Positions 1-64,000 of a stretch of 64,000 bases of DNA are shown here, piece after piece (the first letter of the stretch is position 1; each line of letters opens with the position of its first letter). Source of the stretch: Bacillus nitratireducens (GTDB lineage Bacteria; Bacillota; Bacilli; Bacillales; Bacillaceae_G). The stretch lies in assembly GCF_001884135.1 (NCBI RefSeq), contig NZ_MAOC01000091.1, positions 310,001-374,000 of the forward strand, written 5' to 3'. A model generated the notes under the pieces. That model did no database searches, was not told where the DNA came from, and saw only the letters and a list, made by a program, of their open reading frames with translations. A program made the translations under genes and the position numbers.

Positions 1-503
1 TGTACGATAGAAAGAAACATAGACATAGGATTCACTGGCATCCATTGTCCTGCAAGTAATAATAAAATGAGAGGTGTAGCAATTGGCGCTAATAAAGTTG
101 ATAGTGACGTCATTGCAATAGACAACGCTAAGTTTCCTTTTGCTAAATAAACCATAACATTTGATGCAGTTCCACCCGGTACAGAACCGAGTAACACTAA
201 TCCAGCCGCTAATTCGGCTGGTAACTTCATAACGTAGGCTAGTACGTATGCGACAAGTGGCATAATAATAAACTGAGCACATACACCGATAATAACTGGC
301 AATGGTTTTGTAGCAATGATTTTAAAATCAACAGCCTTTAATGTTAATCCCATCCCAAACATGACAACTCCAAGTAAAATCGTTATGTAACTAGTTAAAC
401 CTAGAAATGGTCCAGGAATGAAATATGCAATAGCTGCAATACAAATAACCCAAAATGCAAAATACTTTCCAGCTATATTACTTATCGCTTCTAGTACTTT
501 CAC
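1..503 (-). CDS. Bile acid:sodium symporter (BASS) family transporter, partial
   Basis: The gene runs off the left edge; about 167 N-terminal codons are visible. The frame starts at a GTG behind a GGGGAT ribosome site, because the nearby ATG reads into TGA after three codons. The visible protein is a string of hydrophobic segments with the BASS-like stretches LLGVVMFGMGLTLK and LLGSVPGGTASNVM, the second being the conserved crossover region of the family. Members are sodium-coupled importers of organic anions. The start lies 5 bases beyond the stop of the upstream GlcD-type oxidase, so the two are probably co-transcribed and may serve the same 2-hydroxy or keto acid. The substrate is inferred from context only. 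Confidence 0.8.
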   Translation of the reverse strand, partial: MKVLEAISNIAGKYFAFWVICIAAIAYFIPGPFLGLTSYITILLGVVMFGMGLTLKAVDFKIIATKPLPVIIGVCAQFIIMPLVAYVLAYVMKLPAELAAGLVLLGSVPGGTASNVMVYLAKGNLALSIAMTSLSTLLAPIATPLILLLLAGQWMPVNPMSMFLSIV

Positions 504-507
504 CCAA

Positions 508-1899
508 TCATCCCCTATCCTTCAATTGAAAAACTTTATTCGGATTCAAAATGTTTTGCGGGTCAAGAGCTTTCTTTATTTTCTCCATTACTAAAAGCGC
601 AGCCCCATGTTCTTCTTCTTGATACTTCTGTTTCCCTATCCCAACGCCATGCTCTCCTGTGCACGTTCCACCACGTTTAAGAGCATACAGTACGATACTT
701 TCGTTTATTTCGTCCCCTTTTCTCACTTCATCTTTATCATTTGGATCAATCATTAATAGCACATGGAAATTCCCATCTCCTACATGGCCAAGAATACCAC
801 CAACAAGACCTACTTTATCTAATGTCTCTTTCGCATGTTGGATTGCACCCGCTAATTCTGAAATTGGTACACATACGTCTGTACTCATAAGCTTTTTACC
901 AGGATAGCTATGAACGTAAGAGTACGCTAGATTATGCCGTGCATCCCATAATTTATTTCTCGCCGCAGTTTCCGTTTCAAAAACAACTTCTTTACATTTA
1001 TGATCAAAAACAATTTCCTTCGTAAATTCAATGTCTTGCTTTAGCCCAGCTTCATTACCGTGAAACTCTAAAAACAATGTAGGCTCTTCTCTGTAACTTG
1101 TTTCATTATAATGATTTACTTGTTTCATAGATAATTCATCTACAAGTTCAATTCTCGCAATTGGAATACCCGCTTGCAGTATATTAATAACAGCTTCTAC
1201 CGCATCATTTATAGTTGGAAACGATGCTCTCGCAGCCATAACATGTTCTGGTATGCCGTATACTTTTAATGTTAACTCTGTAAAGCATCCAAGCGTACCT
1301 TCTGATCCTACGAAAATTCCATTTAAATGATAACCTGATGATGACTTCGCTGCTAAATTTCCAGTATGTATTACTTCCCCCTCAGCAAGTACCACCTCTA
1401 AATCACGAACTTGATCACGCATAACTCCATATCTCACCGCTGTCGTTCCGCTTGCATTCGTAGCAGCCATTCCACCTAACGTTGCATCTGCACCTGGGTC
1501 TACACTAAAGAACAGACCGTACTTTTTCAATTCTTTATTGAGCTGAGAGCGTGTCACTCCCGGTTGTACCTTCACTAGAAAATCTTTCTCTCTTATTTCA
1601 AGTATTTTGTTCATTAATGAAAAATCAACTGTAATCCCCTTTTCATAAGGAATTATATGACCTTCTAAACTAGAACCTACCCCAAAAGGAACGACAGGTT
1701 TTTCATGCTCACTCGCTACTTTCATTATCCTACTGACCTCTTCGGTCGTCTTCGGAAAAACAACTACATCAGGTAAACTACTAGTATGATAAGATTCATC
1801 TTTACTATGTAACTCTCTTACTGTCTTATTCACAACTACTCGATCTTCGGGAAGTACACCCCTTAATTCATTTACTAAACGCTCTACCGTTATTTCCAT
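508..1899 (-). CDS. FAD-linked oxidase, GlcD / D-lactate dehydrogenase type
   Basis: The 463-residue protein has the FAD-binding PCMH fold in its N-terminal half (GVGSSLEGH near residue 75, then DPGADATLGGMAATNASG near 137) and the FAD-oxidase C domain ending in the family signature GGTCTGEHGVGIGKQ near residue 420. Such enzymes oxidise 2-hydroxy acids (glycolate, D-lactate) and pass electrons to the respiratory chain; the exact substrate cannot be read from sequence. No GlcE or GlcF subunit lies beside it, which fits a stand-alone D-lactate dehydrogenase type better than the three-subunit glycolate oxidase. The ATG follows GTAGGAGAG at good spacing. A BASS transporter begins just after its stop. 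Confidence 0.88.
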   Translation of the reverse strand: MEITVERLVNELRGVLPEDRVVVNKTVRELHSKDESYHTSSLPDVVVFPKTTEEVSRIMKVASEHEKPVVPFGVGSSLEGHIIPYEKGITVDFSLMNKILEIREKDFLVKVQPGVTRSQLNKELKKYGLFFSVDPGADATLGGMAATNASGTTAVRYGVMRDQVRDLEVVLAEGEVIHTGNLAAKSSSGYHLNGIFVGSEGTLGCFTELTLKVYGIPEHVMAARASFPTINDAVEAVINILQAGIPIARIELVDELSMKQVNHYNETSYREEPTLFLEFHGNEAGLKQDIEFTKEIVFDHKCKEVVFETETAARNKLWDARHNLAYSYVHSYPGKKLMSTDVCVPISELAGAIQHAKETLDKVGLVGGILGHVGDGNFHVLLMIDPNDKDEVRKGDEINESIVLYALKRGGTCTGEHGVGIGKQKYQEEEHGAALLVMEKIKKALDPQNILNPNKVFQLKDRG

Positions 1900-2028
1900 C
1901 GTACACTCTCCTACTTTCTACAAATTAGAATTACAAAATATGTTAACTATTTTATACATAATAATCCGAAAAATTAAATAATTCAAGTTTTACATATATA
2001 AAATTCGCTTCCTACTGTCAAATAAACA

Positions 2029-2062
2029 AAAAGAACTTGCACTAATTAGTGCAAGTTCTTTT
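2029..2062 (-). terminator. Intrinsic terminator after the DUF2871 gene
   Basis: Perfect 34-base palindrome centred on CTAATTAG, with T-rich tails on both sides. It sits 8 bases beyond the stop of the small membrane protein and can end minus-strand transcription. Confidence 0.85.
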
Positions 2063-2070
2063 CAATAAAA

Positions 2071-2469
2071 CTATATTTTAAATGACTTTTTTATTAACAA
2101 CATAAACCAAATTAAAGTAACTGCCATCAACGAATGAGAAAACCCTACAATATAAGTTAACCCTTTAAAGTCCGCTCCATTTAGCTGAAGGAGCCCTCTC
2201 GCTGCTAGCGAACCTAACATTAAAGTTAATGCAATATTATGTAAAACAAACCACTTATTAAAACTTTTCGCTTCATGAAACGCGAATACTTTTGCTAATC
2301 CTAATGCAATTAAAAAGAAGAAAAAGCCAAGTACAAGTGTATGTGTATGCAAAAGATTTAACAAAGTAGATCCTACAATCCCCTTATACTTTCCATACTC
2401 CCTAGCGAAAATTCCTGATAGTAAACCAATAATTAAATACGTAAACGATGCATTATATAATTTCTTCAT
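2071..2469 (-). CDS. DUF2871-type small integral membrane protein
   Basis: The open frame continues upstream, but the ATG at 2469 is preceded by AAGGAGGTACATA, so I take the 132-residue form beginning MKKLYNASF. Four hydrophobic segments fill the chain, with conserved-looking histidines in LLHTHTLVLGF, WFVLHNIAL and VGFSHSLMA. Histidines within membrane helices recall haem- or metal-binding membrane proteins, but that is only an analogy. I recognise the family as DUF2871, whose function is unknown to me. The gene stands alone, with a good sigma-A promoter and an unusual hairpin at the start of its transcript. Confidence 0.7.
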   Translation of the reverse strand: MKKLYNASFTYLIIGLLSGIFAREYGKYKGIVGSTLLNLLHTHTLVLGFFFFLIALGLAKVFAFHEAKSFNKWFVLHNIALTLMLGSLAARGLLQLNGADFKGLTYIVGFSHSLMAVTLIWFMLLIKKSFKI

Positions 2470-2530
2470 TATGTACCTCCTTAAGTAGAATGTGTAGTGC
2501 GTCATATTTAGTAATAATGATAGTTACATA

Positions 2531-2588
2531 GTAAAAACTCCTAGTTTCCTAGGAGTCATTGTATAAGCATCTCACTCTTTACAGTCAA
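2531..2588 (-). promoter_or_regulatory. Sigma-A promoter with a hairpin and U-run at the transcript start
   Basis: On the minus strand TTGACT (2588-2583), a 17-base spacer and TATACA (2565-2560) form a near-consensus promoter. Directly after it comes an 8-bp hairpin, arms ACTCCTAG and CTAGGAGT (2556-2537), followed by TTTTT. The hairpin would begin close to +1, 68 bases before the start codon. It may be a premature terminator, a repressor palindrome over +1, or a protective 5' stem. Confidence 0.6.
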
Positions 2589-2724
2589 TCCTAATTATAA
2601 AATATCCTTTTATACAAAACAATCGAACTTTATGTGAACAAGCAGGGCTCTATTAAAATATGTTGCGCTTTTGTGTTACACAATCCATACTAATTATTAT
2701 AACTTATAAAGGTGGTGCAATAGA

Positions 2725-3228
2725 TTGATAGTTCTTGAAACTGAACGACTCACTCTTCGTTGGTTCGATATACAAGATGCTCCGTTCATTCTTGAGTTAG
2801 TAAATGATCCTGCATGGATTCAGTTTATTGGTGATAAAAGGGTTAAAAACTTAGAAGATGCAAAAAATTACATCTTAAACGGACCTTTCGATATGTATAA
2901 TAAAATGGGCTTTGGTCTTTACTTAGTTGAACGAAAAGAAGATCTCACTCCACTTGGCATGTGCGGCCTTATTAAAAGAGATTCATTAGAAGATGTTGAT
3001 ATCGGCTTTGCCTTTTTAGAAAAATTCCGTTCGAAAGGGTACGGCTATGAATCAGCTGCTGCGGTAATCGAATACGGTGTACATAAGCTAGGTATGAAAC
3101 GAATTGTAGCAATTACTTCTATAGATAATGCTGCTTCAGGCAATCTGTTAGAAAAAGTAGGATTGCGATTCGAAAAAATAATTTCAGACTCCGGAGAAGA
3201 TCTAAAATTATTCGGGTATAACGCATAA
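2725..3228 (+). CDS. GNAT family N-acetyltransferase (RimJ/RimL type)
   Basis: The 167-residue protein opens with the typical RimJ/RimL-like start IVLETERLTLRWF. It has the acetyl-CoA loop region FRSKGYGYESAAAVIEYG near residue 110 (a Q/R-x-x-G-x-G/A-like motif) and the motif B stretch VAITSIDNAASGNLLEKVG near 135-153. Members acetylate an amine on ribosomal-protein N-termini, antibiotics or small metabolites; the acceptor is unknown here. The start is TTG behind AAAGGTGG. It is a single-gene unit converging on colA, with which it shares a bidirectional terminator. Confidence 0.85.
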   Translation: MIVLETERLTLRWFDIQDAPFILELVNDPAWIQFIGDKRVKNLEDAKNYILNGPFDMYNKMGFGLYLVERKEDLTPLGMCGLIKRDSLEDVDIGFAFLEKFRSKGYGYESAAAVIEYGVHKLGMKRIVAITSIDNAASGNLLEKVGLRFEKIISDSGEDLKLFGYNA

Positions 3229-3261
3229 CAAAAAGGTCGCCATTCATGGCGACCTTTTTGT
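3228..3261. terminator. Bidirectional terminator between the GNAT gene and colA
   Basis: Sixteen-base perfect arms (ACAAAAAGGTCGCCAT and its complement) with a TC loop. A-run and T-run flank the GC stem, so it works in both directions. It touches the stop codons of both convergent genes. Confidence 0.92.
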
Positions 3262-6176
3262 TACTTCACTTCTACCGTATAATTCCCTGTTCCCCCACCA
3301 TATTGATATACATGTAAATAATACTTACCTGGATGCGCATTGTAGCTGCCCACTAATTTATTTCCTTGCGTCTGAGCATACGTAACATAATTATTTAAAT
3401 CTGCTGCTGAATAAAGAACCCAGTTTACCCCAATATTATTTTCCTTCGTTACGTTAATTTGGAGATTCCTAGCTGTTTCCACATTTATTTCAAAGTAATC
3501 ACTTGTATCACCGTTTCCTAAACTTGCACGTAACAATTGGTTTAACTGCAGTTTATTCGCTGTTTGGAATGAATTATTCGGCTCTTTTTCTACACTGTTA
3601 TCTTCTTTCTTTTGAACAGTTACACTTGCTGTAGCAGTATTAGTTAATCCTTTATCGTCTGTTACTGTTAATTTCGCCGTATACGTTCCTTCTTTTGTAT
3701 ATACGTGAGTTGGATTTTGCTCATTACTTACCGCACCATCACCGAACTCCCATTTATAAGAAGCAATTTTCCCATCTTCATCTTTTGATCCATCGCTTTT
3801 AAACGAGATTGCTTCATTTACATTTCCGTTATACGGACCATTTATAACCGCTATTGGCGCTTTATTCACAGCACCTTCTTCTGTATTAATACCGTGGAAC
3901 ACAACATCATATTCAAATTGCCCTGATGCATTCACACGGTAATTCACGAAGTAAGCTGTTACTGTTTTATAGCCTGTCCATTCTTTCGCACTTAAACGTT
4001 TTAACGTATCATTAACGTTTTGCGTAATTGTTTTCCAGTCTTCATTTTCTCCTTTTGCAGAAGTTCCTGTATATGTTCCTTGTAGTGTAAATGTATTAAA
4101 GAACTGTGATTTATTTTTCTTTACTGATACATTACTTAATTTTGCTTCCGCTGTAATTTCTGCTGCAATATCCGAAACTGGTTTCGGTGCATGAGTTGCT
4201 AAATAATCATCTGATACTAATGGAACGTTATATTTCTCACGATTATCTATTAACATTTGCATATAATCTTGATACTCTTTATTTAAATTCGCATCTTGAC
4301 TTAATGCAGAGCGGTATGCATCATATGCTGTCACATCATTTTTCCTAATAAGATCATGAATTTTGTCAAACATATCGTATCTCTTATTGTACATATACGA
4401 TTGTAACGCAAAGGAATAATTGTAGAAATCCCACGTTCCATACTTTGCATTTAACGTTCGCTCTGCCGTATAACGTTCTGCTGGATTTGAAGATAGTCCT
4501 CCTATAATACTCTTTCTCGGTACAACATTATCTGTTCTCGTTGCCCCTGCGAAAAACTCAGCATTCCCTTCTTCAAACCAAGATAATCTCTCATTCTCAT
4601 ACAGCTTACCTTGTCCCCAAAGTCCTGGCACTTCATATCTACCTTGTAAGTAATGCGTGAACTCATGGCGGAACAATTCTTCTAAACTATAAATACTTTC
4701 TTCTGGCGTACGTTCATAAGTAAAGAACGTACCTGTTCCTTCTATATAAAGACCACCGTTATTCGTTTCATATCCATATAATTGACGATTAAATTGATAT
4801 TCAGCAGGGCTATTATAAATAACCATCGTTAATACGTCATCGGGATTTCCTTTTTCTAACGGTTGGTCACTTTCAACCGTACGATGGAATTGTGCCTTCA
4901 CTTCTTTTGCTGCCCAATATAAACGTTTAACTTTCTCCTCAGTCACTTTATCTCCGGCTTTTAAAACAATTGCACCATCATCAAACGTATACGTTTTCGG
5001 CAAATACTTTTTCTTCCCATCTTCTCGTATTTGATCTAAATTAACAACGTTACCGTTTGCATCTTTTCCGCCATAATTCGTCGTAATTTGCTCAGCTGCT
5101 ACGAAATATTGCTCACCTAAATAAGGATAGATTTTCATCGCATCTGTTGCAACTTGTAATCCTTTTGTCCCTGTACTATGGAATATACCGAGTCTACCTG
5201 TATAATAAATGCCATTATTAATAAGCCATCCGTTTTTCTCTGTAATCGTTCCCATTAACGCAAATCTACTTAACTCATTAATATAACTATCTATTCTCTG
5301 ATACCATACTGTATCTTTCGGTGCTTTTCTCGTATCGTACAAATACGATTGAATATCGTAATCAACACCTTGCATAATATCGTAAATCGCATTTCCAGCT
5401 GAAAGATTATCTACCAATGTAGAAAAATTATCATTATATTGCTTAAAAATCTTTGCAGCCGATGTTATCGTTTCCACATCACTCGAAGCATTTCCTATTA
5501 ATTTTCCGTATGATGATACAACTCTATTTTGTTCCAATGTACCGAGCTTGAAATTTGGATTGTTCGCAATCGTTTTTAACGCCGGCAAGCACTTGTCATG
5601 ATAGCTCCGTTCATTAAGTTTGCTTAATTCTGCATTATAAAAACCTAAATAAAATCCAGAGCGCAATACCTCTACTAATGTCTCAATCCCTTTTGAATCA
5701 TCCTTCGTATAAGCTTGTCCTTGCTGCTTCAATTTATCAATAATCGCCTGCATCCTACTATCATTTTGATAGAATGCAAGGCTGTCCTTATTAAACTGAA
5801 ATAGCCCCGTAATTTGCTCCCAATCGATTGTTACAAGTAAATCTACTAATTGTTGATTGCTTAATTGATTTAATTCAGCAATTGTATAAGTTTTTGCTAC
5901 AGCTAATTGTTTACTTTCCTTTTTTACTTCAGGCGGTCTTTGCGATAAATCAGCAAATTGTAGCCTTTTCTCAAAAGACTTGCTTTCTAATACTTTCGAT
6001 GAATGAGCTAATTCTTCCACTGGCAGTTGTACACCAACCGGCTCCATTTTTAGCACATTTCGATATGAAACTTGCTCTCCCTTAGTATCTTCCGCCAATA
6101 TGCTTCCTTGAAAACTCCCTAACATTAAACTAGCAAAACTTACCCCTACTAAAACTTTTTTTGAATAGCCTTTCAT
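3261..6176 (-). CDS. colA: Secreted collagenase, peptidase family M9
   Basis: I take the 971-residue form starting MKGYSKKVLVGVSF, behind GGTAGGGGAGAGT; the open frame extends 45 codons further without a ribosome site. Order seen: a signal peptide (about 1-30), the M9 N-terminal activator region, a catalytic zinc site HEFTH near residue 504 with a downstream glutamate in WFEEGNAEFFAG, a PKD domain near 769-850 (YKWEFGDG...VYTKEGTYTAKLTV), and a C-terminal PPC-type collagen-binding domain near 862-971. This is the usual B. cereus-group ColA architecture and length. The enzyme degrades native collagen outside the cell. I found no convincing PlcR box upstream. Confidence 0.94.
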   Translation of the reverse strand: MKGYSKKVLVGVSFASLMLGSFQGSILAEDTKGEQVSYRNVLKMEPVGVQLPVEELAHSSKVLESKSFEKRLQFADLSQRPPEVKKESKQLAVAKTYTIAELNQLSNQQLVDLLVTIDWEQITGLFQFNKDSLAFYQNDSRMQAIIDKLKQQGQAYTKDDSKGIETLVEVLRSGFYLGFYNAELSKLNERSYHDKCLPALKTIANNPNFKLGTLEQNRVVSSYGKLIGNASSDVETITSAAKIFKQYNDNFSTLVDNLSAGNAIYDIMQGVDYDIQSYLYDTRKAPKDTVWYQRIDSYINELSRFALMGTITEKNGWLINNGIYYTGRLGIFHSTGTKGLQVATDAMKIYPYLGEQYFVAAEQITTNYGGKDANGNVVNLDQIREDGKKKYLPKTYTFDDGAIVLKAGDKVTEEKVKRLYWAAKEVKAQFHRTVESDQPLEKGNPDDVLTMVIYNSPAEYQFNRQLYGYETNNGGLYIEGTGTFFTYERTPEESIYSLEELFRHEFTHYLQGRYEVPGLWGQGKLYENERLSWFEEGNAEFFAGATRTDNVVPRKSIIGGLSSNPAERYTAERTLNAKYGTWDFYNYSFALQSYMYNKRYDMFDKIHDLIRKNDVTAYDAYRSALSQDANLNKEYQDYMQMLIDNREKYNVPLVSDDYLATHAPKPVSDIAAEITAEAKLSNVSVKKNKSQFFNTFTLQGTYTGTSAKGENEDWKTITQNVNDTLKRLSAKEWTGYKTVTAYFVNYRVNASGQFEYDVVFHGINTEEGAVNKAPIAVINGPYNGNVNEAISFKSDGSKDEDGKIASYKWEFGDGAVSNEQNPTHVYTKEGTYTAKLTVTDDKGLTNTATASVTVQKKEDNSVEKEPNNSFQTANKLQLNQLLRASLGNGDTSDYFEINVETARNLQINVTKENNIGVNWVLYSAADLNNYVTYAQTQGNKLVGSYNAHPGKYYLHVYQYGGGTGNYTVEVK

Positions 6177-6323
6177 ACTCTCCCCTACCTTACATTTTTT
6201 AGTGTCCCGCACCATTATTTTACTATTCTGACTATTTATTCTGTATTGAGAAAAAAGAAGGGAACGTTCACACATGTATCCATTCAAAGTGAAATTAACA
6301 CTTGACTTCACATGTGATTCATG

Positions 6324-6369
6324 TCAAAAAAAGGATAGATAATAGCGAAATTCCTGCTACATCTATCCT
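6324..6369 (-). terminator. Terminator after the MgtC-like gene
   Basis: Arms AGGATAGAT (6332-6340) and ATCTATCCT (6361-6369) with a run of A on the plus strand just before, read as U-run on the minus-strand transcript. Confidence 0.75.
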
Positions 6370-6380
6370 CTATTTCAACA

Positions 6381-7058
6381 CTATGATTTTAACTTTATAA
6401 ACGTAATTCCCGGCAATGTTTGCATATGCTGAATAAATGCATTCTTTTCTTCTGACGATATATTTTTCAATTGTATTCCTACCTTATAAACTATTTCTGT
6501 ATCTTGCTGTAAAGCTTCAACTTCATATGAAAGTATTGGAATACCTTTCACTTGTAGCGTCTCTACTATTTGTTGTACCGCTTCCTGTTTATTTATACAC
6601 ATTTGCACTGTTATATTTTGCGGAAATAAAAATTGCACCTTAAAAATACGACTTACAATCTCTAAACCAATCAAAACGAGAATCATCGCTCCAATCCCTA
6701 CAACATACATACCTGCTCCAATTGCTAACCCTATTCCTGCTGTAGCCCATAAACCAGCCGCTGTCGTTAATCCTTTCACTGCCTGCTTTTGAATAATGAT
6801 TGTACCTGCACCTAAAAATCCAACTCCACTAACAACTTGCGCTGCAATCCGGCTCGGATCAAGAGCCATATGTTCTTCAAACACAATATCCGAAAAAGCA
6901 TATTTCGAAACGACCATTATTAAAGCACTCCCTACGGCTACTAGGAAATGTGTTTTTAATCCAGCTTCTTTTGAGCGAATTTCCCTTTCAATACCGATTA
7001 TCGCCCCTAACAAACCAGCAACACCGATTCGTATAATTAAATCAATATGTAAGCTCAC
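6381..7058 (-). CDS. MgtC/SapB family membrane protein
   Basis: The protein has 225 residues if started at the GTG 8 bases after AAAGGGGG; a GTG two codons earlier sits too close to that site. It opens with the family signature RIGVAGLLGAIIGIERE, followed by further hydrophobic segments including QVVSGVGFLGAGTIII and GLTTAAGLWATAGIGLAIG, the conserved MgtC core. A soluble ACT-like C-terminal part follows (about 145-225). MgtC proteins are linked to growth in low magnesium and to control of the F-type ATPase in other bacteria; the role here is inferred. No M-box-like leader was recognised upstream. Confidence 0.88.
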   Translation of the reverse strand: MSLHIDLIIRIGVAGLLGAIIGIEREIRSKEAGLKTHFLVAVGSALIMVVSKYAFSDIVFEEHMALDPSRIAAQVVSGVGFLGAGTIIIQKQAVKGLTTAAGLWATAGIGLAIGAGMYVVGIGAMILVLIGLEIVSRIFKVQFLFPQNITVQMCINKQEAVQQIVETLQVKGIPILSYEVEALQQDTEIVYKVGIQLKNISSEEKNAFIQHMQTLPGITFIKLKS

Positions 7059-7371
7059 GGGCACTTCCCCCTTTTATTCATTATAGAGAGATAAAACAAA
7101 AATTATCACATGCATCTATCCATCGATATAAAAGCATTTTATTAAAATACATTTAATATCCCAATGATTTTATGTTAATATTTTAAATATTAACATAAAT
7201 AAAACAACCTACTTCTCATACAAAAAAACTTTAAAGTTCAACATCTAACTTATTTTCAGTTAAAAATGGCAAATGAGTTGCGTGAAATGAGGTTGAGAAA
7301 GTCAGAAAACGCTTTCATTTTATATCATAATTTTTGTGAAATAAAACATAAATAAAAGGAGCTTACTAACA
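7059..7371. other. Intergenic region, divergent promoters, AT-rich
   Basis: 313 bases between divergent genes. It holds long AT tracts and a candidate cre site at 7304-7317, described separately. No small frame with a ribosome site was found. Confidence 0.5.
7304..7317 (+). promoter_or_regulatory. Candidate CcpA cre site
   Basis: AGAAAACGCTTTCA differs at one position from the near-ideal palindrome TGAAAACGCTTTCA. It lies 55 bases before the acetyltransferase start, where it could repress in good carbon supply. Sequence match only. Confidence 0.5.
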
Positions 7372-7890
7372 ATGAACGTCTCTTTACTTACACCTACTAC
7401 TGATTTACAAGAAGAATACTTAGATTTTTATACCGAATGGAAAGATAGCGGTGAAACGATGATTCCATGGGTTATTTCAAAAAATCCTTCTAATTTCACG
7501 GCAATGATTCAAGAATTACACGACGCACATAACGGAATAAATATTCCTGAAACTTGGGTACCAGATTCTACTTATTGGCTCGTGACAGATGAAAATAGAG
7601 TTGTAGGAGTTGTTAATATACGTCATAGTTTAACTGATCATCTATTTAACGCTGGTGGTCATATCGGTTATGGTATTCGTCCTTCTGAAAGAAGAAAAGG
7701 TTATGCTACGAAATTACTAGAGTTATCACTAGAAAAAACGAAAGAATTAAACATCACGAAAGCACTTGTCGTTTGCGACGAAGTGAATACTGCTTCAGAG
7801 AAAACGATTTTACATAACGGCGGTCTCCGTGATGATGATTTTACTGAAGAAAATGGTAATGTTGTAAGAAGGTATTGGATTGAGCTATAA
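7372..7890 (+). CDS. GNAT family N-acetyltransferase
   Basis: The 172-residue protein carries the GNAT core: substrate-strand region YWLVTDENRVVGVVNIRHSL, then the acetyl-CoA binding loop IRPSERRKGYATKLLELSLE near residues 103-122 (R-x-x-G-x-A), and the C-terminal VVCDEVNTASEKTILHNGG. It resembles the YjcK/predicted acetyltransferase COG3981 group. The acceptor is unknown. AAAAGGAG precedes the ATG. A candidate cre site upstream suggests carbon control. The gene ends in a terminator that abuts a bcr1 repeat. Confidence 0.85.
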   Translation: MNVSLLTPTTDLQEEYLDFYTEWKDSGETMIPWVISKNPSNFTAMIQELHDAHNGINIPETWVPDSTYWLVTDENRVVGVVNIRHSLTDHLFNAGGHIGYGIRPSERRKGYATKLLELSLEKTKELNITKALVVCDEVNTASEKTILHNGGLRDDDFTEENGNVVRRYWIEL

Positions 7891-7896
7891 ATAATC

Positions 7897-7939
7897 AAAA
7901 ACAAGCCAGAAAGTGATTACACACTTTCTGGCTTGTTTT
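7897..7939. terminator. Bidirectional terminator between GNAT and VOC genes
   Basis: Eighteen-base arms AAAACAAGCCAGAAAGTG and complement with a 7-base loop and T-rich end. Its T-run overlaps the TTTAT edge of the bcr1 repeat. Confidence 0.9.
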
Positions 7940-8017
7940 ATCCCGCGTTAACGGGCAGTACAACTAATAATCAGTGGGGGATGAACAAAACCCCCACTGA
8001 TTATAGTTTCACTTTAT
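7937..8017 (+). repeat. bcr1 repeat, internally deleted copy
   Basis: 81 bases, bounded by TTTAT at both ends. It keeps the 5' end TCCCGC-TTAACGGGCAGTA and the 3' hairpin AATCAGTGGGGG...CCCCCACTGATT, but lacks about 75 central bases found in the two other copies of this window (35775-35931 and 62475-62630). The right-hand TTTAT supplies the stop codon of the VOC gene. I identify the family as bcr1, a B. cereus-group-specific mobile-like repeat, from memory of its length and TTTAT flanks. Confidence 0.8.
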
Positions 8018-8922
8018 ACTGCTTCTATTTCAAACTGGACTGCAATACCACTTGGATCTACTACTGTAAATCCAAGTGTATTTTCATTTATCTCATGTTG
8101 TTTTTCTATTAATCTTTCTTTCACTTCATCTAACGCTTCTTTGTGCGGTAATACAATTGTATACACCTTCAGTCCAGTTGCATGTACTGGTGGATGCGGG
8201 TTATTTACCCCGTTCCACGTATTTGCACCAATATGGTGATGGTATCCACCTGCTGAAATAAATAAGCAATCATCTTCACGCTGCTGTACTTCAAAGCCTA
8301 CTGTTTCTACATAAAACTCATGTGATTTCTCTACATCAGCTATTCGTAAATGTACGTGCCCAACGACAGTATCAGCAGGTAATCCATCAAACTCATAATC
8401 AACAAGCGTTGCTAGTTCTTTTAAATCAAGTGGCGTACTTCCTCCTGGCCCTTCTCCCCACTGATCACGCGGACGGTCTGCATATATTTCGATACCATTC
8501 CCCTCTAAATCTTGTAAATAAAACGCCTCACTATACGTATGATCACTGGCGCTATTAAACCTTGAAATTGGTAAAATTTCATTTGAATATGTATAACGTC
8601 CTTCTTGCTCAGCTGGACTATCAATTACGTTCTTATTGCGAAGCACACCAATTAATGCCGAAGCAAAAGCTTCACGAGTCGGAACTAAAAAGGCAACATG
8701 GTATATTCCCGTTGTACGTGGTTCTTGCAGTACCCCGTCCTCTAATTTTTCAAGAACAAGTAATGTATTATTACTACCTTTTCCAGCTAAATGTGCTTTA
8801 TTCCCCTCTTGCTTTATAACTTCTAAGCCTACTACATTCTTATAAAAATCAACTTGACGCTCTAAATCTTTCACTTTAAATTCAACATGACCAATACGTG
8901 TTTTCGGATGAATTTGTACCAT
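8014..8922 (-). CDS. VOC superfamily ring-cleaving dioxygenase (CatE-like)
   Basis: The 302-residue protein consists of two glyoxalase/bleomycin-resistance modules: residues about 8-135 (IGHVEFKVKDLERQVDFYKNVVGLEV) and about 185-302 (VGHVHLRIADVEKSHEFYVETVGFEV). The likely metal ligands are His near 191 in GHVHL, His near 229 in HHHIGANTW, and Glu near 299 in VQFEIEAV, the arrangement of extradiol dioxygenases. The closest relatives I recall are B. subtilis CatE/YfiE, which act on catechols and are linked to quinone stress. Substrate specificity is inferred. The ATG follows TAGGAGAGGAAG. Its stop codon lies inside the edge of a bcr1 repeat. Confidence 0.85.
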   Translation of the reverse strand: MVQIHPKTRIGHVEFKVKDLERQVDFYKNVVGLEVIKQEGNKAHLAGKGSNNTLLVLEKLEDGVLQEPRTTGIYHVAFLVPTREAFASALIGVLRNKNVIDSPAEQEGRYTYSNEILPISRFNSASDHTYSEAFYLQDLEGNGIEIYADRPRDQWGEGPGGSTPLDLKELATLVDYEFDGLPADTVVGHVHLRIADVEKSHEFYVETVGFEVQQREDDCLFISAGGYHHHIGANTWNGVNNPHPPVHATGLKVYTIVLPHKEALDEVKERLIEKQHEINENTLGFTVVDPSGIAVQFEIEAV

Positions 8923-9050
8923 GGATAACTTCCTCTCCTAGTCCTTTATTTCAAAATAAATTAACATAGCCGTTACTATGAAGGATACAACTAAAAACAC
9001 ACTATGTAAATAAGAAAAATCAGAATTAATAGTTTTTGTGGGCCGTTAAT

Positions 9051-9089
9051 AAAAAAAGCCATCTCCTCTGAAACTCAGAAGAGATGGCT
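9051..9089 (-). terminator. Terminator after the VanW gene
   Basis: Stem AGCCATCTC(C/T)TCTGA with its complement (one mismatch), and seven A on the plus strand that become the U-run of the minus transcript. Confidence 0.9.
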
Positions 9090-9140
9090 TCTATTATAGA
9101 AACTATAAATCTTTTACTTTATTATCTTTTAACTAAATAT

Positions 9141-10052
9141 TTATTTCATCTTATGTACTTCAGCAACTAACTTTCCGCCTTGTATGCCCATATAAAGCTT
9201 AACAGGCGCATCATTTGTGTTTTCAAATACTAAATCTAAATATGGATACGCAATTGTAGCATCTCTTCCCTGAGGGACATAACCTACTGTTTTAGAATGT
9301 GTAGTTCTCTCTACCATTTTCAAACCAGCTTGATCTGCTGCATTGTATAGAGTTGATGATGTTTGACAAACGCCACCACCATAACCATCTACTAATTTAC
9401 CATCTACAATTTCTTTACCTAATTGATATCCTTTATCCGGCGTTGTATCACCGATTAATGCATTGAAAGAGAAACTGTCTCCTTTTGCTAATACAACTCC
9501 ATTTATGCTCGCTGCCGACAAACGAATATTCTCAATACGGCCACCTGCTGATCCACCTAAATTCGTTTCATATCTACCAATTACCGTGCCACTTCCTTGC
9601 GCATCACTTAATGTTGCGATAGGCTTTTTCTCAACAATAGGTAATTGATATGAAGAATCCCACATACCTACGTTTAATAATTTATCTACTAATTCTTTTT
9701 CCATTAATTCATAAGAAGGTTTTCCTTCTTGCCAACTTCCATCAGGAGCTATACGTGAAGGAACCATCTTTTTGTCAACGCTTTTCCCAACTTCACTTGC
9801 AACCTTCGTTACCGATTTTTTAAATTTCGCTTCATCTTCAAAATAACCTAAGCTCGATAAGTCTAATTTTTTCACTTCAGTACCAGTACGCGCATCAACC
9901 AAGCTAATTGAATCCTGTACATCAGCCTTAGCCTCTACAACGTTCCCACCAATATCACTCACTAATGCTACATCACTTACTTTTGCGCCACAACCACTTA
10001 CTACAGCTACGCATAGTACCCCTACTAATATACCCTTTACTTTTCGGAACAA
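9141..10052 (-). CDS. VanW family lipoprotein
   Basis: The 303-residue protein has a lipoprotein signal: basic start FRKVKG, hydrophobic core and lipobox VVSGC with Cys21. The second half (about 155-300) is a VanW domain, recognisable by SINGVVLAKGDSFSFN, DGYGGGVCQTSSTLYNAA and the C-terminal VFENTNDAPVKLYMG. VanW domains occur in cell-wall associated proteins and in some vancomycin-resistance clusters; their biochemical role is not settled and nothing here implies resistance. Start is TTG behind AAAGGAGAG. A single-gene unit with its own terminator. Confidence 0.85.
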   Translation of the reverse strand: MFRKVKGILVGVLCVAVVSGCGAKVSDVALVSDIGGNVVEAKADVQDSISLVDARTGTEVKKLDLSSLGYFEDEAKFKKSVTKVASEVGKSVDKKMVPSRIAPDGSWQEGKPSYELMEKELVDKLLNVGMWDSSYQLPIVEKKPIATLSDAQGSGTVIGRYETNLGGSAGGRIENIRLSAASINGVVLAKGDSFSFNALIGDTTPDKGYQLGKEIVDGKLVDGYGGGVCQTSSTLYNAADQAGLKMVERTTHSKTVGYVPQGRDATIAYPYLDLVFENTNDAPVKLYMGIQGGKLVAEVHKMK

Positions 10053-10516
10053 TATACTCTCTCCTTTTCCCCAACATTATTTCTTAAGTTTTATTTCATT
10101 TTATGTATGTTTTGTTACAATCATTTTACAATATATTTAGAAAATGTTACAAGTTGTTTTTTACTCTATTTAAATTACTCTTTTCTTTTGTAAATGTCTA
10201 TACATATTTATATAAATTTTTAAGTTTGATAAGATTGTAACTTTTATGTAACCTATCTCTATCCAGTATATACCATTTAACAGATGAAATACAATTGTAA
10301 AACTCTTTCATTTCACCTCTTTATTCACCTACATGCTTCATAAAACATAATGCTGATTTCTCATATATGATCATTATTAAACAACTGAAACCAACTTTTT
10401 ATAGATCAAAAAAATCAATCCATTCAGCGCATCTAGGTATTTGCCGTGCCACTACTCCGCTTTTGCACATACATTATGATGAATTTAACCTATTTTAAAG
10501 AAATGGAGGATGTTTT
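10053..10516. other. Long AT-rich divergent intergenic region
   Basis: 464 bases between the VanW gene and the divergent coat-like gene. Apart from the candidate GerE/sigma-K promoter near its right end (10431-10476), I see only AT-rich sequence with several TGTTACA/TGTAACA-like words, and no small frame with a ribosome site. Confidence 0.5.
10431..10476 (+). promoter_or_regulatory. Candidate GerE box and sigma-K -10 element
   Basis: ATCTAGGTATTT (10431-10442) matches 11 of 12 positions of the GerE consensus RWWTRGGYNNYY. CATACATTA (10468-10476) matches the sigma-K -10 CATANNNTA exactly. The box would sit about 40 bases before the expected start point. The -35 (CCAC near 10449) is weak, as is common where GerE assists. 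Confidence 0.55.
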
Positions 10517-10843
10517 ATGTACCCCTACAATCCATACGATCCATATAACCAAAATGCTTATCAGCCTCAATATGATTTACAAGCACAATACCAACAATAT
10601 ATAGATCCAGCAGAACAAGTAGATCCATATGATCAAAATCGACAATTCCAACTTCCAATCTCTTTTCCTGGTACTGGAAACCGTCAACTAGAAAGACGAG
10701 TAAATGAGCTTGAGCAAAGAGTACGTCAACTAGAAAACACAGTTGAGCGACATACGCGTAGATTAAACCGCTTAAATCAGCGTTTACGTACAGTTGAAAA
10801 CAGACTAAACATTCCATTTTCAGCATTAGAAGATGGATTTTAA
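10517..10843 (+). CDS. Probable spore-coat coiled-coil protein, Tyr/Gln/Asn-rich
   Basis: The 108-residue protein is not in any family I can name. Residues 1-45 are rich in Tyr, Pro, Asn and Gln (YPYNPYDPYNQNAYQPQYD), a composition typical of Bacillus spore coat and exosporium proteins. Residues about 55-98 form a strongly charged heptad coiled coil (RQLERRVNELEQRVRQLENT). There is no signal peptide or membrane segment. The ATG follows AAATGGAGGATG. Upstream lie a GerE-like box and an exact sigma-K -10 element, which fits late mother-cell expression. Function as a structural coat protein is inferred from composition and promoter. Confidence 0.65.
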   Translation: MYPYNPYDPYNQNAYQPQYDLQAQYQQYIDPAEQVDPYDQNRQFQLPISFPGTGNRQLERRVNELEQRVRQLENTVERHTRRLNRLNQRLRTVENRLNIPFSALEDGF

Positions 10844-10860
10844 TTTCGAAAACTAAAAAA

Positions 10861-10896
10861 TATATGAAGGAAGGGGCTCCCCCCTTCCTTATATAA
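10861..10896. terminator. Hairpin between the coat-like and DUF3900 genes
   Basis: Stem AAGGAAGGGG/CCCCTTCCTT extended by TATAT pairs. The plus-strand side lacks a long T-run, so termination of the upstream gene is probable but not certain. Confidence 0.6.
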
Positions 10897-10961
10897 ATTG
10901 ACGAAAGTTTTTTCCATCTCTATACTGATAAGAGTTAATGAAATGAAACAAGGTGATAAAA

Positions 10962-12053
10962 ATGGATTTTGAAATAAATTTTCTTTCCTTTTATGTAGTA
11001 CAAGTAGAAGGAAAAGGTGAAGCAGTTGATAAACGCTATAAACATTTTCAAACATTAGACGCTGAAGAATATGAAGATAGCTCCTTAAAAGAATTTTTGA
11101 ATGGTGAATTATTAAAAATTTCAAAGCGAAAAGTAGAACGTCACGCAAAAACGGAACAAGCCCCAACCAAGATTGGTCGCTTTATTGTAGAAGCAGGACA
11201 TGAACTTGATTCAAACCCTCATTACAACCTTTTTAATCGTATTCGCTTTGCGGAAACAAAGGAAAACTTCAAAGATATGAGTGAGCCTCTCGTTTATACA
11301 TATCTTGACACAAGTGCTGTACGCGGTGGTGTATTTTTAATTGCGCAAGCAAAACTACGTAAATACTTTGATGATCCATTCGTTTTCGTTATGAAATGTG
11401 ACTTCGAGCCGAAAGTCGCTTCTATTTCCGATGAATCCACACTGATTCGTAACGTCGAAATGGCCATCACAACAAAAAACATGAAATCTATCCAATATCC
11501 GTACATGCCTGAAGAAGGCATCGTCGAAGTAGGCGAGCTAAAAATTCACCAAGCATCACACGCCCGTTACTTTGAAGACTTCTTAAAATTCGTCGAGTAC
11601 GAGCGCTCTATGCCTGAAATTATGAAAACACAAGTAATGGACATGGTATACGACCAAATTGAAGATGTATTTGAAGAAGGTACGGAAGAACGCGAACAAT
11701 TCGACCAAGCAATGGAAGTATGGGCTGCCAGTCCGAAACGTGAAATTATGGAACAATTTTCAACCGAAGAAGTAATGGAAGCTACCGCTCAAATCGTCGA
11801 GCATGCTCCTGAAGTGGAATTAAAGTTAAAAGCAGATCATATCTCTGTGAAGGCCCTGCTTGCTGATTTCGGAGACTTAATACATATCGCAAAGGTAAAC
11901 GACCGCTATGTATTAATGATTGAGGCTGACACACTTACGTTTGAAAAAGGCTTCTCTCCCATTGAGTTTCTGAAGCCGGATGAGTTGCAAGACGTAATTG
12001 AGCGGATTGAGAATAAGCAGCAGTATTCTTATGATACGAACGGGATTGAATAA
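10962..12053 (+). CDS. DUF3900 family protein
   Basis: The 363-residue soluble acidic protein starts at the ATG after AAGGTGAT; a GTG three codons earlier lies within that ribosome site. I recognise it as the DUF3900 type found in Bacillus, function unknown. Visible features: an N-terminal region rich in charged residues (LKEFLNGELLKISKRKVERH), a middle part FVFVMKCDFEPKVASIS, a long acidic helical stretch (about 205-265, MVYDQIEDVFEEGTEER) and a C-terminal domain ending ERIENKQQYSYDTNG. Its size and general pattern loosely recall nucleoid-associated YejK-like proteins, but I would not assign that. Confidence 0.7.
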   Translation: MDFEINFLSFYVVQVEGKGEAVDKRYKHFQTLDAEEYEDSSLKEFLNGELLKISKRKVERHAKTEQAPTKIGRFIVEAGHELDSNPHYNLFNRIRFAETKENFKDMSEPLVYTYLDTSAVRGGVFLIAQAKLRKYFDDPFVFVMKCDFEPKVASISDESTLIRNVEMAITTKNMKSIQYPYMPEEGIVEVGELKIHQASHARYFEDFLKFVEYERSMPEIMKTQVMDMVYDQIEDVFEEGTEEREQFDQAMEVWAASPKREIMEQFSTEEVMEATAQIVEHAPEVELKLKADHISVKALLADFGDLIHIAKVNDRYVLMIEADTLTFEKGFSPIEFLKPDELQDVIERIENKQQYSYDTNGIE

Positions 12054-12079
12054 ATGCTTCCATATAATTATTTTTACTA

Positions 12080-12108
12080 AGCGCTTTTAACAAGCGCTCT
12101 TTTATTTT
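12080..12108 (+). terminator. Terminator after the DUF3900 gene
   Basis: Stem AGCGCTT/AAGCGCT with a 5-base loop, followed by CTTTTATTTT. Confidence 0.85.
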
Positions 12109-12132
12109 GGACATAGTTAACATTTATATGAA

Positions 12133-12158
12133 AAACCGATTCTACTAAGAATCGGTTT
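12133..12158 (-). terminator. Terminator for the minus-strand unit above 12187
   Basis: Ten-base arms AAACCGATTC/GAATCGGTTT with loop TACTAA; on the minus strand the stem is followed by TTTTT. It ends transcription coming from the gene remnant or the hypothetical gene at 12354. Confidence 0.8.
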
Positions 12159-12186
12159 CTCTGCTTTATACAAAATATGCTTATTT

Positions 12187-12324
12187 TTAATCCAAGATAA
12201 CATTTGTTGCAGCGTCAAGTAGATTTCTTCCTTGTTGCACAAGCGTATTTCCATTATAGATATCCGCTTCGATATTTCTAGTAGACCAAGTTCTTCTATA
12301 AGTTTTTCGTGTTTTTCCTTTTAG
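12187..12324 (-). pseudogene. Probable gene remnant (C-terminal 45 codons)
   Basis: An open stretch with protein-like composition reads LKGKTRKTYRRTWSTRNIE, continues DIYNGNTLVQQGRNLLDAA and ends at TAA. It has no start codon with a ribosome site: upstream it meets TGA, and the only in-frame GTG/TTG codons are near its end. A good minus-strand terminator follows 28 bases later, as for a real gene end. It looks like the 3' end of a decayed gene whose 5' part was lost, immediately downstream of the 116-residue hypothetical gene. I do not recognise the family. Confidence 0.4.
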
Positions 12325-12353
12325 TCAATATGTATGTTGTTAAAATGAAAATT

Positions 12354-12704
12354 TCATTTTACTACCTCAAATTTATTGTACTCGTAAAAAGATAATTGAA
12401 AACGATATTTCGGATGCTCTCTCACCCAATCGTAGGCTTCTTCTAAAATATCCATTTTGTTTTGCGGGTCATTAAGTTCACTACATTCGTCCCTTTTCTG
12501 TTTGCACAGAGGGCAGAATCCATTCACTATCTCAGCACTCATCGCACGAATAGTTTTACTTTCTACGTCAACTACTAGACGAAGAATAAGGGCATGTTCC
12601 GCTTTTGTAGTCACCATCATTTCAGCAATCCTATCCTCATTCCAAAAGACACCGTTTAATTCCATCTTTACGTTGACATCTTTGATATCCAAGTTTATCA
12701 TCAT
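12354..12704 (-). CDS. Hypothetical protein with a Cys-rich centre
   Basis: The 116-residue protein beginning MMINLDIKDVNV is chosen because GGGAG precedes this ATG; an upstream ATG lies inside the ribosome site. It is soluble. Around residue 70-80 it has FCPLCKQKRDEC, which could bind a metal or form a disulphide. The rest is alternating strand-like segments (HALILRLVVDVESKTIRAMSAEI) and a C-terminal helix (ILEEAYDWVREHP). I do not recognise a family. It follows a 53-residue membrane peptide by 28 bases, so the two are probably one transcript. Confidence 0.55.
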   Translation of the reverse strand: MMINLDIKDVNVKMELNGVFWNEDRIAEMMVTTKAEHALILRLVVDVESKTIRAMSAEIVNGFCPLCKQKRDECSELNDPQNKMDILEEAYDWVREHPKYRFQLSFYEYNKFEVVK

Positions 12705-12732
12705 CACATCTCCCATGTATAAAACGCTTATC

Positions 12733-12894
12733 TTACTCTTCAATTTTAATCTTTAATACACCACGTTTTAAAGATATGTTAAGCTTTTTCCAATTCTTCT
12801 TCTTTGCTATAAGAGGAAGTGTAATAAAAGCAAAAAGTGATGTGAATATAATACAAAAAACTAAAATGGTTAAAATGTTAAAGATTGCTTCCAT
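12733..12894 (-). CDS. Small single-pass membrane protein (53 residues)
   Basis: A short frame starts at ATG 12894 with GAGG about 11 bases upstream. Residues 4-31 (IFNILTILVFCIIFTSLFAF and on) form one transmembrane helix, followed by a strongly basic tail with IAKKKNWKKLNISLKRG. This charge pattern puts the N-terminus outside or in the membrane and the tail in the cytoplasm. Its end is 28 bases before the hypothetical gene at 12704, so they probably share a transcript. Function is unknown. Confidence 0.5.
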   Translation of the reverse strand: MEAIFNILTILVFCIIFTSLFAFITLPLIAKKKNWKKLNISLKRGVLKIKIEE

Positions 12895-13089
12895 TTAACT
12901 GTATCCTCTTTCATTTCTATGAGTTCTTATTTTATTAATACACTTTAAAATTCTTACTACGCCTTAATTTTCAAAGCAATTATAATGACTCAATTGCAAC
13001 AACAAGTTTATTCCCATTTAATATGAATACATTATTCACCCGTCAATACGATGACATTAAATTTATGTAGTTAGAAATGGAGGAGAATC

Positions 13090-13935
13090 TCATTTAACCT
13101 CTGTATTCTTCTCCATCTCAGCCAAATACCTAAGTTGCCGCTCTGCCTTTCTCACTGCAGTAGGAAAGTGCTTTTTCAGAAGTTCTACTGCAGATTCACT
13201 TATATAATATCTTTCCGTTATACTTTCCCACGTGTCACTACTTTCAAATGCACCCCATACAAAAGGACGCTCTGCACTTTTTTTCATTTCTTTAAATGCC
13301 CATTTTCGCATCTTTTTTTTCGCTTTTTCTGTTAGTTTTCCGTTCTTTACAAGTTCAAGCTCACCATGTCTCTTGTATCGCTTATTAATATCTCTCTCAC
13401 TATATGCTTTAAGAAATATATTCGCTGTATTCTCAGCATCTGCGAAAGCACGATGTTGCCTACCTTCCCATGTTAAATCAAGCTGCTCCACTGCAAATTG
13501 TAAACTTGGTGTATGCTCAAATAATTCTTCATACGCTTGGAAAACAAATTTTTGCACATCAAATCTGCTCTCTTTTTCCATGCATGGGCATTCTACACCA
13601 TGTAATGTACAATCGTGAGATAGAAAACGATAATCTTCTTTTCCCCATGAAATAAATATAAAATCTTCTCCGATAAACTTAATAAATTTCTCTATAATTT
13701 GAGGGAACTTCTCTACACCAATTAAATCTTTCTTTGTAATTCCGGTTAATTTTGTTGTATGACGAGTTAATGGGGCACTTGGTTTTACTAACTCTGAAAA
13801 TTCTCCAATAATCTTCATTGTACTCGCATCTATTTTTACAGCTCCAATATCAACTATTTCTGACGGATCTTCCGATTTATATGGCCTAAAATTCCTTTCA
13901 ATATCAAACACAATGAAATGTGTAGCGTTTTTCAA
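13090..13935 (-). CDS. DEDDh 3'-5' exonuclease (KapD/DnaQ-like)
   Basis: The 281-residue protein begins with the exonuclease I motif FDIE (Asp11, Glu13), continues with the second acidic motif in SWGKEDYRFL near residue 98-102, and the third, HRAFADAENTA near 158-168, giving the DEDDh set D-E-D-H-D. Such enzymes trim RNA or single-stranded DNA from the 3' end. The first 190 residues resemble B. subtilis KapD, a suppressor of KinA-dependent sporulation, but this protein has about 90 extra basic C-terminal residues (KKKMRKWAFKEMKK) that could bind nucleic acid. Start is TTG behind AGAGGT. The sporulation link is only by analogy. Confidence 0.85.
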   Translation of the reverse strand: MKNATHFIVFDIERNFRPYKSEDPSEIVDIGAVKIDASTMKIIGEFSELVKPSAPLTRHTTKLTGITKKDLIGVEKFPQIIEKFIKFIGEDFIFISWGKEDYRFLSHDCTLHGVECPCMEKESRFDVQKFVFQAYEELFEHTPSLQFAVEQLDLTWEGRQHRAFADAENTANIFLKAYSERDINKRYKRHGELELVKNGKLTEKAKKKMRKWAFKEMKKSAERPFVWGAFESSDTWESITERYYISESAVELLKKHFPTAVRKAERQLRYLAEMEKNTEVK

Positions 13936-14088
13936 TTTATTTACCTCTTTCTAAATTCCTTTTCACGCAAATACTTTATTTTCAGTATTTATTTATTAAT
14001 GCACTTTATGCATGAAATACCTCGTGTAAAAAAACAAAAATTCAGTCTTATTATCATATGTACATTGGAGGATATTCAATAAGAACGC

Positions 14089-14119
14089 AAAAAAAAGAAG
14101 GGCAAGCCCTTCTTTTTTT
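14089..14119 (-). terminator. Terminator after the cold-shock gene
   Basis: GAAGGGC/GCCCTTC stem with loop AA and A/T runs on both sides, 5 bases beyond the stop. Confidence 0.92.
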
Positions 14120-14124
14120 CATAA

Positions 14125-14325
14125 TTACTTCTTGTTTACGTTTGTAGCTTGAGGTCCACGGTTACCTTGTTCTACTTCGAAAGTAACTTCTTGACCTTCT
14201 TCTAAAGATTTGAAGCCGTCGCCTTGGATAGCTGAGAAATGAACGAATACGTCTTCTCCGCCTTCAACTTCGATGAAACCGAAACCTTTTTCTGCGTTAA
14301 ACCATTTTACTTTACCGTTTTGCAT
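14125..14325 (-). CDS. Cold-shock protein, CspA family
   Basis: The 66-residue single cold-shock domain has both RNA-binding motifs, KGFGFIE (RNP1, about 13-19) and VFVHFSAI (RNP2, about 26-33), with the usual start [14 protein letters not shown]. Such proteins bind single-stranded RNA and act as RNA chaperones after cold shift or in stationary phase. The ATG follows AGGAGGATTTTTTAA. A long untranslated leader of about 200 bases precedes it, typical of csp genes controlled at mRNA structure. Monocistronic. Confidence 0.95.
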
Positions 14326-14470
14326 TTAAAAAATCCTCCTACAATGTACCTATATGTACATATTCATTTTCAACCACTTTACAATAATACGTCATAAATT
14401 AAAAAACTGCAACCCCCCGAAGGAGATTTAACATTGCTACCCCCTTGGAAGTTACAGCTCATTTAAATCT
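14326..14470 (-). promoter_or_regulatory. Structured leader of the cold-shock gene
   Basis: The leader carries pairing segments CTGTAAC (14459-14453) and GTTGCAG (14415-14409) enclosing a GGGGGT and a GGGGGGTT run, able to form a long hairpin. Within it ATG-TTA-AAT-CTC starts an 11-codon frame. Csp leaders in other bacteria switch structure with temperature; here that is inferred. Confidence 0.4.
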
Positions 14471-14543
14471 CTATATTATTAAAAGTAAAATGGTTTAAAG
14501 TAACTATATCATATCAATATAATAAAAGTAAAGTTTTTTTCAG

Positions 14544-15443
14544 CTATACAGCTTTTTTCTTCCATTGCATCGCTTTTAATTCACCTGATCCAGCTACAAC
14601 ATAGTCTTCCTTTTCATTCACAATGCGCCAACCATGCCCTTTAACCGAATCACATACTGTAACAATTCCTTCTTCAAGAAGCACACGGCAAACAGCGCTA
14701 ATTCCCGCCTTATTTTGCGTTGACGTTGTATATAACACATGTTGATCTACACTTAAATCTAAATAGCTACTCGCTTTTTGTTCACTTTGACATGTATGCC
14801 AACATATTTTTTCATTCTCAATACTATCATCTATTTTACAAAAAGAAATATTCCCACTAACTCCCCTACACGATCCACTTGCCGCTACTAAATAGGAATT
14901 ATGTATAGTCAACGCAGAAATCATCTGGTTCATCGCTATTTTAATCCTTTTTAATTTACGTGTCTCTAAATCAAAAAGCCAAACACCACCATATTTAGTA
15001 TGTATTTTCGTACCGATAAATAAGTAATGTTTATATAAAAATAATGATCGAATAGATGGTGCCTCGCTATCATAATCAAGAAATGGCTGAATAGTCTCCC
15101 ATGTGGAACCAAAATTATTAGAATGATACAGTGTTTTATCTCCATGAGCAATTACTGTTCCATTTTCATTACTACATACATTCCAGCTCGTTGCTTTCGT
15201 TGGAAAGCGCTGGATCGTCCACGTTTCTCCACCATTCATACTACGAATAAAAACTCCTTCGTCTCCTACTCCATAAACTACGTTATCTTCACTATGTAAA
15301 TCTCGAATTCGTTTTTGGAATCCAGTTAAAATCTGTTTCCATTCTCCATCTTTTTCAATGAATAAACCATTATATGTAGTAGCTAACAAAAGCTTTCCAT
15401 CTCTTAACTTTGTAATAGCGGTTGCACTGAACTCTGTTTTCAC
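14544..15443 (-). CDS. BNR/sialidase-like beta-propeller protein
   Basis: Start is the GTG behind GGGAGTGTCAAC, giving 299 residues; the longer frame would overlap the flavodoxin gene. The protein is a chain of repeated strands with two clear BNR (Asp-box-like) motifs, SMNGGETWT and SNNFGSTWE, spaced as in sialidase or YCF48-type propellers. No signal peptide, so it is cytoplasmic. Its start lies 17 bases after the flavodoxin stop, so it is probably in the Fur-controlled flavodoxin transcript. Function unknown; propellers of this sort often serve as scaffolds or bind sugars. Confidence 0.6.
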   Translation of the reverse strand: MKTEFSATAITKLRDGKLLLATTYNGLFIEKDGEWKQILTGFQKRIRDLHSEDNVVYGVGDEGVFIRSMNGGETWTIQRFPTKATSWNVCSNENGTVIAHGDKTLYHSNNFGSTWETIQPFLDYDSEAPSIRSLFLYKHYLFIGTKIHTKYGGVWLFDLETRKLKRIKIAMNQMISALTIHNSYLVAASGSCRGVSGNISFCKIDDSIENEKICWHTCQSEQKASSYLDLSVDQHVLYTTSTQNKAGISAVCRVLLEEGIVTVCDSVKGHGWRIVNEKEDYVVAGSGELKAMQWKKKAV

Positions 15444-15459
15444 GTTGACACTCCCATTC

Positions 15460-15903
15460 CTAGAACTTCTCGGCAAAAGCAATTGCAAAATCACTGCATT
15501 TTTCAACGTCTTCTTTATCTTCTGGAGCTAATTCAATTTTCAATCCTTCTTGTACAAGTTCTGCCCCGCATTTTACAAGACGTTCTTCAAATATCGTTAC
15601 CGCTTCACAAAACAGTTCATACGCCGTATCACCTGATCCAAAAACAGCCACTTTTTTCCCCGTTAAATCTATATTTTCTAACTCATCATGGAAATCTTCC
15701 GCTTCAAATGGTAATTCACCATCACCCCACGTATAAGATCCTAAAATGATTCCATCATAAGCTAATAATTCTTCAGCATCCATACCTTCCATCTCTTGTA
15801 CTACTACTTCATGATCAAAGGCATCTAAACTTACTTTAATTAAATCAGCAATACTCTCTGTATTCCCTGACATACTTGCATACGCTATTAAAATTTTCGC
15901 CAC
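15460..15903 (-). CDS. Short-chain flavodoxin (YkuN/YkuP type)
   Basis: The 147-residue protein has the FMN phosphate-binding loop SMSGNTESIA (about residues 10-19), the ring-binding loops GSYTWGDGELP (about 55-65) and FGSGDTAYELFCEA (about 88-101). Flavodoxins replace ferredoxin as low-potential electron carriers when iron is short, and in Bacillus feed P450s and desaturases. Two Fur-like boxes overlap its promoter, in line with iron-regulated YkuN in B. subtilis. It heads a two-gene unit with the BNR-repeat protein. Confidence 0.93.
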   Translation of the reverse strand: MAKILIAYASMSGNTESIADLIKVSLDAFDHEVVVQEMEGMDAEELLAYDGIILGSYTWGDGELPFEAEDFHDELENIDLTGKKVAVFGSGDTAYELFCEAVTIFEERLVKCGAELVQEGLKIELAPEDKEDVEKCSDFAIAFAEKF

Positions 15904-15928
15904 TTTGGCATCCCCCTCTTACAATGAA

Positions 15929-15964
15929 TGATTCTCATTCTCATTATATTAATAATGAGAATCA
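15929..15964 (-). promoter_or_regulatory. Paired Fur boxes upstream of flavodoxin
   Basis: TGATTCTCATTCTCA (15929-15943) matches 12 of 14 informative positions of the 7-1-7 Fur box TGATAATNATTATCA. A second copy on the other strand, TGATTCTCATTATTA (15964-15950), matches 11. They lie 26-61 bases before the start codon. Confidence 0.75.
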
Positions 15965-16002
15965 ATTTCAATTATATTTTTTGCTATTTTATTTAATTCC
16001 AT

Positions 16003-16043
16003 AAAAAAAGAACGGATGACTATACAATCATCCGTTCTTTTTT
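16003..16043 (-). terminator. Terminator after the acetate transporter gene
   Basis: Sixteen-base arms AAAAAAGAACGGATGA/TCATCCGTTCTTTTTT, 2 bases beyond the stop. Confidence 0.92.
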
Positions 16044-16044
16044 A

Positions 16045-16665
16045 TTATTTTTTAAAAATACCAAATGGTTTTCCAACTGGTAATACAACTTTTCCGAAGT
16101 GTGTATTTAACACAGCTGCTGCTGAACCATAGAAAGATAATAATGAAATACATAGTTCAGAATACGCTGCTAAATTATGCATTGCGTGCGGCATAACACC
16201 TAAAGTACTTAATGAAAGACCGATAAATAAGAAATCAATAAGGACGAAAATCATAAATAATACTTTATGTGTTTCCATTGCACCAATTGTCATAAAGATC
16301 GTGAAAATCAAGTATCCGATAAAGGCTACACCAAGCTGTTTTGAATCTGCAGTTTGGGCTAATTTTTCGCCAAATACTCCAAGTTGAATTAACCAAGTCA
16401 TTCCAACACCTAACCAAAATAGGCCGTACGCACCAAATGCTGTTGTACCAAACGTATTGTTGTGCTTTGCATCGTGAATGCATGCAAAGATTTGTGCAAA
16501 TCCTCCTAAAAAGATTGCCCATGGTAATACAAGTGAAACGCCATCTGTTAAGCCTAACTTTTGAGACGATGCTACAAGTGTTACCATCGCTAATCCAAAT
16601 AGACCGATTCCAGATGGATCTGCTGTTGTCATTTTCACATGATGTGTAGTAGTTTGATTGCTCAT
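16045..16665 (-). CDS. satP: Acetate uptake transporter, GPR1/FUN34/YaaH (SatP) family
   Basis: The 206-residue protein has six hydrophobic segments and, just before the first, a family signature variant (ADPSGIGLFGLAM in place of NPAPLGLFGF). SatP/YaaH proteins import acetate or succinate with protons, or form an anion channel. The C-terminal SLLSFYGSAAAVLN matches the family's last helix. Start ATG behind AGGAGG. Single gene; no nearby acetate enzymes, so substrate is by family only. Confidence 0.88.
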   Translation of the reverse strand: MSNQTTTHHVKMTTADPSGIGLFGLAMVTLVASSQKLGLTDGVSLVLPWAIFLGGFAQIFACIHDAKHNNTFGTTAFGAYGLFWLGVGMTWLIQLGVFGEKLAQTADSKQLGVAFIGYLIFTIFMTIGAMETHKVLFMIFVLIDFLFIGLSLSTLGVMPHAMHNLAAYSELCISLLSFYGSAAAVLNTHFGKVVLPVGKPFGIFKK

Positions 16666-16751
16666 ATAAACCTCCTGATTATAAACATACTCGAATACAA
16701 TACTTAAATCAGAAGGCTATGTCAATGGTTTTTTTTGTATGTTGTCAGACC

Positions 16752-17147
16752 TTATTCCCTATAATAATCGAATACACTTTGGGCGATTTCATACGGTTTT
16801 ATATTTACATTTGGCAACTCGTTTACCGGCATCCATAAAGGAATATAACTCCCTCTATCTTTCAGCTCGAACTCCTCGCCTTTACCACTTCCGAACACTC
16901 CATCTGTAATATGGGCATTATAATAATACTCCGTACCTTTATACTCCACCTTTGCGATCAGATTCTTCACTTGTATATGTACCCCTAATTCTTCATAAAC
17001 CTCTCGCTTCGTTGCTTCTTCAGGTGTTTCTCCTTTTTCAATTCCCCCGCCCGGAAAAACAAAATATATTTCATCTTCTCGAACACGTTTTATAAGAGCG
17101 ATTTTACCGTCCTGTACAATAATAGCTGCACCACGATTTCTTCTCAC
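16752..17147 (-). CDS. NUDIX hydrolase
   Basis: The 131-residue protein holds an intact Nudix box, GGIEKGETPEEATKREVYEE followed by LGV (about residues 35-57), which binds magnesium and hydrolyses a nucleoside-diphosphate-X bond. Which substrate (oxidised nucleotides, NDP-sugars, cofactors) is not evident. It starts at a GTG that overlaps the stop of the ASCH gene (GTGA), so the two proteins are translationally coupled. Confidence 0.9.
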   Translation of the reverse strand: MRRNRGAAIIVQDGKIALIKRVREDEIYFVFPGGGIEKGETPEEATKREVYEELGVHIQVKNLIAKVEYKGTEYYYNAHITDGVFGSGKGEEFELKDRGSYIPLWMPVNELPNVNIKPYEIAQSVFDYYRE

Positions 17148-17485
17148 TTTATTACCTCAACACCAATCGCAACTGTTCCCCATTCATTTTCTTGTTCTTT
17201 CGTATATATTTCGTATGTACTTTCTAACATTTCTTTTATACTAACTTCTTCACAATCAAATAATTTTTTATCAATTTGTTCGTACATTGCTTTAAAGCTT
17301 TCGTATCGTTTTATCTCCGTTACTTTTACAGCCATCGTTTCTGCTGTCGTAAGGTTCGTAAATACAATTTCATCGTCTTGTTTTATAAGTTGACGTTTTT
17401 TATCGTATAAGCGTACTTCATATACTTTTTTTCCTGATTGAATTGACTGAAAAGGTTTATTATATAATCCCATTTCGTATCTCAT
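17144..17485 (-). CDS. ASCH domain protein
   Basis: The 113-residue protein begins at the ATG 8 bases after AAGGGAG. It fits the ASCH fold (a PUA-like RNA-binding or nucleotide-hydrolase fold): the opening GLYNKPFQSIQSGKKVYEVRLYD with its GxKxxExR-type motif, then DDEIVFTN and VKVTEIKRYESF. Related small proteins such as YqfB are amidohydrolases acting on modified cytidine; others bind RNA. It is coupled by a 4-base overlap to a Nudix hydrolase, suggesting joint work on a modified nucleotide. That is inference. Confidence 0.75.
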   Translation of the reverse strand: MRYEMGLYNKPFQSIQSGKKVYEVRLYDKKRQLIKQDDEIVFTNLTTAETMAVKVTEIKRYESFKAMYEQIDKKLFDCEEVSIKEMLESTYEIYTKEQENEWGTVAIGVEVIK

Positions 17486-17624
17486 ACATTCCACTCCCTT
17501 TTATTCATCTTGCCTACTAACATTTTTGCACATTACTATTTCATACAACATAGTTCGCCTTACTTCACCTTGCATATAATGTTCCATATCCATTACTTTC
17601 TTTAGAGAGGATGCTAAAATTGGT

Positions 17625-18182
17625 ATGTTATATTTAAATCAAAAACCAGAATATAATAAATATGATATCGGTGATTATACTTACAGTAAAGTAGGCCCTT
17701 TTATTTTTTCTTGGAATGATGAAACAAAATTAAAAATAGGTAAGTTTTGTTCATTAGGAGAAGAAGTCGTTTTCATACTTGGCGGTGAACATCGTGCTGA
17801 TTGGATAACAACTTATCCATTTAATGTCCTCTTCGAAGAAGGAGCACACATTACTGGTCATCCTTCTTCAAAAGGTGATATCGTAGTCGGCAATGATGTA
17901 TGGATTGGTTATCAATCCTGCATTTTATCTGGTGTTACAATTGGTAACGGGGCCATTATCGGGGCCAAGAGTGTTGTTACAAAAGACGTACCTCCATATG
18001 CAATCGTCGCTGGTAATCCTGCCAAACTAGTTCGATATCGTTTCCCGCAAGAAATCATTGAAAAACTAGAAAACCTTGCATGGTGGGACTGGGACATTTC
18101 CGTTATAAAAGGAGCTATTCCATTTCTACTCTCCAACAAAATCAACGAATTTTTCACTTCTCCCGAAGAAGAAGCTACTTGA
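17625..18182 (+). CDS. Hexapeptide-repeat O-acetyltransferase (CatB/Vat-like)
   Basis: The 185-residue protein shows the left-handed beta-helix pattern of the xenobiotic acetyltransferase group: IGKFCSLGEEV, the loop with the presumed catalytic His in GGEHRADWITTYPFN, then hexapeptide turns VVGNDVWIGYQSCILSGVTIG and GAIIGAKSVVTKDVPPYAIVAGNPAK. Relatives acetylate chloramphenicol, streptogramins or sugars and lipid headgroups; the chromosomal Bacillus members are mostly uncharacterised, so resistance should not be assumed. The ribosome site AGAGAGG is 14 bases from the ATG, which is long. Confidence 0.83.
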   Translation: MLYLNQKPEYNKYDIGDYTYSKVGPFIFSWNDETKLKIGKFCSLGEEVVFILGGEHRADWITTYPFNVLFEEGAHITGHPSSKGDIVVGNDVWIGYQSCILSGVTIGNGAIIGAKSVVTKDVPPYAIVAGNPAKLVRYRFPQEIIEKLENLAWWDWDISVIKGAIPFLLSNKINEFFTSPEEEAT

Positions 18183-18186
18183 TCCA

Positions 18187-18228
18187 AACAAAAAGAGCAT
18201 CCTATTCTTTCAGGATGCTCTTTTTGTA
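18187..18228. terminator. Bidirectional terminator
   Basis: ACAAAAAGAGCATCCT/AGGATGCTCTTTTTGT arms with an 8-base loop, between the convergent acetyltransferase and DUF11 genes. Confidence 0.92.
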
Positions 18229-18229
18229 T

Positions 18230-21200
18230 TTATTTTTTATTTATTTGTAAGTGATTACATGGAGAACATTGAAATGGAATTTTATCTAAGCAATTAAAGT
18301 TTGTTTCACAAATTTGTTCAATTGTTGGAACAAACGGAATAACAACCATATTACTTTCTATTATTTGTGTAACAGGTGGCAATACTGTTCCTACTTGATG
18401 TTCGAAACGAATACTTGCTTGATTAATATAATTCCCTGAACCACTTGGCGCGCTCTGAACTACTACTTGGAACGAAACTGTCCGTGCTTCACCTGGATTT
18501 AAACTTCCTATAAGAAATCCTGATACTGGGTTTACATTTGGCACCGGCGTATTATCAACAGTTACACTTCCAAGGACAAATTGAACACTACTATCTAACA
18601 TATCTTGAAAACGAATATTTTGTATCGCTGTATCACCCGTATTTGTAATAACTGTCGTAAACGTAATAACATCTCCAATTGTTGCTGTTTGATGATCCGC
18701 CGTTTTTACGACTGTCGTTGAGACATTTTTAGGAATAAACGGGATAACAACTGTATTGCTATCGCCTTCAACTACTACAGGCGGTTCATTTGGATTCACA
18801 GTTGCAAACCCACTCGCTGTCGCTGTATTTGTAACTAAGTTATTTATTTGCCCTCCTGTTATTACAACTTGGAAATTAATAATCGCTGCATCATTTGGTT
18901 GAAAATCACCTAAAGAGATACCAGTATTCGGATTGGCAAATGGAAAAGGTACATCATTTACTATTATCGTGCCATTTATAAATAACGTATTTGGGTCAAT
19001 GATGTCTGTTAAAATAATATTCGTCACAGGAACTGTACTATCATTTATAACAGCAATTCCGTAAGTGACAACATCTCCTACCATTGCTACTTCAAAATCC
19101 GCTCCTTTTGCAACAAACAAAATTGCAGTATTTACCGTTACAATAACTGTATTACTTGTGTCCATCACTGTAACTGGTGGCTCTCCTGGTACTAAAATAT
19201 ACTCTGCTAATGCCCCAGCAACGTTCACTACCGTACCACCATCAGGAAAACTTGTAATCGTAGCTTCATATGTTACAAATGCCGTCTCACCGACTGGAAT
19301 GTCTAAAATTGTAAATCCAACCTGCGGGTTTACTCCTGGTTGGGGGATTCCATTTACAGTTACACTGTTTGGCACAAAAACAGCCTCCTGAGATAACACA
19401 TCTATAAATTGAACATTCATCGCATCAGCAGTACCAGTATTTAATATACGAACAGTATACGTTACCGTTTCTCCTACTCCAACAATTGGATGATCTACTT
19501 CTTTCAGCATATCTAAACTACCTCTATTTACTGGTGTGACTGTCGTATTACTTGAATTCGTAATTGTAAACGGTGGTTCTCCTGGAATCAATTCGAAATC
19601 ACCAGTTACTCTCGCTGTATTCATAATGCTACTAGAAGGTGGAATTGCGATTACATTTACTTCAAATGTGATTAATACGCTATCCCCTACTGCAAGATCC
19701 GGTAATGAAAAACCTACAAAAGGATCTAAACCTACCTGCGGAATTCCATTTATTTGTACACTTCCTGGAACGAATTCTAAACTAGGTGATGGGACGTCAA
19801 TAAACTGAACATTTGTCGCTGTTACCGTTCCCGTATTTGTAACTTGCACACTATAAGTTAACGTATCTCCTAAACGTGTCGCGTCTTTATTTGCAGATTT
19901 TATAACGCTGAATCGTCCTCTATTTACCCTAGTTATCGTCGTATTACTTGGCTGATTCACTACAACCGGTGGCTCTCCTGGCACTAAAGTAAAACTTCCA
20001 GTTATATTTGCAACGTTCGTAATCGTTCCTGATGACGGGATGTTTGTAACTGTCGCTTGAAACGTCACTATTACCATTTCACCAACGAGTATATCTCCAA
20101 CTTCAAACCCAGTAACCGGATTTAAGTTTGGTTGCAGGGCTCCATTTATCGTTACACTATTTGGGACAAATGACGCTCCTGCTGAAATCGTATCAATAAA
20201 CTGAACATTGTTAGCTGTTACTGTTCCTGTATTCGTTATTTGCACTGTATACGTTAATACATCCCCAACTAAGGTAGCAGCTCTATTGACTTGTTTAATA
20301 ACAGTATAGCGTCCTCTATTTACAGTTGTAAGCGTTGTGTTACTTGGCTGATTTACTATAACTGGTGGTTCTCCTGGTACTAATATAAAGCTTCCAGTAA
20401 CATTTGCCGTATTGGCAATTGTTTCGTTTGATGGGACACTAACAACAGTTACTTGGAATGTGACTTCTACACTTCCCCCTGGATTTATATCTGGAAGTGG
20501 GAATCCATTATTAGGATTGAACCCAGGTTGTATCACACCACCTATCGTTACACTATTCGGTACGAATGTTATAGAGGAAGGTAATACATCACTATATTGA
20601 ATATTCGTCGCTGTCACTGTCCCTGTATTTTGAACTACTGTCGTATATGTGATTGTATCGCCTACTGCAACAATTGGCTCACTTACTGATTTTAAAACAT
20701 TCAAACCAGATTCATTTATTTTCGTTAATGTCGTGTTACTTGTCGTTGTTTCAGTAATAGGCGGCTCTGTTTCACTTACAGCAAATGTAGCTGTAACGTC
20801 TACAAAGTTAACAACGGTTCCACCTTCCGGTATGCTCGTCACCATCTCTTGATATGTGACAAGTGCAAAATTATCTACAGGTATATTTGGAACTGTAAAA
20901 CCAATGAAAGGATCTAATCCTGGTGCCGGCACCCCGTTTATGCTCACACTTCCCGGTACAAATGCTACACCGGCGGAAGTAGTATCGATAAATTCAACAT
21001 TGATCGCTGCCACTGTGCCGAAATTAAAGATTAATACATCATACGTTAAAATTTCTCCTACAGTGGCTACTTCTTTATCTACTAATTTTAATGGAAAAAT
21101 AAACGCTATATTAATTGTCGTAACGACTAAATTCGTTAATATCGTTTCCGTAATCGGTGGTTCCTGCGGATTTGGTTGTGAAGTAAATGTAACGTCTGCA

Positions 21201-24200
21201 TCATTTAATATGACTTCATTATCTGGAATTTCTGTAATCGTCACTCGGAACGTTACCTCAATACTTCCACCATTAATTAATAATGGAGTAACTGTAAATC
21301 CTATTTCTGGATTTAAACCAAGTTGCTGCACCCCACCTATCGTTACACTATCTTCTACAAATGTCGTTCCTTCTGGTATGACATCTTGGAAGAACACATC
21401 TGTAACAGGTATAATTCCTACGTTTGAAATTAGCACGGTATACGTTAATACATCCCCAACCGCTCCAGTTGCAACGTCAACTGTTTTGATTGCTGTTACT
21501 TCACCAGGAGGAGGTAACGGTATCGTAACTACTGTCGTATTACTTGAATTTGTCGTTGTTACAGGGGGCTGTAAAGGATTTAATAAAAAAGTGGCTGTAG
21601 CAGATGCCGTGTTTAGTACGGCTCCGCGCGTGGATGGCGCAACTACTGTTACTTGGAACGTTACAGTCAATGATGTTCCAGCAGCGATATTAGGAAGCGT
21701 AAAACCTATATTTGGATCAAATCCAGGTTGAGGCGTTCCATTTATCGTTACACTATTTGTTACAAATGTTGTTTCTGAAGCAATTGGATCAATGAAGGAA
21801 ACATTCGTCGCTGTTACCGTTCCATTATTTCTAATGACAACAGAATACGTGTAAGTTTCTCCAAGTACAGCTTGTTGTACAGATGAAGATTTTTGTATAT
21901 TTAACTGTGCTGTGTTTACTTGCGTCACGACGAAATTGCTATTCGTAACAGTTGTTATTGGAGGATTTGCTGGGTTTATAAGAAAACTTGCAGTAACGTT
22001 CGATTGATTTCTTATATTCCCTCCACTTGGAACACTCGTCACTGTAACTTGCAACGTAATTGTAGCAGTTTGCCCGACTGGAATATTTGGTACTGGAAAA
22101 CCTGTCATAGGATTCGCGCCTTGCTGAACGACTCCATTTATCGTTACGCTATTCGCAACAAACGTTGTTCCAACAGGAATCGGATCTTGAAAAATAATAT
22201 TTGTTGCAGGAACAGTTCCTGTATTTTGAATGCGAATTGTATACGTTAACGTATCTCCTACTCCTGCTTGTGGTGTATTTACACTCTTCATTACATTAAG
22301 TGATCCTATATTCACTCGCGTCACAACAATATTACTAATCGTTACAATTGTAATTGGTGGCTGCAAAGGACTTACTTGAAAATCAGCAGTCACATTCGCA
22401 TTATTCGGAAGAACTCTATTTGGTGGTACACTCGTGATCGTCACCTGAAAAGCAACTGTTACCATCCCTCCTACTGGAATATTGGCAAGCGGAAATCCAG
22501 TCGTTGGGTTTAAACCTGGCTGCGGTGTTCCGTTTATGGTTACACTATTTGCTACAAACGTTGTTCCAGATGGAATAGGATCGAGGAATGATACATTTGT
22601 TGCTGCTACTGTTCCACTATTTTGTATACGAACTGTATACGTTAACGTATCTCCTACACCTGCTTCAGTAGCGCTTACACTTTTCATTACATTTAGCCCT
22701 GAAGAATTCACAACTGTCATAACAGTATTACTTGGTACTGTTACAGTAATTGGTGGCTCTGTTGGATTTACAAGGAAATCTCCAGTTACATTCGCATTAT
22801 TTACGACATTATTTCCTTGGGGAATTTCATCAATTAATACTTCAAACGACACAATTACACTCGCACCAGTAGGCAAATTATTTAGCGGGAATCCAAGTTC
22901 TGGATCTGCCCCTTCTTGTAAAACACCATTAACCAATACACTATTTTCAATAAATAAAGTCCCTTGCGGAATTGAATCTTGGAAAAACACATTTGTAGCT
23001 GGTACACTACCCGCATTAATTATTTCGATTGTATATACTAAAACATCCCCTACCGTTGCAACATCCGTATTGACTGATTTCACAACCTCAAAATTCCCTG
23101 ATTGTACAGTTGTATTAACAATGTTACTAGGAACATTAATTGTTACTGGTGGTTCACTCGGATTCACTTGAAAACTTGCTGTTACATTTGCTTGATTTAA
23201 AATATCTTCATTTGGCGGATCCTGCTCAATTAATACTTCAAATGTAACTAAAACTGTCTGAGCCGCAGGGATATTCGGAAGAGAAAATCCTGAATTTGGA
23301 TTTAGTCCACTTTGTGGTGTTCCATTAATTGTTACAGAGTTTGCAACGAAAGAAACCGCTGAAGAAGTAGTGTCTTGGAAAAATACATTTGTTAACGGAA
23401 CGTTACCTGTATTTTGGACGGCAATCGTGTATGTTAAAGTATCACCTACTGCCGCTTGAGCTGTATTTACTTCTTTTATTACATTTAAACCACCTGTATT
23501 AACTTGTGTTACAACGGTATTCGTTTGCCTATTAATCGTTACTGGCGGTTGATTCGGAATAACGACGAAATTAGCAGATACATTACCGCGATTCGCAATC
23601 GTACCTCCTGATGGGGTAGATGTCACTCGTACTTGAAAAGTCACCGTTCTACTTCCACTTGGAGATATATTCGCTACTGTAAACCCAGTCGCAGGATTTG
23701 CTCCAGGCTGTGAAACCCCATCTACAGTCACACTATTTGGAATAAAAGTCGTTCCAGTTGGGATCGGATCTTGAAAAATAACATTTGTCGCAAGTACATT
23801 TCCTGTATTTTCAATTGTAACGGTGTACGTAAGAACGTCATTCACTGTCGCAAAAGCTCTATCCACTGTTTTTCTCGTTCTTATATCAGCTATATTAATA
23901 GTAGTAAATACAGTATTACTTGTCGCTTGACCTGAAATTGGTTGTTGGCCAGGCACTGGAGTAAAGTTAAATGTTACACTTGCACGGTTCGGTATTGGAT
24001 TGACAAGAGGGTTCGATGTCACTCGAACTTGAAAGCGCACTACAGTCGTTTGCGAAGCATTAATACTTCCAAGATTAATACTACTTGATGGATTCGCTCC
24101 TGGACGCGCTACTCCATTTACCGTAACACTATTTGGAACAAATGTTGTTCCTGCAGGGATACTATCAACAAAAATAACATTGTTTGCAGCAACATTCCCA

Positions 24201-25702
24201 TTATTCGTGACATTCACTGTGTACGTTAATACGTCATTAAGCGTTGCCGTCTGTAGATCTACAGATTTTTGCATACTTATAGTTGCTTGATTCACTGTCG
24301 TTTGTACTGTATTTGAAGAAGACGTACTTGTAATAGGGGGACTACCGACAAAAGGACGGAATTGATATGACACCATTGCACGATTTGGAATAGGGTTTGG
24401 GTTCGGGAACGATGTTATTCGAACTTGAAATGTAACAATTCTTTGCGTGTTATTTGGGATTGTACCTAAATTAATTCCATTCGCTGGATTCGCACTCGGT
24501 TGTGTTACTCCACCTACCGTTACACTACCTGCTACAAATGTCGTTCCGTTCGGAATACTATCTTGTAATACAACGTTTTCTGCACTTCCTGTTCCTGTGT
24601 TCGGGACCGTAATCGTATAGGTGAGAGTATCCCCTACCCCTGCAACTGTTCTATTAACCGATTTAACAGGATTAATGATTGGACCTGTCGCATCAATTTG
24701 AACACCAAAACCAGCTGCAGCGTATCCATCTCCATTTGTGACAAAGCGAACAGTTGCTGACGTCTGATTGTTTACTAAAGAAGATGAGGCATCTACATTC
24801 GTAATATCCCACCCTTGTCTTCGGACCGCTAAAGCTATTCCTAACGGCTGATTCAAATCTCCAAATGTGCCGCTCGTATCTAGATTGCCACTATCATTAC
24901 AAATTTGTGATTGAAAGAAATTATTCGTGGGGTTTCTCGGTCCGAATAATGCGACTGTAGCATTTGCATTCGGTCCAAAGCGAAGCTGATCTCCAACAAT
25001 GTTAGAATCACCTTCTTGAGCAGTTACGAGCACTCTTCCTGTAACAGCTCCTGTTGCCGGAGTAGCAAATCCTGAAATAGTAGCATCAACTGGCGGGGAT
25101 GAAGCATCGATAATTTCTTGACCTGCATATACTGATAAATTCCGAAGTGGTAAACTTGCATTTTGATAAACTACCTCAAGCGTCCAGCCAGCTGAACGAC
25201 TGATTGTTGGATCAGCTGAAGTTCTTGCAGCTGGCACGGCACCTGTTGTATATGTGCCTGCCCCACCTGCACTTACAAGATTCGTTACATTAGCAGAGCG
25301 AGCATAATAAAACTGGTTTCCTACCGAACCTTGCTGCGCCGTTGCAGGATCTGGTGTAACAGAAAATGTTCCTGCTGGTGTTGTAAATGAAATATTATCA
25401 TTTAAAAATGCTGTAACATCCTCTGTATCGGTCCGGTATGTGCCGGCCCATACTAGTTCTGCGTATAAAACACTACTCCCTGCTGGAAGGTTCAAAATTG
25501 CACTTGAAGAATTTAATGGCCAGTCATTCGTTGTTCCTGCCGGGAATCCAGGTATTTGAAGCGATGTATTTATCGTTGTAAACACATTAATCGTACCGAA
25601 GTTATTGTTTGGTGCAGGTGATGTAGGACTTAGTCCCAACGTGTTCCCAGTGAACGTGACGGCACCAGTTACAGTTGTCGTAAAGCGATTCATAAAAGGC
25701 AC
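18230..25702 (-). CDS. Giant DUF11-repeat protein (2490 residues, 16 repeats)
   Basis: N-terminal domain (about 1-335) is a Gly/Thr/Asn-rich beta domain starting MNRFTTTVTGAVTFTGNTLG, with one inner Cys (QICNDSGNLD). It is followed by 16 tandem repeats of about 130 residues, each opening with a version of KSVN..A.VGDTLTYT, then TNV.F.D.IP.GTTFV.NSVT.NG and ending PP.T...SNTV.T.VN. This is the DUF11/isopeptide-like surface repeat. The C-terminal 40 residues end with a Cys cluster, CETNFNCLDKIPFQCSPC. There is no signal peptide, LPXTG motif or membrane anchor. A mother-cell-made spore surface protein is one explanation; another is a non-Sec route. Start is GTG behind a weak GAGATGA; MNRF three codons later is the alternative. 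Confidence 0.85.
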   Translation of the reverse strand: MPFMNRFTTTVTGAVTFTGNTLGLSPTSPAPNNNFGTINVFTTINTSLQIPGFPAGTTNDWPLNSSSAILNLPAGSSVLYAELVWAGTYRTDTEDVTAFLNDNISFTTPAGTFSVTPDPATAQQGSVGNQFYYARSANVTNLVSAGGAGTYTTGAVPAARTSADPTISRSAGWTLEVVYQNASLPLRNLSVYAGQEIIDASSPPVDATISGFATPATGAVTGRVLVTAQEGDSNIVGDQLRFGPNANATVALFGPRNPTNNFFQSQICNDSGNLDTSGTFGDLNQPLGIALAVRRQGWDITNVDASSSLVNNQTSATVRFVTNGDGYAAAGFGVQIDATGPIINPVKSVNRTVAGVGDTLTYTITVPNTGTGSAENVVLQDSIPNGTTFVAGSVTVGGVTQPSANPANGINLGTIPNNTQRIVTFQVRITSFPNPNPIPNRAMVSYQFRPFVGSPPITSTSSSNTVQTTVNQATISMQKSVDLQTATLNDVLTYTVNVTNNGNVAANNVIFVDSIPAGTTFVPNSVTVNGVARPGANPSSSINLGSINASQTTVVRFQVRVTSNPLVNPIPNRASVTFNFTPVPGQQPISGQATSNTVFTTINIADIRTRKTVDRAFATVNDVLTYTVTIENTGNVLATNVIFQDPIPTGTTFIPNSVTVDGVSQPGANPATGFTVANISPSGSRTVTFQVRVTSTPSGGTIANRGNVSANFVVIPNQPPVTINRQTNTVVTQVNTGGLNVIKEVNTAQAAVGDTLTYTIAVQNTGNVPLTNVFFQDTTSSAVSFVANSVTINGTPQSGLNPNSGFSLPNIPAAQTVLVTFEVLIEQDPPNEDILNQANVTASFQVNPSEPPVTINVPSNIVNTTVQSGNFEVVKSVNTDVATVGDVLVYTIEIINAGSVPATNVFFQDSIPQGTLFIENSVLVNGVLQEGADPELGFPLNNLPTGASVIVSFEVLIDEIPQGNNVVNNANVTGDFLVNPTEPPITVTVPSNTVMTVVNSSGLNVMKSVSATEAGVGDTLTYTVRIQNSGTVAATNVSFLDPIPSGTTFVANSVTINGTPQPGLNPTTGFPLANIPVGGMVTVAFQVTITSVPPNRVLPNNANVTADFQVSPLQPPITIVTISNIVVTRVNIGSLNVMKSVNTPQAGVGDTLTYTIRIQNTGTVPATNIIFQDPIPVGTTFVANSVTINGVVQQGANPMTGFPVPNIPVGQTATITLQVTVTSVPSGGNIRNQSNVTASFLINPANPPITTVTNSNFVVTQVNTAQLNIQKSSSVQQAVLGETYTYSVVIRNNGTVTATNVSFIDPIASETTFVTNSVTINGTPQPGFDPNIGFTLPNIAAGTSLTVTFQVTVVAPSTRGAVLNTASATATFLLNPLQPPVTTTNSSNTTVVTIPLPPPGEVTAIKTVDVATGAVGDVLTYTVLISNVGIIPVTDVFFQDVIPEGTTFVEDSVTIGGVQQLGLNPEIGFTVTPLLINGGSIEVTFRVTITEIPDNEVILNDADVTFTSQPNPQEPPITETILTNLVVTTINIAFIFPLKLVDKEVATVGEILTYDVLIFNFGTVAAINVEFIDTTSAGVAFVPGSVSINGVPAPGLDPFIGFTVPNIPVDNFALVTYQEMVTSIPEGGTVVNFVDVTATFAVSETEPPITETTTSNTTLTKINESGLNVLKSVSEPIVAVGDTITYTTVVQNTGTVTATNIQYSDVLPSSITFVPNSVTIGGVIQPGFNPNNGFPLPDINPGGSVEVTFQVTVVSVPSNETIANTANVTGSFILVPGEPPVIVNQPSNTTLTTVNRGRYTVIKQVNRAATLVGDVLTYTVQITNTGTVTANNVQFIDTISAGASFVPNSVTINGALQPNLNPVTGFEVGDILVGEMVIVTFQATVTNIPSSGTITNVANITGSFTLVPGEPPVVVNQPSNTTITRVNRGRFSVIKSANKDATRLGDTLTYSVQVTNTGTVTATNVQFIDVPSPSLEFVPGSVQINGIPQVGLDPFVGFSLPDLAVGDSVLITFEVNVIAIPPSSSIMNTARVTGDFELIPGEPPFTITNSSNTTVTPVNRGSLDMLKEVDHPIVGVGETVTYTVRILNTGTADAMNVQFIDVLSQEAVFVPNSVTVNGIPQPGVNPQVGFTILDIPVGETAFVTYEATITSFPDGGTVVNVAGALAEYILVPGEPPVTVMDTSNTVIVTVNTAILFVAKGADFEVAMVGDVVTYGIAVINDSTVPVTNIILTDIIDPNTLFINGTIIVNDVPFPFANPNTGISLGDFQPNDAAIINFQVVITGGQINNLVTNTATASGFATVNPNEPPVVVEGDSNTVVIPFIPKNVSTTVVKTADHQTATIGDVITFTTVITNTGDTAIQNIRFQDMLDSSVQFVLGSVTVDNTPVPNVNPVSGFLIGSLNPGEARTVSFQVVVQSAPSGSGNYINQASIRFEHQVGTVLPPVTQIIESNMVVIPFVPTIEQICETNFNCLDKIPFQCSPCNHLQINKK

Positions 25703-25770
25703 ACAATCATCTCATTTCATTTCATTTATAGTAAAAAGTGCTCTATACTATAAAATGTAGACAAACTATG

Positions 25771-25782
25771 CAACGTACGTTG
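25771..25782. promoter_or_regulatory. Palindrome between divergent DUF11 and yueD genes
   Basis: CAACGTACGTTG is a perfect 12-bp palindrome in the 122-base region between divergent starts. It sits 43 bases before the yueD ATG and could be an operator for either gene. No regulator gene is adjacent. Confidence 0.4.
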
Positions 25783-25824
25783 TCCAACAAAATTCCACAT
25801 ATATGGAGAGGAGTTTATTACACT

Positions 25825-26574
25825 ATGCGCTACGTTATCGTAACAGGAACTTCCCAAGGTTTAGGTGAGGCCATCGCCACGCAATTGTTAGAAGAAAATA
25901 CAACGGTCATCTCTATTTCTAGAAGAGAAAATAAAGAGCTTACTAAACTCGCAGAACAATATAACAGTAATTGCATTTTCCATTCCTTAGATCTTCAAGA
26001 TGTACATCATTTAGAAACTAACTTTAACGAAATCATTTCATCCATTAAAGAAGACAATGTATCTTCTATTCATTTAATTAATAATGCGGGTACAGTTGCA
26101 CCTATGAAGCCGATTGAAAAAGCAGAAAGCGACCAATTCATTACGAACGTTCACATTAATTTACTTGCCCCTATGATCCTTACATCTACGTTCATGAAAC
26201 ATACGAAAGACTGGAAAGTAGATAAACGCGTTATTAACATTTCATCTGGCGCAGGAAAAAATCCTTATTTCGGATGGGGCGCTTATTGTACAACGAAAGC
26301 TGGCGTAAATATGTTTACACAATGCGTAGCGACTGAAGAAGAGGAAAAAGAATATCCAGTAAAAATCGTCGCTTTTGCACCTGGTGTTGTGGATACAAAT
26401 ATGCAAGCACAAATTCGCGAAACAAATAAAGAAGACTTCACAAATTTAGACCGCTTCATCACATTAAAAGAAGAAGGAAAGCTATTATCACCTGAATATG
26501 TGGCGAAAGCTATTCGTAGCTTACTAGAAACAGAGGACTTCCCGCGGGGTGAGGTAATTCGAATAGATGAATAA
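25825..26574 (+). CDS. yueD: Benzil reductase ((S)-benzoin forming), SDR family
   Basis: The 249-residue form starting MRYVIVTGTSQG is chosen because GAGAGGAG precedes it; the frame runs 29 codons further upstream. Motifs: NADP-binding TGTSQGLGEA (7-16), NNAG near 89, catalytic Ser in ISSGAGK and YCTTK near 153-157. It matches the B. cereus benzil reductase/YueD group, which stereospecifically reduces one carbonyl of benzil; the natural substrate is unknown. Related to sepiapterin reductases. Single gene with a bidirectional terminator. Confidence 0.9.
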   Translation: MRYVIVTGTSQGLGEAIATQLLEENTTVISISRRENKELTKLAEQYNSNCIFHSLDLQDVHHLETNFNEIISSIKEDNVSSIHLINNAGTVAPMKPIEKAESDQFITNVHINLLAPMILTSTFMKHTKDWKVDKRVINISSGAGKNPYFGWGAYCTTKAGVNMFTQCVATEEEEKEYPVKIVAFAPGVVDTNMQAQIRETNKEDFTNLDRFITLKEEGKLLSPEYVAKAIRSLLETEDFPRGEVIRIDE

Positions 26575-26575
26575 C

Positions 26576-26605
26576 AAAAAGGCACGCTATACTAGTGTGC
26601 CTTTT
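26576..26605. terminator. Bidirectional terminator after yueD
   Basis: AAAAGGCAC/GTGCCTTTT arms around CTATACTAG-type loop, with A and T runs outside. Confidence 0.82.
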
Positions 26606-26609
26606 CATT

Positions 26610-27440
26610 CTACTTCTCTAAAAATATAAGTACAGACTCCATAATCTGTTCATAACCGATTTCTTGATAAATTTTATTCGATGTTGGATTTGCCAGGTCA
26701 GTATATAATGTCGTTGTTTTGTAACCTTCATCTAACATACGTTGACTAAGTGCAGCTACACAATTTGATGCGTACCCTTTTTTCCGTTCTTCTTTCGGCG
26801 TATATACGAAATTAACTGTTATATTATTTGTAGTTGTTCTTGTTTTTGCAGCTACAGAGACTAATTTCCCGCCAACCTCCAGACCAAATAGACGGTTGGT
26901 AGTTATTAATGTATGTGCGGTTTGCTTCGCTTCCTCTTTCGTAGTAGGTAGCTTCACGTCTTCGCAAAATTGATATATCCATTTTTCTATTAATGGTAGC
27001 TCATCACTATTTATCGTACGAAAGATCTCATCCTTGTTCCACTTCTTCTTTACTCGTTTTAATTCATATACACCTTGCTCCATTCCAACTACAATTTTTT
27101 TCTGTTCTAATATCGCAATCTCTTCAGCTAACTTCTGTATGACTTTCTTATTACCAATGAAACCAGGAATATCCGGATATACTTTCGTTAACTTCTTTGC
27201 AAGTTCCACAATATCTTCTTCCGCAATTTCAGACGTAGCAACAATCATTTGTTTCTCTACAGTTTGAAGAAATACAACTGCAATTTCTTCTCTTCGTTTC
27301 GCTACCGCCATAAATATCGGTTCTTGAACAACTTGTAAAACGCCTAATATTAAATTGTTCTCCTGCTCATTCTTTTCTAAAAATGGTGTAACATCTTCTT
27401 TAAAACGGAGAACCTCTTCATATACGTGTAATTGAATCAT
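26610..27440 (-). CDS. GNAT family acetyltransferase, two-domain
   Basis: 276 residues from the ATG (MIQLHVYEE) that is correctly spaced from GGGAAGAGA. The N-terminal half (1-125) lacks the acetyl-CoA loop and looks like a degenerate GNAT-like or lid domain. The C-terminal half has NFVYTPKEERKKGYASNCVAALSQ near residue 215-238 (R-K-K-G-Y-A loop) and YTDLANPTSNKIYQEIGYE near 250-268, the FR47/YjaB-type core. The acceptor is unknown. Single gene. Confidence 0.83.
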   Translation of the reverse strand: MIQLHVYEEVLRFKEDVTPFLEKNEQENNLILGVLQVVQEPIFMAVAKRREEIAVVFLQTVEKQMIVATSEIAEEDIVELAKKLTKVYPDIPGFIGNKKVIQKLAEEIAILEQKKIVVGMEQGVYELKRVKKKWNKDEIFRTINSDELPLIEKWIYQFCEDVKLPTTKEEAKQTAHTLITTNRLFGLEVGGKLVSVAAKTRTTTNNITVNFVYTPKEERKKGYASNCVAALSQRMLDEGYKTTTLYTDLANPTSNKIYQEIGYEQIMESVLIFLEK

Positions 27441-27506
27441 CGACAATCTCTTCCCTCAATTTATATTTTAATTAAGTATTGGCGATTAATTCATTAAATC
27501 CTCCTT

Positions 27507-29015
27507 TTACGATTCAATAATATTTGAAACTAATGTGCTCAAATCATTTTCAGCATGCAACACTCTCTTCTTTTCCTTCTCAAATATCTCTTCTTCTTTT
27601 CGAAAAGATTCTTTGCGTTTTTGAATCATACGCTCCATCTCTTTTTTACTCGGACCACCATATACATTTCTTTTTTGAATAAAAGCTTCTGGTGATATAA
27701 TTTCTTTCCACTCTTCTTCTAATAAATTTACTCTTAACTTTTCTTGCAAGTACATATTTACTTCTTTGAAATGTAATTCATGTAATTCTTTCTTCTGCTG
27801 CATAGACATATTCGCAATCGCACTTGCTGCATGGTGTGCATGCCGGAATGGTATTTCATAGTTTTTTGTTAAAACATCTGCGAAATCAGTAATCGTAATC
27901 GCGTGTTTATATGAACGGCTTTTTAACGTTTCCGCTTCTACTTTCATCGTTCGAATAACTGCGTTCATAATACAAAAAACACGAATCACCTTTTCGATTC
28001 CTTTATATAAATACGGCTGCAAATCATCCTCCGTATCGACAATATCGCCAAATGGTGTATTATGAATCATTTGAAATACAGTAAAGGCTTCCCCTAAAGC
28101 ACTACTCGTAATAGCGCGGGCATGTTCAATTGAAACAGGATTTCGTTTTTGCGGCATAATACTACTTATTTGCACATATGGCTTCGCTACAGTAATCCCA
28201 CCATATTCTTTCGTCGCTAATAGTAAAAAATCATGAATCCATCTACTTGTGTTCGTCATAATAACCATTAGCAACGAACTAACTTCTAATAAATAATCCG
28301 CCCCAGCGACAGCATCATATGAGTTCTCAATTACATTTGTAAATCCCAGTAGCTGTGCCACTCGTTCTCGCTTAATCGGGAAACTTGTTGTAGAAAGGGC
28401 CGCTGCCCCCATTGGAGAGTGATTTACAAGATGATACGCTTTTCTCGTTCGTTCTAAGTCTCTTTGCATCGTATCGTAAATTGCCAAAACATAATGACCA
28501 AATGTTGTTGGTTGCGCTGGTTGTGTATGTGTATACGCAGGCATAATTGTTTCCATATGTTCCTCAGCGAGCTCCAGCATACTTTCTTGCAGCAATAAAT
28601 GATGTTCCATTAACCGTAATACATATTGCCGCAAACTCATGCGATACATCGTTACACCCATATCATTTCTACTCCTACCGATATGCATATTACTGACAAA
28701 TTCACACTTTGCTTCTTGAGAAAGTAAATGTTCAACTAAGAAAAAAAGATCTTCATGTTGCTCTGTATATAGCAACTGATCCTTTGGGATTGCCCCTACC
28801 TTTTTAAGTGCTGTTAGTATAACTTTCGCTTCTTCTCTTTTCATTAACTTTTCTTCTGTTAACATAATAATATGTGCCCTATGCACTTGAAACATATCTT
28901 TCAATAAATAATTACGCTGAAAATCAAATACATGCTGTAGTACACAGTCTACATATGTTTTCCCAGGGAAATCAGCGCCTTCATTTTTAATAAACTCTTC
29001 TTTACTCTGTTTCAT
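27507..29015 (-). CDS. Argininosuccinate lyase-like enzyme (stand-alone paralogue)
   Basis: The 502-residue protein belongs to the fumarase/aspartase/ASL superfamily: HIGRSRNDMGVTM near 112, THTQPAQPTTFGHY near 163 with the acid/base His, and the signature loop region SSIMPQKRNP near 288. True argininosuccinate lyases read GSSIMPQKKNPD there; here the leading Gly is Ile and the trailing Asp is Val. The chain is about 40 residues longer than ArgH, with a Glu/Lys-rich C-terminal extension. No argG or other arginine gene is near. It may cleave a different N-substituted aspartate-like compound. The start ATG is 8 bases after GAAAGGGG. Confidence 0.75.
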   Translation of the reverse strand: MKQSKEEFIKNEGADFPGKTYVDCVLQHVFDFQRNYLLKDMFQVHRAHIIMLTEEKLMKREEAKVILTALKKVGAIPKDQLLYTEQHEDLFFLVEHLLSQEAKCEFVSNMHIGRSRNDMGVTMYRMSLRQYVLRLMEHHLLLQESMLELAEEHMETIMPAYTHTQPAQPTTFGHYVLAIYDTMQRDLERTRKAYHLVNHSPMGAAALSTTSFPIKRERVAQLLGFTNVIENSYDAVAGADYLLEVSSLLMVIMTNTSRWIHDFLLLATKEYGGITVAKPYVQISSIMPQKRNPVSIEHARAITSSALGEAFTVFQMIHNTPFGDIVDTEDDLQPYLYKGIEKVIRVFCIMNAVIRTMKVEAETLKSRSYKHAITITDFADVLTKNYEIPFRHAHHAASAIANMSMQQKKELHELHFKEVNMYLQEKLRVNLLEEEWKEIISPEAFIQKRNVYGGPSKKEMERMIQKRKESFRKEEEIFEKEKKRVLHAENDLSTLVSNIIES

Positions 29016-29086
29016 CACCTTTTCCCCTTTCGCCTAAGTATTACTACCCATCATACCCAGGGATGAAAAAAAAGTGCTTGTACGTA

Positions 29087-29123
29087 AAAATAAACTCGGC
29101 GCTCATAGCACCGAGTTTATTTA
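29087..29123 (-). terminator. Terminator after the serine hydrolase gene
   Basis: AATAAACTCGG-type arms with loop GCGCTCATAGCA; the gene's stop codon lies in the stem. Confidence 0.82.
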
Positions 29124-30226
29124 ATAAAAGTCGCATCATACTTATCACTTTGCAATACTTGGAAATGTAAATTTGCTAAATGTTTACGTATTTCAGCACT
29201 GTCATCTTCATTTAAATTATTTGCCAAGAAAACAATTTCTGTACAGTTTCCGCGTTTATCCATTGCATAAACTGCTTTAGTTACCGTCCATGGTGTATAA
29301 CCATTCTTTTGCCCGGCATGCCTGAATGTTTTACGATATTTCTTCGCACTCATATCTGTTTCAACGATATTCGCCCACACTTTTTCTTCCGCTTCTGTAA
29401 GACCACCTTGATGATTGGCCTTTTGAAGCAGTACCATATAATCGTTAGCGGAAGCAGCCGGCAATCTATCCGACCAAATTTTATCATATCGTTCCTCTAA
29501 ATAAAGAGGAATTTCCTTCTGTAATAATGGCCCCTTCTTTTTTAAGCGTTCATGAATAATCATAGCATATTCACGATATTGCTCTTGAGACATTTCTTTT
29601 AACTTTTTCTCTATTTTATATTTTGGAACATGTAATTCTTTATGCAAATATCCCGGAATGTATAAAGATGAAACAATCGGAAATAGCGGTTGATGTGCAG
29701 GAAGCGCTAAACTTTGTAAATTCCGATTAATATTGTCTAATCCTAATACCTCCATTAAATATTCAGTATTTGCATTAGAACTAAACTTAACCATTCCTTT
29801 TGCAACTTCTTCTAAAGAAACCGCTCCTTCAGTTATCTTTTCTTTTTTTTGCAAGTAACTTTGCCATCTATCTTGTGCACCACCATCTGTACTCGGCACA
29901 TAATAACGATTCACATCATTAATTGAAACGAAACTAGACGGATCGATTTTCCCCTCTGTAACTTGTTTCGTATATTCAAGCGCCACAATTAACTTCATCG
30001 TACTAGCAACTGGCAATACAACATCTGGATTTACAGAATACACAACTTTATCATTTCTCTTTACTAGAAGAGCGCTATTTTTTTCATCTTTATGTTCTTC
30101 AATAAAGGATGCTATGTACTGCGCATCATCATTATTTGAACTCCACACCTTTTCCACTAAAAAGTTACCCGATATCAGCAAAACAAAAATACCCAAAATC
30201 ACTGCGCATACTATAGTTTTTTTCAA
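29117..30226 (-). CDS. Secreted serine hydrolase, class A beta-lactamase-like fold
   Basis: The 369-residue protein has an N-terminal signal or anchor helix (about 4-24). The penicillin-binding fold motifs are present: SxxK as Ser75-T-M-Lys78 in VASTMKLI, and an S-x-N motif in KFSSNANTEYL near 155. The expected third motif KTG is not obvious (GQKNGYTPW near 305 may take its place), and there is a long helical insertion of basic residues (about 200-245). It is more likely an esterase, peptidase or wall enzyme than a true beta-lactamase. Monocistronic. Confidence 0.75.
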   Translation of the reverse strand: MKKTIVCAVILGIFVLLISGNFLVEKVWSSNNDDAQYIASFIEEHKDEKNSALLVKRNDKVVYSVNPDVVLPVASTMKLIVALEYTKQVTEGKIDPSSFVSINDVNRYYVPSTDGGAQDRWQSYLQKKEKITEGAVSLEEVAKGMVKFSSNANTEYLMEVLGLDNINRNLQSLALPAHQPLFPIVSSLYIPGYLHKELHVPKYKIEKKLKEMSQEQYREYAMIIHERLKKKGPLLQKEIPLYLEERYDKIWSDRLPAASANDYMVLLQKANHQGGLTEAEEKVWANIVETDMSAKKYRKTFRHAGQKNGYTPWTVTKAVYAMDKRGNCTEIVFLANNLNEDDSAEIRKHLANLHFQVLQSDKYDATFIK

Positions 30227-30278
30227 GTAAAATTCCTCTCCTATTGTGTAACTCTTCTCTATTTATCTCTTAAAAACA

Positions 30279-30322
30279 AAATAATGGAGATGATTATTTA
30301 AATAATCATCTCCATTATTTTA
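30279..30322 (-). terminator. Terminator after the nucleoside hydrolase gene
   Basis: Arms AAAATAATGGAGATGATTAT and complement form a long hairpin with T-run, 22 bases beyond the stop. Confidence 0.88.
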
Positions 30323-30343
30323 ACTTGTATGTTCCTATTATGT

Positions 30344-31276
30344 CTACGTCATAATTTTCACGAAATCTTCAAGAAACTTTTTATAATGTAATGACCAACC
30401 AATTCTCACCCAATTTTTCAATGCTTTCGCATCAGGTTGCGGGCGAAAATCAGCGATACTTTCTCCTTTTGCAACTCCAACCGTATCGACATCAACACGG
30501 CGATACACGTAATCTAAAAGAGATGGATTTGCCGCTACCATCATTGTAACAACGTCATGTACTGGACTACCTGTTATTTTGGGATTTAACTTTTTATAAG
30601 CTTTATAATAATACGTAAATATCGGTTCGATTAACTTATTAAAACTTGTTTTAGAGTGTTTCGTAATATATTTTACCATCTCTGGTGTAATAATTGCTTC
30701 GGATGTAACGTTAAGCGGCACTACTGTCACATTTTTTGCATTTTGCATAACTAATTGTGACGCAATAGGATCACCATGAAAATTCGCCTCCGCGACTGGT
30801 GTAACATTACCAGGCATTAAGAAAGCACCGCCCATTATATAATACTCTTTCACATACTTCATCATCGGTTTTTCTAAAATAAATGCTGTCGCTAGTGTCG
30901 TTGACCTGCCAGCATCAACAATGATTAATTCGCCTTTATACTTTTCAAGAATATCGAAAAATGCACAAAAGGGTTTTATATTTGGTGAAAAAGCTTTTGG
31001 GGGTTTAATAGGTCCTAAGCCATCTGCGCCGTGAATCTCCGGATAATACGTCACAAAATCCCCGGATAAAGGGATTTTCGCACCATTAATAACAGGTATA
31101 TCTTCCCTTCCTGCCATTTGCAATAAATACGCCGCATTACTCGTTGCCTTTTCTTGTGTTACATTTCCGTATCCCGTTACAACACCAACAATATCAATAT
31201 CAGGATGCATAATTCCATACATGATGGCTAAAGAGTCATCAATTCCTGGGTCTCCCAAAAATAACACTTTTTTCAT
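30344..31276 (-). CDS. Nucleoside hydrolase (IU-NH family)
   Basis: I take the 310-residue form from MKKVLFLGDPGIDD, whose ATG is properly spaced from GGAGTTGAGG. The calcium-binding aspartate cluster appears as GDPGIDDSLAIMYG (about 8-21), a slight variant of DTDPGIDD. Other family marks are IVGVVTGYGNVT near 32-43, YYIMGGAF near 142, and NFHGDP near 162. These enzymes cleave ribonucleosides to base and ribose. The terminal SPVHDVVTM near 240 provides the usual conserved His and Asp. Single gene. Confidence 0.88.
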   Translation of the reverse strand: MKKVLFLGDPGIDDSLAIMYGIMHPDIDIVGVVTGYGNVTQEKATSNAAYLLQMAGREDIPVINGAKIPLSGDFVTYYPEIHGADGLGPIKPPKAFSPNIKPFCAFFDILEKYKGELIIVDAGRSTTLATAFILEKPMMKYVKEYYIMGGAFLMPGNVTPVAEANFHGDPIASQLVMQNAKNVTVVPLNVTSEAIITPEMVKYITKHSKTSFNKLIEPIFTYYYKAYKKLNPKITGSPVHDVVTMMVAANPSLLDYVYRRVDVDTVGVAKGESIADFRPQPDAKALKNWVRIGWSLHYKKFLEDFVKIMT

Positions 31277-31355
31277 CGACCTCAACTCCATCCCCTCAAT
31301 TGTTATTAATTTATGAATAACCTTACATATACAGAATAAAAAAGAATAAATTCAC

Positions 31356-31390
31356 ACAAAAAAACGTAGTCCTCTATAAGGACTACGTTC
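31356..31390 (-). terminator. Terminator after panF
   Basis: AACGTAGTCC/GGACTACGTT stem with 7-base loop; seven or more A on the plus strand form the U-run. Confidence 0.9.
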
Positions 31391-31395
31391 TTCCT

Positions 31396-32835
31396 CTAAC
31401 CTATACTGTTCTTCTTCATAGCACTCATACTTCCAATAATATAAGCGATAAACGCAAAACAAATTGGGAAGACAACTGTATGTATACCGAACGGATTTGG
31501 ATAGAAAAGATGAATACACATATATGAGCCTACCCCAACTAAAATAGAGGCAAGCGCTCCTGTTGCATTTCCTTTTCTCCAATATAACCCTAATACGATT
31601 GGCCAAATAAATGCTGCTTCTAATCCACCGAAAGAAAATAAATTTAACCATATTAAAAAATCTGGTGGTTTAATTGCTGCTGCATAAACGAGCAGCCCTA
31701 CGATACCAGTAATCCACAAACTTCCTTTTCTAATCGTACTGTCTGCTGCATCTTTATTTATGTAATTTACGTATATGTCTTTAATAATTGATGAACTTAC
31801 AAGTAACAATAACGAGTTTACTGTAGACATAATCGCTGCCATTGGTGCAGCTAAGAAAACTCCAGCTAACCAAGGTGGCAACACTTCCATCGCGAGTAGC
31901 GGCATGACTTTATCCGGTACTGTTATACCCGGAAGTACGACTCGCGCAAATACACCTGTTAAATGCATACCAATCATAATTGTACCTACAACAACCGTTC
32001 CAATTATTAACGCTTGGTGCATAGCTTTTGAATTTTTATAAGACATGGCACGCACGCTAATTTGCGGTAAACCAACAACACCAATTCCAATTAAAATCCA
32101 AAATGATGTCACATATGATTTCGTTAAACTACCATCCGCTCCGAATGGTGTAATTAAATTTGGATTGATTTGAATAAGCTCCTGCATAATCTTTTCAATT
32201 CCACCACCAGCAATGACAGTAGCAATTAAAATGATTGTCGTTCCAACTAACATAATGATTCCTAATAACGTATCTGATAAAGCAACTGCACGAAATCCAC
32301 CAATTAATACGTATACAAGTACAGAAAAAGTAAATAAAAATAGTGCTGTTGTATAAGATAGACCCGTTAGTGATTCAATTAATCGGCCACCACCGACCCA
32401 TTGAGCTACTGTTGCTGAAAATAAAAAGATAATAATACATAACGCAGAAAGTATAACAACTGCTTTATTATTGTATCTTCCCTTTAAATAATCGATAAGA
32501 GTAATGGCTTCCATCTTCCTAGTGATAATTGCAAACTTTTTACCGATAACCGTTAAAACGATATACCCTGTTACAACTTGAATCGCAGATAATAATACCC
32601 ATCCGAGGCCCATATTGTACGCAATACCTGGACCACCAATAAAGCTACTAGCACTACCGTACGTAGCAATCATTGTCATCGCTAATAATAAACCGCCAAG
32701 TTCACGCCCACCAAGAAAATATTCTTGTAAAAATTTATTATTAGCAGTCGCTTGTACGCGTCTTGAAGCATATACACCAATTAAAAACACAACGATAAAT
32801 GAAATTATCATTGGAATGATCACATACCAATTCAT
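31396..32835 (-). CDS. panF: Sodium/pantothenate symporter
   Basis: The 479-residue protein is a sodium:solute symporter (SSS) with about 13 membrane segments. Marks: YFLGGRELGGLLLAMTM near 40, ATYGSASSFIGGPG near 57, and GFRAVALSDTLLG near 180. Resemblance to E. coli PanF is supported by the upstream gene, a YhdT-type DUF997 protein, ending 3 bases before its start; yhdT-panF is a conserved pair. It would take up pantothenate for coenzyme A synthesis. Confidence 0.88.
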   Translation of the reverse strand: MNWYVIIPMIISFIVVFLIGVYASRRVQATANNKFLQEYFLGGRELGGLLLAMTMIATYGSASSFIGGPGIAYNMGLGWVLLSAIQVVTGYIVLTVIGKKFAIITRKMEAITLIDYLKGRYNNKAVVILSALCIIIFLFSATVAQWVGGGRLIESLTGLSYTTALFLFTFSVLVYVLIGGFRAVALSDTLLGIIMLVGTTIILIATVIAGGGIEKIMQELIQINPNLITPFGADGSLTKSYVTSFWILIGIGVVGLPQISVRAMSYKNSKAMHQALIIGTVVVGTIMIGMHLTGVFARVVLPGITVPDKVMPLLAMEVLPPWLAGVFLAAPMAAIMSTVNSLLLLVSSSIIKDIYVNYINKDAADSTIRKGSLWITGIVGLLVYAAAIKPPDFLIWLNLFSFGGLEAAFIWPIVLGLYWRKGNATGALASILVGVGSYMCIHLFYPNPFGIHTVVFPICFAFIAYIIGSMSAMKKNSIG

Positions 32836-32838
32836 CTA

Positions 32839-33117
32839 TTATTCCTCACTTTTTTCTTCCTCATCGAGTGAAATATCTTGAAATACAAAACGAACAACTA
32901 AACTAAGTAAAATAACCATAACGACAAACCCAACGATACAGCTATAAAAAAACCATGCTGGAAAACCGAATACATATGTATATTCACTTGGATTTTTACT
33001 ACCAAGCCCATAAGCAAATCCGTACCATATTATAAAATTAATAATAGCAAGTCCAAGACCAATTAACGCTTCTCTATGGGCGATTCGAAAGCGTGGATCA
33101 TCATGATAATCCTTCAT
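32839..33117 (-). CDS. yhdT: YhdT family (DUF997) small membrane protein
   Basis: The 92-residue form starts MKDYHDDPRF behind GGAGGGAGAAAA; the longer frame has no such site. Two hydrophobic helices (about 18-40 and 56-80) and the motif WYGFAYGLGSK/FPAWFFYSC are those of YhdT/DUF997. Its stop is 3 bases before panF. It is probably a helper or partner of the pantothenate symporter, inferred from the conserved pairing. Confidence 0.82.
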   Translation of the reverse strand: MKDYHDDPRFRIAHREALIGLGLAIINFIIWYGFAYGLGSKNPSEYTYVFGFPAWFFYSCIVGFVVMVILLSLVVRFVFQDISLDEEEKSEE

Positions 33118-33339
33118 TTTTCTCCCTCCTCTCACGATGTATTATTGTACCATTGTTCTTCTAGTTTTTCCTACTAGAAAGCAAAAACAAGCAGGATTTT
33201 TTATAATCATATAGAAGACCCTCTTACATTACATATTTTTTACAATTGTAACACAAATGAAATTTGAATTTTCAGCATTTGTTAATTATGATTTAAATTA
33301 GAGGCTTTCCATCTAGTTCCCACATCCTTGATTTCGGAA

Positions 33340-33364
33340 TAAACGCCGTCTCGTACTGCGTTTA
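33340..33364 (+). promoter_or_regulatory. Inverted repeat upstream of the aldehyde dehydrogenase
   Basis: TAAACGC (33340-33346) and GCGTTTA (33358-33364) are perfect 7-base arms with 11 bases between, 27 bases before the start codon and just before a TATACT -10-like element (33368-33373). Likely operator; regulator unknown. Confidence 0.5.
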
Positions 33365-33390
33365 CATTATACTTTCAAGGGGGTTATACA

Positions 33391-34875
33391 ATGAGTCAAC
33401 TAGCTGTAAATCTTCATGAAAAGGTAGAAAAGTTTCTTCAAGGTACAAAAAAGTTATATGTGAATGGATCCTTCATTGAAAGCGCTTCCGGTAAAACATT
33501 TAAAACACCTAACCCAGCAACCGGCGAAACACTTGCCGTTGTTTCTGAAGCTGGTCGCGAAGATATTCATAAAGCTGTCGTTGCAGCTCGCATGGCTTTT
33601 GACGAAGGTCCTTGGTCTCGCATGAGCACTGCTGAGCGAAGCCGTCTTATGTACAAGTTAGCTGATTTAATGGAAGAACATAAAGAAGAGCTTGCACAGC
33701 TCGAAACATTAGATAACGGAAAGCCAATCCGTGAAACAATGGCAGCAGACATACCACTTGCAATTGAACATATGCGCTATTATGCTGGCTGGGCGACGAA
33801 AATCGTTGGTCAAACAATCCCTGTTTCTGGTAATTACTTTAACTATACACGCCATGAGGCTGTTGGTGTCGTTGGTCAAATTATTCCTTGGAACTTCCCA
33901 CTTCTTATGGCAATGTGGAAAATGGGAGCAGCGCTTGCTACAGGATGTACAATCGTTTTAAAACCTGCAGAACAAACTCCACTATCCGCTCTATACTTAG
34001 CTGAATTAATTGAAGAAGCTGGATTCCCGAAAGGTGTTATTAATATCGTTCCTGGATTCGGTGAATCAGCTGGACAAGCTCTTGTTAATCATCCACTCGT
34101 TGATAAAATTGCATTTACTGGCTCTACTCCAGTCGGTAAACAAATTATGCGACAAGCATCTGAATCATTGAAACGTGTTACTTTAGAGCTTGGCGGTAAA
34201 TCACCGAACATTATTTTACCAGATGCCGACTTATCTCGCGCGATTCCTGGTGCACTTTCTGGTGTTATGTTTAACCAAGGACAAGTATGCTCTGCTGGAT
34301 CACGCTTATTTGTTCCAAAGAAAATGTACGATAATGTCATGGCTGATCTCGTCCTTTATTCTAAAAAATTAAATCAAGGCGCTGGTCTAAGTCCAGAAAC
34401 AACAATCGGTCCTCTCGTTTCCGAAGAACAACAAAAACGTGTAATGGGCTACATTGAAAAAGGGATTGAAGAAGGCGCTGAAGTACTTTGTGGAGGAAGT
34501 AATCCATTCGATCAAGGCTACTTCGTTTCTCCTACAGTATTCGCTGACGTAAATGACGAAATGACGATCGCAAAAGAAGAAATTTTCGGTCCAGTTATTT
34601 CTGCAATACCTTTTAACGATATTGATGAAGTAATTGAACGTGCAAATAAATCACAATTCGGCTTAGCGGCTGGTGTGTGGACAGAAAATGTTAAAACAGC
34701 ACACTATGTTGCAAGTAAAGTACGTGCTGGTACTGTATGGGTAAACTGCTATAACGTCTTTGATGCAGCATCTCCATTTGGAGGATTTAAACAATCCGGC
34801 CTTGGCCGTGAAATGGGATCTTACGCATTAAATAACTATACAGAAGTGAAGAGCGTTTGGCTCAACTTAAACTAA
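33391..34875 (+). CDS. NAD(P)-dependent aldehyde dehydrogenase (DhaS-like)
   Basis: The 494-residue protein is a complete ALDH: IIPWNFPLLMAMWK near 168, FTGSTPVGKQIM near 243, catalytic Glu in LELGGKSPNII near 265 and catalytic Cys in FNQGQVCSAGSRLF near 300. It resembles B. subtilis DhaS and betaine/aldehyde dehydrogenases. The range of aldehydes cannot be read. It has AAGGGGG before ATG, its own leader with an inverted repeat, and a strong terminator; an aldehyde- or stress-responsive unit is likely. Confidence 0.93.
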   Translation: MSQLAVNLHEKVEKFLQGTKKLYVNGSFIESASGKTFKTPNPATGETLAVVSEAGREDIHKAVVAARMAFDEGPWSRMSTAERSRLMYKLADLMEEHKEELAQLETLDNGKPIRETMAADIPLAIEHMRYYAGWATKIVGQTIPVSGNYFNYTRHEAVGVVGQIIPWNFPLLMAMWKMGAALATGCTIVLKPAEQTPLSALYLAELIEEAGFPKGVINIVPGFGESAGQALVNHPLVDKIAFTGSTPVGKQIMRQASESLKRVTLELGGKSPNIILPDADLSRAIPGALSGVMFNQGQVCSAGSRLFVPKKMYDNVMADLVLYSKKLNQGAGLSPETTIGPLVSEEQQKRVMGYIEKGIEEGAEVLCGGSNPFDQGYFVSPTVFADVNDEMTIAKEEIFGPVISAIPFNDIDEVIERANKSQFGLAAGVWTENVKTAHYVASKVRAGTVWVNCYNVFDAASPFGGFKQSGLGREMGSYALNNYTEVKSVWLNLN

Positions 34876-34878
34876 CGA

Positions 34879-34913
34879 AAAAGAACCTGACCTATCCGGT
34901 CAGGTTCTTTTCA
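34879..34913. terminator. Bidirectional terminator
   Basis: AAAAGAACCTGACC/GGTCAGGTTCTTTT arms, loop TATCC, between convergent ALDH and SDR genes. Confidence 0.92.
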
Positions 34914-34925
34914 TTATGTATTCAT

Positions 34926-35666
34926 TTAAACTTGCAATCCCCCGCTTACATTTAACACTTCTCCTGTAATATAGGAAGCGTATTCTGATGCTAAAAAGGC
35001 TGCTGCGTTCGCAATATCTTCTGGCGTTCCAATTCTACCAACTGGAATCGCGCCAATCATCTTTTCTTTTACTTTATCTGGTATCGTTTTTGTCATATCT
35101 GTATCCATAAACCCTGGACAAATGGCATTACAAGTAATACCGAAACTCCCAACCTCTTTCGCTGCTGTTTTTGTTAAGCCTACAACACCTGCTTTTGTAG
35201 CTGCATAATTTGCTTGTCCTATGTTTCCTTCTCTACTAATTGAAGATATATTAATAATCCGCCCATACCCTTGTTGCCTCATATAAAGAAGTGCTGGCTG
35301 CATACAATAAAAAACGCCTGTTAAATTAACTTGTAATACTTGCTCCCAAGCAGACTTCTCCATTTTATGTAACATTGCATCTCTTGTAACCCCAGCGTTA
35401 TTCACTAAAATATGTAGTGTACCAAATTTTTGAACCGCATATTCAATTAGCGACTTCGCTTCATTTTGATTGCTCACATCACATCGATATAAGCTCACTT
35501 CATATCCTTCATCCAATAACTCACGTGTCGTTTTTTGTAGCTTCTCTTCATTTACATCACTAATTAATACTTTAGCCCCTAGTTTTGCAAAAACTCGTGC
35601 GATTTCTTTTCCAATCCCCTGCGCAGCACCTGTTACAACTGCTGTTTTTCCATTTAACAAGTCCAT
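34926..35666 (-). CDS. SDR-family 3-oxoacyl-ACP / acetoacetyl-CoA reductase (FabG-like)
   Basis: The 246-residue classical short-chain dehydrogenase has TGAAQGIGKEI (12-22), NNAG near 89, catalytic Ser in INISSISR near 138 and YAATK near 151-155, and ends with the FabG-type ITGEVLNVSGGLQV. It is a FabG paralogue outside any fatty-acid operon, so it may reduce a 3-ketoacyl-CoA or a different ketone rather than serve main fatty-acid synthesis. Single gene with the bidirectional terminator of its neighbour. Confidence 0.87.
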   Translation of the reverse strand: MDLLNGKTAVVTGAAQGIGKEIARVFAKLGAKVLISDVNEEKLQKTTRELLDEGYEVSLYRCDVSNQNEAKSLIEYAVQKFGTLHILVNNAGVTRDAMLHKMEKSAWEQVLQVNLTGVFYCMQPALLYMRQQGYGRIINISSISREGNIGQANYAATKAGVVGLTKTAAKEVGSFGITCNAICPGFMDTDMTKTIPDKVKEKMIGAIPVGRIGTPEDIANAAAFLASEYASYITGEVLNVSGGLQV

Positions 35667-35774
35667 CCCTATCCCCCATTTCTATTAGCTATACTGTATA
35701 TTTCGGCTCTATGCTTTCCAAATCCTCTTTGTATAAAAAAGTCTATTTGTGTCAAACTAACTTTGCAACGTCGC

Positions 35775-35931
35775 ATAAAGTGAAACTTTAATCAGTGGGG
35801 AGTTTGTTCATCCCCCACTGATTATTAGCCCTCACCAATCGGGCATTTACGGGCAGTTAATCTCCCACCTAGCTTCTTTGTTCCATCTGAATTTTGAGGT
35901 GGGAGTTTTACTACCCGTTATGCGGGATAAA
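35775..35931 (-). repeat. bcr1 repeat, full-length copy
   Basis: 157 bases with ATAAA (TTTAT on the minus strand) at both ends. Reading the minus strand: TCCCGCATAACGGGTAGTA, an internal hairpin with arms CTCCCACCT/AGGTGGGAG, CCCGTAAATGCCCG, and a 3' hairpin AATCAGTGGGG...CCCCACTGATT. The TCCCGC end stops 4 bases before the ribosome site of the YfhD-like gene. Confidence 0.85.
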
Positions 35932-35951
35932 ACACAAGGAGATTGTGTCGA

Positions 35952-36101
35952 ATGAAAAACAAAAATGTAAACCGAAACAAATCTGCTGATGGCATTGATG
36001 TTGAGTTCTCTCGCGAACTCGCTGACCACAATGACTTAGAAGCAAACGCACGTGCAAATGCCGCTGATGCACGTCAAAAACGCCAGTCATCAGAAAAATA
36101 A
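35952..36101 (+). CDS. YfhD-like small protein (49 residues)
   Basis: A short hydrophilic protein, too small for usual gene calling, with AAGGAGA 9 bases before ATG. The core DVEFSRELADHNDLEANARA followed by NAADARQ resembles the YfhD family of Bacillus (pattern VEFS.ELAD..DLEA..RA.AAD.R). It is polar, helical and has no signal. Function is unknown. A full bcr1 repeat lies between it and any upstream promoter; a terminator follows. Confidence 0.6.
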   Translation: MKNKNVNRNKSADGIDVEFSRELADHNDLEANARANAADARQKRQSSEK

Positions 36102-36147
36102 GGCACTACAACATTCCTTATTCTTTTCAACAGGGACCTACTACCCG

Positions 36148-36182
36148 AAAAATAAACCGAGAGCTACTCTCGGTTTATTTTT
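36148..36182. terminator. Bidirectional terminator
   Basis: AAATAAACCGAGAG/CTCTCGGTTTATTT arms with loop CTA, ending both the YfhD-like gene and, on the other strand, the cyclase gene. Confidence 0.9.
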
Positions 36183-38028
36183 TATATTTTTTTATATAAT
36201 GTGCCAAAGCGAGCAACGGATATATATGTCCGTAACTATGATACCGAATATAAAAGCCACCCGGTAACCCTGTACCAGTAGGATATTTTTCATTCATAGT
36301 AGGCTGCGCGAGCAAATATGAAATTCCTTTTCGAATAATTGGTGTTTCTTGATCATAGTAAGAAATGAGTGCATCAAGCGCCCACGCTGTTTGTGACGGT
36401 GTACTAAAGGGTAACGAAACAAATTTTTTCTCCTCACTACTTTGACATGATTCTCCCCAGCCTCCATCTGTGTGCTGTACATGTTCAAGCCATAAAGCTG
36501 CTTTTTTCACCGACGGATGAGTAGAAGGTACTCCTAATGCAAGTAGACCTGTCATCGCTGCCCATGTACCGTATATATAGCATATCCCCCATTTCCCATA
36601 CCATGATCCATTCAGTTCCTGTACATCCATTAACCATTTGACTGCTTTCTTTTTTTGCTCTTCAGGCAATTCATTCGGTGCGAATGTGCCGAAAAATTCT
36701 AACACCCTACCTGTAATATCTGGTGTGGACGGATCAGTTATCATATCACTCGCATTCTCAATCGGTAAATTCGCTAATATACGGCTCGTTACCCCCCGTT
36801 CGAAAGCTCCCCAGCCTCCATCATTGTTTTGCAATCCTTTTAACCACTCCACACCTCTTTCCCACGCACTATCTACTCTGCTACTCCCTCTACTTCGCGC
36901 TAACGCTCTAAGAGCAGCTGTTGTATCGTCTACATCAGGGATTGTCGTATTCACATCTGAAAATCCCCAGCCGCCAGCCATAATTGATGGTGCATGTACG
37001 CTCCAATCCATTCTCTTAGTTTGTTGTCTTTGTAGTAAATATTCCGTTGCCTTTTGAATCATCTTATTTTCTTTCATTACATTAGCTTCTTGCAATGAAT
37101 AGCTAAGTAAAGCGGTATCCCATACGGTAGAAGGAGAATTTTGCAAATGACTTCCTCTGTCCATCTTCCATATATAAGATTTTAATCCTATCACAGCTTT
37201 CTCAATAATTGGAGACTGAATAGAGTGCCCTAATGCAAGCAAAGCATAAATCATATAAAACGTAGCACTCGCGTAACTATATAATGTTCCATTTTCATCT
37301 ATACGTTCTCCTATAAAGCGCTCCACTTCTTCGTATCCTTTATGATGTAAAGAAAGTGGATAAGCTATTACCTTTTTCACATCACCTACAAACGATTGAA
37401 ACAACGGAGACCGCTCCTCCCGAAACCATTGTCCACCTTCGCCTGCAATATGATTTAAATTTGGCAATAACTTTTTTTCTACACGGAATCTCTTATTCAT
37501 ACAAATCATCATCGGAATTAAATGTATACGGGCTGAGCTACTTAACTCAAATATACTGAGCGGGGAGTCATCTTGTAAAAATAAGATTGGCGTTGGAAAG
37601 TGAAAAAGCGTAGGAAATTCATATTCTCCATGAATCGCTAATAAAAATTTCGTCATAAAATGAGCACGAGAAACTCCCCCGTGTTCCTTAATAAACATTT
37701 CAGCTCGCCTCATATTTATATCTTCCTTCGAATATTTTTCCGAAGCAAGTAAAGCAGCATATGCTTGAATCGTCGCGGATAAATTCCCTCCATTTTCATC
37801 TTCGTATAATTTCCAAGTCCCTTCATTTGTTTGAAGAGACGCTAACCTTTTCACGAACGGCTCTATTTCGTCATTTCGTCCTAATAATTTGAGTAAAAAA
37901 ATCATGTGACAATCCGTTAGCAATGCTCCTTCAAAACAAAATGACCACGTTCCGTCTTGCCTTTGCATCGTTTGAAGTGCAGTCGTTCTCCGCTCTATCT
38001 CCTCACGCACTTTGTCATATAGTAGCAC
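36175..38028 (-). CDS. Squalene-hopene / sporulenol cyclase family protein
   Basis: 617 residues from the GTG 9 bases after AAAGGGTGG; a GTG three codons earlier is possible. It is a class II terpene cyclase with the catalytic DxDD motif as DVDD near residue 364 and several QW repeats (MQRQDGTWSF, LQNNDGGWGAF, VQELNGSWYGKWG, VQHTDGGWGE). In B. subtilis the homologue SqhC cyclises tetraprenyl-beta-curcumene to sporulenes in spores; in other bacteria it makes hopanoids. The shorter length fits the Bacillus SqhC type. No squalene synthase is adjacent, so the true substrate must come from elsewhere. Confidence 0.9.
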   Translation of the reverse strand: MLLYDKVREEIERRTTALQTMQRQDGTWSFCFEGALLTDCHMIFLLKLLGRNDEIEPFVKRLASLQTNEGTWKLYEDENGGNLSATIQAYAALLASEKYSKEDINMRRAEMFIKEHGGVSRAHFMTKFLLAIHGEYEFPTLFHFPTPILFLQDDSPLSIFELSSSARIHLIPMMICMNKRFRVEKKLLPNLNHIAGEGGQWFREERSPLFQSFVGDVKKVIAYPLSLHHKGYEEVERFIGERIDENGTLYSYASATFYMIYALLALGHSIQSPIIEKAVIGLKSYIWKMDRGSHLQNSPSTVWDTALLSYSLQEANVMKENKMIQKATEYLLQRQQTKRMDWSVHAPSIMAGGWGFSDVNTTIPDVDDTTAALRALARSRGSSRVDSAWERGVEWLKGLQNNDGGWGAFERGVTSRILANLPIENASDMITDPSTPDITGRVLEFFGTFAPNELPEEQKKKAVKWLMDVQELNGSWYGKWGICYIYGTWAAMTGLLALGVPSTHPSVKKAALWLEHVQHTDGGWGESCQSSEEKKFVSLPFSTPSQTAWALDALISYYDQETPIIRKGISYLLAQPTMNEKYPTGTGLPGGFYIRYHSYGHIYPLLALAHYIKKYKK

Positions 38029-38098
38029 ACCGCTCACCCACCCTTTCTAAGTCCGTATACGATATTCGAAAAGCTAGCTAAATATGTATGAAAACAAA

Positions 38099-38132
38099 GA
38101 AAAGCAGAACGTGTATTACACATTCTGCTTAC
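38099..38132 (-). terminator. Terminator after yuiD
   Basis: AAGCAGAA-GTGTA/TACAC-TTCTGCTT arms with small mismatches; the minus strand continues TTTTCTTT. Confidence 0.7.
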
Positions 38133-38554
38133 AAACAATACCCAACCCCGACAACAATTCCTAATAGTGCACCAACAACAACTTGATACGGTGTATGTCC
38201 AACGAGCTCATTTAACTTTTTATATTCTGTTTGTCTACCATGAAAAAAATCATTCAATATTTTCGCTTGCTTACTTACCGCAAGCCTTACTCCTGAAGCA
38301 TCGTACATAACAATAATGGCAAAAATAGCGGCAACCGCAAATATTGGACTCTCCACACCTTCCACCACTCCGACACCTGTAGCAAGTGCAGTAACAGTCG
38401 AAGCATGCGAACTTGGCATTCCACCTGAAGCGAAAAACTTAGCAAAATCAAACTCGCCTGTTTTTATTAATTTAAAAACGACTTTCGTTAACTGTGCTAA
38501 AAACCAAGAAATTATAGCTGCTATAAGTGGATCATTATGTAAAATTGTTTCCAT
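38129..38554 (-). CDS. yuiD: Divergent PAP2 family (DUF212) membrane protein
   Basis: I start at METILHNDPL (GAGGAG ahead), 141 residues; the longer frame has no ribosome site. The protein has the DUF212 core: FASGGMPSSHASTVTALATG near 42-61, and a final hydrophobic VGHTPYQVVVGALLGIVVG. The SSH motif is that of PAP2 phosphatases, while other PAP2 motifs are divergent. It matches B. subtilis YuiD. A phosphatase role on lipid phosphates is possible but unproven. It follows rarD closely. Confidence 0.87.
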   Translation of the reverse strand: METILHNDPLIAAIISWFLAQLTKVVFKLIKTGEFDFAKFFASGGMPSSHASTVTALATGVGVVEGVESPIFAVAAIFAIIVMYDASGVRLAVSKQAKILNDFFHGRQTEYKKLNELVGHTPYQVVVGALLGIVVGVGYCL

Positions 38555-38634
38555 GTTTTTCAGCTCCTCACTGACTATAATGGAATTTCTATATAATATA
38601 AGTATAAAGAAAAATGCGTAGAAAATACTACGCA

Positions 38635-39576
38635 TTATGATACTTTTGCTGATTTATTTTTAATAAATTTTGGTTGTTTCTGTAGTAGAAACTTTGTTTT
38701 CGCCATTGAAAAGACAAATAAAGCAATCCATATACAGAAAAACGCAATCATATGAGTAGATGTGAAATGTTCACCAAAAACGAACACACCTAAAATTAAA
38801 CTAATAGTCGGTGCGATGTATTGTAAAAACCCTATCATATAGAGCGGAATAAGTTGTGCCCCTTTAGCAAAATAAAAGAGTGGTAATGCTGTAACAATAC
38901 CCGCACCTATTAAAAGAAACGTTGATATTGCCGAAATAGAACCGAACGAACCGAAACCATGCACTCCTGTCATAAACAAATATATAAGTGCAAATGGCGT
39001 CACTAACATCGTTTCCATCGTAAGCCCGATTGTTGCGTCGTAATTTAATAATTTTTTCGTTAATCCATATAATCCAAATGAAAAAGCAAGTGAAAGAGAA
39101 ACCCATGGAATTGATCCGAAACGTACCGTTAAAATAACGACACCTAATCCAGCTAAACCGACCGCAACATATTGCCAAAAATTAAGCTTCTCTTTTAAAA
39201 CAACTGTACCAAGTAAAATACTTATAAGTGGATTAATATAATACCCAAGACTCGCTTCGATTACATGGTTATGATTTACTGCCCATATGTATACAAACCA
39301 GTTTCCACTAATAAGTACCGAAGCAATTGTTAATGACATTAATAATTTAGGTCGTTTAAAAAGGGCCACTAACTCCCCACCAAACTGACGAAATCTCTTT
39401 GTTACTCCTAAAACTAACAACATAAAAACAAATGCCCAAACGATGCGATGCGCTAATATTTCATCTGCCGGTACTTCCTCCACCCATTTCCAATAAATCG
39501 GAAGGACTCCCCACATCGTATACGCACCTGCCGCATATATAATCCCCTGCTTTTGTTGTGCTGCTTGACTCCCCAT
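38635..39576 (-). CDS. rarD: RarD-type EamA family transporter
   Basis: The 313-residue protein has ten hydrophobic segments in two EamA repeats and the RarD opening QGIIYAAGAYTMWGVLPIYWK. RarD proteins are drug/metabolite superfamily permeases whose substrate is not established (named for chloramphenicol sensitivity). The last 30 residues are basic. Start is ATG with GGAG 10 bases ahead. It is probably transcribed with yuiD 80 bases downstream. Confidence 0.9.
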   Translation of the reverse strand: MGSQAAQQKQGIIYAAGAYTMWGVLPIYWKWVEEVPADEILAHRIVWAFVFMLLVLGVTKRFRQFGGELVALFKRPKLLMSLTIASVLISGNWFVYIWAVNHNHVIEASLGYYINPLISILLGTVVLKEKLNFWQYVAVGLAGLGVVILTVRFGSIPWVSLSLAFSFGLYGLTKKLLNYDATIGLTMETMLVTPFALIYLFMTGVHGFGSFGSISAISTFLLIGAGIVTALPLFYFAKGAQLIPLYMIGFLQYIAPTISLILGVFVFGEHFTSTHMIAFFCIWIALFVFSMAKTKFLLQKQPKFIKNKSAKVS

Positions 39577-39681
39577 CTTCCCTGTTCTCCTCTGCTCTTT
39601 TTTTCTTCATTATAAGGTCTCACATGCTTACTTTACCAATATTCAATCTGCATTTCTTTCGACATTCCTCTTACAAATCCC

Positions 39682-39930
39682 TTATATGTATAAAAACACT
39701 CCTACTGTTATAATAACGAGCACTGGAATACCGAAGACAAATTTACTTTTATGTGTCTTATGATGAAACATATACATACCAATCCAAGCTCCAACCGCTC
39801 CTCCAGCTGCAGCTGATAAAAATAACGTACTTTCTGGCGTTCTCCACTGCTTTTTCTTTGCTTTTCGCTTATCAAGCCCCATCATACTAAATGCTATAAC
39901 GTTGATAATAATAAAATAAATCCATTTCAT
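39682..39930 (-). CDS. DUF1294 small membrane protein
   Basis: The 82-residue protein has two to three hydrophobic helices and the DUF1294 pattern: MGLDKRKAKKKQWRTPESTLF followed by AAAGGAVGAWIGMYMFHHKTHKSKF. Function unknown; some fusions of this domain link it to cold-shock domains. Start ATG behind GAGAGAAAG. Stands alone upstream of the cytoskeletal-module genes, on the same strand but beyond their terminator. Confidence 0.85.
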   Translation of the reverse strand: MKWIYFIIINVIAFSMMGLDKRKAKKKQWRTPESTLFLSAAAGGAVGAWIGMYMFHHKTHKSKFVFGIPVLVIITVGVFLYI

Positions 39931-39969
39931 CTCTTTCTCTCCCTTAAAAAATTCGCTTTATTGTAACAC

Positions 39970-40006
39970 GAAAAAACCACGCAGGCGAGTAGCCTGCATG
40001 GTTTTA
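39970..40006 (-). terminator. Terminator of the VWA/tubulin-like operon
   Basis: AAAACCACGCAGGC/GCCTGCATGGTTTT arms with one mismatch, loop GAGTA. It ends the transcript right after the 44-residue peptide gene. Confidence 0.88.
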
Positions 40007-40138
40007 TACTTCAGTCTCATGATTTTCTTGTTCTTTTTGTTCTTCCATTTGTTGCTCTGCAATCTCCGCTGAAATCATTCCATAATAAATTTCTGGATAT
40101 AATCCAAATATTTGATATACACTCCCTAAAAACGGCAT
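40004..40138 (-). CDS. 44-residue peptide, third gene of the tubulin-like operon
   Basis: A small frame starts at ATG 40138 with GAGGGA 6 bases before it. The sequence starts MPFLGSVYQIFGLYPEIYYG (amphipathic, aromatic-rich) and then becomes a Glu/Gln-rich coiled tail, IAEQQMEEQKEQ. It follows the tubulin-like gene by 57 bases and precedes the terminator, so it is very likely in the same operon. An amphipathic N-terminus plus acidic tail would suit a membrane adaptor or an inhibitor peptide for the filament protein. That role is my inference; I know no family. Confidence 0.6.
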   Translation of the reverse strand: MPFLGSVYQIFGLYPEIYYGMISAEIAEQQMEEQKEQENHETEV

Positions 40139-40195
40139 CGGAATCCCTCTTTTCTAAAGTTGTATTGCCATTCTTAAGGATTCCCTTTTCGCTCA

Positions 40196-43100
40196 TTATA
40201 CATTCGTTTTTGGTGCTTCTTCTTCATCGTGAACATGTAATACATTTTGCCATTTTTTATAAGGTGCACTATTTGGATCTACATACCCTTTCGCATACGA
40301 ACGATCCCACAATTGCTTAATAAACATCTCTTTTTCTTTCTTCGCAACCATATCCGCGCCTGTTCCGTAGTAATTTTGGAAATACAACTCAATTTCATCA
40401 AGGAATAATCTTAACAACTCGTCGGATGTTTCTTCTAACGTCGGGTCATATTTCGCCTCACGGTCATACATTAAAATCATATCTAAAATATTATGGACAT
40501 GCTCTTTACGAAGCCATCTAATATCTTGAGCACCTAATACAAATGGATGTGTATATAAATGTCCACCTTGTATCATCGCTTTGTCTTGTTCTTCTTCAAA
40601 CCTGGACAAGATGTTTTCATAAATGAACGGATTATGAAGCAACGCTCTGTGCAACTTATAACTTTCGCTTGAAATATTTTTTCCCATCGACTGGATTAAA
40701 AAACTACGGCCGACACCATTATATTGATACACGAATTGTCCATCCACAGCAACTAAACTAATCCAGCGGTACATATACGCGTATAGAAGAGCACGATTAC
40801 ATTTATCGTAATCTAACTTCGTTTGCGTTGCATTCAAGTCTGGCATAAAGGCTGGCAAATGCCAATATTTATCTAAATGCGGCGTCAAACTAGATTTTTT
40901 ACTATTTAATTTGTTCACGCGGCGATAATACGATTGGAAGTAATCACCTTTATCATTCATAAAACCATTTGAAATATGCCCAGATGAAAGCTTAGGAAAA
41001 TCTTGTAGCGATAATCCGTAATGAGCACGATAACAAATCACTTCAAATGGTGAAAACGCCTCGTTTACCGTATCTTTTTCTTTGAACATTTCTTGCAATA
41101 ACTCTTCTTGCAATTCTTGTTTTAAAGATGGATGTACGCCCCAATATTGTAATTCCCTATGATGAGAAACTTTCGGAACGAACGGACTTGCTAAATGGAA
41201 AAGATCTTCAATTTTTTCACGAACGTATTCATCACGATCACGCTTCTTGAAATCTGCTTCTTTTCGCAATGCTTCAACGATATTAAGCTCTAATTTGTCA
41301 CGATAGCGTACTTGAAGTTCGTCATAACAATAACTCAATATATGTTCACGATAGAAGTCTTCAACCTTTTTCGACTGAATTTCTTCGGCTTTCGCATCAC
41401 GACAATATTCCCCGTACAAGCTCATATAAATTTCTGCTGATATATCTTTCGGTAATACACCTAAATTTAAATGTTGCTGCATATCTTGCCAAATCTTTTC
41501 TTGTAATTTCTCTTCAGCTAATACGTATACATTCGTCGGGTTCGTTTTCCCCTCAAATTCTTTGCTTCGCTTTTGAATTTCAAACAATAAATTTTCACGT
41601 GTTTCGTGTAAGTTATCAAAAAACCTTTCCCAATATTGAATCATTTTATCAACTGCTTGGTATAGCGATTGATACACGAGTTCTAACAACATCTCTTTAC
41701 GATACTCACTTAATTTGTGTACGTACTGCGTTACAATATCTTCAAATTCTTTTTTAAACAAACGCTGCTGATTATTAATCATTTTTCCAAACCAGCCTTG
41801 TTGCTGCGCAATTTCTACTCGGCGAACAGCTGTTACCGTTCCATCAATATTACTCACATTAAATTTCTTATCGTAATTTTGAATTAAATTACGCTTTTGT
41901 TCATTATTTTCATGTAGTCGATTCATCTTCTCTACTAACTGCTTTCGGATTTCATACAGCATAAAACGCGCTGCAACGGGATGGACAGGATCCGTTTTCT
42001 TTAAAAACCATGTATTTAATTGATAAGACTGTCCTTCTGAGCCACTCGGTGTAAAGCGATCTGATTCGATCATGTCATATAAAAGGGTAGTTACATGTTC
42101 ATGTACACGGCTCGGAATCGCATACGCATATAAACGAACCGCATGATCAACTCTCGCTACTTCACCTTTCATTTGTTCCATTATTTTAAGTTTCGCAGCC
42201 GATATTTTGCACTCATGCTGCAGGCGGTTTAATTCTTCATCTTTTTGCACTGTACGGTGTACATAGCTTTCAACAGCCTCTAAAAACAACTTAGACTTTG
42301 CGACACCGACCTTACCGCCCTCTGCTCCTTCACGCGTTTCATTGAACATTTGTCTATAAAAAATATGAGCCTGCTCTGGACGAGTAGCAAGATGCTCTAA
42401 ATCTTCTAAATAACTTTTCCCGCGTTCTGGCTTTTCACGCTGCATACCACGTTTGACATCTTGGTCGTATCTTTGCTTCTTTTCTTGAAACAGTTGATCT
42501 AAATGAAGCCAAGATTCATCTAAACCTTGAACCGCCCATTTTAAAGCACAATATTTCAAAACGTGCTCATACGGATAAATAAGTTTTGCCGTTCCTGCTC
42601 CGCAATATCTACCTTTCCCGCTCGATTCTGCCAATTGCTGAATTTGATTATCTTCTTGTGCAAAATGATTTGCAGACATTGGACTAAATAACTGTAAATG
42701 AATTGTATTTGCCATTTGCTCCATATAATCTGATAAGTTGTGCAAATGGTGCCCATGTAAATTTTCATAATCATATAAGAAGCAATAATTGTACGGTAAA
42801 TGATGCTGCTTTATCGTATGATTCGTTCTTCCATCTTCATCCACTTGATCAGGACGATATTCTAATTCAATCGTGACGCCGCCTCGTTTTGATAATTCAC
42901 CGGTAGAGCCGAGTGTAATAGCATGTAATTCTTTTAACGAGGCATAGCCGTTTGCTTGCACCGTTTCAAACTCTTTTGCACTAACCGTTCTCGTCTTCAC
43001 TAAAACATCTGGCATTAAAAACGCACCGCGAATTAAAATGTTGTGATGCTGCAATTTTTTCCGAAGCATTTCACGCAAATATAATGCGATTTGTAAAAAC

Positions 43101-43558
43101 ATCCCTGAACCTGTTCCGCCCGCTAGTGATGTTACGATAATGACACGCACTCCATATTCCGTTTGATCGCTTGTAACCGGAAAAATCTTCTCGATTTCTT
43201 GCCAAAAGGATGTCAATTTATCTTCTTTCATCGCAGCACGTAACGCTAAACGGGAAATGACGCGTAACTGTCCTGCCCCTTCTGTCAGTGGTTTATCAAG
43301 TATAGTCGGGTCCATCGGAAACCACTCCGGAATTGTTGGATCTCCCGCAATATACTCTCTTGGCGTTTTACTCGAACTTGTTTGCGTCTTAAACTTCCGA
43401 ATATGATCAAATTTACTCAATGTATTCACATCTGTATCAAATACGTGCATTGCTACCTTTTTTCGGCGCTCCTCAGGTAGCCTTTCATATATTTGATGTG
43501 TCACAGTACTACCGATTCCACCTAAACCAATTAATATCGTTGGAACTTGTAACGTCAT
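40196..43558 (-). CDS. Tubulin/FtsZ-superfamily protein (Tubulin_2-like), 1120 residues
   Basis: Start at ATG after GGAAGGTGGTTCAC. The N-terminal 300 residues have the tubulin/FtsZ nucleotide fold: glycine-rich first strand TILIGLGGIGSTVTHQIYE (about 7-25) and the tubulin signature loop as VTSLAGGTGSGMFLQIALY near 145-165 (compare GGGTGSG), with FMPDV-like and NGYASLKELH segments after it. The remaining 800 residues are mostly helical, with charged coiled-coil stretches (about 390-620) and no membrane segment. This size is far above FtsZ (about 380). It lies 73 bases after a membrane-anchored VWA protein. I recognise it as the tubulin-like domain group; polymerisation is expected but unproven. 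Confidence 0.82.
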   Translation of the reverse strand: MTLQVPTILIGLGGIGSTVTHQIYERLPEERRKKVAMHVFDTDVNTLSKFDHIRKFKTQTSSSKTPREYIAGDPTIPEWFPMDPTILDKPLTEGAGQLRVISRLALRAAMKEDKLTSFWQEIEKIFPVTSDQTEYGVRVIIVTSLAGGTGSGMFLQIALYLREMLRKKLQHHNILIRGAFLMPDVLVKTRTVSAKEFETVQANGYASLKELHAITLGSTGELSKRGGVTIELEYRPDQVDEDGRTNHTIKQHHLPYNYCFLYDYENLHGHHLHNLSDYMEQMANTIHLQLFSPMSANHFAQEDNQIQQLAESSGKGRYCGAGTAKLIYPYEHVLKYCALKWAVQGLDESWLHLDQLFQEKKQRYDQDVKRGMQREKPERGKSYLEDLEHLATRPEQAHIFYRQMFNETREGAEGGKVGVAKSKLFLEAVESYVHRTVQKDEELNRLQHECKISAAKLKIMEQMKGEVARVDHAVRLYAYAIPSRVHEHVTTLLYDMIESDRFTPSGSEGQSYQLNTWFLKKTDPVHPVAARFMLYEIRKQLVEKMNRLHENNEQKRNLIQNYDKKFNVSNIDGTVTAVRRVEIAQQQGWFGKMINNQQRLFKKEFEDIVTQYVHKLSEYRKEMLLELVYQSLYQAVDKMIQYWERFFDNLHETRENLLFEIQKRSKEFEGKTNPTNVYVLAEEKLQEKIWQDMQQHLNLGVLPKDISAEIYMSLYGEYCRDAKAEEIQSKKVEDFYREHILSYCYDELQVRYRDKLELNIVEALRKEADFKKRDRDEYVREKIEDLFHLASPFVPKVSHHRELQYWGVHPSLKQELQEELLQEMFKEKDTVNEAFSPFEVICYRAHYGLSLQDFPKLSSGHISNGFMNDKGDYFQSYYRRVNKLNSKKSSLTPHLDKYWHLPAFMPDLNATQTKLDYDKCNRALLYAYMYRWISLVAVDGQFVYQYNGVGRSFLIQSMGKNISSESYKLHRALLHNPFIYENILSRFEEEQDKAMIQGGHLYTHPFVLGAQDIRWLRKEHVHNILDMILMYDREAKYDPTLEETSDELLRLFLDEIELYFQNYYGTGADMVAKKEKEMFIKQLWDRSYAKGYVDPNSAPYKKWQNVLHVHDEEEAPKTNV

Positions 43559-43631
43559 GTGAACCACCTTCCTATTCTTGCTTGTTTGAAAAAGGAGGAG
43601 AAAGCTAAAATTCCCCTCTTTTCCCTATCTC

Positions 43632-45728
43632 CTATTCACACTCGTACCTGTAAATCTCTTTACCGTATCCTCTATCAATTACTAAAAGTTCATTTGGATA
43701 TAGTGTCTTATGTTCCATTCCAACCTCATCCTCTGTTATAAACATTCCATCAATAATCATCCCAACTACTTGTGACTCTTTCGCTACAAATATAGATTTC
43801 GATCCATTTTTCGCTATTAATGTTACAGATTGCACCGTCTTTCTTTCTGCTCGGAATGGAATACCAAAATAGTGCTTCCACCATTTATTTTTAAGTAACT
43901 CTGGTTCGGATTGATAAAGCCAATCTTTCGCTACCTCTTGATCCCATTCATAATATAATAATGCTTTTCGGTGAAATCTCGGACGAACAATCCATCCTAA
44001 GATAATAATTCCTACTACTAAAAGTAATAAAGTGATAGGAATTACAAATTTAAAAATGAGCGCATATTTCTCAAAAAATGGTGCATTTTCTATGTGAAGT
44101 ACAATCTTTTCCTTTACTTTTTGTAATTTTGAATCATTAATCGTGATGGTAGCTTCTACGGTGCCTGTATCTGTAAAATTGAATGTGTCGGAGTAATAAG
44201 GTCGAGGATAAACGTAAATTTGATTATCATGTTGTTTTACTTCATAGTTGATTGATTGATTGGATGTGACACCAGTAGATTTTAATAGTTTCTTTACAGC
44301 CTCTTCTGTCATCGGTTTACCATCTAACTGCGGCTGTAAAATAAATGGTTTACTATTTTCCAAATTCGTTACCTTTTCTTCGTAACCTTTTGTAACAGTT
44401 TGAAGTGTTAATTTCGGTTTTATGGATGTATCAATTTTGAATTCTTTCGTCTGCCTATAAAATCCCTTTATGTTCATATGAACTTTTCCGCGTACTAACT
44501 CTTTGCCAACTTTTGTCTCATAATAAAACACATGTCTTTTATCATCCCACTTCATCGGATACTGCTTTCCGTCTATTTCTACTTCTGCTTCAAAATAAGA
44601 AATTTGAATTGGAAGCTCCGTAGGTTTTGCTTCAATAACAGCCGTTACTCCTTCGTACATTTTCTCAACATTTTTTCTATCTTTATCATCTTTGTCATAC
44701 GTAGAAACAGTATAATTAAGCGCTGGTTCAACAAGTACTTGTAACCCTTCGTTCTCCATATCTTGATCCACTTCTATCGTATATGTTCCTGGCTTAATCA
44801 CTTCCTGATTCGCTGTACTCACATGTACTATATTTCCGAATAATTTAGCTTCTCCTGGTGCATGTATGGAAAAAGAAGACTGCACTTGTAACGGTTTAGA
44901 AATTTGCATAACTTTATAATTAGACAAAGACGATGATTGTCGTACAAGCGTCATACGCTTTAATGGGAACGGCGTTGTAATTTCTATTTTTTTCCCTACT
45001 ATTTTCGTTTTGACAATTGTTTCAACCGAGGAGAATGGGTCACGATTGGCAACTAATGCTGCCACTTGATTTACACTTTTTACAATGCCATCCTCACCAC
45101 TAGATGGCATCGTAACACCATTTATCTCTTTCTTCCATATTTCTTTAAACGTATTTAGCTGTTCTTTTTCTTGCTGCCCTAAATCCTCTTCCATCGTGAT
45201 TAAGACTGGATGTAAAGAGATCTTTTTCGAATCCATTTCTTTCTTAAACTGCGCTAACTTCTGTGTAATTTGTTCTTTTCCACCAATCTTATCTTTCTCC
45301 AAATCATTAAATGCCCCGTCAGTTAATACAATAAGCCAAAATTCACGTTTCCCATCTATATCTGCTTCCTTTTTTATAGATTGCATCGCCGTTTCTACTG
45401 CGCTAAATGGAGTATTTAAATATGTTTTCCACGCCCCAATCCCCTCAATTTCTGTTTGCCTTTGATCCTTTGTTAATGAAATGTTTAATGGAGCATTCGG
45501 CTTGCTCATTGGAACGTAAGAAAATTTATCTTTCTCATCTAATAGCGCAACTAAACTTTGCAAGGCGTAATTGGCATACTTCCAGCGATCGTTATTTCTC
45601 ATGCTGCCCGAATCATCATATACAAGTGAAACGACCCTTTCCTTTGCCTCCTCTCCTTTTGCAAAAACTGAAAAAGGTAAACATATAAATAGAAACAGCA
45701 TGAACGTGGCACAAATTCGAATTTTCAT
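43632..45728 (-). CDS. Membrane-anchored VWA-domain protein
   Basis: The 698-residue form starts MKIRICATFMLFLFICLPFS (signal peptide, cleaved near Ala23), with AAAGGTGG upstream. A von Willebrand A domain follows (about 30-220) with an intact metal site: D38-x-S40-x-S42 in YDDSGSM and LTDG near 125. Next come beta-rich extracellular segments, one transmembrane helix near 556-581 (IPITLLLLVVGIIILGW) and a cytoplasmic tail of about 115 residues. It therefore spans from outside to cytoplasm and heads the operon with the tubulin-like protein. It probably anchors or senses for the filament system. Confidence 0.82.
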   Translation of the reverse strand: MKIRICATFMLFLFICLPFSVFAKGEEAKERVVSLVYDDSGSMRNNDRWKYANYALQSLVALLDEKDKFSYVPMSKPNAPLNISLTKDQRQTEIEGIGAWKTYLNTPFSAVETAMQSIKKEADIDGKREFWLIVLTDGAFNDLEKDKIGGKEQITQKLAQFKKEMDSKKISLHPVLITMEEDLGQQEKEQLNTFKEIWKKEINGVTMPSSGEDGIVKSVNQVAALVANRDPFSSVETIVKTKIVGKKIEITTPFPLKRMTLVRQSSSLSNYKVMQISKPLQVQSSFSIHAPGEAKLFGNIVHVSTANQEVIKPGTYTIEVDQDMENEGLQVLVEPALNYTVSTYDKDDKDRKNVEKMYEGVTAVIEAKPTELPIQISYFEAEVEIDGKQYPMKWDDKRHVFYYETKVGKELVRGKVHMNIKGFYRQTKEFKIDTSIKPKLTLQTVTKGYEEKVTNLENSKPFILQPQLDGKPMTEEAVKKLLKSTGVTSNQSINYEVKQHDNQIYVYPRPYYSDTFNFTDTGTVEATITINDSKLQKVKEKIVLHIENAPFFEKYALIFKFVIPITLLLLVVGIIILGWIVRPRFHRKALLYYEWDQEVAKDWLYQSEPELLKNKWWKHYFGIPFRAERKTVQSVTLIAKNGSKSIFVAKESQVVGMIIDGMFITEDEVGMEHKTLYPNELLVIDRGYGKEIYRYECE

Positions 45729-45966
45729 GATGAGGCTTCGCCACCTTTGTAGACAAATTCCTATGTTTAAATTTATGAGAGGAAACAAGATATATGACTT
45801 GTATTTTAGGACAACAGTTCACAACGAGTACATTATGTAAATAAAAATGAACTACTCCCATATTTTATTTCTAGTTTTTTCCTTATTATATATCTGAAAT
45901 AACACATAGCTTTCATACTTTTCCCGCTATAAATTCCACCACTAAAGTTTGATTTTCTTTTCAATA

Positions 45967-46013
45967 CAAGAAATAAAGAGCACGCTATAATTAGCGCACT
46001 CTTTATTTCTTCA
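45967..46013 (-). terminator. Terminator after the 111-residue hypothetical gene
   Basis: AAGAAATAAAGAG-CACGCT/AGCGCA-CTCTTTATTTCTT arms, overlapping the stop of the gene at 46003; it also shields the VWA operon from upstream read-through. Confidence 0.85.
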
Positions 46014-46338
46014 CATATACTTCAACAATCGGATTTTCCTTCTGATCTGCATGTAAACGTATATTCTCTTCCGGCGTATTATAAATGCTCGCTACCAGCA
46101 TAACTGTTAACAAATTAGGGATTTTCCCGTCACTCCCGTATTTTCGTTCAAGAGCTTCTGTATACTCGAAATCCAAATCTCCTTGCACATATGTATACAC
46201 TTCAAAACCATCTTCTAAATTACAGACTACTGTGTCTATAATATCCGCTCCTACTTGTTTCTTCATCTCTCTCCGCAATGCTTCAATAAATTCTTCCCAA
46301 GGAACTTCGTACGTCTGAAATTGGTCTGTAGATTTCAT
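46003..46338 (-). CDS. Hypothetical acidic protein, 111 residues
   Basis: Start at MKSTDQFQTY, behind GAGGAGGAAGAGAAA; the open frame continues upstream without a site. The protein is soluble, acidic and of mixed alpha/beta type (VPWEEFIEALRREMKKQVG, then TVVCNLEDGFEVYTYVQGD, then a helix NLLTVMLVASIYNTPEENI). I know no family name. It is divergent from the Gly/Cys-rich gene and separated from the VWA operon by a terminator. Confidence 0.6.
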   Translation of the reverse strand: MKSTDQFQTYEVPWEEFIEALRREMKKQVGADIIDTVVCNLEDGFEVYTYVQGDLDFEYTEALERKYGSDGKIPNLLTVMLVASIYNTPEENIRLHADQKENPIVEVYVKK

Positions 46339-46476
46339 TTTCTCTTCCTCCTCGTTATGTATCCTGTTCGTATATTTCCCCTTTCGTATAACAATTATGA
46401 TAGATAGGTCATTCGTACAAGCCGCACTTGTCCTGCTTACATATCGTATTACGGTAATGCGGAAGGAGGAAAGAAC

Positions 46477-46875
46477 ATGCATAGAAAAAAATGTTATGAT
46501 ACATGCCAACGTTATTTCGGTAAAGTTGTTCGAATTGAAGATCGTGATGGTCGCATTCACTTAGGCAAAATAATCGATGTAACAAACGATTCTGTTTGGA
46601 TTGAACCAATGCAACAGCGCTCATCTTTTGATACAGGATTCGGATATTATAACGCATATTCAAACGGTGGATGTGATATTTGCGGTGGTATTAGCAGATG
46701 TGATAACTGTGGATTTGGATGCGGTGGTGGATTCAGTGGTGGATTTAGTGGCTGTGGATGCGGCGGTCGTGGTTGCGATAGTTGTGGCTGGGGTGGCGGC
46801 GGTTGTGGCTGGGGCGTTGAACTCGGATTTGGCTTTATTTTTGGAATTACTTTGGCTGCATTATTTTTCATCTAA
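46477..46875 (+). CDS. Gly/Cys-rich protein with hydrophobic C-terminus, 132 residues
   Basis: Strong ribosome site GGAAGGAGG. Residues 1-45 form a small charged domain (YFGKVVRIEDRDGRIHLGKI, then DVTNDSVWIEP) resembling a compact SH3/KOW/Sm-like barrel. Residues 64-110 are Gly/Cys-rich with CxxC units (GGCDICGGISRCDNCGFGCGG and similar) and 12 cysteines in the whole protein. Residues 112-132 are a hydrophobic tail (ELGFGFIFGITLAALFFI). It could be a spore-coat, metal-binding or crosslinked surface protein, or a peptide precursor. I cannot name a family. Confidence 0.55.
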   Translation: MHRKKCYDTCQRYFGKVVRIEDRDGRIHLGKIIDVTNDSVWIEPMQQRSSFDTGFGYYNAYSNGGCDICGGISRCDNCGFGCGGGFSGGFSGCGCGGRGCDSCGWGGGGCGWGVELGFGFIFGITLAALFFI

Positions 46876-46881
46876 CATAGT

Positions 46882-46914
46882 AAAGAGTTGACTATCTTTA
46901 GCCAACTCTTTTTC
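46882..46914. terminator. Terminator between Gly/Cys-rich and methyltransferase genes
   Basis: AAAGAGTTG/CAACTCTTT arms with imperfect inner stem and T-run TTTTT. Confidence 0.78.
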
Positions 46915-46915
46915 T

Positions 46916-47635
46916 CTATTTTTCACATATAAAAATCCGATGTCCTAAAATATGTTGATACATAAGCAGTACTTGTTCGTGTTGCACCCACGCTTCATAC
47001 AATTCTTCTGGAATAAACGGTGATACATTCCACTCTGGCTCTTCCATATGTCCTGCAACTGTTTCTGCAATAGTTCCGCCACCTGCAATTGTAATTCTTT
47101 TAAAATTTGCTGCTTTAAATAAATGAATCCACTCATTCTCAGTTAATAATTCTTTCATACCGTATAACTGTCCAATCTTTTCTTCCTCTTTCTTCTCAAT
47201 ATGTTTTTCGGTAATCATTTCAATGACAACAAGCTTTCCGTCCTTCTGTAATACACGATAACATTCCGAAATAACCTTTTCTTTATTTGTAAACGCGAGT
47301 ATAGATTCTCCAAGTACCAGTTCAAATGAATCATTTAAACACGGTAATCCTTCTACATCGCCTTGAATCAATTGTATATTTAAACCATCAAACAACCATC
47401 TATCTTTCGCTTTTTGAATCATAATTTCATTCTTTTCAACTGCGGTCACTTTATAACCCAATTCTTTTGTCATATACGCCGCTGTTTTCCCCGTGCCACA
47501 ACCTATCTCAAGAACATTTGCTCCATGTCTAAGTGGCAATTGAGCTAATAATTGTTTTGTTAACGTAAAACCACCTGGATGAGCACTCCCTATTCCGTAA
47601 TAAGCTAAAAAATCAATGTACGAGTTTCTTTTCAT
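46916..47635 (-). CDS. Class I SAM-dependent methyltransferase
   Basis: The 239-residue protein has SAM motif I VLEIGCGTGKTAAYM near 40-54, the acidic VTAVEKNEIM near 62 and post-motifs QGDVEGLPCLNDSFELVLGES near 90-110, as in the UbiE/YcgJ methyltransferase type (Methyltransf_11). The substrate is unknown. Start ATG behind GGGAGAATCCC. It converges with the Gly/Cys-rich gene, so a functional link is not implied by operon structure. Confidence 0.85.
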   Translation of the reverse strand: MKRNSYIDFLAYYGIGSAHPGGFTLTKQLLAQLPLRHGANVLEIGCGTGKTAAYMTKELGYKVTAVEKNEIMIQKAKDRWLFDGLNIQLIQGDVEGLPCLNDSFELVLGESILAFTNKEKVISECYRVLQKDGKLVVIEMITEKHIEKKEEEKIGQLYGMKELLTENEWIHLFKAANFKRITIAGGGTIAETVAGHMEEPEWNVSPFIPEELYEAWVQHEQVLLMYQHILGHRIFICEK

Positions 47636-47685
47636 GGGATTCTCCCTTTTTTATTTTATATATTCCAGGAAGGAAGAAAAGTGCA

Positions 47686-47712
47686 TAAAAAAAGGGCGCA
47701 TCGCTCGCGCCC
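47686..47712 (-). terminator. Terminator after first oppA
   Basis: GGGCGC/GCGCCC stem, 7-base loop, seven A on the plus strand giving the U-run. Confidence 0.88.
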
Positions 47713-47718
47713 TCTCTC

Positions 47719-49413
47719 TTACTTATCTTCAGAAATATATGCCCATTTGTAGCTGTAATCTCCACCAACTGGATGGTGAATAATACCTTTTACTTTCGCT
47801 CTTTGAACAAGAGCATCGCCACGTTGATATAATGGTGCAATTACAGCATCATCAAGTAACATTTTCTCAGCTTTCAGTAAGCTATCCCAACGCTCTTTCG
47901 TTTTCGTTAATAGCTCGCCTTTACCTTTTTCTACAATTTCATCATATTTCGGATTTGAATATCCAGTTTGGTTATGAGGTCCATTTGTAACGAACATATC
48001 AATGAATGTCATTGGATCTAAGTAATCAGGTCCCCAACCAGCGTAAGATAAATCATAATCTAGATCTGATTCTAATTTTAATTTTTGTTTAAACGGTTGG
48101 TTTTTCAAATTCACTGTTAAGCCCGGTAAGTTCTTCTCAAGCTCTCCTTTTAAGAACTCACCTACTTTTTTCGCATTATCGCTATCGTAGTTTAATAGCT
48201 CTACAGTTACTTGCTCTTTTCCAAGTTCTTTTTTCGCTTTTTCCCAATGCTCTTTTGCTTTTTTCACATCTGTTTTTAAAATATCTCCGTTATCTTTACG
48301 GAAGTCTTTTCCATCTGGACTCTTCGCAAATTCTTTTGGTACTAAGTAATCTGCAGGTGTAGATCCGTCATTTAAAATTACATTCGTTAAGCCTTTTTTA
48401 TCATATGCCATTGCAATCGCTAGACGTAAATCTTTACTCTTTAACACTGTATCTTGATTAACACGTTTTTGGTTTAATCGTAAGAAGAACGTTGACGGTG
48501 TTTTTTGTGTAAAGAAATCTGGATTTGATTTATATTTATCAACCATTTCAGATGCAAGTGCTGCACGATCGATTTGTCCACTTTCATATAAGTTTACACG
48601 TGTACCGCTATCTTTTACTACGTTAAAGTTGATTTCTTCTAACTTAACTGTTTTATTATCCCAGTATTGTGCATTTTTCTTTAACTTCCAACCTTCTTCA
48701 TGTTTCCAGTCTGTTAATGTAAATGGTCCGTTGTATAACGTTGTATCTGATTCTAAACCGTATTTTTCTCCTTTTTCTTTTACGAATTTTTCATTTAACG
48801 GATAGAATGTTCCGAATGAAGTTAATTCTACAAAGTAAGGAACTGGATTTTCTAATTCTACTTCTAACGTGTAGTCATCTACAGCTTTTACACCTAACGT
48901 ATCAAGTGGTGCTTTTCCATCATTAATTGCTTTTGCGTTCTTTAAATCAAACATAATGTATGCATATTCAGCTGCTGTATTTTTATCTACCGCACGTTTC
49001 CAAGCAAACACGAAATCTTTCGCTGTTACAGGGTCTCCATTTGACCATTTCGCATTTTTATTTAATGTGAATGTATATTTTTTACCATCATCACTCTTTT
49101 TATATGATTCAGCAACCCCTGGTGCTGCTTTATTATCTTTATCAAGTCGATATAAACCTTCCATTACGTTGTTTAAAGCAAGAAACGATACTTGGTCTGT
49201 TGCTTTTGAAGAATCCATAGATGGAATCTCTTGGCTCTCCGTTAAATTAAGTACTTGCTTTGCAGCTAATTTTCCGCCTTCTTTTTCGCCACTTTTCGGC
49301 GTTGTGCTTGCCTTATCTTTATCCCCTGATCCCGAGCAAGCTGTTAATGCCATACTCATTACTAGAACTGGTGCTACAACCGCTGTTAATTTTGTCATCT
49401 TTTTTCTCTTCAT
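47719..49413 (-). CDS. oppA: Oligopeptide-binding lipoprotein (OppA), paralogue 1
   Basis: The 564-residue extracellular solute-binding protein of family 5 has a lipoprotein signal with lipobox ALTAC (Cys26), then the SBP_bac_5 core: NNVMEGLYRLD near 85, AKWSNGDPVTAKDFVFAWKR near 122 and QTGYSNPKYDEIVEKGKGE near 482. It captures peptides outside the cell for an Opp permease that is not encoded here. It is the most divergent of three tandem paralogues. GGGGAGGG precedes ATG. Own promoter at 49504-49531. Confidence 0.93.
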   Translation of the reverse strand: MKRKKMTKLTAVVAPVLVMSMALTACSGSGDKDKASTTPKSGEKEGGKLAAKQVLNLTESQEIPSMDSSKATDQVSFLALNNVMEGLYRLDKDNKAAPGVAESYKKSDDGKKYTFTLNKNAKWSNGDPVTAKDFVFAWKRAVDKNTAAEYAYIMFDLKNAKAINDGKAPLDTLGVKAVDDYTLEVELENPVPYFVELTSFGTFYPLNEKFVKEKGEKYGLESDTTLYNGPFTLTDWKHEEGWKLKKNAQYWDNKTVKLEEINFNVVKDSGTRVNLYESGQIDRAALASEMVDKYKSNPDFFTQKTPSTFFLRLNQKRVNQDTVLKSKDLRLAIAMAYDKKGLTNVILNDGSTPADYLVPKEFAKSPDGKDFRKDNGDILKTDVKKAKEHWEKAKKELGKEQVTVELLNYDSDNAKKVGEFLKGELEKNLPGLTVNLKNQPFKQKLKLESDLDYDLSYAGWGPDYLDPMTFIDMFVTNGPHNQTGYSNPKYDEIVEKGKGELLTKTKERWDSLLKAEKMLLDDAVIAPLYQRGDALVQRAKVKGIIHHPVGGDYSYKWAYISEDK

Positions 49414-49503
49414 TTTTTTGTACCCTCCCCAATTATATGTACGATATTAACATTTAGAGATTCTCTATTAACTTTCGTTATCAGAAAATTCTTATTAATT
49501 AAT

Positions 49504-49531
49504 ATTCTACTATTTTTTTGAGTTTTGTAAA
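49504..49531 (-). promoter_or_regulatory. Promoter of oppA paralogue 1
   Basis: Minus strand TTTACA, 16 bases, TAGAAT. Identical -35 and -10 hexamers with the same spacer length occur before paralogues 2 and 3. Confidence 0.75.
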
Positions 49532-49783
49532 GTAGTTTTGTAAATTTTCTAAATATTTATTTTTTTATGATAGTAACTTGTTATTTTACTATTACTACTA
49601 TATGAATTATCCCCCATCTACTATATGTAAACATACCTCCTCTTATTCTTCTCTATCGCTAAGTTCTATATTTTTCTTATAAAAATGATATCACTAGCTG
49701 TCTTATTGAATCCCTTCTACTATTCCTACAGTCAAACTTTAAAAGTGGCCTCAAAATTCCCATGTGCTTATTCTCCTATTCAT

Positions 49784-49827
49784 AAAAAAAGCATTTCAAA
49801 AGCATATTAGCCACTTTTGAAATGCTT
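49784..49827 (-). terminator. Terminator after oppA paralogue 2
   Basis: GCATTTCAAAAG/CTTTTGAAATGC arms with seven A before them on the plus strand. Confidence 0.88.
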
Positions 49828-49832
49828 TCATA

Positions 49833-51548
49833 TTATTTCTTGCCGCCATCCTCAGTTACATACGCCCACTTAAAGCTATATTCTGGACTAATGTTGTGTT
49901 TCACAATTCCTTTGACATTCGATTTCATTACATATGCTCTTCCTGTTTGATATAAAGGAACTAATCCTGCATCTTCTTCAAGGAATAATTTTTCTGCTTT
50001 TCCTAACGTTTCCCAACGTTTCTTCGGATCAGACAATAATTCATTACCTGCTTTTTGTACCATTTCATCATATTTCGGATTTGAATAACTCATTTGGTTA
50101 TATGGGCTCTTCGATTCAAACATATCAATAAATGTCATTGGATCCGAATAATCTGGGCTCCAACCTGCAAACGAAACTTCATAATCTTGCGCTGACTCTA
50201 ATTTTAATTTTTGTTTGAATGGCTGAATTTTCGTGGTAACTGTTACACCTTTTAAATTTTTCTCAATTTGATCTTTAAAGTAATCAGCAATCTTTTTCGC
50301 AGTTCCATCATCATAGCTTAGTAATTCAATTGTAACTTGATCTTTTCCAAGTTCTTTTTTCGCTTCTTCCCAAGCTGCTGCGCCTTTTTTCGTATCATAT
50401 TTTAGACCATTTTTAAATGTATCTTGATAATCTTTACCATCCGGCCCTGTCGCAAGCCCTTTTGGAACCAATTGATCCGTTGCTTTTGATCCATTATTTA
50501 ATATAACGTTTGCTAAACCTTTTTTATCAATTGATAATGCGATTGCTTCACGAAGTTTTTTGCTCTTTAACGGTGTATCTTGTCCGTTACGCTTTTGATT
50601 TAAACGTAAGAAGTACGTACTTGCTTCTGAATACTCACCATATTCATCTTTGTTCGATTTATATTTATCTACAAATTCTCCTGATAATAATGTAAAGTCA
50701 ATCGATCCTGTATCATATAAATTTACTTTTGTAGCCACTTCTTTTACAACGCTGTAATTAATTTCTTCTAATTTCACAGTCTTATTATCCCAATATTTAT
50801 CATTTTTCTTCAGCTGCCAACCTTGTTCATGTTTCCACGATGCCATTACAAATGGCCCGTTATACAATGTTGTATCTGCTTCTAAACCAAACTTCTCTCC
50901 TTTTTCTTTTACGAACTTTTCATTTAAAGGATAATATGACGGGAATGCTAATAGATTTAAGAAGTACGGTACCGGTTTTTCTAATTCTACTTCTAGTGTA
51001 TAATCATCTACCGCCTTCGCTCCTAATTCAGTTCCAGGTTTTTCTCCTTTATTAATCGCTTCTGCATTTTTAATATAGTAAGCAATAAATGCATATTCTG
51101 CAGCTGTGTTTTTATCAAGTAAGCGCTGCCATCCAAACACGAAATCTTTTGCTGTTACAGGATCTCCATTTGACCATTTCGCATCTTTACGCAGTTTAAA
51201 CGTATATTTTTTGCCATCTTCGCTTTTCGTACTAGATTCCGCAGCAGCCGGAATAGGCTTATTATTTTTATCAAGACGGTATAACCCTTCCATCGTGTTC
51301 CCTAAAATTTGTGCCCCTAATGTATCAGTAGATTTAGAAGTGTCCATCGTCGGAATCTCTTGGTTTTCCGTACGATTTAATACTTGCTTCGCTGCATATT
51401 TAATATCAGATTTTTTTTCTTCCCCACTATTAGATGTAGTAGTCGTTTTCTTTTCCCCACCTGACCCAGAGCATGCTGTCAATGCAACGCTCATTGCTAA
51501 AACTGGTACTACAACCGCTGTTAACTTTTTCATCTTTTTTCTCTTCAT
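49833..51548 (-). CDS. oppA: Oligopeptide-binding lipoprotein (OppA), paralogue 2
   Basis: Start at MKRKKMKKLTAVVVP, behind AGGGAGGGTATAAA, 571 residues; the longer frame is upstream leader. The lipobox is ALTAC and the SBP_bac_5 core is as in the neighbours (MEGLYRLDKNN, AKWSNGDPVTAKDFVFGWQR, QMSYSNPKYDEMVQKAG). It is closer to paralogue 3 than to paralogue 1: the KPIPAAAESSTKSEDGKKYT stretch is identical in both. It lacks any permease gene nearby, so it must share one encoded elsewhere. Own promoter and terminator. Confidence 0.93.
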   Translation of the reverse strand: MKRKKMKKLTAVVVPVLAMSVALTACSGSGGEKKTTTTSNSGEEKKSDIKYAAKQVLNRTENQEIPTMDTSKSTDTLGAQILGNTMEGLYRLDKNNKPIPAAAESSTKSEDGKKYTFKLRKDAKWSNGDPVTAKDFVFGWQRLLDKNTAAEYAFIAYYIKNAEAINKGEKPGTELGAKAVDDYTLEVELEKPVPYFLNLLAFPSYYPLNEKFVKEKGEKFGLEADTTLYNGPFVMASWKHEQGWQLKKNDKYWDNKTVKLEEINYSVVKEVATKVNLYDTGSIDFTLLSGEFVDKYKSNKDEYGEYSEASTYFLRLNQKRNGQDTPLKSKKLREAIALSIDKKGLANVILNNGSKATDQLVPKGLATGPDGKDYQDTFKNGLKYDTKKGAAAWEEAKKELGKDQVTIELLSYDDGTAKKIADYFKDQIEKNLKGVTVTTKIQPFKQKLKLESAQDYEVSFAGWSPDYSDPMTFIDMFESKSPYNQMSYSNPKYDEMVQKAGNELLSDPKKRWETLGKAEKLFLEEDAGLVPLYQTGRAYVMKSNVKGIVKHNISPEYSFKWAYVTEDGGKK

Positions 51549-51638
51549 TTTTATACCCTCCCTAATTATATGTACATTACCAACCCTTGAGAGACCCCTT
51601 GTCAATGATTTACTTTTCAGAAAATTATAACTAATGTT

Positions 51639-51666
51639 ATTCTACTCTTTTTTTCGCGTTTGTAAA
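51639..51666 (-). promoter_or_regulatory. Promoter of oppA paralogue 2
   Basis: Minus strand TTTACA-16-TAGAAT, same hexamers and spacing as before paralogues 1 and 3, with flanking bases GAG before the -10. Confidence 0.75.
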
Positions 51667-51776
51667 TAGTTTTATTTTAAATATTCTGATTTTAATCTTC
51701 ATAAATTAGTATGATTTATCCCCCATCTACTATATGTACGTACTATACGCCTTATTCTTCTCTATTTAACTGAATT

Positions 51777-51821
51777 AAAAAAAGCATTTCAAAGTAGCTA
51801 AGCTACTTTAAAATGCTTTTT
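51777..51821 (-). terminator. Terminator after oppA paralogue 3
   Basis: Long hairpin AAAGCATTTCAAAGTAGCT/AGCTACTTTAAAATGCTTT with one mismatch; similar in sequence to the paralogue 2 terminator. Confidence 0.88.
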
Positions 51822-51829
51822 TAACTCTA

Positions 51830-53527
51830 TTATTTTTCAGTCACGTATGCCCACTTAAAGCTAAATTCTGGGCTGATATTATGTTTTACTACACCTTTTA
51901 CATTTGGTTGTAAAACATAAGAATCTCCACGTTGATATAAAGGTACAATCGCTACATCTTCTTCAAGTAATGTTTTTTCAGCTTTTCCTAACTCTTCCCA
52001 ACGTTTTTTCGCATCACCCATTAATTCAGTACCGGCTTTTTTCACCATGCCGTCATATTTAGGGTCAGAGAAGCTCATTTGGTTATGAGAATGTCCAGTC
52101 TCAAACATATCTAAGAACGTCATTGGATCTGCATAATCTGGATTCCATCCGCCATACGAAATATCATATTGTTGCTCAGATTCTAATTTTAGTTTTTGCT
52201 TAAATGGTTGAAGTTTAATGTTAACTGTTACACCTTTTAAGTTCTTCTCAATTTGGTCCTTAATATATTCTCCAACTTTTTTCGCATTACCAGTATCGTA
52301 GTTTAAGAATTCAATTGTAACTTGATCTTTACCAAGCTCTTTTTTCGCTTCTTCCCAAGCTGCTGCAGCTTTTTTAGCATCTGGCTTCAAACCATTTTTA
52401 AACGTTTCTTGGAAGTCTTTACCGTCCGGTCCAGTTGCTAAACCTTTTGGTACTAAGAAGTCAGCTTCTTTTGATCCATCATTTAAAATTACATTTGCTA
52501 GATTTTTCTTATCGATAGAAAGTGCAATTGCTTCACGTAATTTTTTGCTCTTTAATGGTGTATCTTGTCCATCACGTTTTTGGTTCATACGAATGAAGTA
52601 CGTACTTACTTGTGAAAATGTTCCAAATTCATCTTTCTTATTTCTGTATTTATCTACGAACTCTCCAGTTAATAAAGCAAAGTCAACTTGACCGCTATCA
52701 TATAAATTGATAAGAGTTGCTGGTTCTTTAACAACACTGAAGTTAACTTCTTCAAGTTTTACAGTCTTTTTATCCCAATATTGATCATTTTTCTTTAATT
52801 GCCATCCTTGTTCATGCTTCCAATCTTTAAGAACGAACGGTCCATTATAAACTGTTGTATCAGACTCTATACCGAACTTCTCCCCTTTTTCTTTTACGAA
52901 TTTTTCATTTAATGGGTAGTACGATGGGAATGCTACTAAGTTTAAGAAGTACGGTACCGCTTGCTCTAATTCAACTTCAAGCGTAAGATCATCTACCGCT
53001 TTCACTCCTAATTCAGCTACAGGTTTTTCACCTTTATTAACCACTTCTGCATTTTTAATTGGGAATGCGATAAATGCATACTCAGCAGCTGTTTTTGGAT
53101 CTAATAGACGTTGCCAAGCATATACGAAATCTTTCGCCGTTACTGGATCTCCATTTGACCATTTTGCATCTTTACGTAGTTTAAATGTATATTTTTTACC
53201 ATCTTCACTTTTCGTGCTAGATTCTGCTGCAGCTGGAATAGGCTTATTATCTTTATCCAGACGATATAATCCTTCCATCGTATTCCCGAGCATTTGTGAA
53301 GATACTGTATCTGTTGATTTAGAAGAATCCATCGTTGGAATCTCTTGGTTTACTGTTCGATTTAAAACTTGTTTTGCTGCTAATTTTTCCCCTGACTTGC
53401 TATCTCCACTTGAGTTTGTGCTTGTCTTTTTATCTCCGCCTGATGTAGAACATGCTGTTAGTGCCATGCTCATTGCTAAAACCGGTACTACAACTGCTGT
53501 TAGTTTTTTCATTTTTTTCTTTTTCAT
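51830..53527 (-). CDS. oppA: Oligopeptide-binding lipoprotein (OppA), paralogue 3
   Basis: The 565-residue protein has lipobox ALTAC and the family 5 core (NTMEGLYRLDKDN, AKWSNGDPVTAKDFVYAWQR, QMSFSDPKYDGMVKKAGTE). Strong similarity over the full length to paralogue 2 points to a recent tandem duplication. Differences are spread through the chain, including the ligand-facing end region, so peptide preference could differ. AGGGAGGG precedes ATG; own promoter and terminator. Confidence 0.93.
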   Translation of the reverse strand: MKKKKMKKLTAVVVPVLAMSMALTACSTSGGDKKTSTNSSGDSKSGEKLAAKQVLNRTVNQEIPTMDSSKSTDTVSSQMLGNTMEGLYRLDKDNKPIPAAAESSTKSEDGKKYTFKLRKDAKWSNGDPVTAKDFVYAWQRLLDPKTAAEYAFIAFPIKNAEVVNKGEKPVAELGVKAVDDLTLEVELEQAVPYFLNLVAFPSYYPLNEKFVKEKGEKFGIESDTTVYNGPFVLKDWKHEQGWQLKKNDQYWDKKTVKLEEVNFSVVKEPATLINLYDSGQVDFALLTGEFVDKYRNKKDEFGTFSQVSTYFIRMNQKRDGQDTPLKSKKLREAIALSIDKKNLANVILNDGSKEADFLVPKGLATGPDGKDFQETFKNGLKPDAKKAAAAWEEAKKELGKDQVTIEFLNYDTGNAKKVGEYIKDQIEKNLKGVTVNIKLQPFKQKLKLESEQQYDISYGGWNPDYADPMTFLDMFETGHSHNQMSFSDPKYDGMVKKAGTELMGDAKKRWEELGKAEKTLLEEDVAIVPLYQRGDSYVLQPNVKGVVKHNISPEFSFKWAYVTEK

Positions 53528-53875
53528 TTTTGTACCCTCCCTAATTCTAAACGATATCTAATCAAGAATTTTCTGATAATTCTGTTTTTCTCTATATATT
53601 TATCAGACGATTCTTACTACTTCTTATTCTACTAATTTTTTAAAATTTGTAAAGTATTATTATTAAAAATTTTTAAAAAATTATTTTCTTACAGTAATAT
53701 TCATAAAAATTCCATATAATGTTCAAATTCTATTTCTCATCCATATAAATGTACCATTTTAATAGTCTTTATTATGTTTACACATTAAATCCCTGTGAAT
53801 TATTGTTAATAAATAATGTATATTTTTAGAAACTCCTTTCCTACAAAAATAAAAAAGTCAGCTAAGCTGACTTTT
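53528..53875. other. Intergenic region upstream of oppA paralogue 3
   Basis: 348 bases holding the leader and promoter of paralogue 3 and, at the far end, the terminator of the dctA-like pseudogene. The remaining AT-rich part shows nothing I can assign. Confidence 0.6.
53626..53653 (-). promoter_or_regulatory. Promoter of oppA paralogue 3
   Basis: Minus strand TTTACA-16-TAGAAT with TTAG before the -10, matching the other two oppA promoters. Confidence 0.75.
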
Positions 53876-53877
53876 TT
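53850..53877 (-). terminator. Terminator of the dctA-like pseudogene
   Basis: AAAAAAGTCAGC/GCTGACTTTTTT perfect arms, loop TAA, overlapping the stop region. Confidence 0.9.
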
Positions 53878-54349
53878 ATCCGGCCATTTTCTCTTTTTTC
53901 ATTTCATCTAATACTCTCGTATACTTCTCATCATTGAATTCATTTTCGCTTTTTGCAACAACTACAGTCGCTACACCGTTACCAATTAAATTTACAATCG
54001 CTCTTGCTTCTGACATGAAACGATCAACACCCAGTAAAAGTGCTAACCCTTCTAACGGGATAACATTCAGTGCAGATAAAGTAGATGCTAATACGATAAA
54101 TCCTCCACCTGTTACTGCTGCTGCTTGTTGACCTAGTGAAAGATCAATGTGAAAAACTTGCGCTAAAAATATAGTTGCCATTGATAAATATATTGTTGTT
54201 CCATCTAAATTAAAAGAGTAGCCCGTCGGAATAACTAAGCCTACTACTGGCTTTGAACATCCGAATTCTTCCATCTTTGTCATCATTCGTGGTAGTACAG
54301 ATTCCGATGATGATGTCCCTAAAACAATGAGTAATTCTTCTTTTTCAAT
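53876..54349 (-). pseudogene. 5'-truncated dicarboxylate/glutamate:cation symporter (dctA-like)
   Basis: The frame codes for only the C-terminal third of a DAACS-family symporter: [20 protein letters not shown], then [20 protein letters not shown] and [22 protein letters not shown], all hallmark segments. The N-terminal 250-270 residues expected of a 420-residue transporter are missing. Upstream the frame is closed by TGA, and an AGGGGAG ribosome site sits 2 bases before the junction, as if an internal deletion fused the leader to the middle of the gene. The shortest start is the ATG at 54286 (136 residues). It cannot be a working transporter. Confidence 0.85.
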
Positions 54350-54417
54350 ACTCCCCTGTTTCTTTCATTTCTCCCATACTATTTCTATCGATGACAATCA
54401 TTTATTTTATGTGATAG

Positions 54418-54450
54418 CCCCCTTGTTATTTAACTTAAACCCCTGTTATT
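54418..54450 (-). promoter_or_regulatory. Direct repeats upstream of the dctA-like pseudogene
   Basis: AATAACAAGGGG (54430-54419) and AATAACAGGGG (54450-54440) on the minus strand, start to start about 20 bases apart (two helix turns), as in response-regulator operators of C4-dicarboxylate transporters. Probably the old control region. Confidence 0.45.
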
Positions 54451-54520
54451 ACGTTACACTAATATATAAATTTTTTAAATAGTATATAACAATTAAATAT
54501 AAAAGATATACTATTTAACA

Positions 54521-54549
54521 AAAAAAGCAGATATAAGATCTGCTTTAAT
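54521..54549 (-). terminator. Terminator of the ECF sigma operon
   Basis: AAAGCAGAT/ATCTGCTTT arms, loop ATAAG, seven A before it on the plus strand. Confidence 0.88.
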
Positions 54550-55582
54550 TTCCCTCAATTTGTTTCTCACTTAACCCAAGATGTGTTCTGAGTGTATTAC
54601 TCAAATTTTGTAAGTCTTTTTTATTAGGATTATAATAATATACCCGTTGCCCATTTGGGCCATTTGGTAAATATAAATCATCACCATTTAGCTGAATCTT
54701 CTCAACTGAGCAATCTAAACCATATTTATAAAAAGATAAAATATCATCCAGTGCTAAATTTGTTTTAAAATCACCATCGACGGCCTCAACCATTTTCTCA
54801 ACTTTTGTAATAGACCCTACATTTTTTAATTTACTTAAAATCGCCTCAATAACAAGTTGTTGGCGCTGTCCCCTCATTGCATCACTATCAATATGACGAG
54901 TTCTCGCCAAAGCAAGTGCTTCTTCTCCCGTTAATTTTTGAACCCCTTTTTTCAAATGAATCGTATCAGGTTCATCTTTACTATTTTGTTCAGTAAATTC
55001 AACCGGGACATCTACCTCAACACCATCGAGCCCATCGACAATTTTAATAAATGATCCAAAATTAAATTTCACGAAATAATCTACCGGTACTTGCAGTAAC
55101 TTTTCTACTGCCTCAACAGAAGCTTGTGGCCCTCCATCTTTTCCGTTTTTAACGAAACCACTCCCATATGCGTGTGTTATTTTATCTTTTTTCTTTTCGA
55201 TTGGAACATATGTATAAGTATCTCTTGGTATACTGGTTAATTTCACTGTCTTATCTTCTTTATTAAACGTAGCTAACAATAATGCATCCGTATGAAATGC
55301 ACCATTATAGCCCTTTTGCCGTTCTTGATTTTCATCAATTCCCATAATTAACATTGAAACGTTGTGTGTAATTGGCTTTACAGCTTTCTCACGTAAATTT
55401 GATTTTTCACCACGCGATAAGTTCAAATTAGATTTTTGTACGAGATTAGAAGTTTTCATATATACATAGGCACCATACCCAACTCCGCCAAATAGTAATA
55501 CCCCTAACAATACACTTATTATCGTTATCTTTTTATATTTTCGTTTATTTTTCTTTTCTCTTGAAGGAGAGGTATTCTCCAT
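54545..55582 (-). CDS. LytR-CpsA-Psr (LCP) family wall-polymer transferase
   Basis: The 345-residue protein has a basic cytoplasmic start (SREKKNKRKYKK), one membrane helix (about 19-40) and the LCP domain: LIMGIDENQERQKGYNGAFHTDALLL near 80-105, LTSIPRDTYTYVP near 115, KITHAYGSG and LARTRHIDSDAMRGQRQQLV near 225. LCP enzymes attach teichoic acids or capsule polymers from lipid carriers to peptidoglycan. It is last in an operon with an ECF sigma factor and a membrane anti-sigma, so its level should rise with envelope stress. Confidence 0.93.
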   Translation of the reverse strand: MENTSPSREKKNKRKYKKITIISVLLGVLLFGGVGYGAYVYMKTSNLVQKSNLNLSRGEKSNLREKAVKPITHNVSMLIMGIDENQERQKGYNGAFHTDALLLATFNKEDKTVKLTSIPRDTYTYVPIEKKKDKITHAYGSGFVKNGKDGGPQASVEAVEKLLQVPVDYFVKFNFGSFIKIVDGLDGVEVDVPVEFTEQNSKDEPDTIHLKKGVQKLTGEEALALARTRHIDSDAMRGQRQQLVIEAILSKLKNVGSITKVEKMVEAVDGDFKTNLALDDILSFYKYGLDCSVEKIQLNGDDLYLPNGPNGQRVYYYNPNKKDLQNLSNTLRTHLGLSEKQIEGN

Positions 55583-55599
55583 ATAGTTCCCTCCGTTTT

Positions 55600-56598
55600 C
55601 TATTCATCTAATAAGTTTTTCAATTTTTCATAATTAGCGCTATCCTTTTGAAATACATTCTCTTTCAATCCTTTGTTTATTTGTATCCATTCAGTCGTAA
55701 TCGAATATTGAATCATACCCTCATCGAAACTAAGGAACTTCAACATAATCCCCGTATTTTTCTCTACAACCATTTCAAATTTCCCTCTTAAATCTTCAGA
55801 TGTACTTACAGGCATTTCTATGTTTATTACCCCTTCTATTTTGTAGCAATCAAGTCCAAGATACTTCGTTTCTTTATAACTCCAATCTTTATATCGAATT
55901 AATAGATCAGCAAATTCTGATTGAATACTGTACTTAGCGAATCCCACATATTCGTCATCATACCGTTTCTTCTCACCTGATTTTCTCAATAACCTTTCCG
56001 TAGGGCTTAATTTTACTATTCCATTATTTCTTTCTTTTGGACTCCATCTCGTCTCTTTATACGTATTATTCTTATCATTAAACTCTTTTTTTCCTTCCTC
56101 GCTATAAATCATCGTGCTTTTTTTCGATAGCTTGTCTTCTTTAGATGAAATACCACTTTGTTTCTCCGTATCAATTGCATATTTATATGTTGTAGCAATT
56201 CTTGTAGAGCTAGAATATTCTTCGAATTGCCCTGAAACATTTTGGAAGTGATCAATTGAATCAAGCATCTTTTGATGAATCTTTTCCTTATCTGGATAAT
56301 TGACGTTCGACTTTATTTCTTCTTCATTCTCATAATCAGAAAACGCATTCTTCTTTACGTAATTAAACATCCCTCCATTTTGTGCAAAGCTCTGTATAGA
56401 AAACTCAGACATAGATACAATTGATAGCGTTAGAACAGCGGCACTAATAAACATCATATGTACTCTATAACTCTTTCTTTTTACAGGAAGATTATGAAGT
56501 GTATCATTAATTTTTTCGTTTAGTGCCTGTGGCAATACGGTATTATCCTTTTCTATTCTCTTTTTTAATTTTTCATCAAATGATTTTTCTTTATCCAT
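55600..56598 (-). CDS. Membrane anti-sigma factor, RseB/LolA-like outer domain
   Basis: 332 residues from the ATG after GGAGGTGGTTAAA. The N-terminal 45 residues are cytoplasmic and charged (the presumed sigma-binding part, KSFDEKLKKRIEKDN), followed by one membrane helix (about 46-68, MMFISAAVLTLSIVSM). The outer part of about 265 residues ends in a pattern like LolA/RseB sensors (LDCYKIEGVINIEMP, GKFEMVVEKNTGIMLKFLSF). It lies 12 bases after the sigma gene and before the LCP gene, the classic sigma/anti-sigma order. The signal sensed is unknown; release probably occurs by proteolysis. Confidence 0.75.
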   Translation of the reverse strand: MDKEKSFDEKLKKRIEKDNTVLPQALNEKINDTLHNLPVKRKSYRVHMMFISAAVLTLSIVSMSEFSIQSFAQNGGMFNYVKKNAFSDYENEEEIKSNVNYPDKEKIHQKMLDSIDHFQNVSGQFEEYSSSTRIATTYKYAIDTEKQSGISSKEDKLSKKSTMIYSEEGKKEFNDKNNTYKETRWSPKERNNGIVKLSPTERLLRKSGEKKRYDDEYVGFAKYSIQSEFADLLIRYKDWSYKETKYLGLDCYKIEGVINIEMPVSTSEDLRGKFEMVVEKNTGIMLKFLSFDEGMIQYSITTEWIQINKGLKENVFQKDSANYEKLKNLLDE

Positions 56599-56610
56599 TT
56601 TAACCACCTC

Positions 56611-57144
56611 CTACTCCATCTTTAATCGCTCTTCTAATTGTTCCCTTGCACGTGACAATCTTGATTTAACCGTGCCTTTTGGAATTTCTAAAAGCGTTGC
56701 AATACTTTCTTGATTCATATCTTCATAATAATAAAGTACGGTTACAGCTCTTAGTTCTTCCGTTAAGGACTGAATAGCATTACAAAGATCAATATCTTCA
56801 TATCGATCGAACGCCACCATATTACTATCATGATCCTCAATTACAATTACTTTTTTATAAGCGCGAATTATATTGTTACACTCATTTATTAAAATTCTAA
56901 TGAGCCAAGTTTGAAAAAATTCTTCCTTTTTCAATTTTTTTATATTTTCATAAGCTTTTAAAATTGTTGCCTGCATTGCATCCTCTATATTCGTCTCATC
57001 ACGTAACATCGCCTTCGCAATGCGATACATCTTTACTTTTTCTGTATGTATAAGTGTCATAAAAGCCTCATGATTACCCTTTTTTGCTAAAGAAACATCT
57101 GTTTCTTCTTTTACAATCATCTTATATAAAGGAATTACTTTCAC
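56611..57144 (-). CDS. ECF-type RNA polymerase sigma factor
   Basis: The 177-residue protein has region 2 (AFMTLIHTEKVKMYRIAKAM and DAMQATILKAYENIKKLK) and region 4 (LTEELRAVTVLYYYEDMNQE, then IAIPKGTVKSRLSRAREQLEER-type helix), with no region 1 or 3: an ECF group factor similar to B. subtilis SigV/SigX. Start GTG is 7 bases after AGGAGG. A promoter of ECF type lies just upstream, suggesting autoregulation. Downstream come its presumed anti-sigma and an LCP enzyme. Confidence 0.92.
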   Translation of the reverse strand: MKVIPLYKMIVKEETDVSLAKKGNHEAFMTLIHTEKVKMYRIAKAMLRDETNIEDAMQATILKAYENIKKLKKEEFFQTWLIRILINECNNIIRAYKKVIVIEDHDSNMVAFDRYEDIDLCNAIQSLTEELRAVTVLYYYEDMNQESIATLLEIPKGTVKSRLSRAREQLEERLKME

Positions 57145-57195
57145 ATTTGGTCCTCCTGTTTCAGCCTCTCTATTAATTAAACTTTACACATATTA

Positions 57196-57221
57196 GACGG
57201 AGTATCCTAGAAAAAGGTTCA
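57196..57221 (-). promoter_or_regulatory. ECF-type autoregulatory promoter
   Basis: Minus strand TGAACC (57221-57216), 16 bases, CGTC (57199-57196) followed by TAA. This fits the Bacillus ECF pattern TGAAAC-N16-CGTC with one -35 difference. It lies about 50 bases before the sigma gene start. Confidence 0.7.
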
Positions 57222-57319
57222 ATTCTTTTTGAATATTTCTACAAGAAAAAATATAAACATTCCATTTTGACTATCCACTTAAATGTTTCTCTAAAAGATA
57301 TCCCTTCGAATTTACAAAC

Positions 57320-57349
57320 GAAAAAAGCCCACTAATTAAGTGGACTTTC
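57320..57349 (-). terminator. Terminator of the ABC exporter operon
   Basis: AAAGCCCACT/AGTGGACTTT arms with one mismatch and six A on the plus strand. Confidence 0.8.
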
Positions 57350-57353
57350 TACT

Positions 57354-58160
57354 TTACAACGGCAAATCTCTCTTCCTAAACACTACAATTGCTAATATAA
57401 AAATACATAGTGCCCCAACAGTTAAGCCTATACTTACCGGCCATATACTATATGTTCCTTCAGCAATTTCTTTTGGACGAAACAATGTAAATAATGATAG
57501 ACTTCTCATCCACTCTAACTTATCGCTTAATTTACCTACCATATCTAATACGAAAAATAAGATTGTTAAACTTGCTGAATAACTTAGTGCCTTTCTTTCG
57601 TCATTACATATACAAGAAAAGAAAAATGAATACGCACTAACTACTAAAAATATTAGTCCTCCGACTACATTTATCTTCAGGAATAATTCTTTATTTAAAT
57701 TATTATCTTTTAAAAACCATTCTGCACCCAATATACCAGCTACATAAGTAACAATTACAATAATTAATAGTCCCAATATGAGAACGGTAGCTTGCGTAAT
57801 TGCAATTTTCACCCTGGATACAGGTGTTGCTAATAAATATGCCATCGCTCCTTTATCTACATGACGAGCAATTAAATGCGTTGCAACCGTGACGCAAAAA
57901 ATTGTTAAAATGATAATAAATAATAGGCTATAATATTCACCAGCTAAAAAATCCATTACATTTTGAATTGGACTCTCCATTCCAACAATTTTTTTTACAC
58001 TATCAGGCATAGCGCTTATTAATTCATTTAACCCTTTCGCTGATACCATTGATGGGAATATCCAAATTAATAACCATAAATAAAGAGCTGCACCAGTTGC
58101 ATAACTCAAAATACTTTTTTGCGTTTCTTTCAAACTAGCTAAAAATAGTTGCTTATTCAT
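57354..58160 (-). CDS. ABC-2 type exporter permease
   Basis: The 268-residue protein has six hydrophobic segments (about 22-40, 75-98, 118-145, 168-190, 200-218, 240-260) and the ABC-2 style amphipathic start MNKQLFLASLKETQKS. A conserved ARHVDKGAMAYLLATPVSR near 98-116 is the coupling region common to such exporters. Its start overlaps the ATPase gene by 8 bases. Substrate unknown; TetR-regulated exporters of this layout often handle antibiotics or lipids. Confidence 0.88.
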   Translation of the reverse strand: MNKQLFLASLKETQKSILSYATGAALYLWLLIWIFPSMVSAKGLNELISAMPDSVKKIVGMESPIQNVMDFLAGEYYSLLFIIILTIFCVTVATHLIARHVDKGAMAYLLATPVSRVKIAITQATVLILGLLIIVIVTYVAGILGAEWFLKDNNLNKELFLKINVVGGLIFLVVSAYSFFFSCICNDERKALSYSASLTILFFVLDMVGKLSDKLEWMRSLSLFTLFRPKEIAEGTYSIWPVSIGLTVGALCIFILAIVVFRKRDLPL

Positions 58161-59046
58161 GCTTTACCCCTTCTTTCTTATCGTAATAATGCATAAATAA
58201 ATGTTCTAAATCCGTCGCTCTCGTTTGTAGTGCAGTTACATTATAGTTTGAAAGTATTTGTAAAACAGTTTGATAATTTCCTTGCACAATAATTGACGCC
58301 TCTCTACCTTTCACTCCTTCAAATTGCAAATCACATTGTCTAAGAGACTCAATTTCTTCTTGAGATGATACTGTTACATCTATTACTTGTCTTCGCATTC
58401 CTTGTAAATCATGAATATCTTCTACCGTTACTAAACGTCCATCTTTAATAATAGCTACTCTGTCACAAGTTCTCTCAATTTCAGTGAAAATATGCGACGA
58501 CATAAGAATCGTTTTCCCTCTTTGCTTTTCCTCTACTATTAAATCTATAAACACTTGTTGCATAAGTGGATCGAGTCCTGATGTTGGTTCATCTAAAATT
58601 AGTACTTCTGGATCATGCATAAATGCAGCAACAATCCCTACTTTTTGTTTCATTCCTTTAGACATTTTTCGAATTGGTGTTTTCACATCAAATTGCAGAC
58701 GCTCTATCAAGTCATCACGTCTCTTCGTTTCCTTTAACCCACGCATTCCTTGCATCAAATTTAAAAAATCTAATCCATTCATTCCTTCAATAAAAGAAAT
58801 TTCTCCTGGCAAATAGCCAACTTCTCTTTGAATTTTCGCAGCATCTTCCCAACAATCTAACCCGAAAATTGTCGCTTTACCAGCCGTCGGTTTTATAAAT
58901 CCCATTAAATTACGAATCGTTGTTGATTTTCCAGCTCCATTTGGTCCTAAGTAGCCAAACACTTCTCCTTCTTTCACTTCAAATGTAATATCAAACAAGC
59001 CTTTCCCATTTGAAAACTGTTTTGTGACATTTTGAACTGAAATCAT
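58153..59046 (-). CDS. ABC exporter ATP-binding protein
   Basis: The 297-residue ATPase has Walker A GPNGAGKST (about 35-43), Q-loop in VGYLPGE, a signature variant MSKGMKQKVG (the Ser-Gly-Gly is Ser-Lys-Gly), Walker B VLILDEPTSGLD and the switch His in MSSHIFTE. The last 90 residues are the usual accessory domain of drug/antibiotic exporter ATPases. It is first gene of the operon, divergent from a TetR regulator, with an operator palindrome 15-46 bases upstream of its start. Confidence 0.93.
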   Translation of the reverse strand: MISVQNVTKQFSNGKGLFDITFEVKEGEVFGYLGPNGAGKSTTIRNLMGFIKPTAGKATIFGLDCWEDAAKIQREVGYLPGEISFIEGMNGLDFLNLMQGMRGLKETKRRDDLIERLQFDVKTPIRKMSKGMKQKVGIVAAFMHDPEVLILDEPTSGLDPLMQQVFIDLIVEEKQRGKTILMSSHIFTEIERTCDRVAIIKDGRLVTVEDIHDLQGMRRQVIDVTVSSQEEIESLRQCDLQFEGVKGREASIIVQGNYQTVLQILSNYNVTALQTRATDLEHLFMHYYDKKEGVKHE

Positions 59047-59060
59047 AAGCCCACCTCATT

Positions 59061-59092
59061 TTTTGAAATATTTAATGTATGATATTTCAAAA
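59061..59092. promoter_or_regulatory. TetR-type operator 1
   Basis: TTTTGAAATAT and ATATTTCAAAA are perfect 11-base arms with 10 bases between. It lies just before the ABC ATPase gene. Confidence 0.78.
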
Positions 59093-59128
59093 TCATTGTA
59101 CTCCTCACCTTACATATTCGCAACAACT

Positions 59129-59160
59129 TTTTGAAATATTTATATGTCCATATTTCAAAA
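59129..59160. promoter_or_regulatory. TetR-type operator 2
   Basis: Same arms and same 10-base gap as operator 1, 68 bases further on, towards the TetR gene. The spacer sequence differs (TTATATGTCC against TTAATGTATG), so the arms are under selection. Confidence 0.78.
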
Positions 59161-59210
59161 ATATTGTTTTCAATTATTTTTTATTGTATATTTTAAATGA
59201 GGTGATTACT

Positions 59211-59804
59211 TTGAACGGCTTTGAAAAAGTGAAAGAAAAGAAAAAACGTGCCATTAAAGATGCGGCCTTTAAATTATTTTCAGAACGTGGATTTAATGAA
59301 GTGAAAATAGAACATATTGCAAAAAAAGCAAACGTTTCTCAAGTTACAATTTATAATCATTTTGGAAGTAAAGATGCGTTATTTAGAGAGCTGATACAAG
59401 AATTTATAATATCTGAATTTCAATATTATAAAGATCTTGCAGAAGAAAACTTACCTTTTCATGATATGATGCAAAAAATGATTGTAAAAAAAATGAATAC
59501 TGGTGGGTTATTTCAGCCGGATATGTTACTACAAATGATGCAAAGAGATGAAGAGCTCAGAGAATTTATTTATAGTTATCAAAACGAAAAAATCCTACCT
59601 TGGTATTTAGAAATATTAGAACAAGCACAGCAAAAAAATGAAATTAATCCACACCTTTCAAAAGAAATGATGCTACTTTACATTCAAATGTTCACTAAGT
59701 TAGGTGATGATTTCGGGGCACAACTTCTTGAAGGAGATCGAGAAAAACATATACAAGATATAGTCACTATGTTTTTTTATGGACTTTCTGTCCCAGAAAA
59801 ATAA
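59211..59804 (+). CDS. TetR/AcrR family transcriptional repressor
   Basis: The 197-residue protein starts at TTG behind GAGGTGAT; upstream codons of the frame cover the operators and are not translated. HTH at about 25-50: VKIEHIAKKANVSQVTIYNH followed by FGSKDALF. The C-terminal ligand domain is variable and helical. It is divergent from the ABC exporter, and two identical operators lie between them, so it likely represses both itself and the exporter until a ligand binds. Confidence 0.92.
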   Translation: MNGFEKVKEKKKRAIKDAAFKLFSERGFNEVKIEHIAKKANVSQVTIYNHFGSKDALFRELIQEFIISEFQYYKDLAEENLPFHDMMQKMIVKKMNTGGLFQPDMLLQMMQRDEELREFIYSYQNEKILPWYLEILEQAQQKNEINPHLSKEMMLLYIQMFTKLGDDFGAQLLEGDREKHIQDIVTMFFYGLSVPEK

Positions 59805-59830
59805 TTTTTTCTAAAGAACAAACAAAATCA

Positions 59831-59869
59831 CAAAAAAGCCCTTTGGATATTTAAATCTCAAGGGCTTTT
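59831..59869. terminator. Bidirectional terminator
   Basis: AAAAGCCCTTTG/CAAGGGCTTTT arms around an AT loop, between the convergent TetR and WYL genes. Confidence 0.85.
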
Positions 59870-59898
59870 CATGTCAATAAAAATTATTAAAACCAACT

Positions 59899-60843
59899 TT
59901 ATCTTAACGAAGTTAAATGTTGCTTTATAGTTAATACCTTATTATAGATTAACTCTTTTAGCATAACAGGCTGAATTGAGATAATCGTTTCTCCGAAATT
60001 CAGAAAATAGTTCGAGATAAAATCAACTTCTTGTTTGTTAAAATAGCCTGTTATAATGTAATTTTCATTTTCTTTTTGTATCTTCATGGAAGGATAATTC
60101 TCTTTATCAAAAATATCTTTTCCTTTTTGATTAACAATGACAATAAAATCAGTTGCATCAGGCTTTCTGTGAAAAGCAGTAAGATAACTTAATAATTCTT
60201 CAAGATTTTTTGGATTAATATTACTTGTTTCCACAATAGAAAGAATTTTATCACATCTAATTATTTGAACATTACTTGTCTCAAAATTAAAGATTTTAGC
60301 ATACCACTGGCCAAATTTAGATTCTATTCGAATAAATTGGGCGACCAATGCTTTCTCCTCATCTTTTTTTAAATATGTTAAATGATAAACTCGCTCAGCA
60401 AAAATCCCCTGTAAAATTTCTTTTAAAAACGGACTAAAATTACTATGATTTGTTACTTCAAAAGAAAGCGTTCGTTCCATAATTGAAATATTTTTACTCA
60501 CATTATCAGGTAATACATGTTTAAATTTATTTTCAAGTGCAATACTTTCTATATTAAATGGTTTCGTCTTGTATCCATTTAATGTAAGAATCGAAAAGTA
60601 TAACGCATACATTTCATCCACACTAAAATAAATTGGCGATAACACACTATTTTCTATAATTTTATAACTTCCATTTCTACCTAGTTCAGAATATATTGGT
60701 ACACCTATTTCTTCCAATGATTGAATATCTCGCAACGCGGTACTTTTAGAAATATCATATCTAGACATTAAATCTTTTAAATTAAAATATCTTTTATTAT
60801 TTAAGAAAATAAGCATATCATTTATTCGTTCAGTTTTTTTCAT
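59899..60843 (-). CDS. HTH/WYL-domain transcriptional regulator (YafY type)
   Basis: 314 residues from MKKTERINDMLIFLNNK, behind GGGAGGGAAAT. The N-terminal winged HTH_11 domain (KDLMSRYDISKSTALRDIQS, residues about 26-45) is followed by a WYL-type sensor region: FSPFLKEILQGIFAERVYHL, then IESKFGQWYAKIFNFETSNVQII, with the core WYA in place of WYL. Members sense small ligands or nucleic acid. It is divergent from a VOC protein and an inverted repeat lies between, so it probably regulates that gene and itself. Confidence 0.82.
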   Translation of the reverse strand: MKKTERINDMLIFLNNKRYFNLKDLMSRYDISKSTALRDIQSLEEIGVPIYSELGRNGSYKIIENSVLSPIYFSVDEMYALYFSILTLNGYKTKPFNIESIALENKFKHVLPDNVSKNISIMERTLSFEVTNHSNFSPFLKEILQGIFAERVYHLTYLKKDEEKALVAQFIRIESKFGQWYAKIFNFETSNVQIIRCDKILSIVETSNINPKNLEELLSYLTAFHRKPDATDFIVIVNQKGKDIFDKENYPSMKIQKENENYIITGYFNKQEVDFISNYFLNFGETIISIQPVMLKELIYNKVLTIKQHLTSLR

Positions 60844-60855
60844 ATTTCCCTCCCG

Positions 60856-60898
60856 AAAAGGTGTCATGTATTGAAACCTTTTTAGTCTATATTATAAT
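60856..60898 (+). promoter_or_regulatory. Promoter of the VOC gene with overlapping inverted repeat
   Basis: TTGAAA (60871-60876), 16 bases, TATAAT (60893-60898) is a good sigma-A promoter. AAAAGGT (60856-60862) and ACCTTTT (60876-60882), perfect 7-base arms 13 bases apart, straddle its -35: a likely operator for the divergent WYL regulator. Confidence 0.65.
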
Positions 60899-60926
60899 TA
60901 TTAACTAATAAAGGAGTTTTATATTT

Positions 60927-61370
60927 ATGACATTAGAAATAGCTATTTTTCTTTCAATGAATGGGCAAGCAAAGGCGGCAATTAATTTTTATACACGTAA
61001 TTTAGACGCCAAGAAGTTAATGATTGTTACGTACGAAGAACTGGCGAAAAGAGATCATTCTTTTAAAATTACAAGTGAAAATAAAGATCATATTGCCCAC
61101 TCTGTTTTACAAATTGGGACTACAAAACTAATGATAGCAGAAGATACAATGAATCCTACTGAATGTTATAACGTTGGAAATAACATGTCACTTTGCATTC
61201 AAAGTGCTAATTTAGAAGAAATACAAAGATTTTATAATAATTTAATTTCCGATAAGCATGTGAAAATAATCTCTCCACTAGAAAAAAATATATTTAGTGA
61301 AGCATATGGTATTATTGAAGATCCTTACGGCATACAAATCCAATTAATGTATGACAAACGACTAAACTAA
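60927..61370 (+). CDS. VOC family protein (PhnB/YjdN-like)
   Basis: The 147-residue single VOC module pair has LEIAIFLSMNGQAKAAINFYTRNLDAK, the usual PhnB-like start, KLMIAEDTM near 74, and EAYGIIEDPYGIQIQLMYD near 125-143. The usual metal ligands of glyoxalase I are not all visible, and many members only bind small molecules or confer drug sequestration. AAGGAG precedes the ATG. Its expression is probably set by the divergent WYL regulator. Confidence 0.82.
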   Translation: MTLEIAIFLSMNGQAKAAINFYTRNLDAKKLMIVTYEELAKRDHSFKITSENKDHIAHSVLQIGTTKLMIAEDTMNPTECYNVGNNMSLCIQSANLEEIQRFYNNLISDKHVKIISPLEKNIFSEAYGIIEDPYGIQIQLMYDKRLN

Positions 61371-61395
61371 ATACTTAGTCACATTCGCATATTCC

Positions 61396-61440
61396 TGTAA
61401 AATAAAAAAGACACGAAATTCGTGTCTTTTTTATTTTACA
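61396..61440. terminator. Bidirectional terminator
   Basis: Perfect 21-base arms with a 3-base loop between the convergent VOC and Gfo/Idh genes; the Gfo/Idh stop codon lies in the arm. Confidence 0.93.
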
Positions 61441-62462
61441 GGAATAACTCTACCCGTTTCACTACTTTCAATAGCTAATTGAATCACTTTAATAACCTCT
61501 AAACCTTCTTCTGCTGTTACAGGTGGTTTCTCACCATTTACAATACTATCTCTTACACCCTTATAATACATTTCGTAACAGCCAACTTCTGTCGGAATAC
61601 GCACTAACTCTTCTTCTGTTTCTAAAGTAGCAAAATTCTCCTCAGAGTCTGCTCCATAACCATTATCTCCTGGCTTCATTCCAGTCTTTAATTGTTCTTC
61701 CTGTGAATCCATACCATACTTCACGATAGAACCTTTATCTCCATGCAGTGTAAAATGTGGACCTGCTTGCTTTACGTAACTGCTACTATGTAAAATGACA
61801 CGCTTTACTCCGTAGTGAAGTACAACATGGAAGTAGTCATCAATTTCTGCACCTGGTCGTTGCTTTATTACATCAGCATGTATCGCATCTGGTTTCCCAA
61901 ATAATGAAAATGCTTGATCAATTAAATGTGAGCCTAAATCATATAAAATTCCTGATCCTGGTAAATTCTTCTCTCTCCAGCGATCACGTACATGTGGGCG
62001 GAAACGATCGAAATGCGCTTCATATGCGTATACATTCCCTATTCTTTTTTCTTCTAACAATTTCTTTATCGTTAAGAAATCATTATCAAAACGGCGATTG
62101 TGATACACACTTAAAACGACATTATGTTGCTTCGCTAATGAAATAAGTTCTTCTCCTTCTTCAATTGAAACAACGAATGGTTTTTCCACAACAACATGCT
62201 TACCATGTACAATCGCTTCTTTTACATATGGAAAATGCGTTGTATTCGGTGAAGTAATAACTACTAAGTCAATATCAGCACGATTTACTAATTCCTCAAT
62301 TGTGTCAACAACTTCAGTATTTGGTAATGCTTGTTTCACTACTTCTTCTTTTGATGATAAAATAGCACGAATATCATATTCTTCTATCGTTTGTAATAAC
62401 GGGATGTGAAATGTTGTACTAGAAAATCCAAATCCTACAATCCCTACACCTATTTTTTTCAT
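61431..62462 (-). CDS. Gfo/Idh/MocA family oxidoreductase
   Basis: The 343-residue protein has an N-terminal Rossmann fold (IGVGIVGFGFSSTTFHIPLL, residues 3-22), the family motif VVVEKPFV near 92-99 and the C-terminal sugar-binding domain with GILYDLGSHLIDQAF near 172-186 (conserved Asp and His in the active site). It oxidises or reduces a sugar, inositol or related compound with NAD(P). Resemblance to YdgJ/IolU types noted; substrate not known. The ribosome site GGAGGGG directly abuts a bcr1 repeat. Confidence 0.9.
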   Translation of the reverse strand: MKKIGVGIVGFGFSSTTFHIPLLQTIEEYDIRAILSSKEEVVKQALPNTEVVDTIEELVNRADIDLVVITSPNTTHFPYVKEAIVHGKHVVVEKPFVVSIEEGEELISLAKQHNVVLSVYHNRRFDNDFLTIKKLLEEKRIGNVYAYEAHFDRFRPHVRDRWREKNLPGSGILYDLGSHLIDQAFSLFGKPDAIHADVIKQRPGAEIDDYFHVVLHYGVKRVILHSSSYVKQAGPHFTLHGDKGSIVKYGMDSQEEQLKTGMKPGDNGYGADSEENFATLETEEELVRIPTEVGCYEMYYKGVRDSIVNGEKPPVTAEEGLEVIKVIQLAIESSETGRVIPVK

Positions 62463-62474
62463 GTTGCCCCTCCA

Positions 62475-62630
62475 TTTGTCCCGCTTTAACGGGCAGTAAG
62501 ATTCCTACCTCAAAATTCAGCGAAAGCAAAGAAATTAGGTGAGGAATCAACTGCTCGTAAAAGCCCGATTAGTTCAACTAATAATCAGTGGGGATAAAGA
62601 AAATCCCCACTGATTAAAGTTCCACTTTAT
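62475..62630 (+). repeat. bcr1 repeat, full-length copy
   Basis: 156 bases, TTTGT (a TTTAT variant) at the left and TTTAT at the right. Contents: TCCCGC-TTTAACGGGCAGTA, hairpin ATTCCTACCT/AGGTGAGGAAT, CTCGTAAAAGCCCG, and hairpin AATCAGTGGGG...CCCCACTGATT. Its TCCCGC end lies 1 base from the ribosome site of the Gfo/Idh gene, so it forms most of that gene's leader. Confidence 0.85.
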
Positions 62631-62650
62631 GAGAACGATTTCATTTCATT

Positions 62651-62680
62651 ATTATAACAAGATTATTTTTATATACATAA
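62651..62680 (-). promoter_or_regulatory. Candidate promoter of the Gfo/Idh gene, upstream of bcr1
   Basis: Minus strand TATAAT (62656-62651) with a weak TTATGT 18 bases before it. It is 20 bases from the bcr1 edge, so the transcript would carry the repeat. Confidence 0.4.
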
Positions 62681-62693
62681 TGATTTGCTTATA

Positions 62694-62731
62694 AAAAAGC
62701 ATCTTGCTATGAATGATAGCAAGATGCTTCC
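62694..62731 (-). terminator. Terminator after parC
   Basis: AAGCATCTTGCTAT/ATAGCAAGATGCTT arms, loop GAATG, and A-run on the plus strand. Confidence 0.92.
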
Positions 62732-62732
62732 T

Positions 62733-64000
62733 TTACTCCGTTCTTTTCTTCGTCCACGTTTCTACAACTTCACCAGTATCATTAACATCTAATACTAAAC
62801 TACCGTTACTATACCGGTCTTTATTTCGATACGCTTTCGGATCAATCTCTTCTACAATGTGTTTCTCTGTCTTCATGTAAATTAGTTCATCGTCTCGCAC
62901 AATTTCAATACCGACAATGCGGTACGGATTACGCTTTAACTCTTTGAAAATAACAAGACCTCGCTTCGCCCTCGTTGATTTCTCAATTTCTGATGCTTTT
63001 AGACGTTTTACAGCACCTCGCTGCGTCACGAGAATAAGTTGATCTTTTTCACCATTTAACGGTTTACCAGAAGCGACATAATCATCTTCTTTTAAATTAA
63101 TTGCTTTTACACCAGCGGCCCTTACACCAACTGGACTTACTTCATCTTCATGGAAAATAAGTGCATATGCACCATGAGTTGCAAGAACAATATCACTCGT
63201 TCCATCTGTCGCAAATATATCAACAACTTCATCTTCTTTTTTCAAGTTTACAGCGACGAACGCTCTTGAATAACGTTGCACTTTATATTGGTTTAATTCG
63301 GTTTTCTTAATCATACCCTTTCGTGTAACAAATACGATAAATCGTTTTTCTTCTTCAAAATTCGGTACGACTGTTGCCCAAATTAATGTTTCATCTCGCT
63401 CGAGTGTAACAAGATTCGCAACGTGTTGACCTAAATCTTTCCAACGAATTTCTGGCATTTCATATACAGGAAGATAAATATAATTTCCTTTGTTCGTAAA
63501 TAAAAGAATGGTTTCTGTCGTGTTTGTATCGAAACGCTCTAGTAAGATGTCACCCTCTTTCATACCGAAGTCTTTCCCGTTCGATGCATTATGCGAACGC
63601 CAACCTGTTCGTTTCACATATCCTTCTTTCGTTACAGTAACGATGACATCTTCTTGCGGAATCATAACTTCCACATCAATTTTAATTTCTTCAATTTCCT
63701 CTTCAATTATCGCACGGCGATCATCACTATATGTTTTCTTTACTCTCTTCAAATCTGTTTTAATAACTTGAAGAAGTCTTTTTTCACTTTGTAGAATCGA
63801 CTGTAACTCTATAATTTTCTTACTAAGTTCAGCTGCTTCTTGCTCTAGCGCTGTAATATCTGTATTCGTTAAACGATATAGTTGCAACGAAACAATTGCT
63901 TCTGACTGCGCCTCTGTAAATCCAAATTTCGCACTTAAATTATCTTTCGCATTACGCTTATCTTTAGACCCACGAATTGTTTCAATCACTTCATCTAAAA
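62733..64000 (-). CDS. parC: DNA topoisomerase IV subunit A (ParC), C-terminal part
   Basis: The gene runs off the right edge; about 422 C-terminal residues are visible. They include the end of the breakage-reunion domain (GFTEAQSEAIVSLQLYRLTN, then coiled-coil arms ELSKKIIELQSILQSEKRLL) and a beta-pinwheel C-terminal domain with repeats such as VTKEGYVKRTG, VTRKGMIKKTELN, VTQRGAVKRLK. The pinwheel lacks the GyrA box (QRRGGKG), which separates it from gyrase A. ParC with ParE decatenates daughter chromosomes. Its end is followed by a strong terminator. Confidence 0.95.
   Translation of the reverse strand, partial: LDEVIETIRGSKDKRNAKDNLSAKFGFTEAQSEAIVSLQLYRLTNTDITALEQEAAELSKKIIELQSILQSEKRLLQVIKTDLKRVKKTYSDDRRAIIEEEIEEIKIDVEVMIPQEDVIVTVTKEGYVKRTGWRSHNASNGKDFGMKEGDILLERFDTNTTETILLFTNKGNYIYLPVYEMPEIRWKDLGQHVANLVTLERDETLIWATVVPNFEEEKRFIVFVTRKGMIKKTELNQYKVQRYSRAFVAVNLKKEDEVVDIFATDGTSDIVLATHGAYALIFHEDEVSPVGVRAAGVKAINLKEDDYVASGKPLNGEKDQLILVTQRGAVKRLKASEIEKSTRAKRGLVIFKELKRNPYRIVGIEIVRDDELIYMKTEKHIVEEIDPKAYRNKDRYSNGSLVLDVNDTGEVVETWTKKRTE

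Follow-up and report, generated by a model that had tools for sequence, protein, structure and literature searches.

The analysed window, a stretch of 64,000 nucleotides from Bacillus nitratireducens (contig NZ_MAOC01000091.1), carries a chromosomal FtsZl1-vWA module in which the gene for a VWA membrane protein is followed by the gene for a large tubulin-like protein. We propose, with a probability of about 0.4, that the two act together, the VWA protein as a sensor in the membrane and the tubulin-like protein as a GTPase coupled to it in the cytoplasm, and that they are expressed in the mother cell during sporulation. At the sequence level, the locus displays the gene pair with its domains and topology signals, a complete MIDAS, T1 and T4 loops, and a promoter-like element shared with close relatives; coupling through the tail of the VWA protein and a role in sporulation may follow from these features. 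The three same-strand open reading frames described in an earlier sequence-only reading are all present, with gaps of 73 and 57 bases and a hairpin at the end, and the features of the locus, in positions of the window, are as follows.

45770..45797, minus strand: sigma-E-like promoter TCATATA-N13-CATAAATT, an element found in 6/6 close loci
45741..45748, minus strand: ribosome-binding site AAAGGTGG upstream of the VWA start, identical in six close loci
43632..45728, minus strand: VWA gene, 698 aa
45603..45617, minus strand: MIDAS motif DxSxS (D38-S40-S42) of the VWA protein
43986..44063, minus strand: predicted transmembrane helix, VWA residues 556-581, from hydropathy and a model helix
43635..43985, minus strand: predicted cytoplasmic tail, VWA residues 582-698
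40196..43558, minus strand: tubulin-like FtsZl1/Tubulin_2 gene, 1120 aa, with PF13809 matching residues 8-345
43508..43528, minus strand: T1-like loop GLGGIGS, tubulin-like residues 11-17
43103..43120, minus strand: T4 tubulin signature GGTGSG, tubulin-like residues 147-152
40004..40138, minus strand: small ORF, 44 aa, a stub corresponding to the N-terminus of a family of small proteins of ~100 aa
39973..40005, minus strand: terminator-like hairpin, 14 pairs with a T-rich tail

An upstream GTG is an alternative start of the tubulin-like gene and would extend its product to 1123 aa.

The relatives of this operon in Bacilli fall into three architectures. The first (type Ia), represented by the window, consists of the VWA-tubulin pair alone, and being the simplest architecture found it makes biochemistry feasible. 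In the second (type Ib) the pair is accompanied by membrane proteins of ~720 aa and ~1280 aa, the larger one with an HExxH motif. The third (type II) is the DO-GTPase/GAP1 operon already described by Kaur et al. (2020, PMC7159879), which combines a DO-GTPase and GAP1 with tubulin-like and VWA genes, two of each kind (Pfam on locus L072), the second tubulin-like gene keeping only part of the profile. In 13/14 type I loci the gene immediately upstream of the tubulin gene encodes a homologous VWA partner, and the 14th has a fragment of it. A partner is also found upstream in 28/29 type II loci, at one of which a short called ORF intervenes; the 29th received no score for a partner, and L075, where the ORF caller chose an antisense ORF, was left out of the counts. 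The type II partner family is homologous to that of type I (hhalign 96.4%), its members being assigned by clustering, with Pfam applied to those of L072 only. Pfam VWA matched the partners of the window and of L072 and gave no match for those of L069 or L070, which were assigned by homology and the MIDAS. Genomes with the genes apart, which the sequence-only reading had named as evidence against an operon of three, were not found for the two main genes, while the small third gene comes and goes. Strong tubulin matches occur in 14/397 genomes of the order, a patchy distribution, and the EamA and DUF212 neighbours seen in the window recur as families beside the operon in 4/5 close relatives.

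The assignment of the second gene to the tubulin superfamily had been based on a GGTGSG loop, which is present, and the suggested Pfam check returned PF13809 (Tubulin_2) well above its curated cut-off (E=1.7e-79, 268.1 bits against 27). This loop (T4) is invariant in 42/42 sequences and aligns with T4 of FtsZ; G11, G13, G14 and G16 of the T1-like loop are invariant in the same 42, as is D303, which lies inside EDNQI in 14/14 type I proteins. When a profile of the 42 N-terminal sequences was compared with the PDB, 34 distinct sequences were recovered at E<=10 (best E=0.013), 33 of them named FtsZ or tubulin/FtsZ GTPase, and its hhalign alignment to E. coli FtsZ spans T1 to T4 (E=7.7e-05, probability 61.7%); a global hhalign run against FtsZ gave no alignment, and PF00091 reached 28.3 bits, under its cut-off of 33. 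Like FtsZ, the protein thus has, by sequence, the T1 and T4 loops of the tubulin GTP-binding core. Unlike FtsZ, it is three times longer, has no Pfam match to the FtsZ C-terminal domain beyond its N-terminal core and shows no recognisable T7 loop, the PDB-match stretches and the hhalign alignment both stopping by T4/H4. The remainder beyond the PF13809 region is mostly helical in a low-confidence structure model (pLDDT 37), which was built from a 3-sequence alignment of the window protein with those of Ectobacillus funiculus (L001) and Bacillus sp. 165 (L002). We infer that the protein would bind GTP and that it may polymerise.

The VWA protein is predicted to run from a signal peptide through an extracytoplasmic VWA domain (~31-228) and an Ig-like beta region (~229-550) to one transmembrane helix and a tail, the signal peptide and helix being called from hydropathy and the structure model only. 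These calls support the topology attributed to the first gene, including its cytoplasmic tail, and the MIDAS said to be complete was confirmed by alignment, D38, S40 and S42 together with T106 and D137 being invariant in 13/13 aligned type I VWA partners. The best VWA match in the suggested Pfam search was VWA_2, barely over its cut-off (4e-06, 27.9 bits against 27). The structure model (pLDDT 70) found VWA-type and Ig/cadherin-type entries among its PDB matches (4fx5 at 5.5e-10), mostly with low whole-chain TM-scores, its tail part being too uncertain for use. Among the five closest relatives the tail is the best-conserved segment, with a mean identity of 61%, compared with 56% for the VWA domain and 42% for the Ig-like region; in type Ib its identity is 25% and it is not conserved.

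The FtsZl1-vWA pairing is already known, having been predicted in 2010 (Makarova and Koonin, PMC2875224), and a reviewer in that paper names B. thuringiensis BT9727_3336 among the vWA partner proteins. Of the two families in that account, FtsZl1 alone is associated with vWA genes, so the prediction cited in the sequence-only reading for both families holds for the first one. The window proteins resemble the FtsZl1 family as it is described there, with an N-terminal GTP core with T4, a length of ~1000-1130 aa, a long remainder in which the T7 and C-terminal regions of FtsZ are not recognisable, and a neighbouring vWA gene that often has a signal peptide or transmembrane segment and a mostly intact MIDAS. 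A coiled-coil middle part of some length and a C-terminal domain of helices further characterise the family, for which the window protein offers the mostly helical model of low confidence. Unlike the FtsZl1 operons in the same text, that of the window has no kinase, OmpA or GTPase gene. It is also like the GAP1-N2 GTPase-centred systems of Kaur et al. (2020, PMC7159879), whose tubulin-domain proteins have C-terminal coiled coils, in that tubulin-domain and vWA membrane proteins are encoded in one operon; it differs from them by having neither DO-GTPase nor GAP1, and a single tubulin and a single VWA gene. No experimental study of FtsZl1 proteins was recognised in the literature searched. What is new here is the survey of three architectures, the identification of the 44-aa ORF as a stub and the sigma-E-like element; neither the stub gene nor the element figures in the available text of PMC2875224.

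The small third ORF had been taken for an amphipathic peptide, which its product is not clearly: the N-terminus is hydrophobic and the C-terminus acidic, with a net charge of -8 and a highest hydrophobic moment of 0.38. Its first 18 residues are 61% identical to 100-aa proteins encoded at the same place of the operon in L058 and L059, and its first 15 residues are 66.7% identical to the protein of L002. The ~100-aa protein is intact beside the operon in these 3/5 close relatives; only a C-terminal relic is left at L001, the family was not seen beside the L060 operon, and searches of the genomes of L001 and L060 (G001 and G004) gave no match to it. The family occurs in 76/299 genomes of the order, 7 of which are among the 14 strongly tubulin-positive ones. 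As the family is intact, a relic or absent across close loci, we rejected the 44-aa peptide as a core third partner, and, being the stub of a protein that is intact in only 3/5 close relatives, it is by its sequence a dispensable remnant.

Upstream of the VWA gene we found an element resembling what we take to be the sigma-E consensus. In 6/6 close loci it scores at least 12 of 15 on this consensus, against 1/64 other genes there (Fisher 5e-08; 5e-07 when the near-identical pair L058/L059 is counted once), p-values that are only descriptive since the scoring was defined after the element had been seen, and the six related genomes are not independent. Within the otherwise diverged upstream DNA of the close loci the element forms a conserved island. 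A candidate SpoIIID-like site follows the promoter. Its 13-base gap is also found before yabP in 4/5 and before spoIID in 3/5 of the same genomes, and a spacing of 12 +/- 1 between the 8- and 10-base elements of sigma-E promoters is given in a figure legend of PMC517825. Taken alone, the window site is expected by chance, 5 sites scoring at least 13 in the 64 kb on both strands against ~4.9 expected. Known sigma-E genes score below the operon on the same scale: among the two best sites listed per control region (n=20), only those of yabP in L134 and spoIVA in L116 reach 12 at a 13-base gap, while spoIID scores 10-11 and yabP otherwise 11; a TCATAA-type site of spoIVA has a 15-base gap in 4/5 genomes, and the spoIIIAA upstream regions have no site in 5/5. 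The element is absent upstream of type Ib operons (0/7), and 7/28 type II loci reach the threshold, L064 being excluded from these promoter counts for its fragmentary VWA gene. A strict genome-wide pattern gave no enrichment in genome G005 (5 sites against 4 for a reversed control); two of the 5 have an ORF of >60 aa within 260 nt, namely the FtsZl1 operon and one other gene. The main text of a B. anthracis Tn-seq sporulation paper contains none of the terms 'tubulin', 'vWA' and 'von Willebrand'. The shared element points to sporulation, and we infer from it that sigma-E may control the window-type operon. Candidate Spo0A boxes before type Ib operons (9/9 in L070, 8/9 in L065) were dropped, shuffled sequences reaching 8/9 in 362 of 2000 cases.

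In the mechanism that we propose, the one-pass VWA protein would carry Ig-like repeats on the outer face of the membrane, and on these a ligand-binding domain that depends on metal; through its cytoplasmic tail the state of the ligand or of the membrane would be coupled to the tubulin-like GTPase within the cell. With its tubulin core and long, mostly helical body, this GTPase may then assemble or switch at the membrane and thereby reshape it or arrange proteins on it. Transcription of the operon in this lineage would start from a sigma-E-type promoter in the mother cell during sporulation, so that the likeliest site of action would be the membrane engulfing or surrounding the forespore, or else the envelope assembled upon that membrane. 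The more specific proposal that endospore formation involves a second, overlooked machine of the tubulin superfamily, encoded by this locus as a sigma-E-controlled and sensor-coupled FtsZl1 GTPase that the mother cell would use at the forespore membrane for engulfment or envelope assembly, is put forward as a rather doubtful extension. If true, it would have been overlooked by sporulation research because B. subtilis lacks FtsZl1: this genome, one of 14 controls, has no PF13809 match, though SpoIVA matches, so the operon could not have come to light in the principal model of sporulation. FtsZl1 proteins occur widely in bacteria and archaea, and if the developmental promoter is real, it would define under which condition, in which cell and at what time they can be studied, sporulation being a standard assay.

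The sequence-only reading had also raised defence. In such a membrane-associated conflict system, which we consider unlikely, the VWA and tubulin proteins would detect invaders and arrange an effector on the membrane, in line with the sensing/effector idea for GAP1-N2 GTPase-centred operons with tubulins and vWA (Kaur et al. 2020, PMC7159879). The type II operons carry that very set of genes, the large HExxH membrane protein that ends type Ib operons could be an effector, the distribution in the order is patchy, and the DO-GTPase of L072 has a weak PADLOC match (NsnC, 0.0011). However, the three window proteins match no PADLOC model up to E=1, which leaves defence without direct support, while the FtsZl1/vWA assignment and the sensor-plus-tubulin part of that reading fit the sequence tests. 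Neither DO-GTPase nor GAP1 was found in the window operon, beside it or among the matches listed for 39 further ORFs of the window in Pfam scans, three of which had a reporting limit of 1e-8 or 1e-10. Besides, three scans of viral_contigs gave no relative, a plasmid DNA search gave no match, and a protein search of plasmids yielded 7 records with 23-32% identity (E 2e-59 to 1e-5); a mobile or viral origin was rejected. The recurrence of the EamA and DUF212 neighbours is likewise unlike a defence island, and the upstream element of type Ia looks developmental. A 'phage' record (MT836542, unverified, from human faeces) in which a VWA gene and an incomplete tubulin gene are arranged as in the window, the tubulin being 26% identical, agrees with the pairing and is probably a piece of bacterial DNA.

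Deinobacterium chartae, Corynebacterium glutamicum and Methanosarcina acetivorans are PF13809-positive among the 14 control genomes, and to our knowledge they form no endospores. This favours a general membrane-remodelling or vesicle system of growing cells, as proposed by Makarova and Koonin and unrelated to sporulation, and so do the hydrophobic or signal-like segments in many partner proteins, present also in the available text of PMC2875224. We rate it as less probable again, given that the element upstream of window-type operons resembles sigma-E promoters and that SpoIVA is matched in 57/61 strongly positive genomes of a class sample (no match in 4/61) against 212/337 others, a difference confounded by ancestry.

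The least likely of the alternatives makes the tubulin-like protein a non-polymerising scaffold or switch under the control of GTP, which would relay the signal of the VWA protein to its partners, in keeping with an FtsZ match confined to T1 and T4, with the filament-forming T7 and C-terminal regions unrecognisable, and with the partial second tubulin-like gene of type II operons, but the invariant D303 could, by inference, be a divergent T7 acid. The partners of such a scaffold would be the HExxH membrane protein in type Ib, DO-GTPase and GAP1 in type II, and some further protein in the window type.

The operon occupies 40004-45728 and comprises the following features, all minus-strand.

First of three genes, minus: VWA gene, 698 aa
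Second of three genes, minus: tubulin-like gene, 1120 aa
Third of three genes, minus: ORF of 44 aa
Operon end, minus: terminator-like hairpin, 14-pair

The sequence-only reading had described three same-strand genes with short gaps and one terminator, and this arrangement was confirmed: the genes are separated by 73 and 57 bases, and the hairpin closes the operon. Both suspected families were recovered with Pfam, the second protein matching Tubulin_2 (PF13809) with 268 bits against a cut-off of 27, and the first matching VWA_2 barely over its cut-off. The topology proposed for the VWA protein is also supported: hydropathy and modelling give a signal-peptide-like start, a single transmembrane helix (~556-581) and then a predicted cytoplasmic tail. 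Its MIDAS metal site, noted as intact, is complete: D38, S40, S42, T106 and D137 are invariant in 13/13 aligned type I partners, the proteins encoded directly upstream of the tubulin-like gene. When searched against PDB sequences, the VWA protein gave four matches, all unrelated (0.22-0.65), and the single tubulin-like protein gave none up to E=1.

The window operon belongs to the FtsZl1-vWA type that Makarova & Koonin described in 2010 (PMC2875224). In that paper FtsZl1 proteins resemble FtsZ at the N-terminus, are coiled-coil in the middle and become helical towards the end; their genes lie next to a vWA gene in most predicted operons, and a role in membrane remodelling is predicted. The cereus-group pair was probably already in their table, because a reviewer's comment names, among the vWA partners, the B. 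thuringiensis signal-peptide protein BT9727_3336. Elsewhere, a section of Kaur et al. 2020 (PMC7159879) places Firmicutes tubulin and vWA genes in GAP1-N2 GTPase-centred systems with suggested conflict roles, and a 2023 study of how FtsZ and tubulin evolved (PMC9871819) treats Tubulin_2 proteins as a separate, divergent FtsZ-like set. In the literature searched, we recognised no experimental work on the FtsZl1/Tubulin_2 family.

Across 42 N-terminal tubulin-like sequences, 39 columns are invariant, including glycines 11, 13, 14 and 16 of T1, residues 147-152 of T4 (both loops of the tubulin/FtsZ GTP-binding core), N266 and D303. The corresponding profile retrieved 34 PDB matches at E<=10 (best 0.013), 33 of them named FtsZ or tubulin/FtsZ GTPase, with the best stretches around T1 or T4; local hhalign against E. 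coli FtsZ stops after T4 (probability 61.7%). At the level of sequence, these results support a GTP core but not the polymerisation elements.

PF13809 was detected in 22/397 genomes of the order sample (14 strong, E below 1e-60) and 67/398 of the class sample (61 strong, E below 1e-70). Wider regions of 40 loci, together with L001 (Ectobacillus funiculus), L002 (Bacillus sp. 165) and the window, displayed three architectures.

Operon architectures in Bacilli
Type Ia: VWA-tubulin; window, L001, L002, L058-L060
Type Ib: VWA-tubulin, then ~720-aa protein, then ~1280-aa protein; L063-L070
Type II: typically VWA-tubulin-partial tubulin-VWA-small protein-DO-GTPase-GAP1; 29 loci, one uncounted

The type II order, annotated with Pfam in L072 only, is the arrangement of Kaur et al. 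2020, and hhalign (98.6%) relates type I to type II tubulins across roughly three quarters of their length, counted from the N-terminus. In type II loci a second tubulin-like gene directly follows the full one, as at L072:11986-14325, whose product matches the Tubulin_2 profile in its C-terminal part only (225-353, E=0.0011). The pair also occurs, with the FtsZl1 gene partial and placed after the VWA gene, at 2678-7865 of MT836542. This human-faecal record, labelled 'unverified bacteriophage', is probably a bacterial fragment.

Neither additional type Ib protein exceeds any Pfam cut-off or matches the other operon families compared by hhalign. The ~720-aa protein has two hydrophobic segments (one in L069). 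The ~1280-aa membrane protein, encoded by the second gene after the tubulin gene (L069:872-4711 and counterparts in L063-L068 and L070), has 5-6 N-terminal hydrophobic segments, conserved Cys residues and a C-terminal HExxH...W-Q...EG-A-W-E motif, with HExxH in 8/8 loci. It has sub-threshold matches to one putative metallopeptidase family (0.021 and 0.13), and it may serve type Ib operons as a zinc peptidase effector. In L064 the VWA, ~720-aa and ~1280-aa genes appear fragmented.

The 44-aa ORF is a dispensable stub and not a core component. Its residues 1-18 align with the N-terminus of a protein of ~100 aa encoded at the corresponding position in L058 and L059, only the first 15 align with that of L002, and the remainder differs. 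L001 retains only a C-terminal relic; beside it, in place of the decayed gene, the opposite strand carries a repetitive, collagen-like ORF rich in Gly and Pro (L001:13816-14475). No copy was seen in L060.

We propose that the VWA protein would act as an outside sensor, its tail coupling it to the tubulin-like GTPase inside, at the membrane. In the five closest relatives the tail is the best conserved segment (61% mean identity to the window, with the VWA domain at 56% and the Ig-like region at 42%), whereas in type Ib it is not (25%, 39% and 23%, respectively), suggesting that the coupling may be lineage-specific.

The mother cell would be the likeliest site of action because of a sigma-E-like promoter element, TCATAT(A/C)-N13-CATA, common to the six type Ia loci 68-92 bases upstream of the VWA start in otherwise diverged DNA. 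Using a score (maximum 15, threshold 12) built on a sigma-E consensus and chosen after the element had been seen, the threshold was reached by 6/6 type Ia VWA upstream regions versus 1/64 other genes of the same loci, by 7/28 versus 2/246 in type II, and by 0/7 versus 2/61 in type Ib. According to a published paper (PMC517825), the two sigma-E elements, of 8 and 10 bases, stand 12 +/- 1 bases apart, and spoIID and yabPQ belong to the sigma-E genes. Among known sigma-E genes, examined in five of the genomes, the 13-base gap precedes yabP (4/5) and spoIID (3/5), is absent from spoIVA in 4/5, and no site was found for spoIIIAA in 5/5; the majority of these genes score <12, and the score is therefore a poor general detector of such promoters. 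The window site alone is chance-expected at its score, and a strict genome-wide pattern in one genome (G005) showed no enrichment over the reversed control. SpoIVA is present in 57/61 strongly PF13809-positive class genomes versus 212/337 others, a co-occurrence that ancestry could explain. No SpoIVA match was obtained in four genomes whose type II tubulin match is strong (G444, G646, G686 and G725; loci L091, L087, L088 and L090).

Elsewhere on the minus strand, the window carries a collagenase-like peptidase of family M9 that also has PKD and PPC domains (3261-6311), a 2490-aa ORF of DUF11-type repeats with 13 matched stretches (18230-25702) and three consecutive family-5 solute-binding protein genes (47719-53527). 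A few genes further downstream than the operon is a squalene-hopene cyclase gene (36175-38037), and L002 and L058 have ORFs of about its length near their operons.
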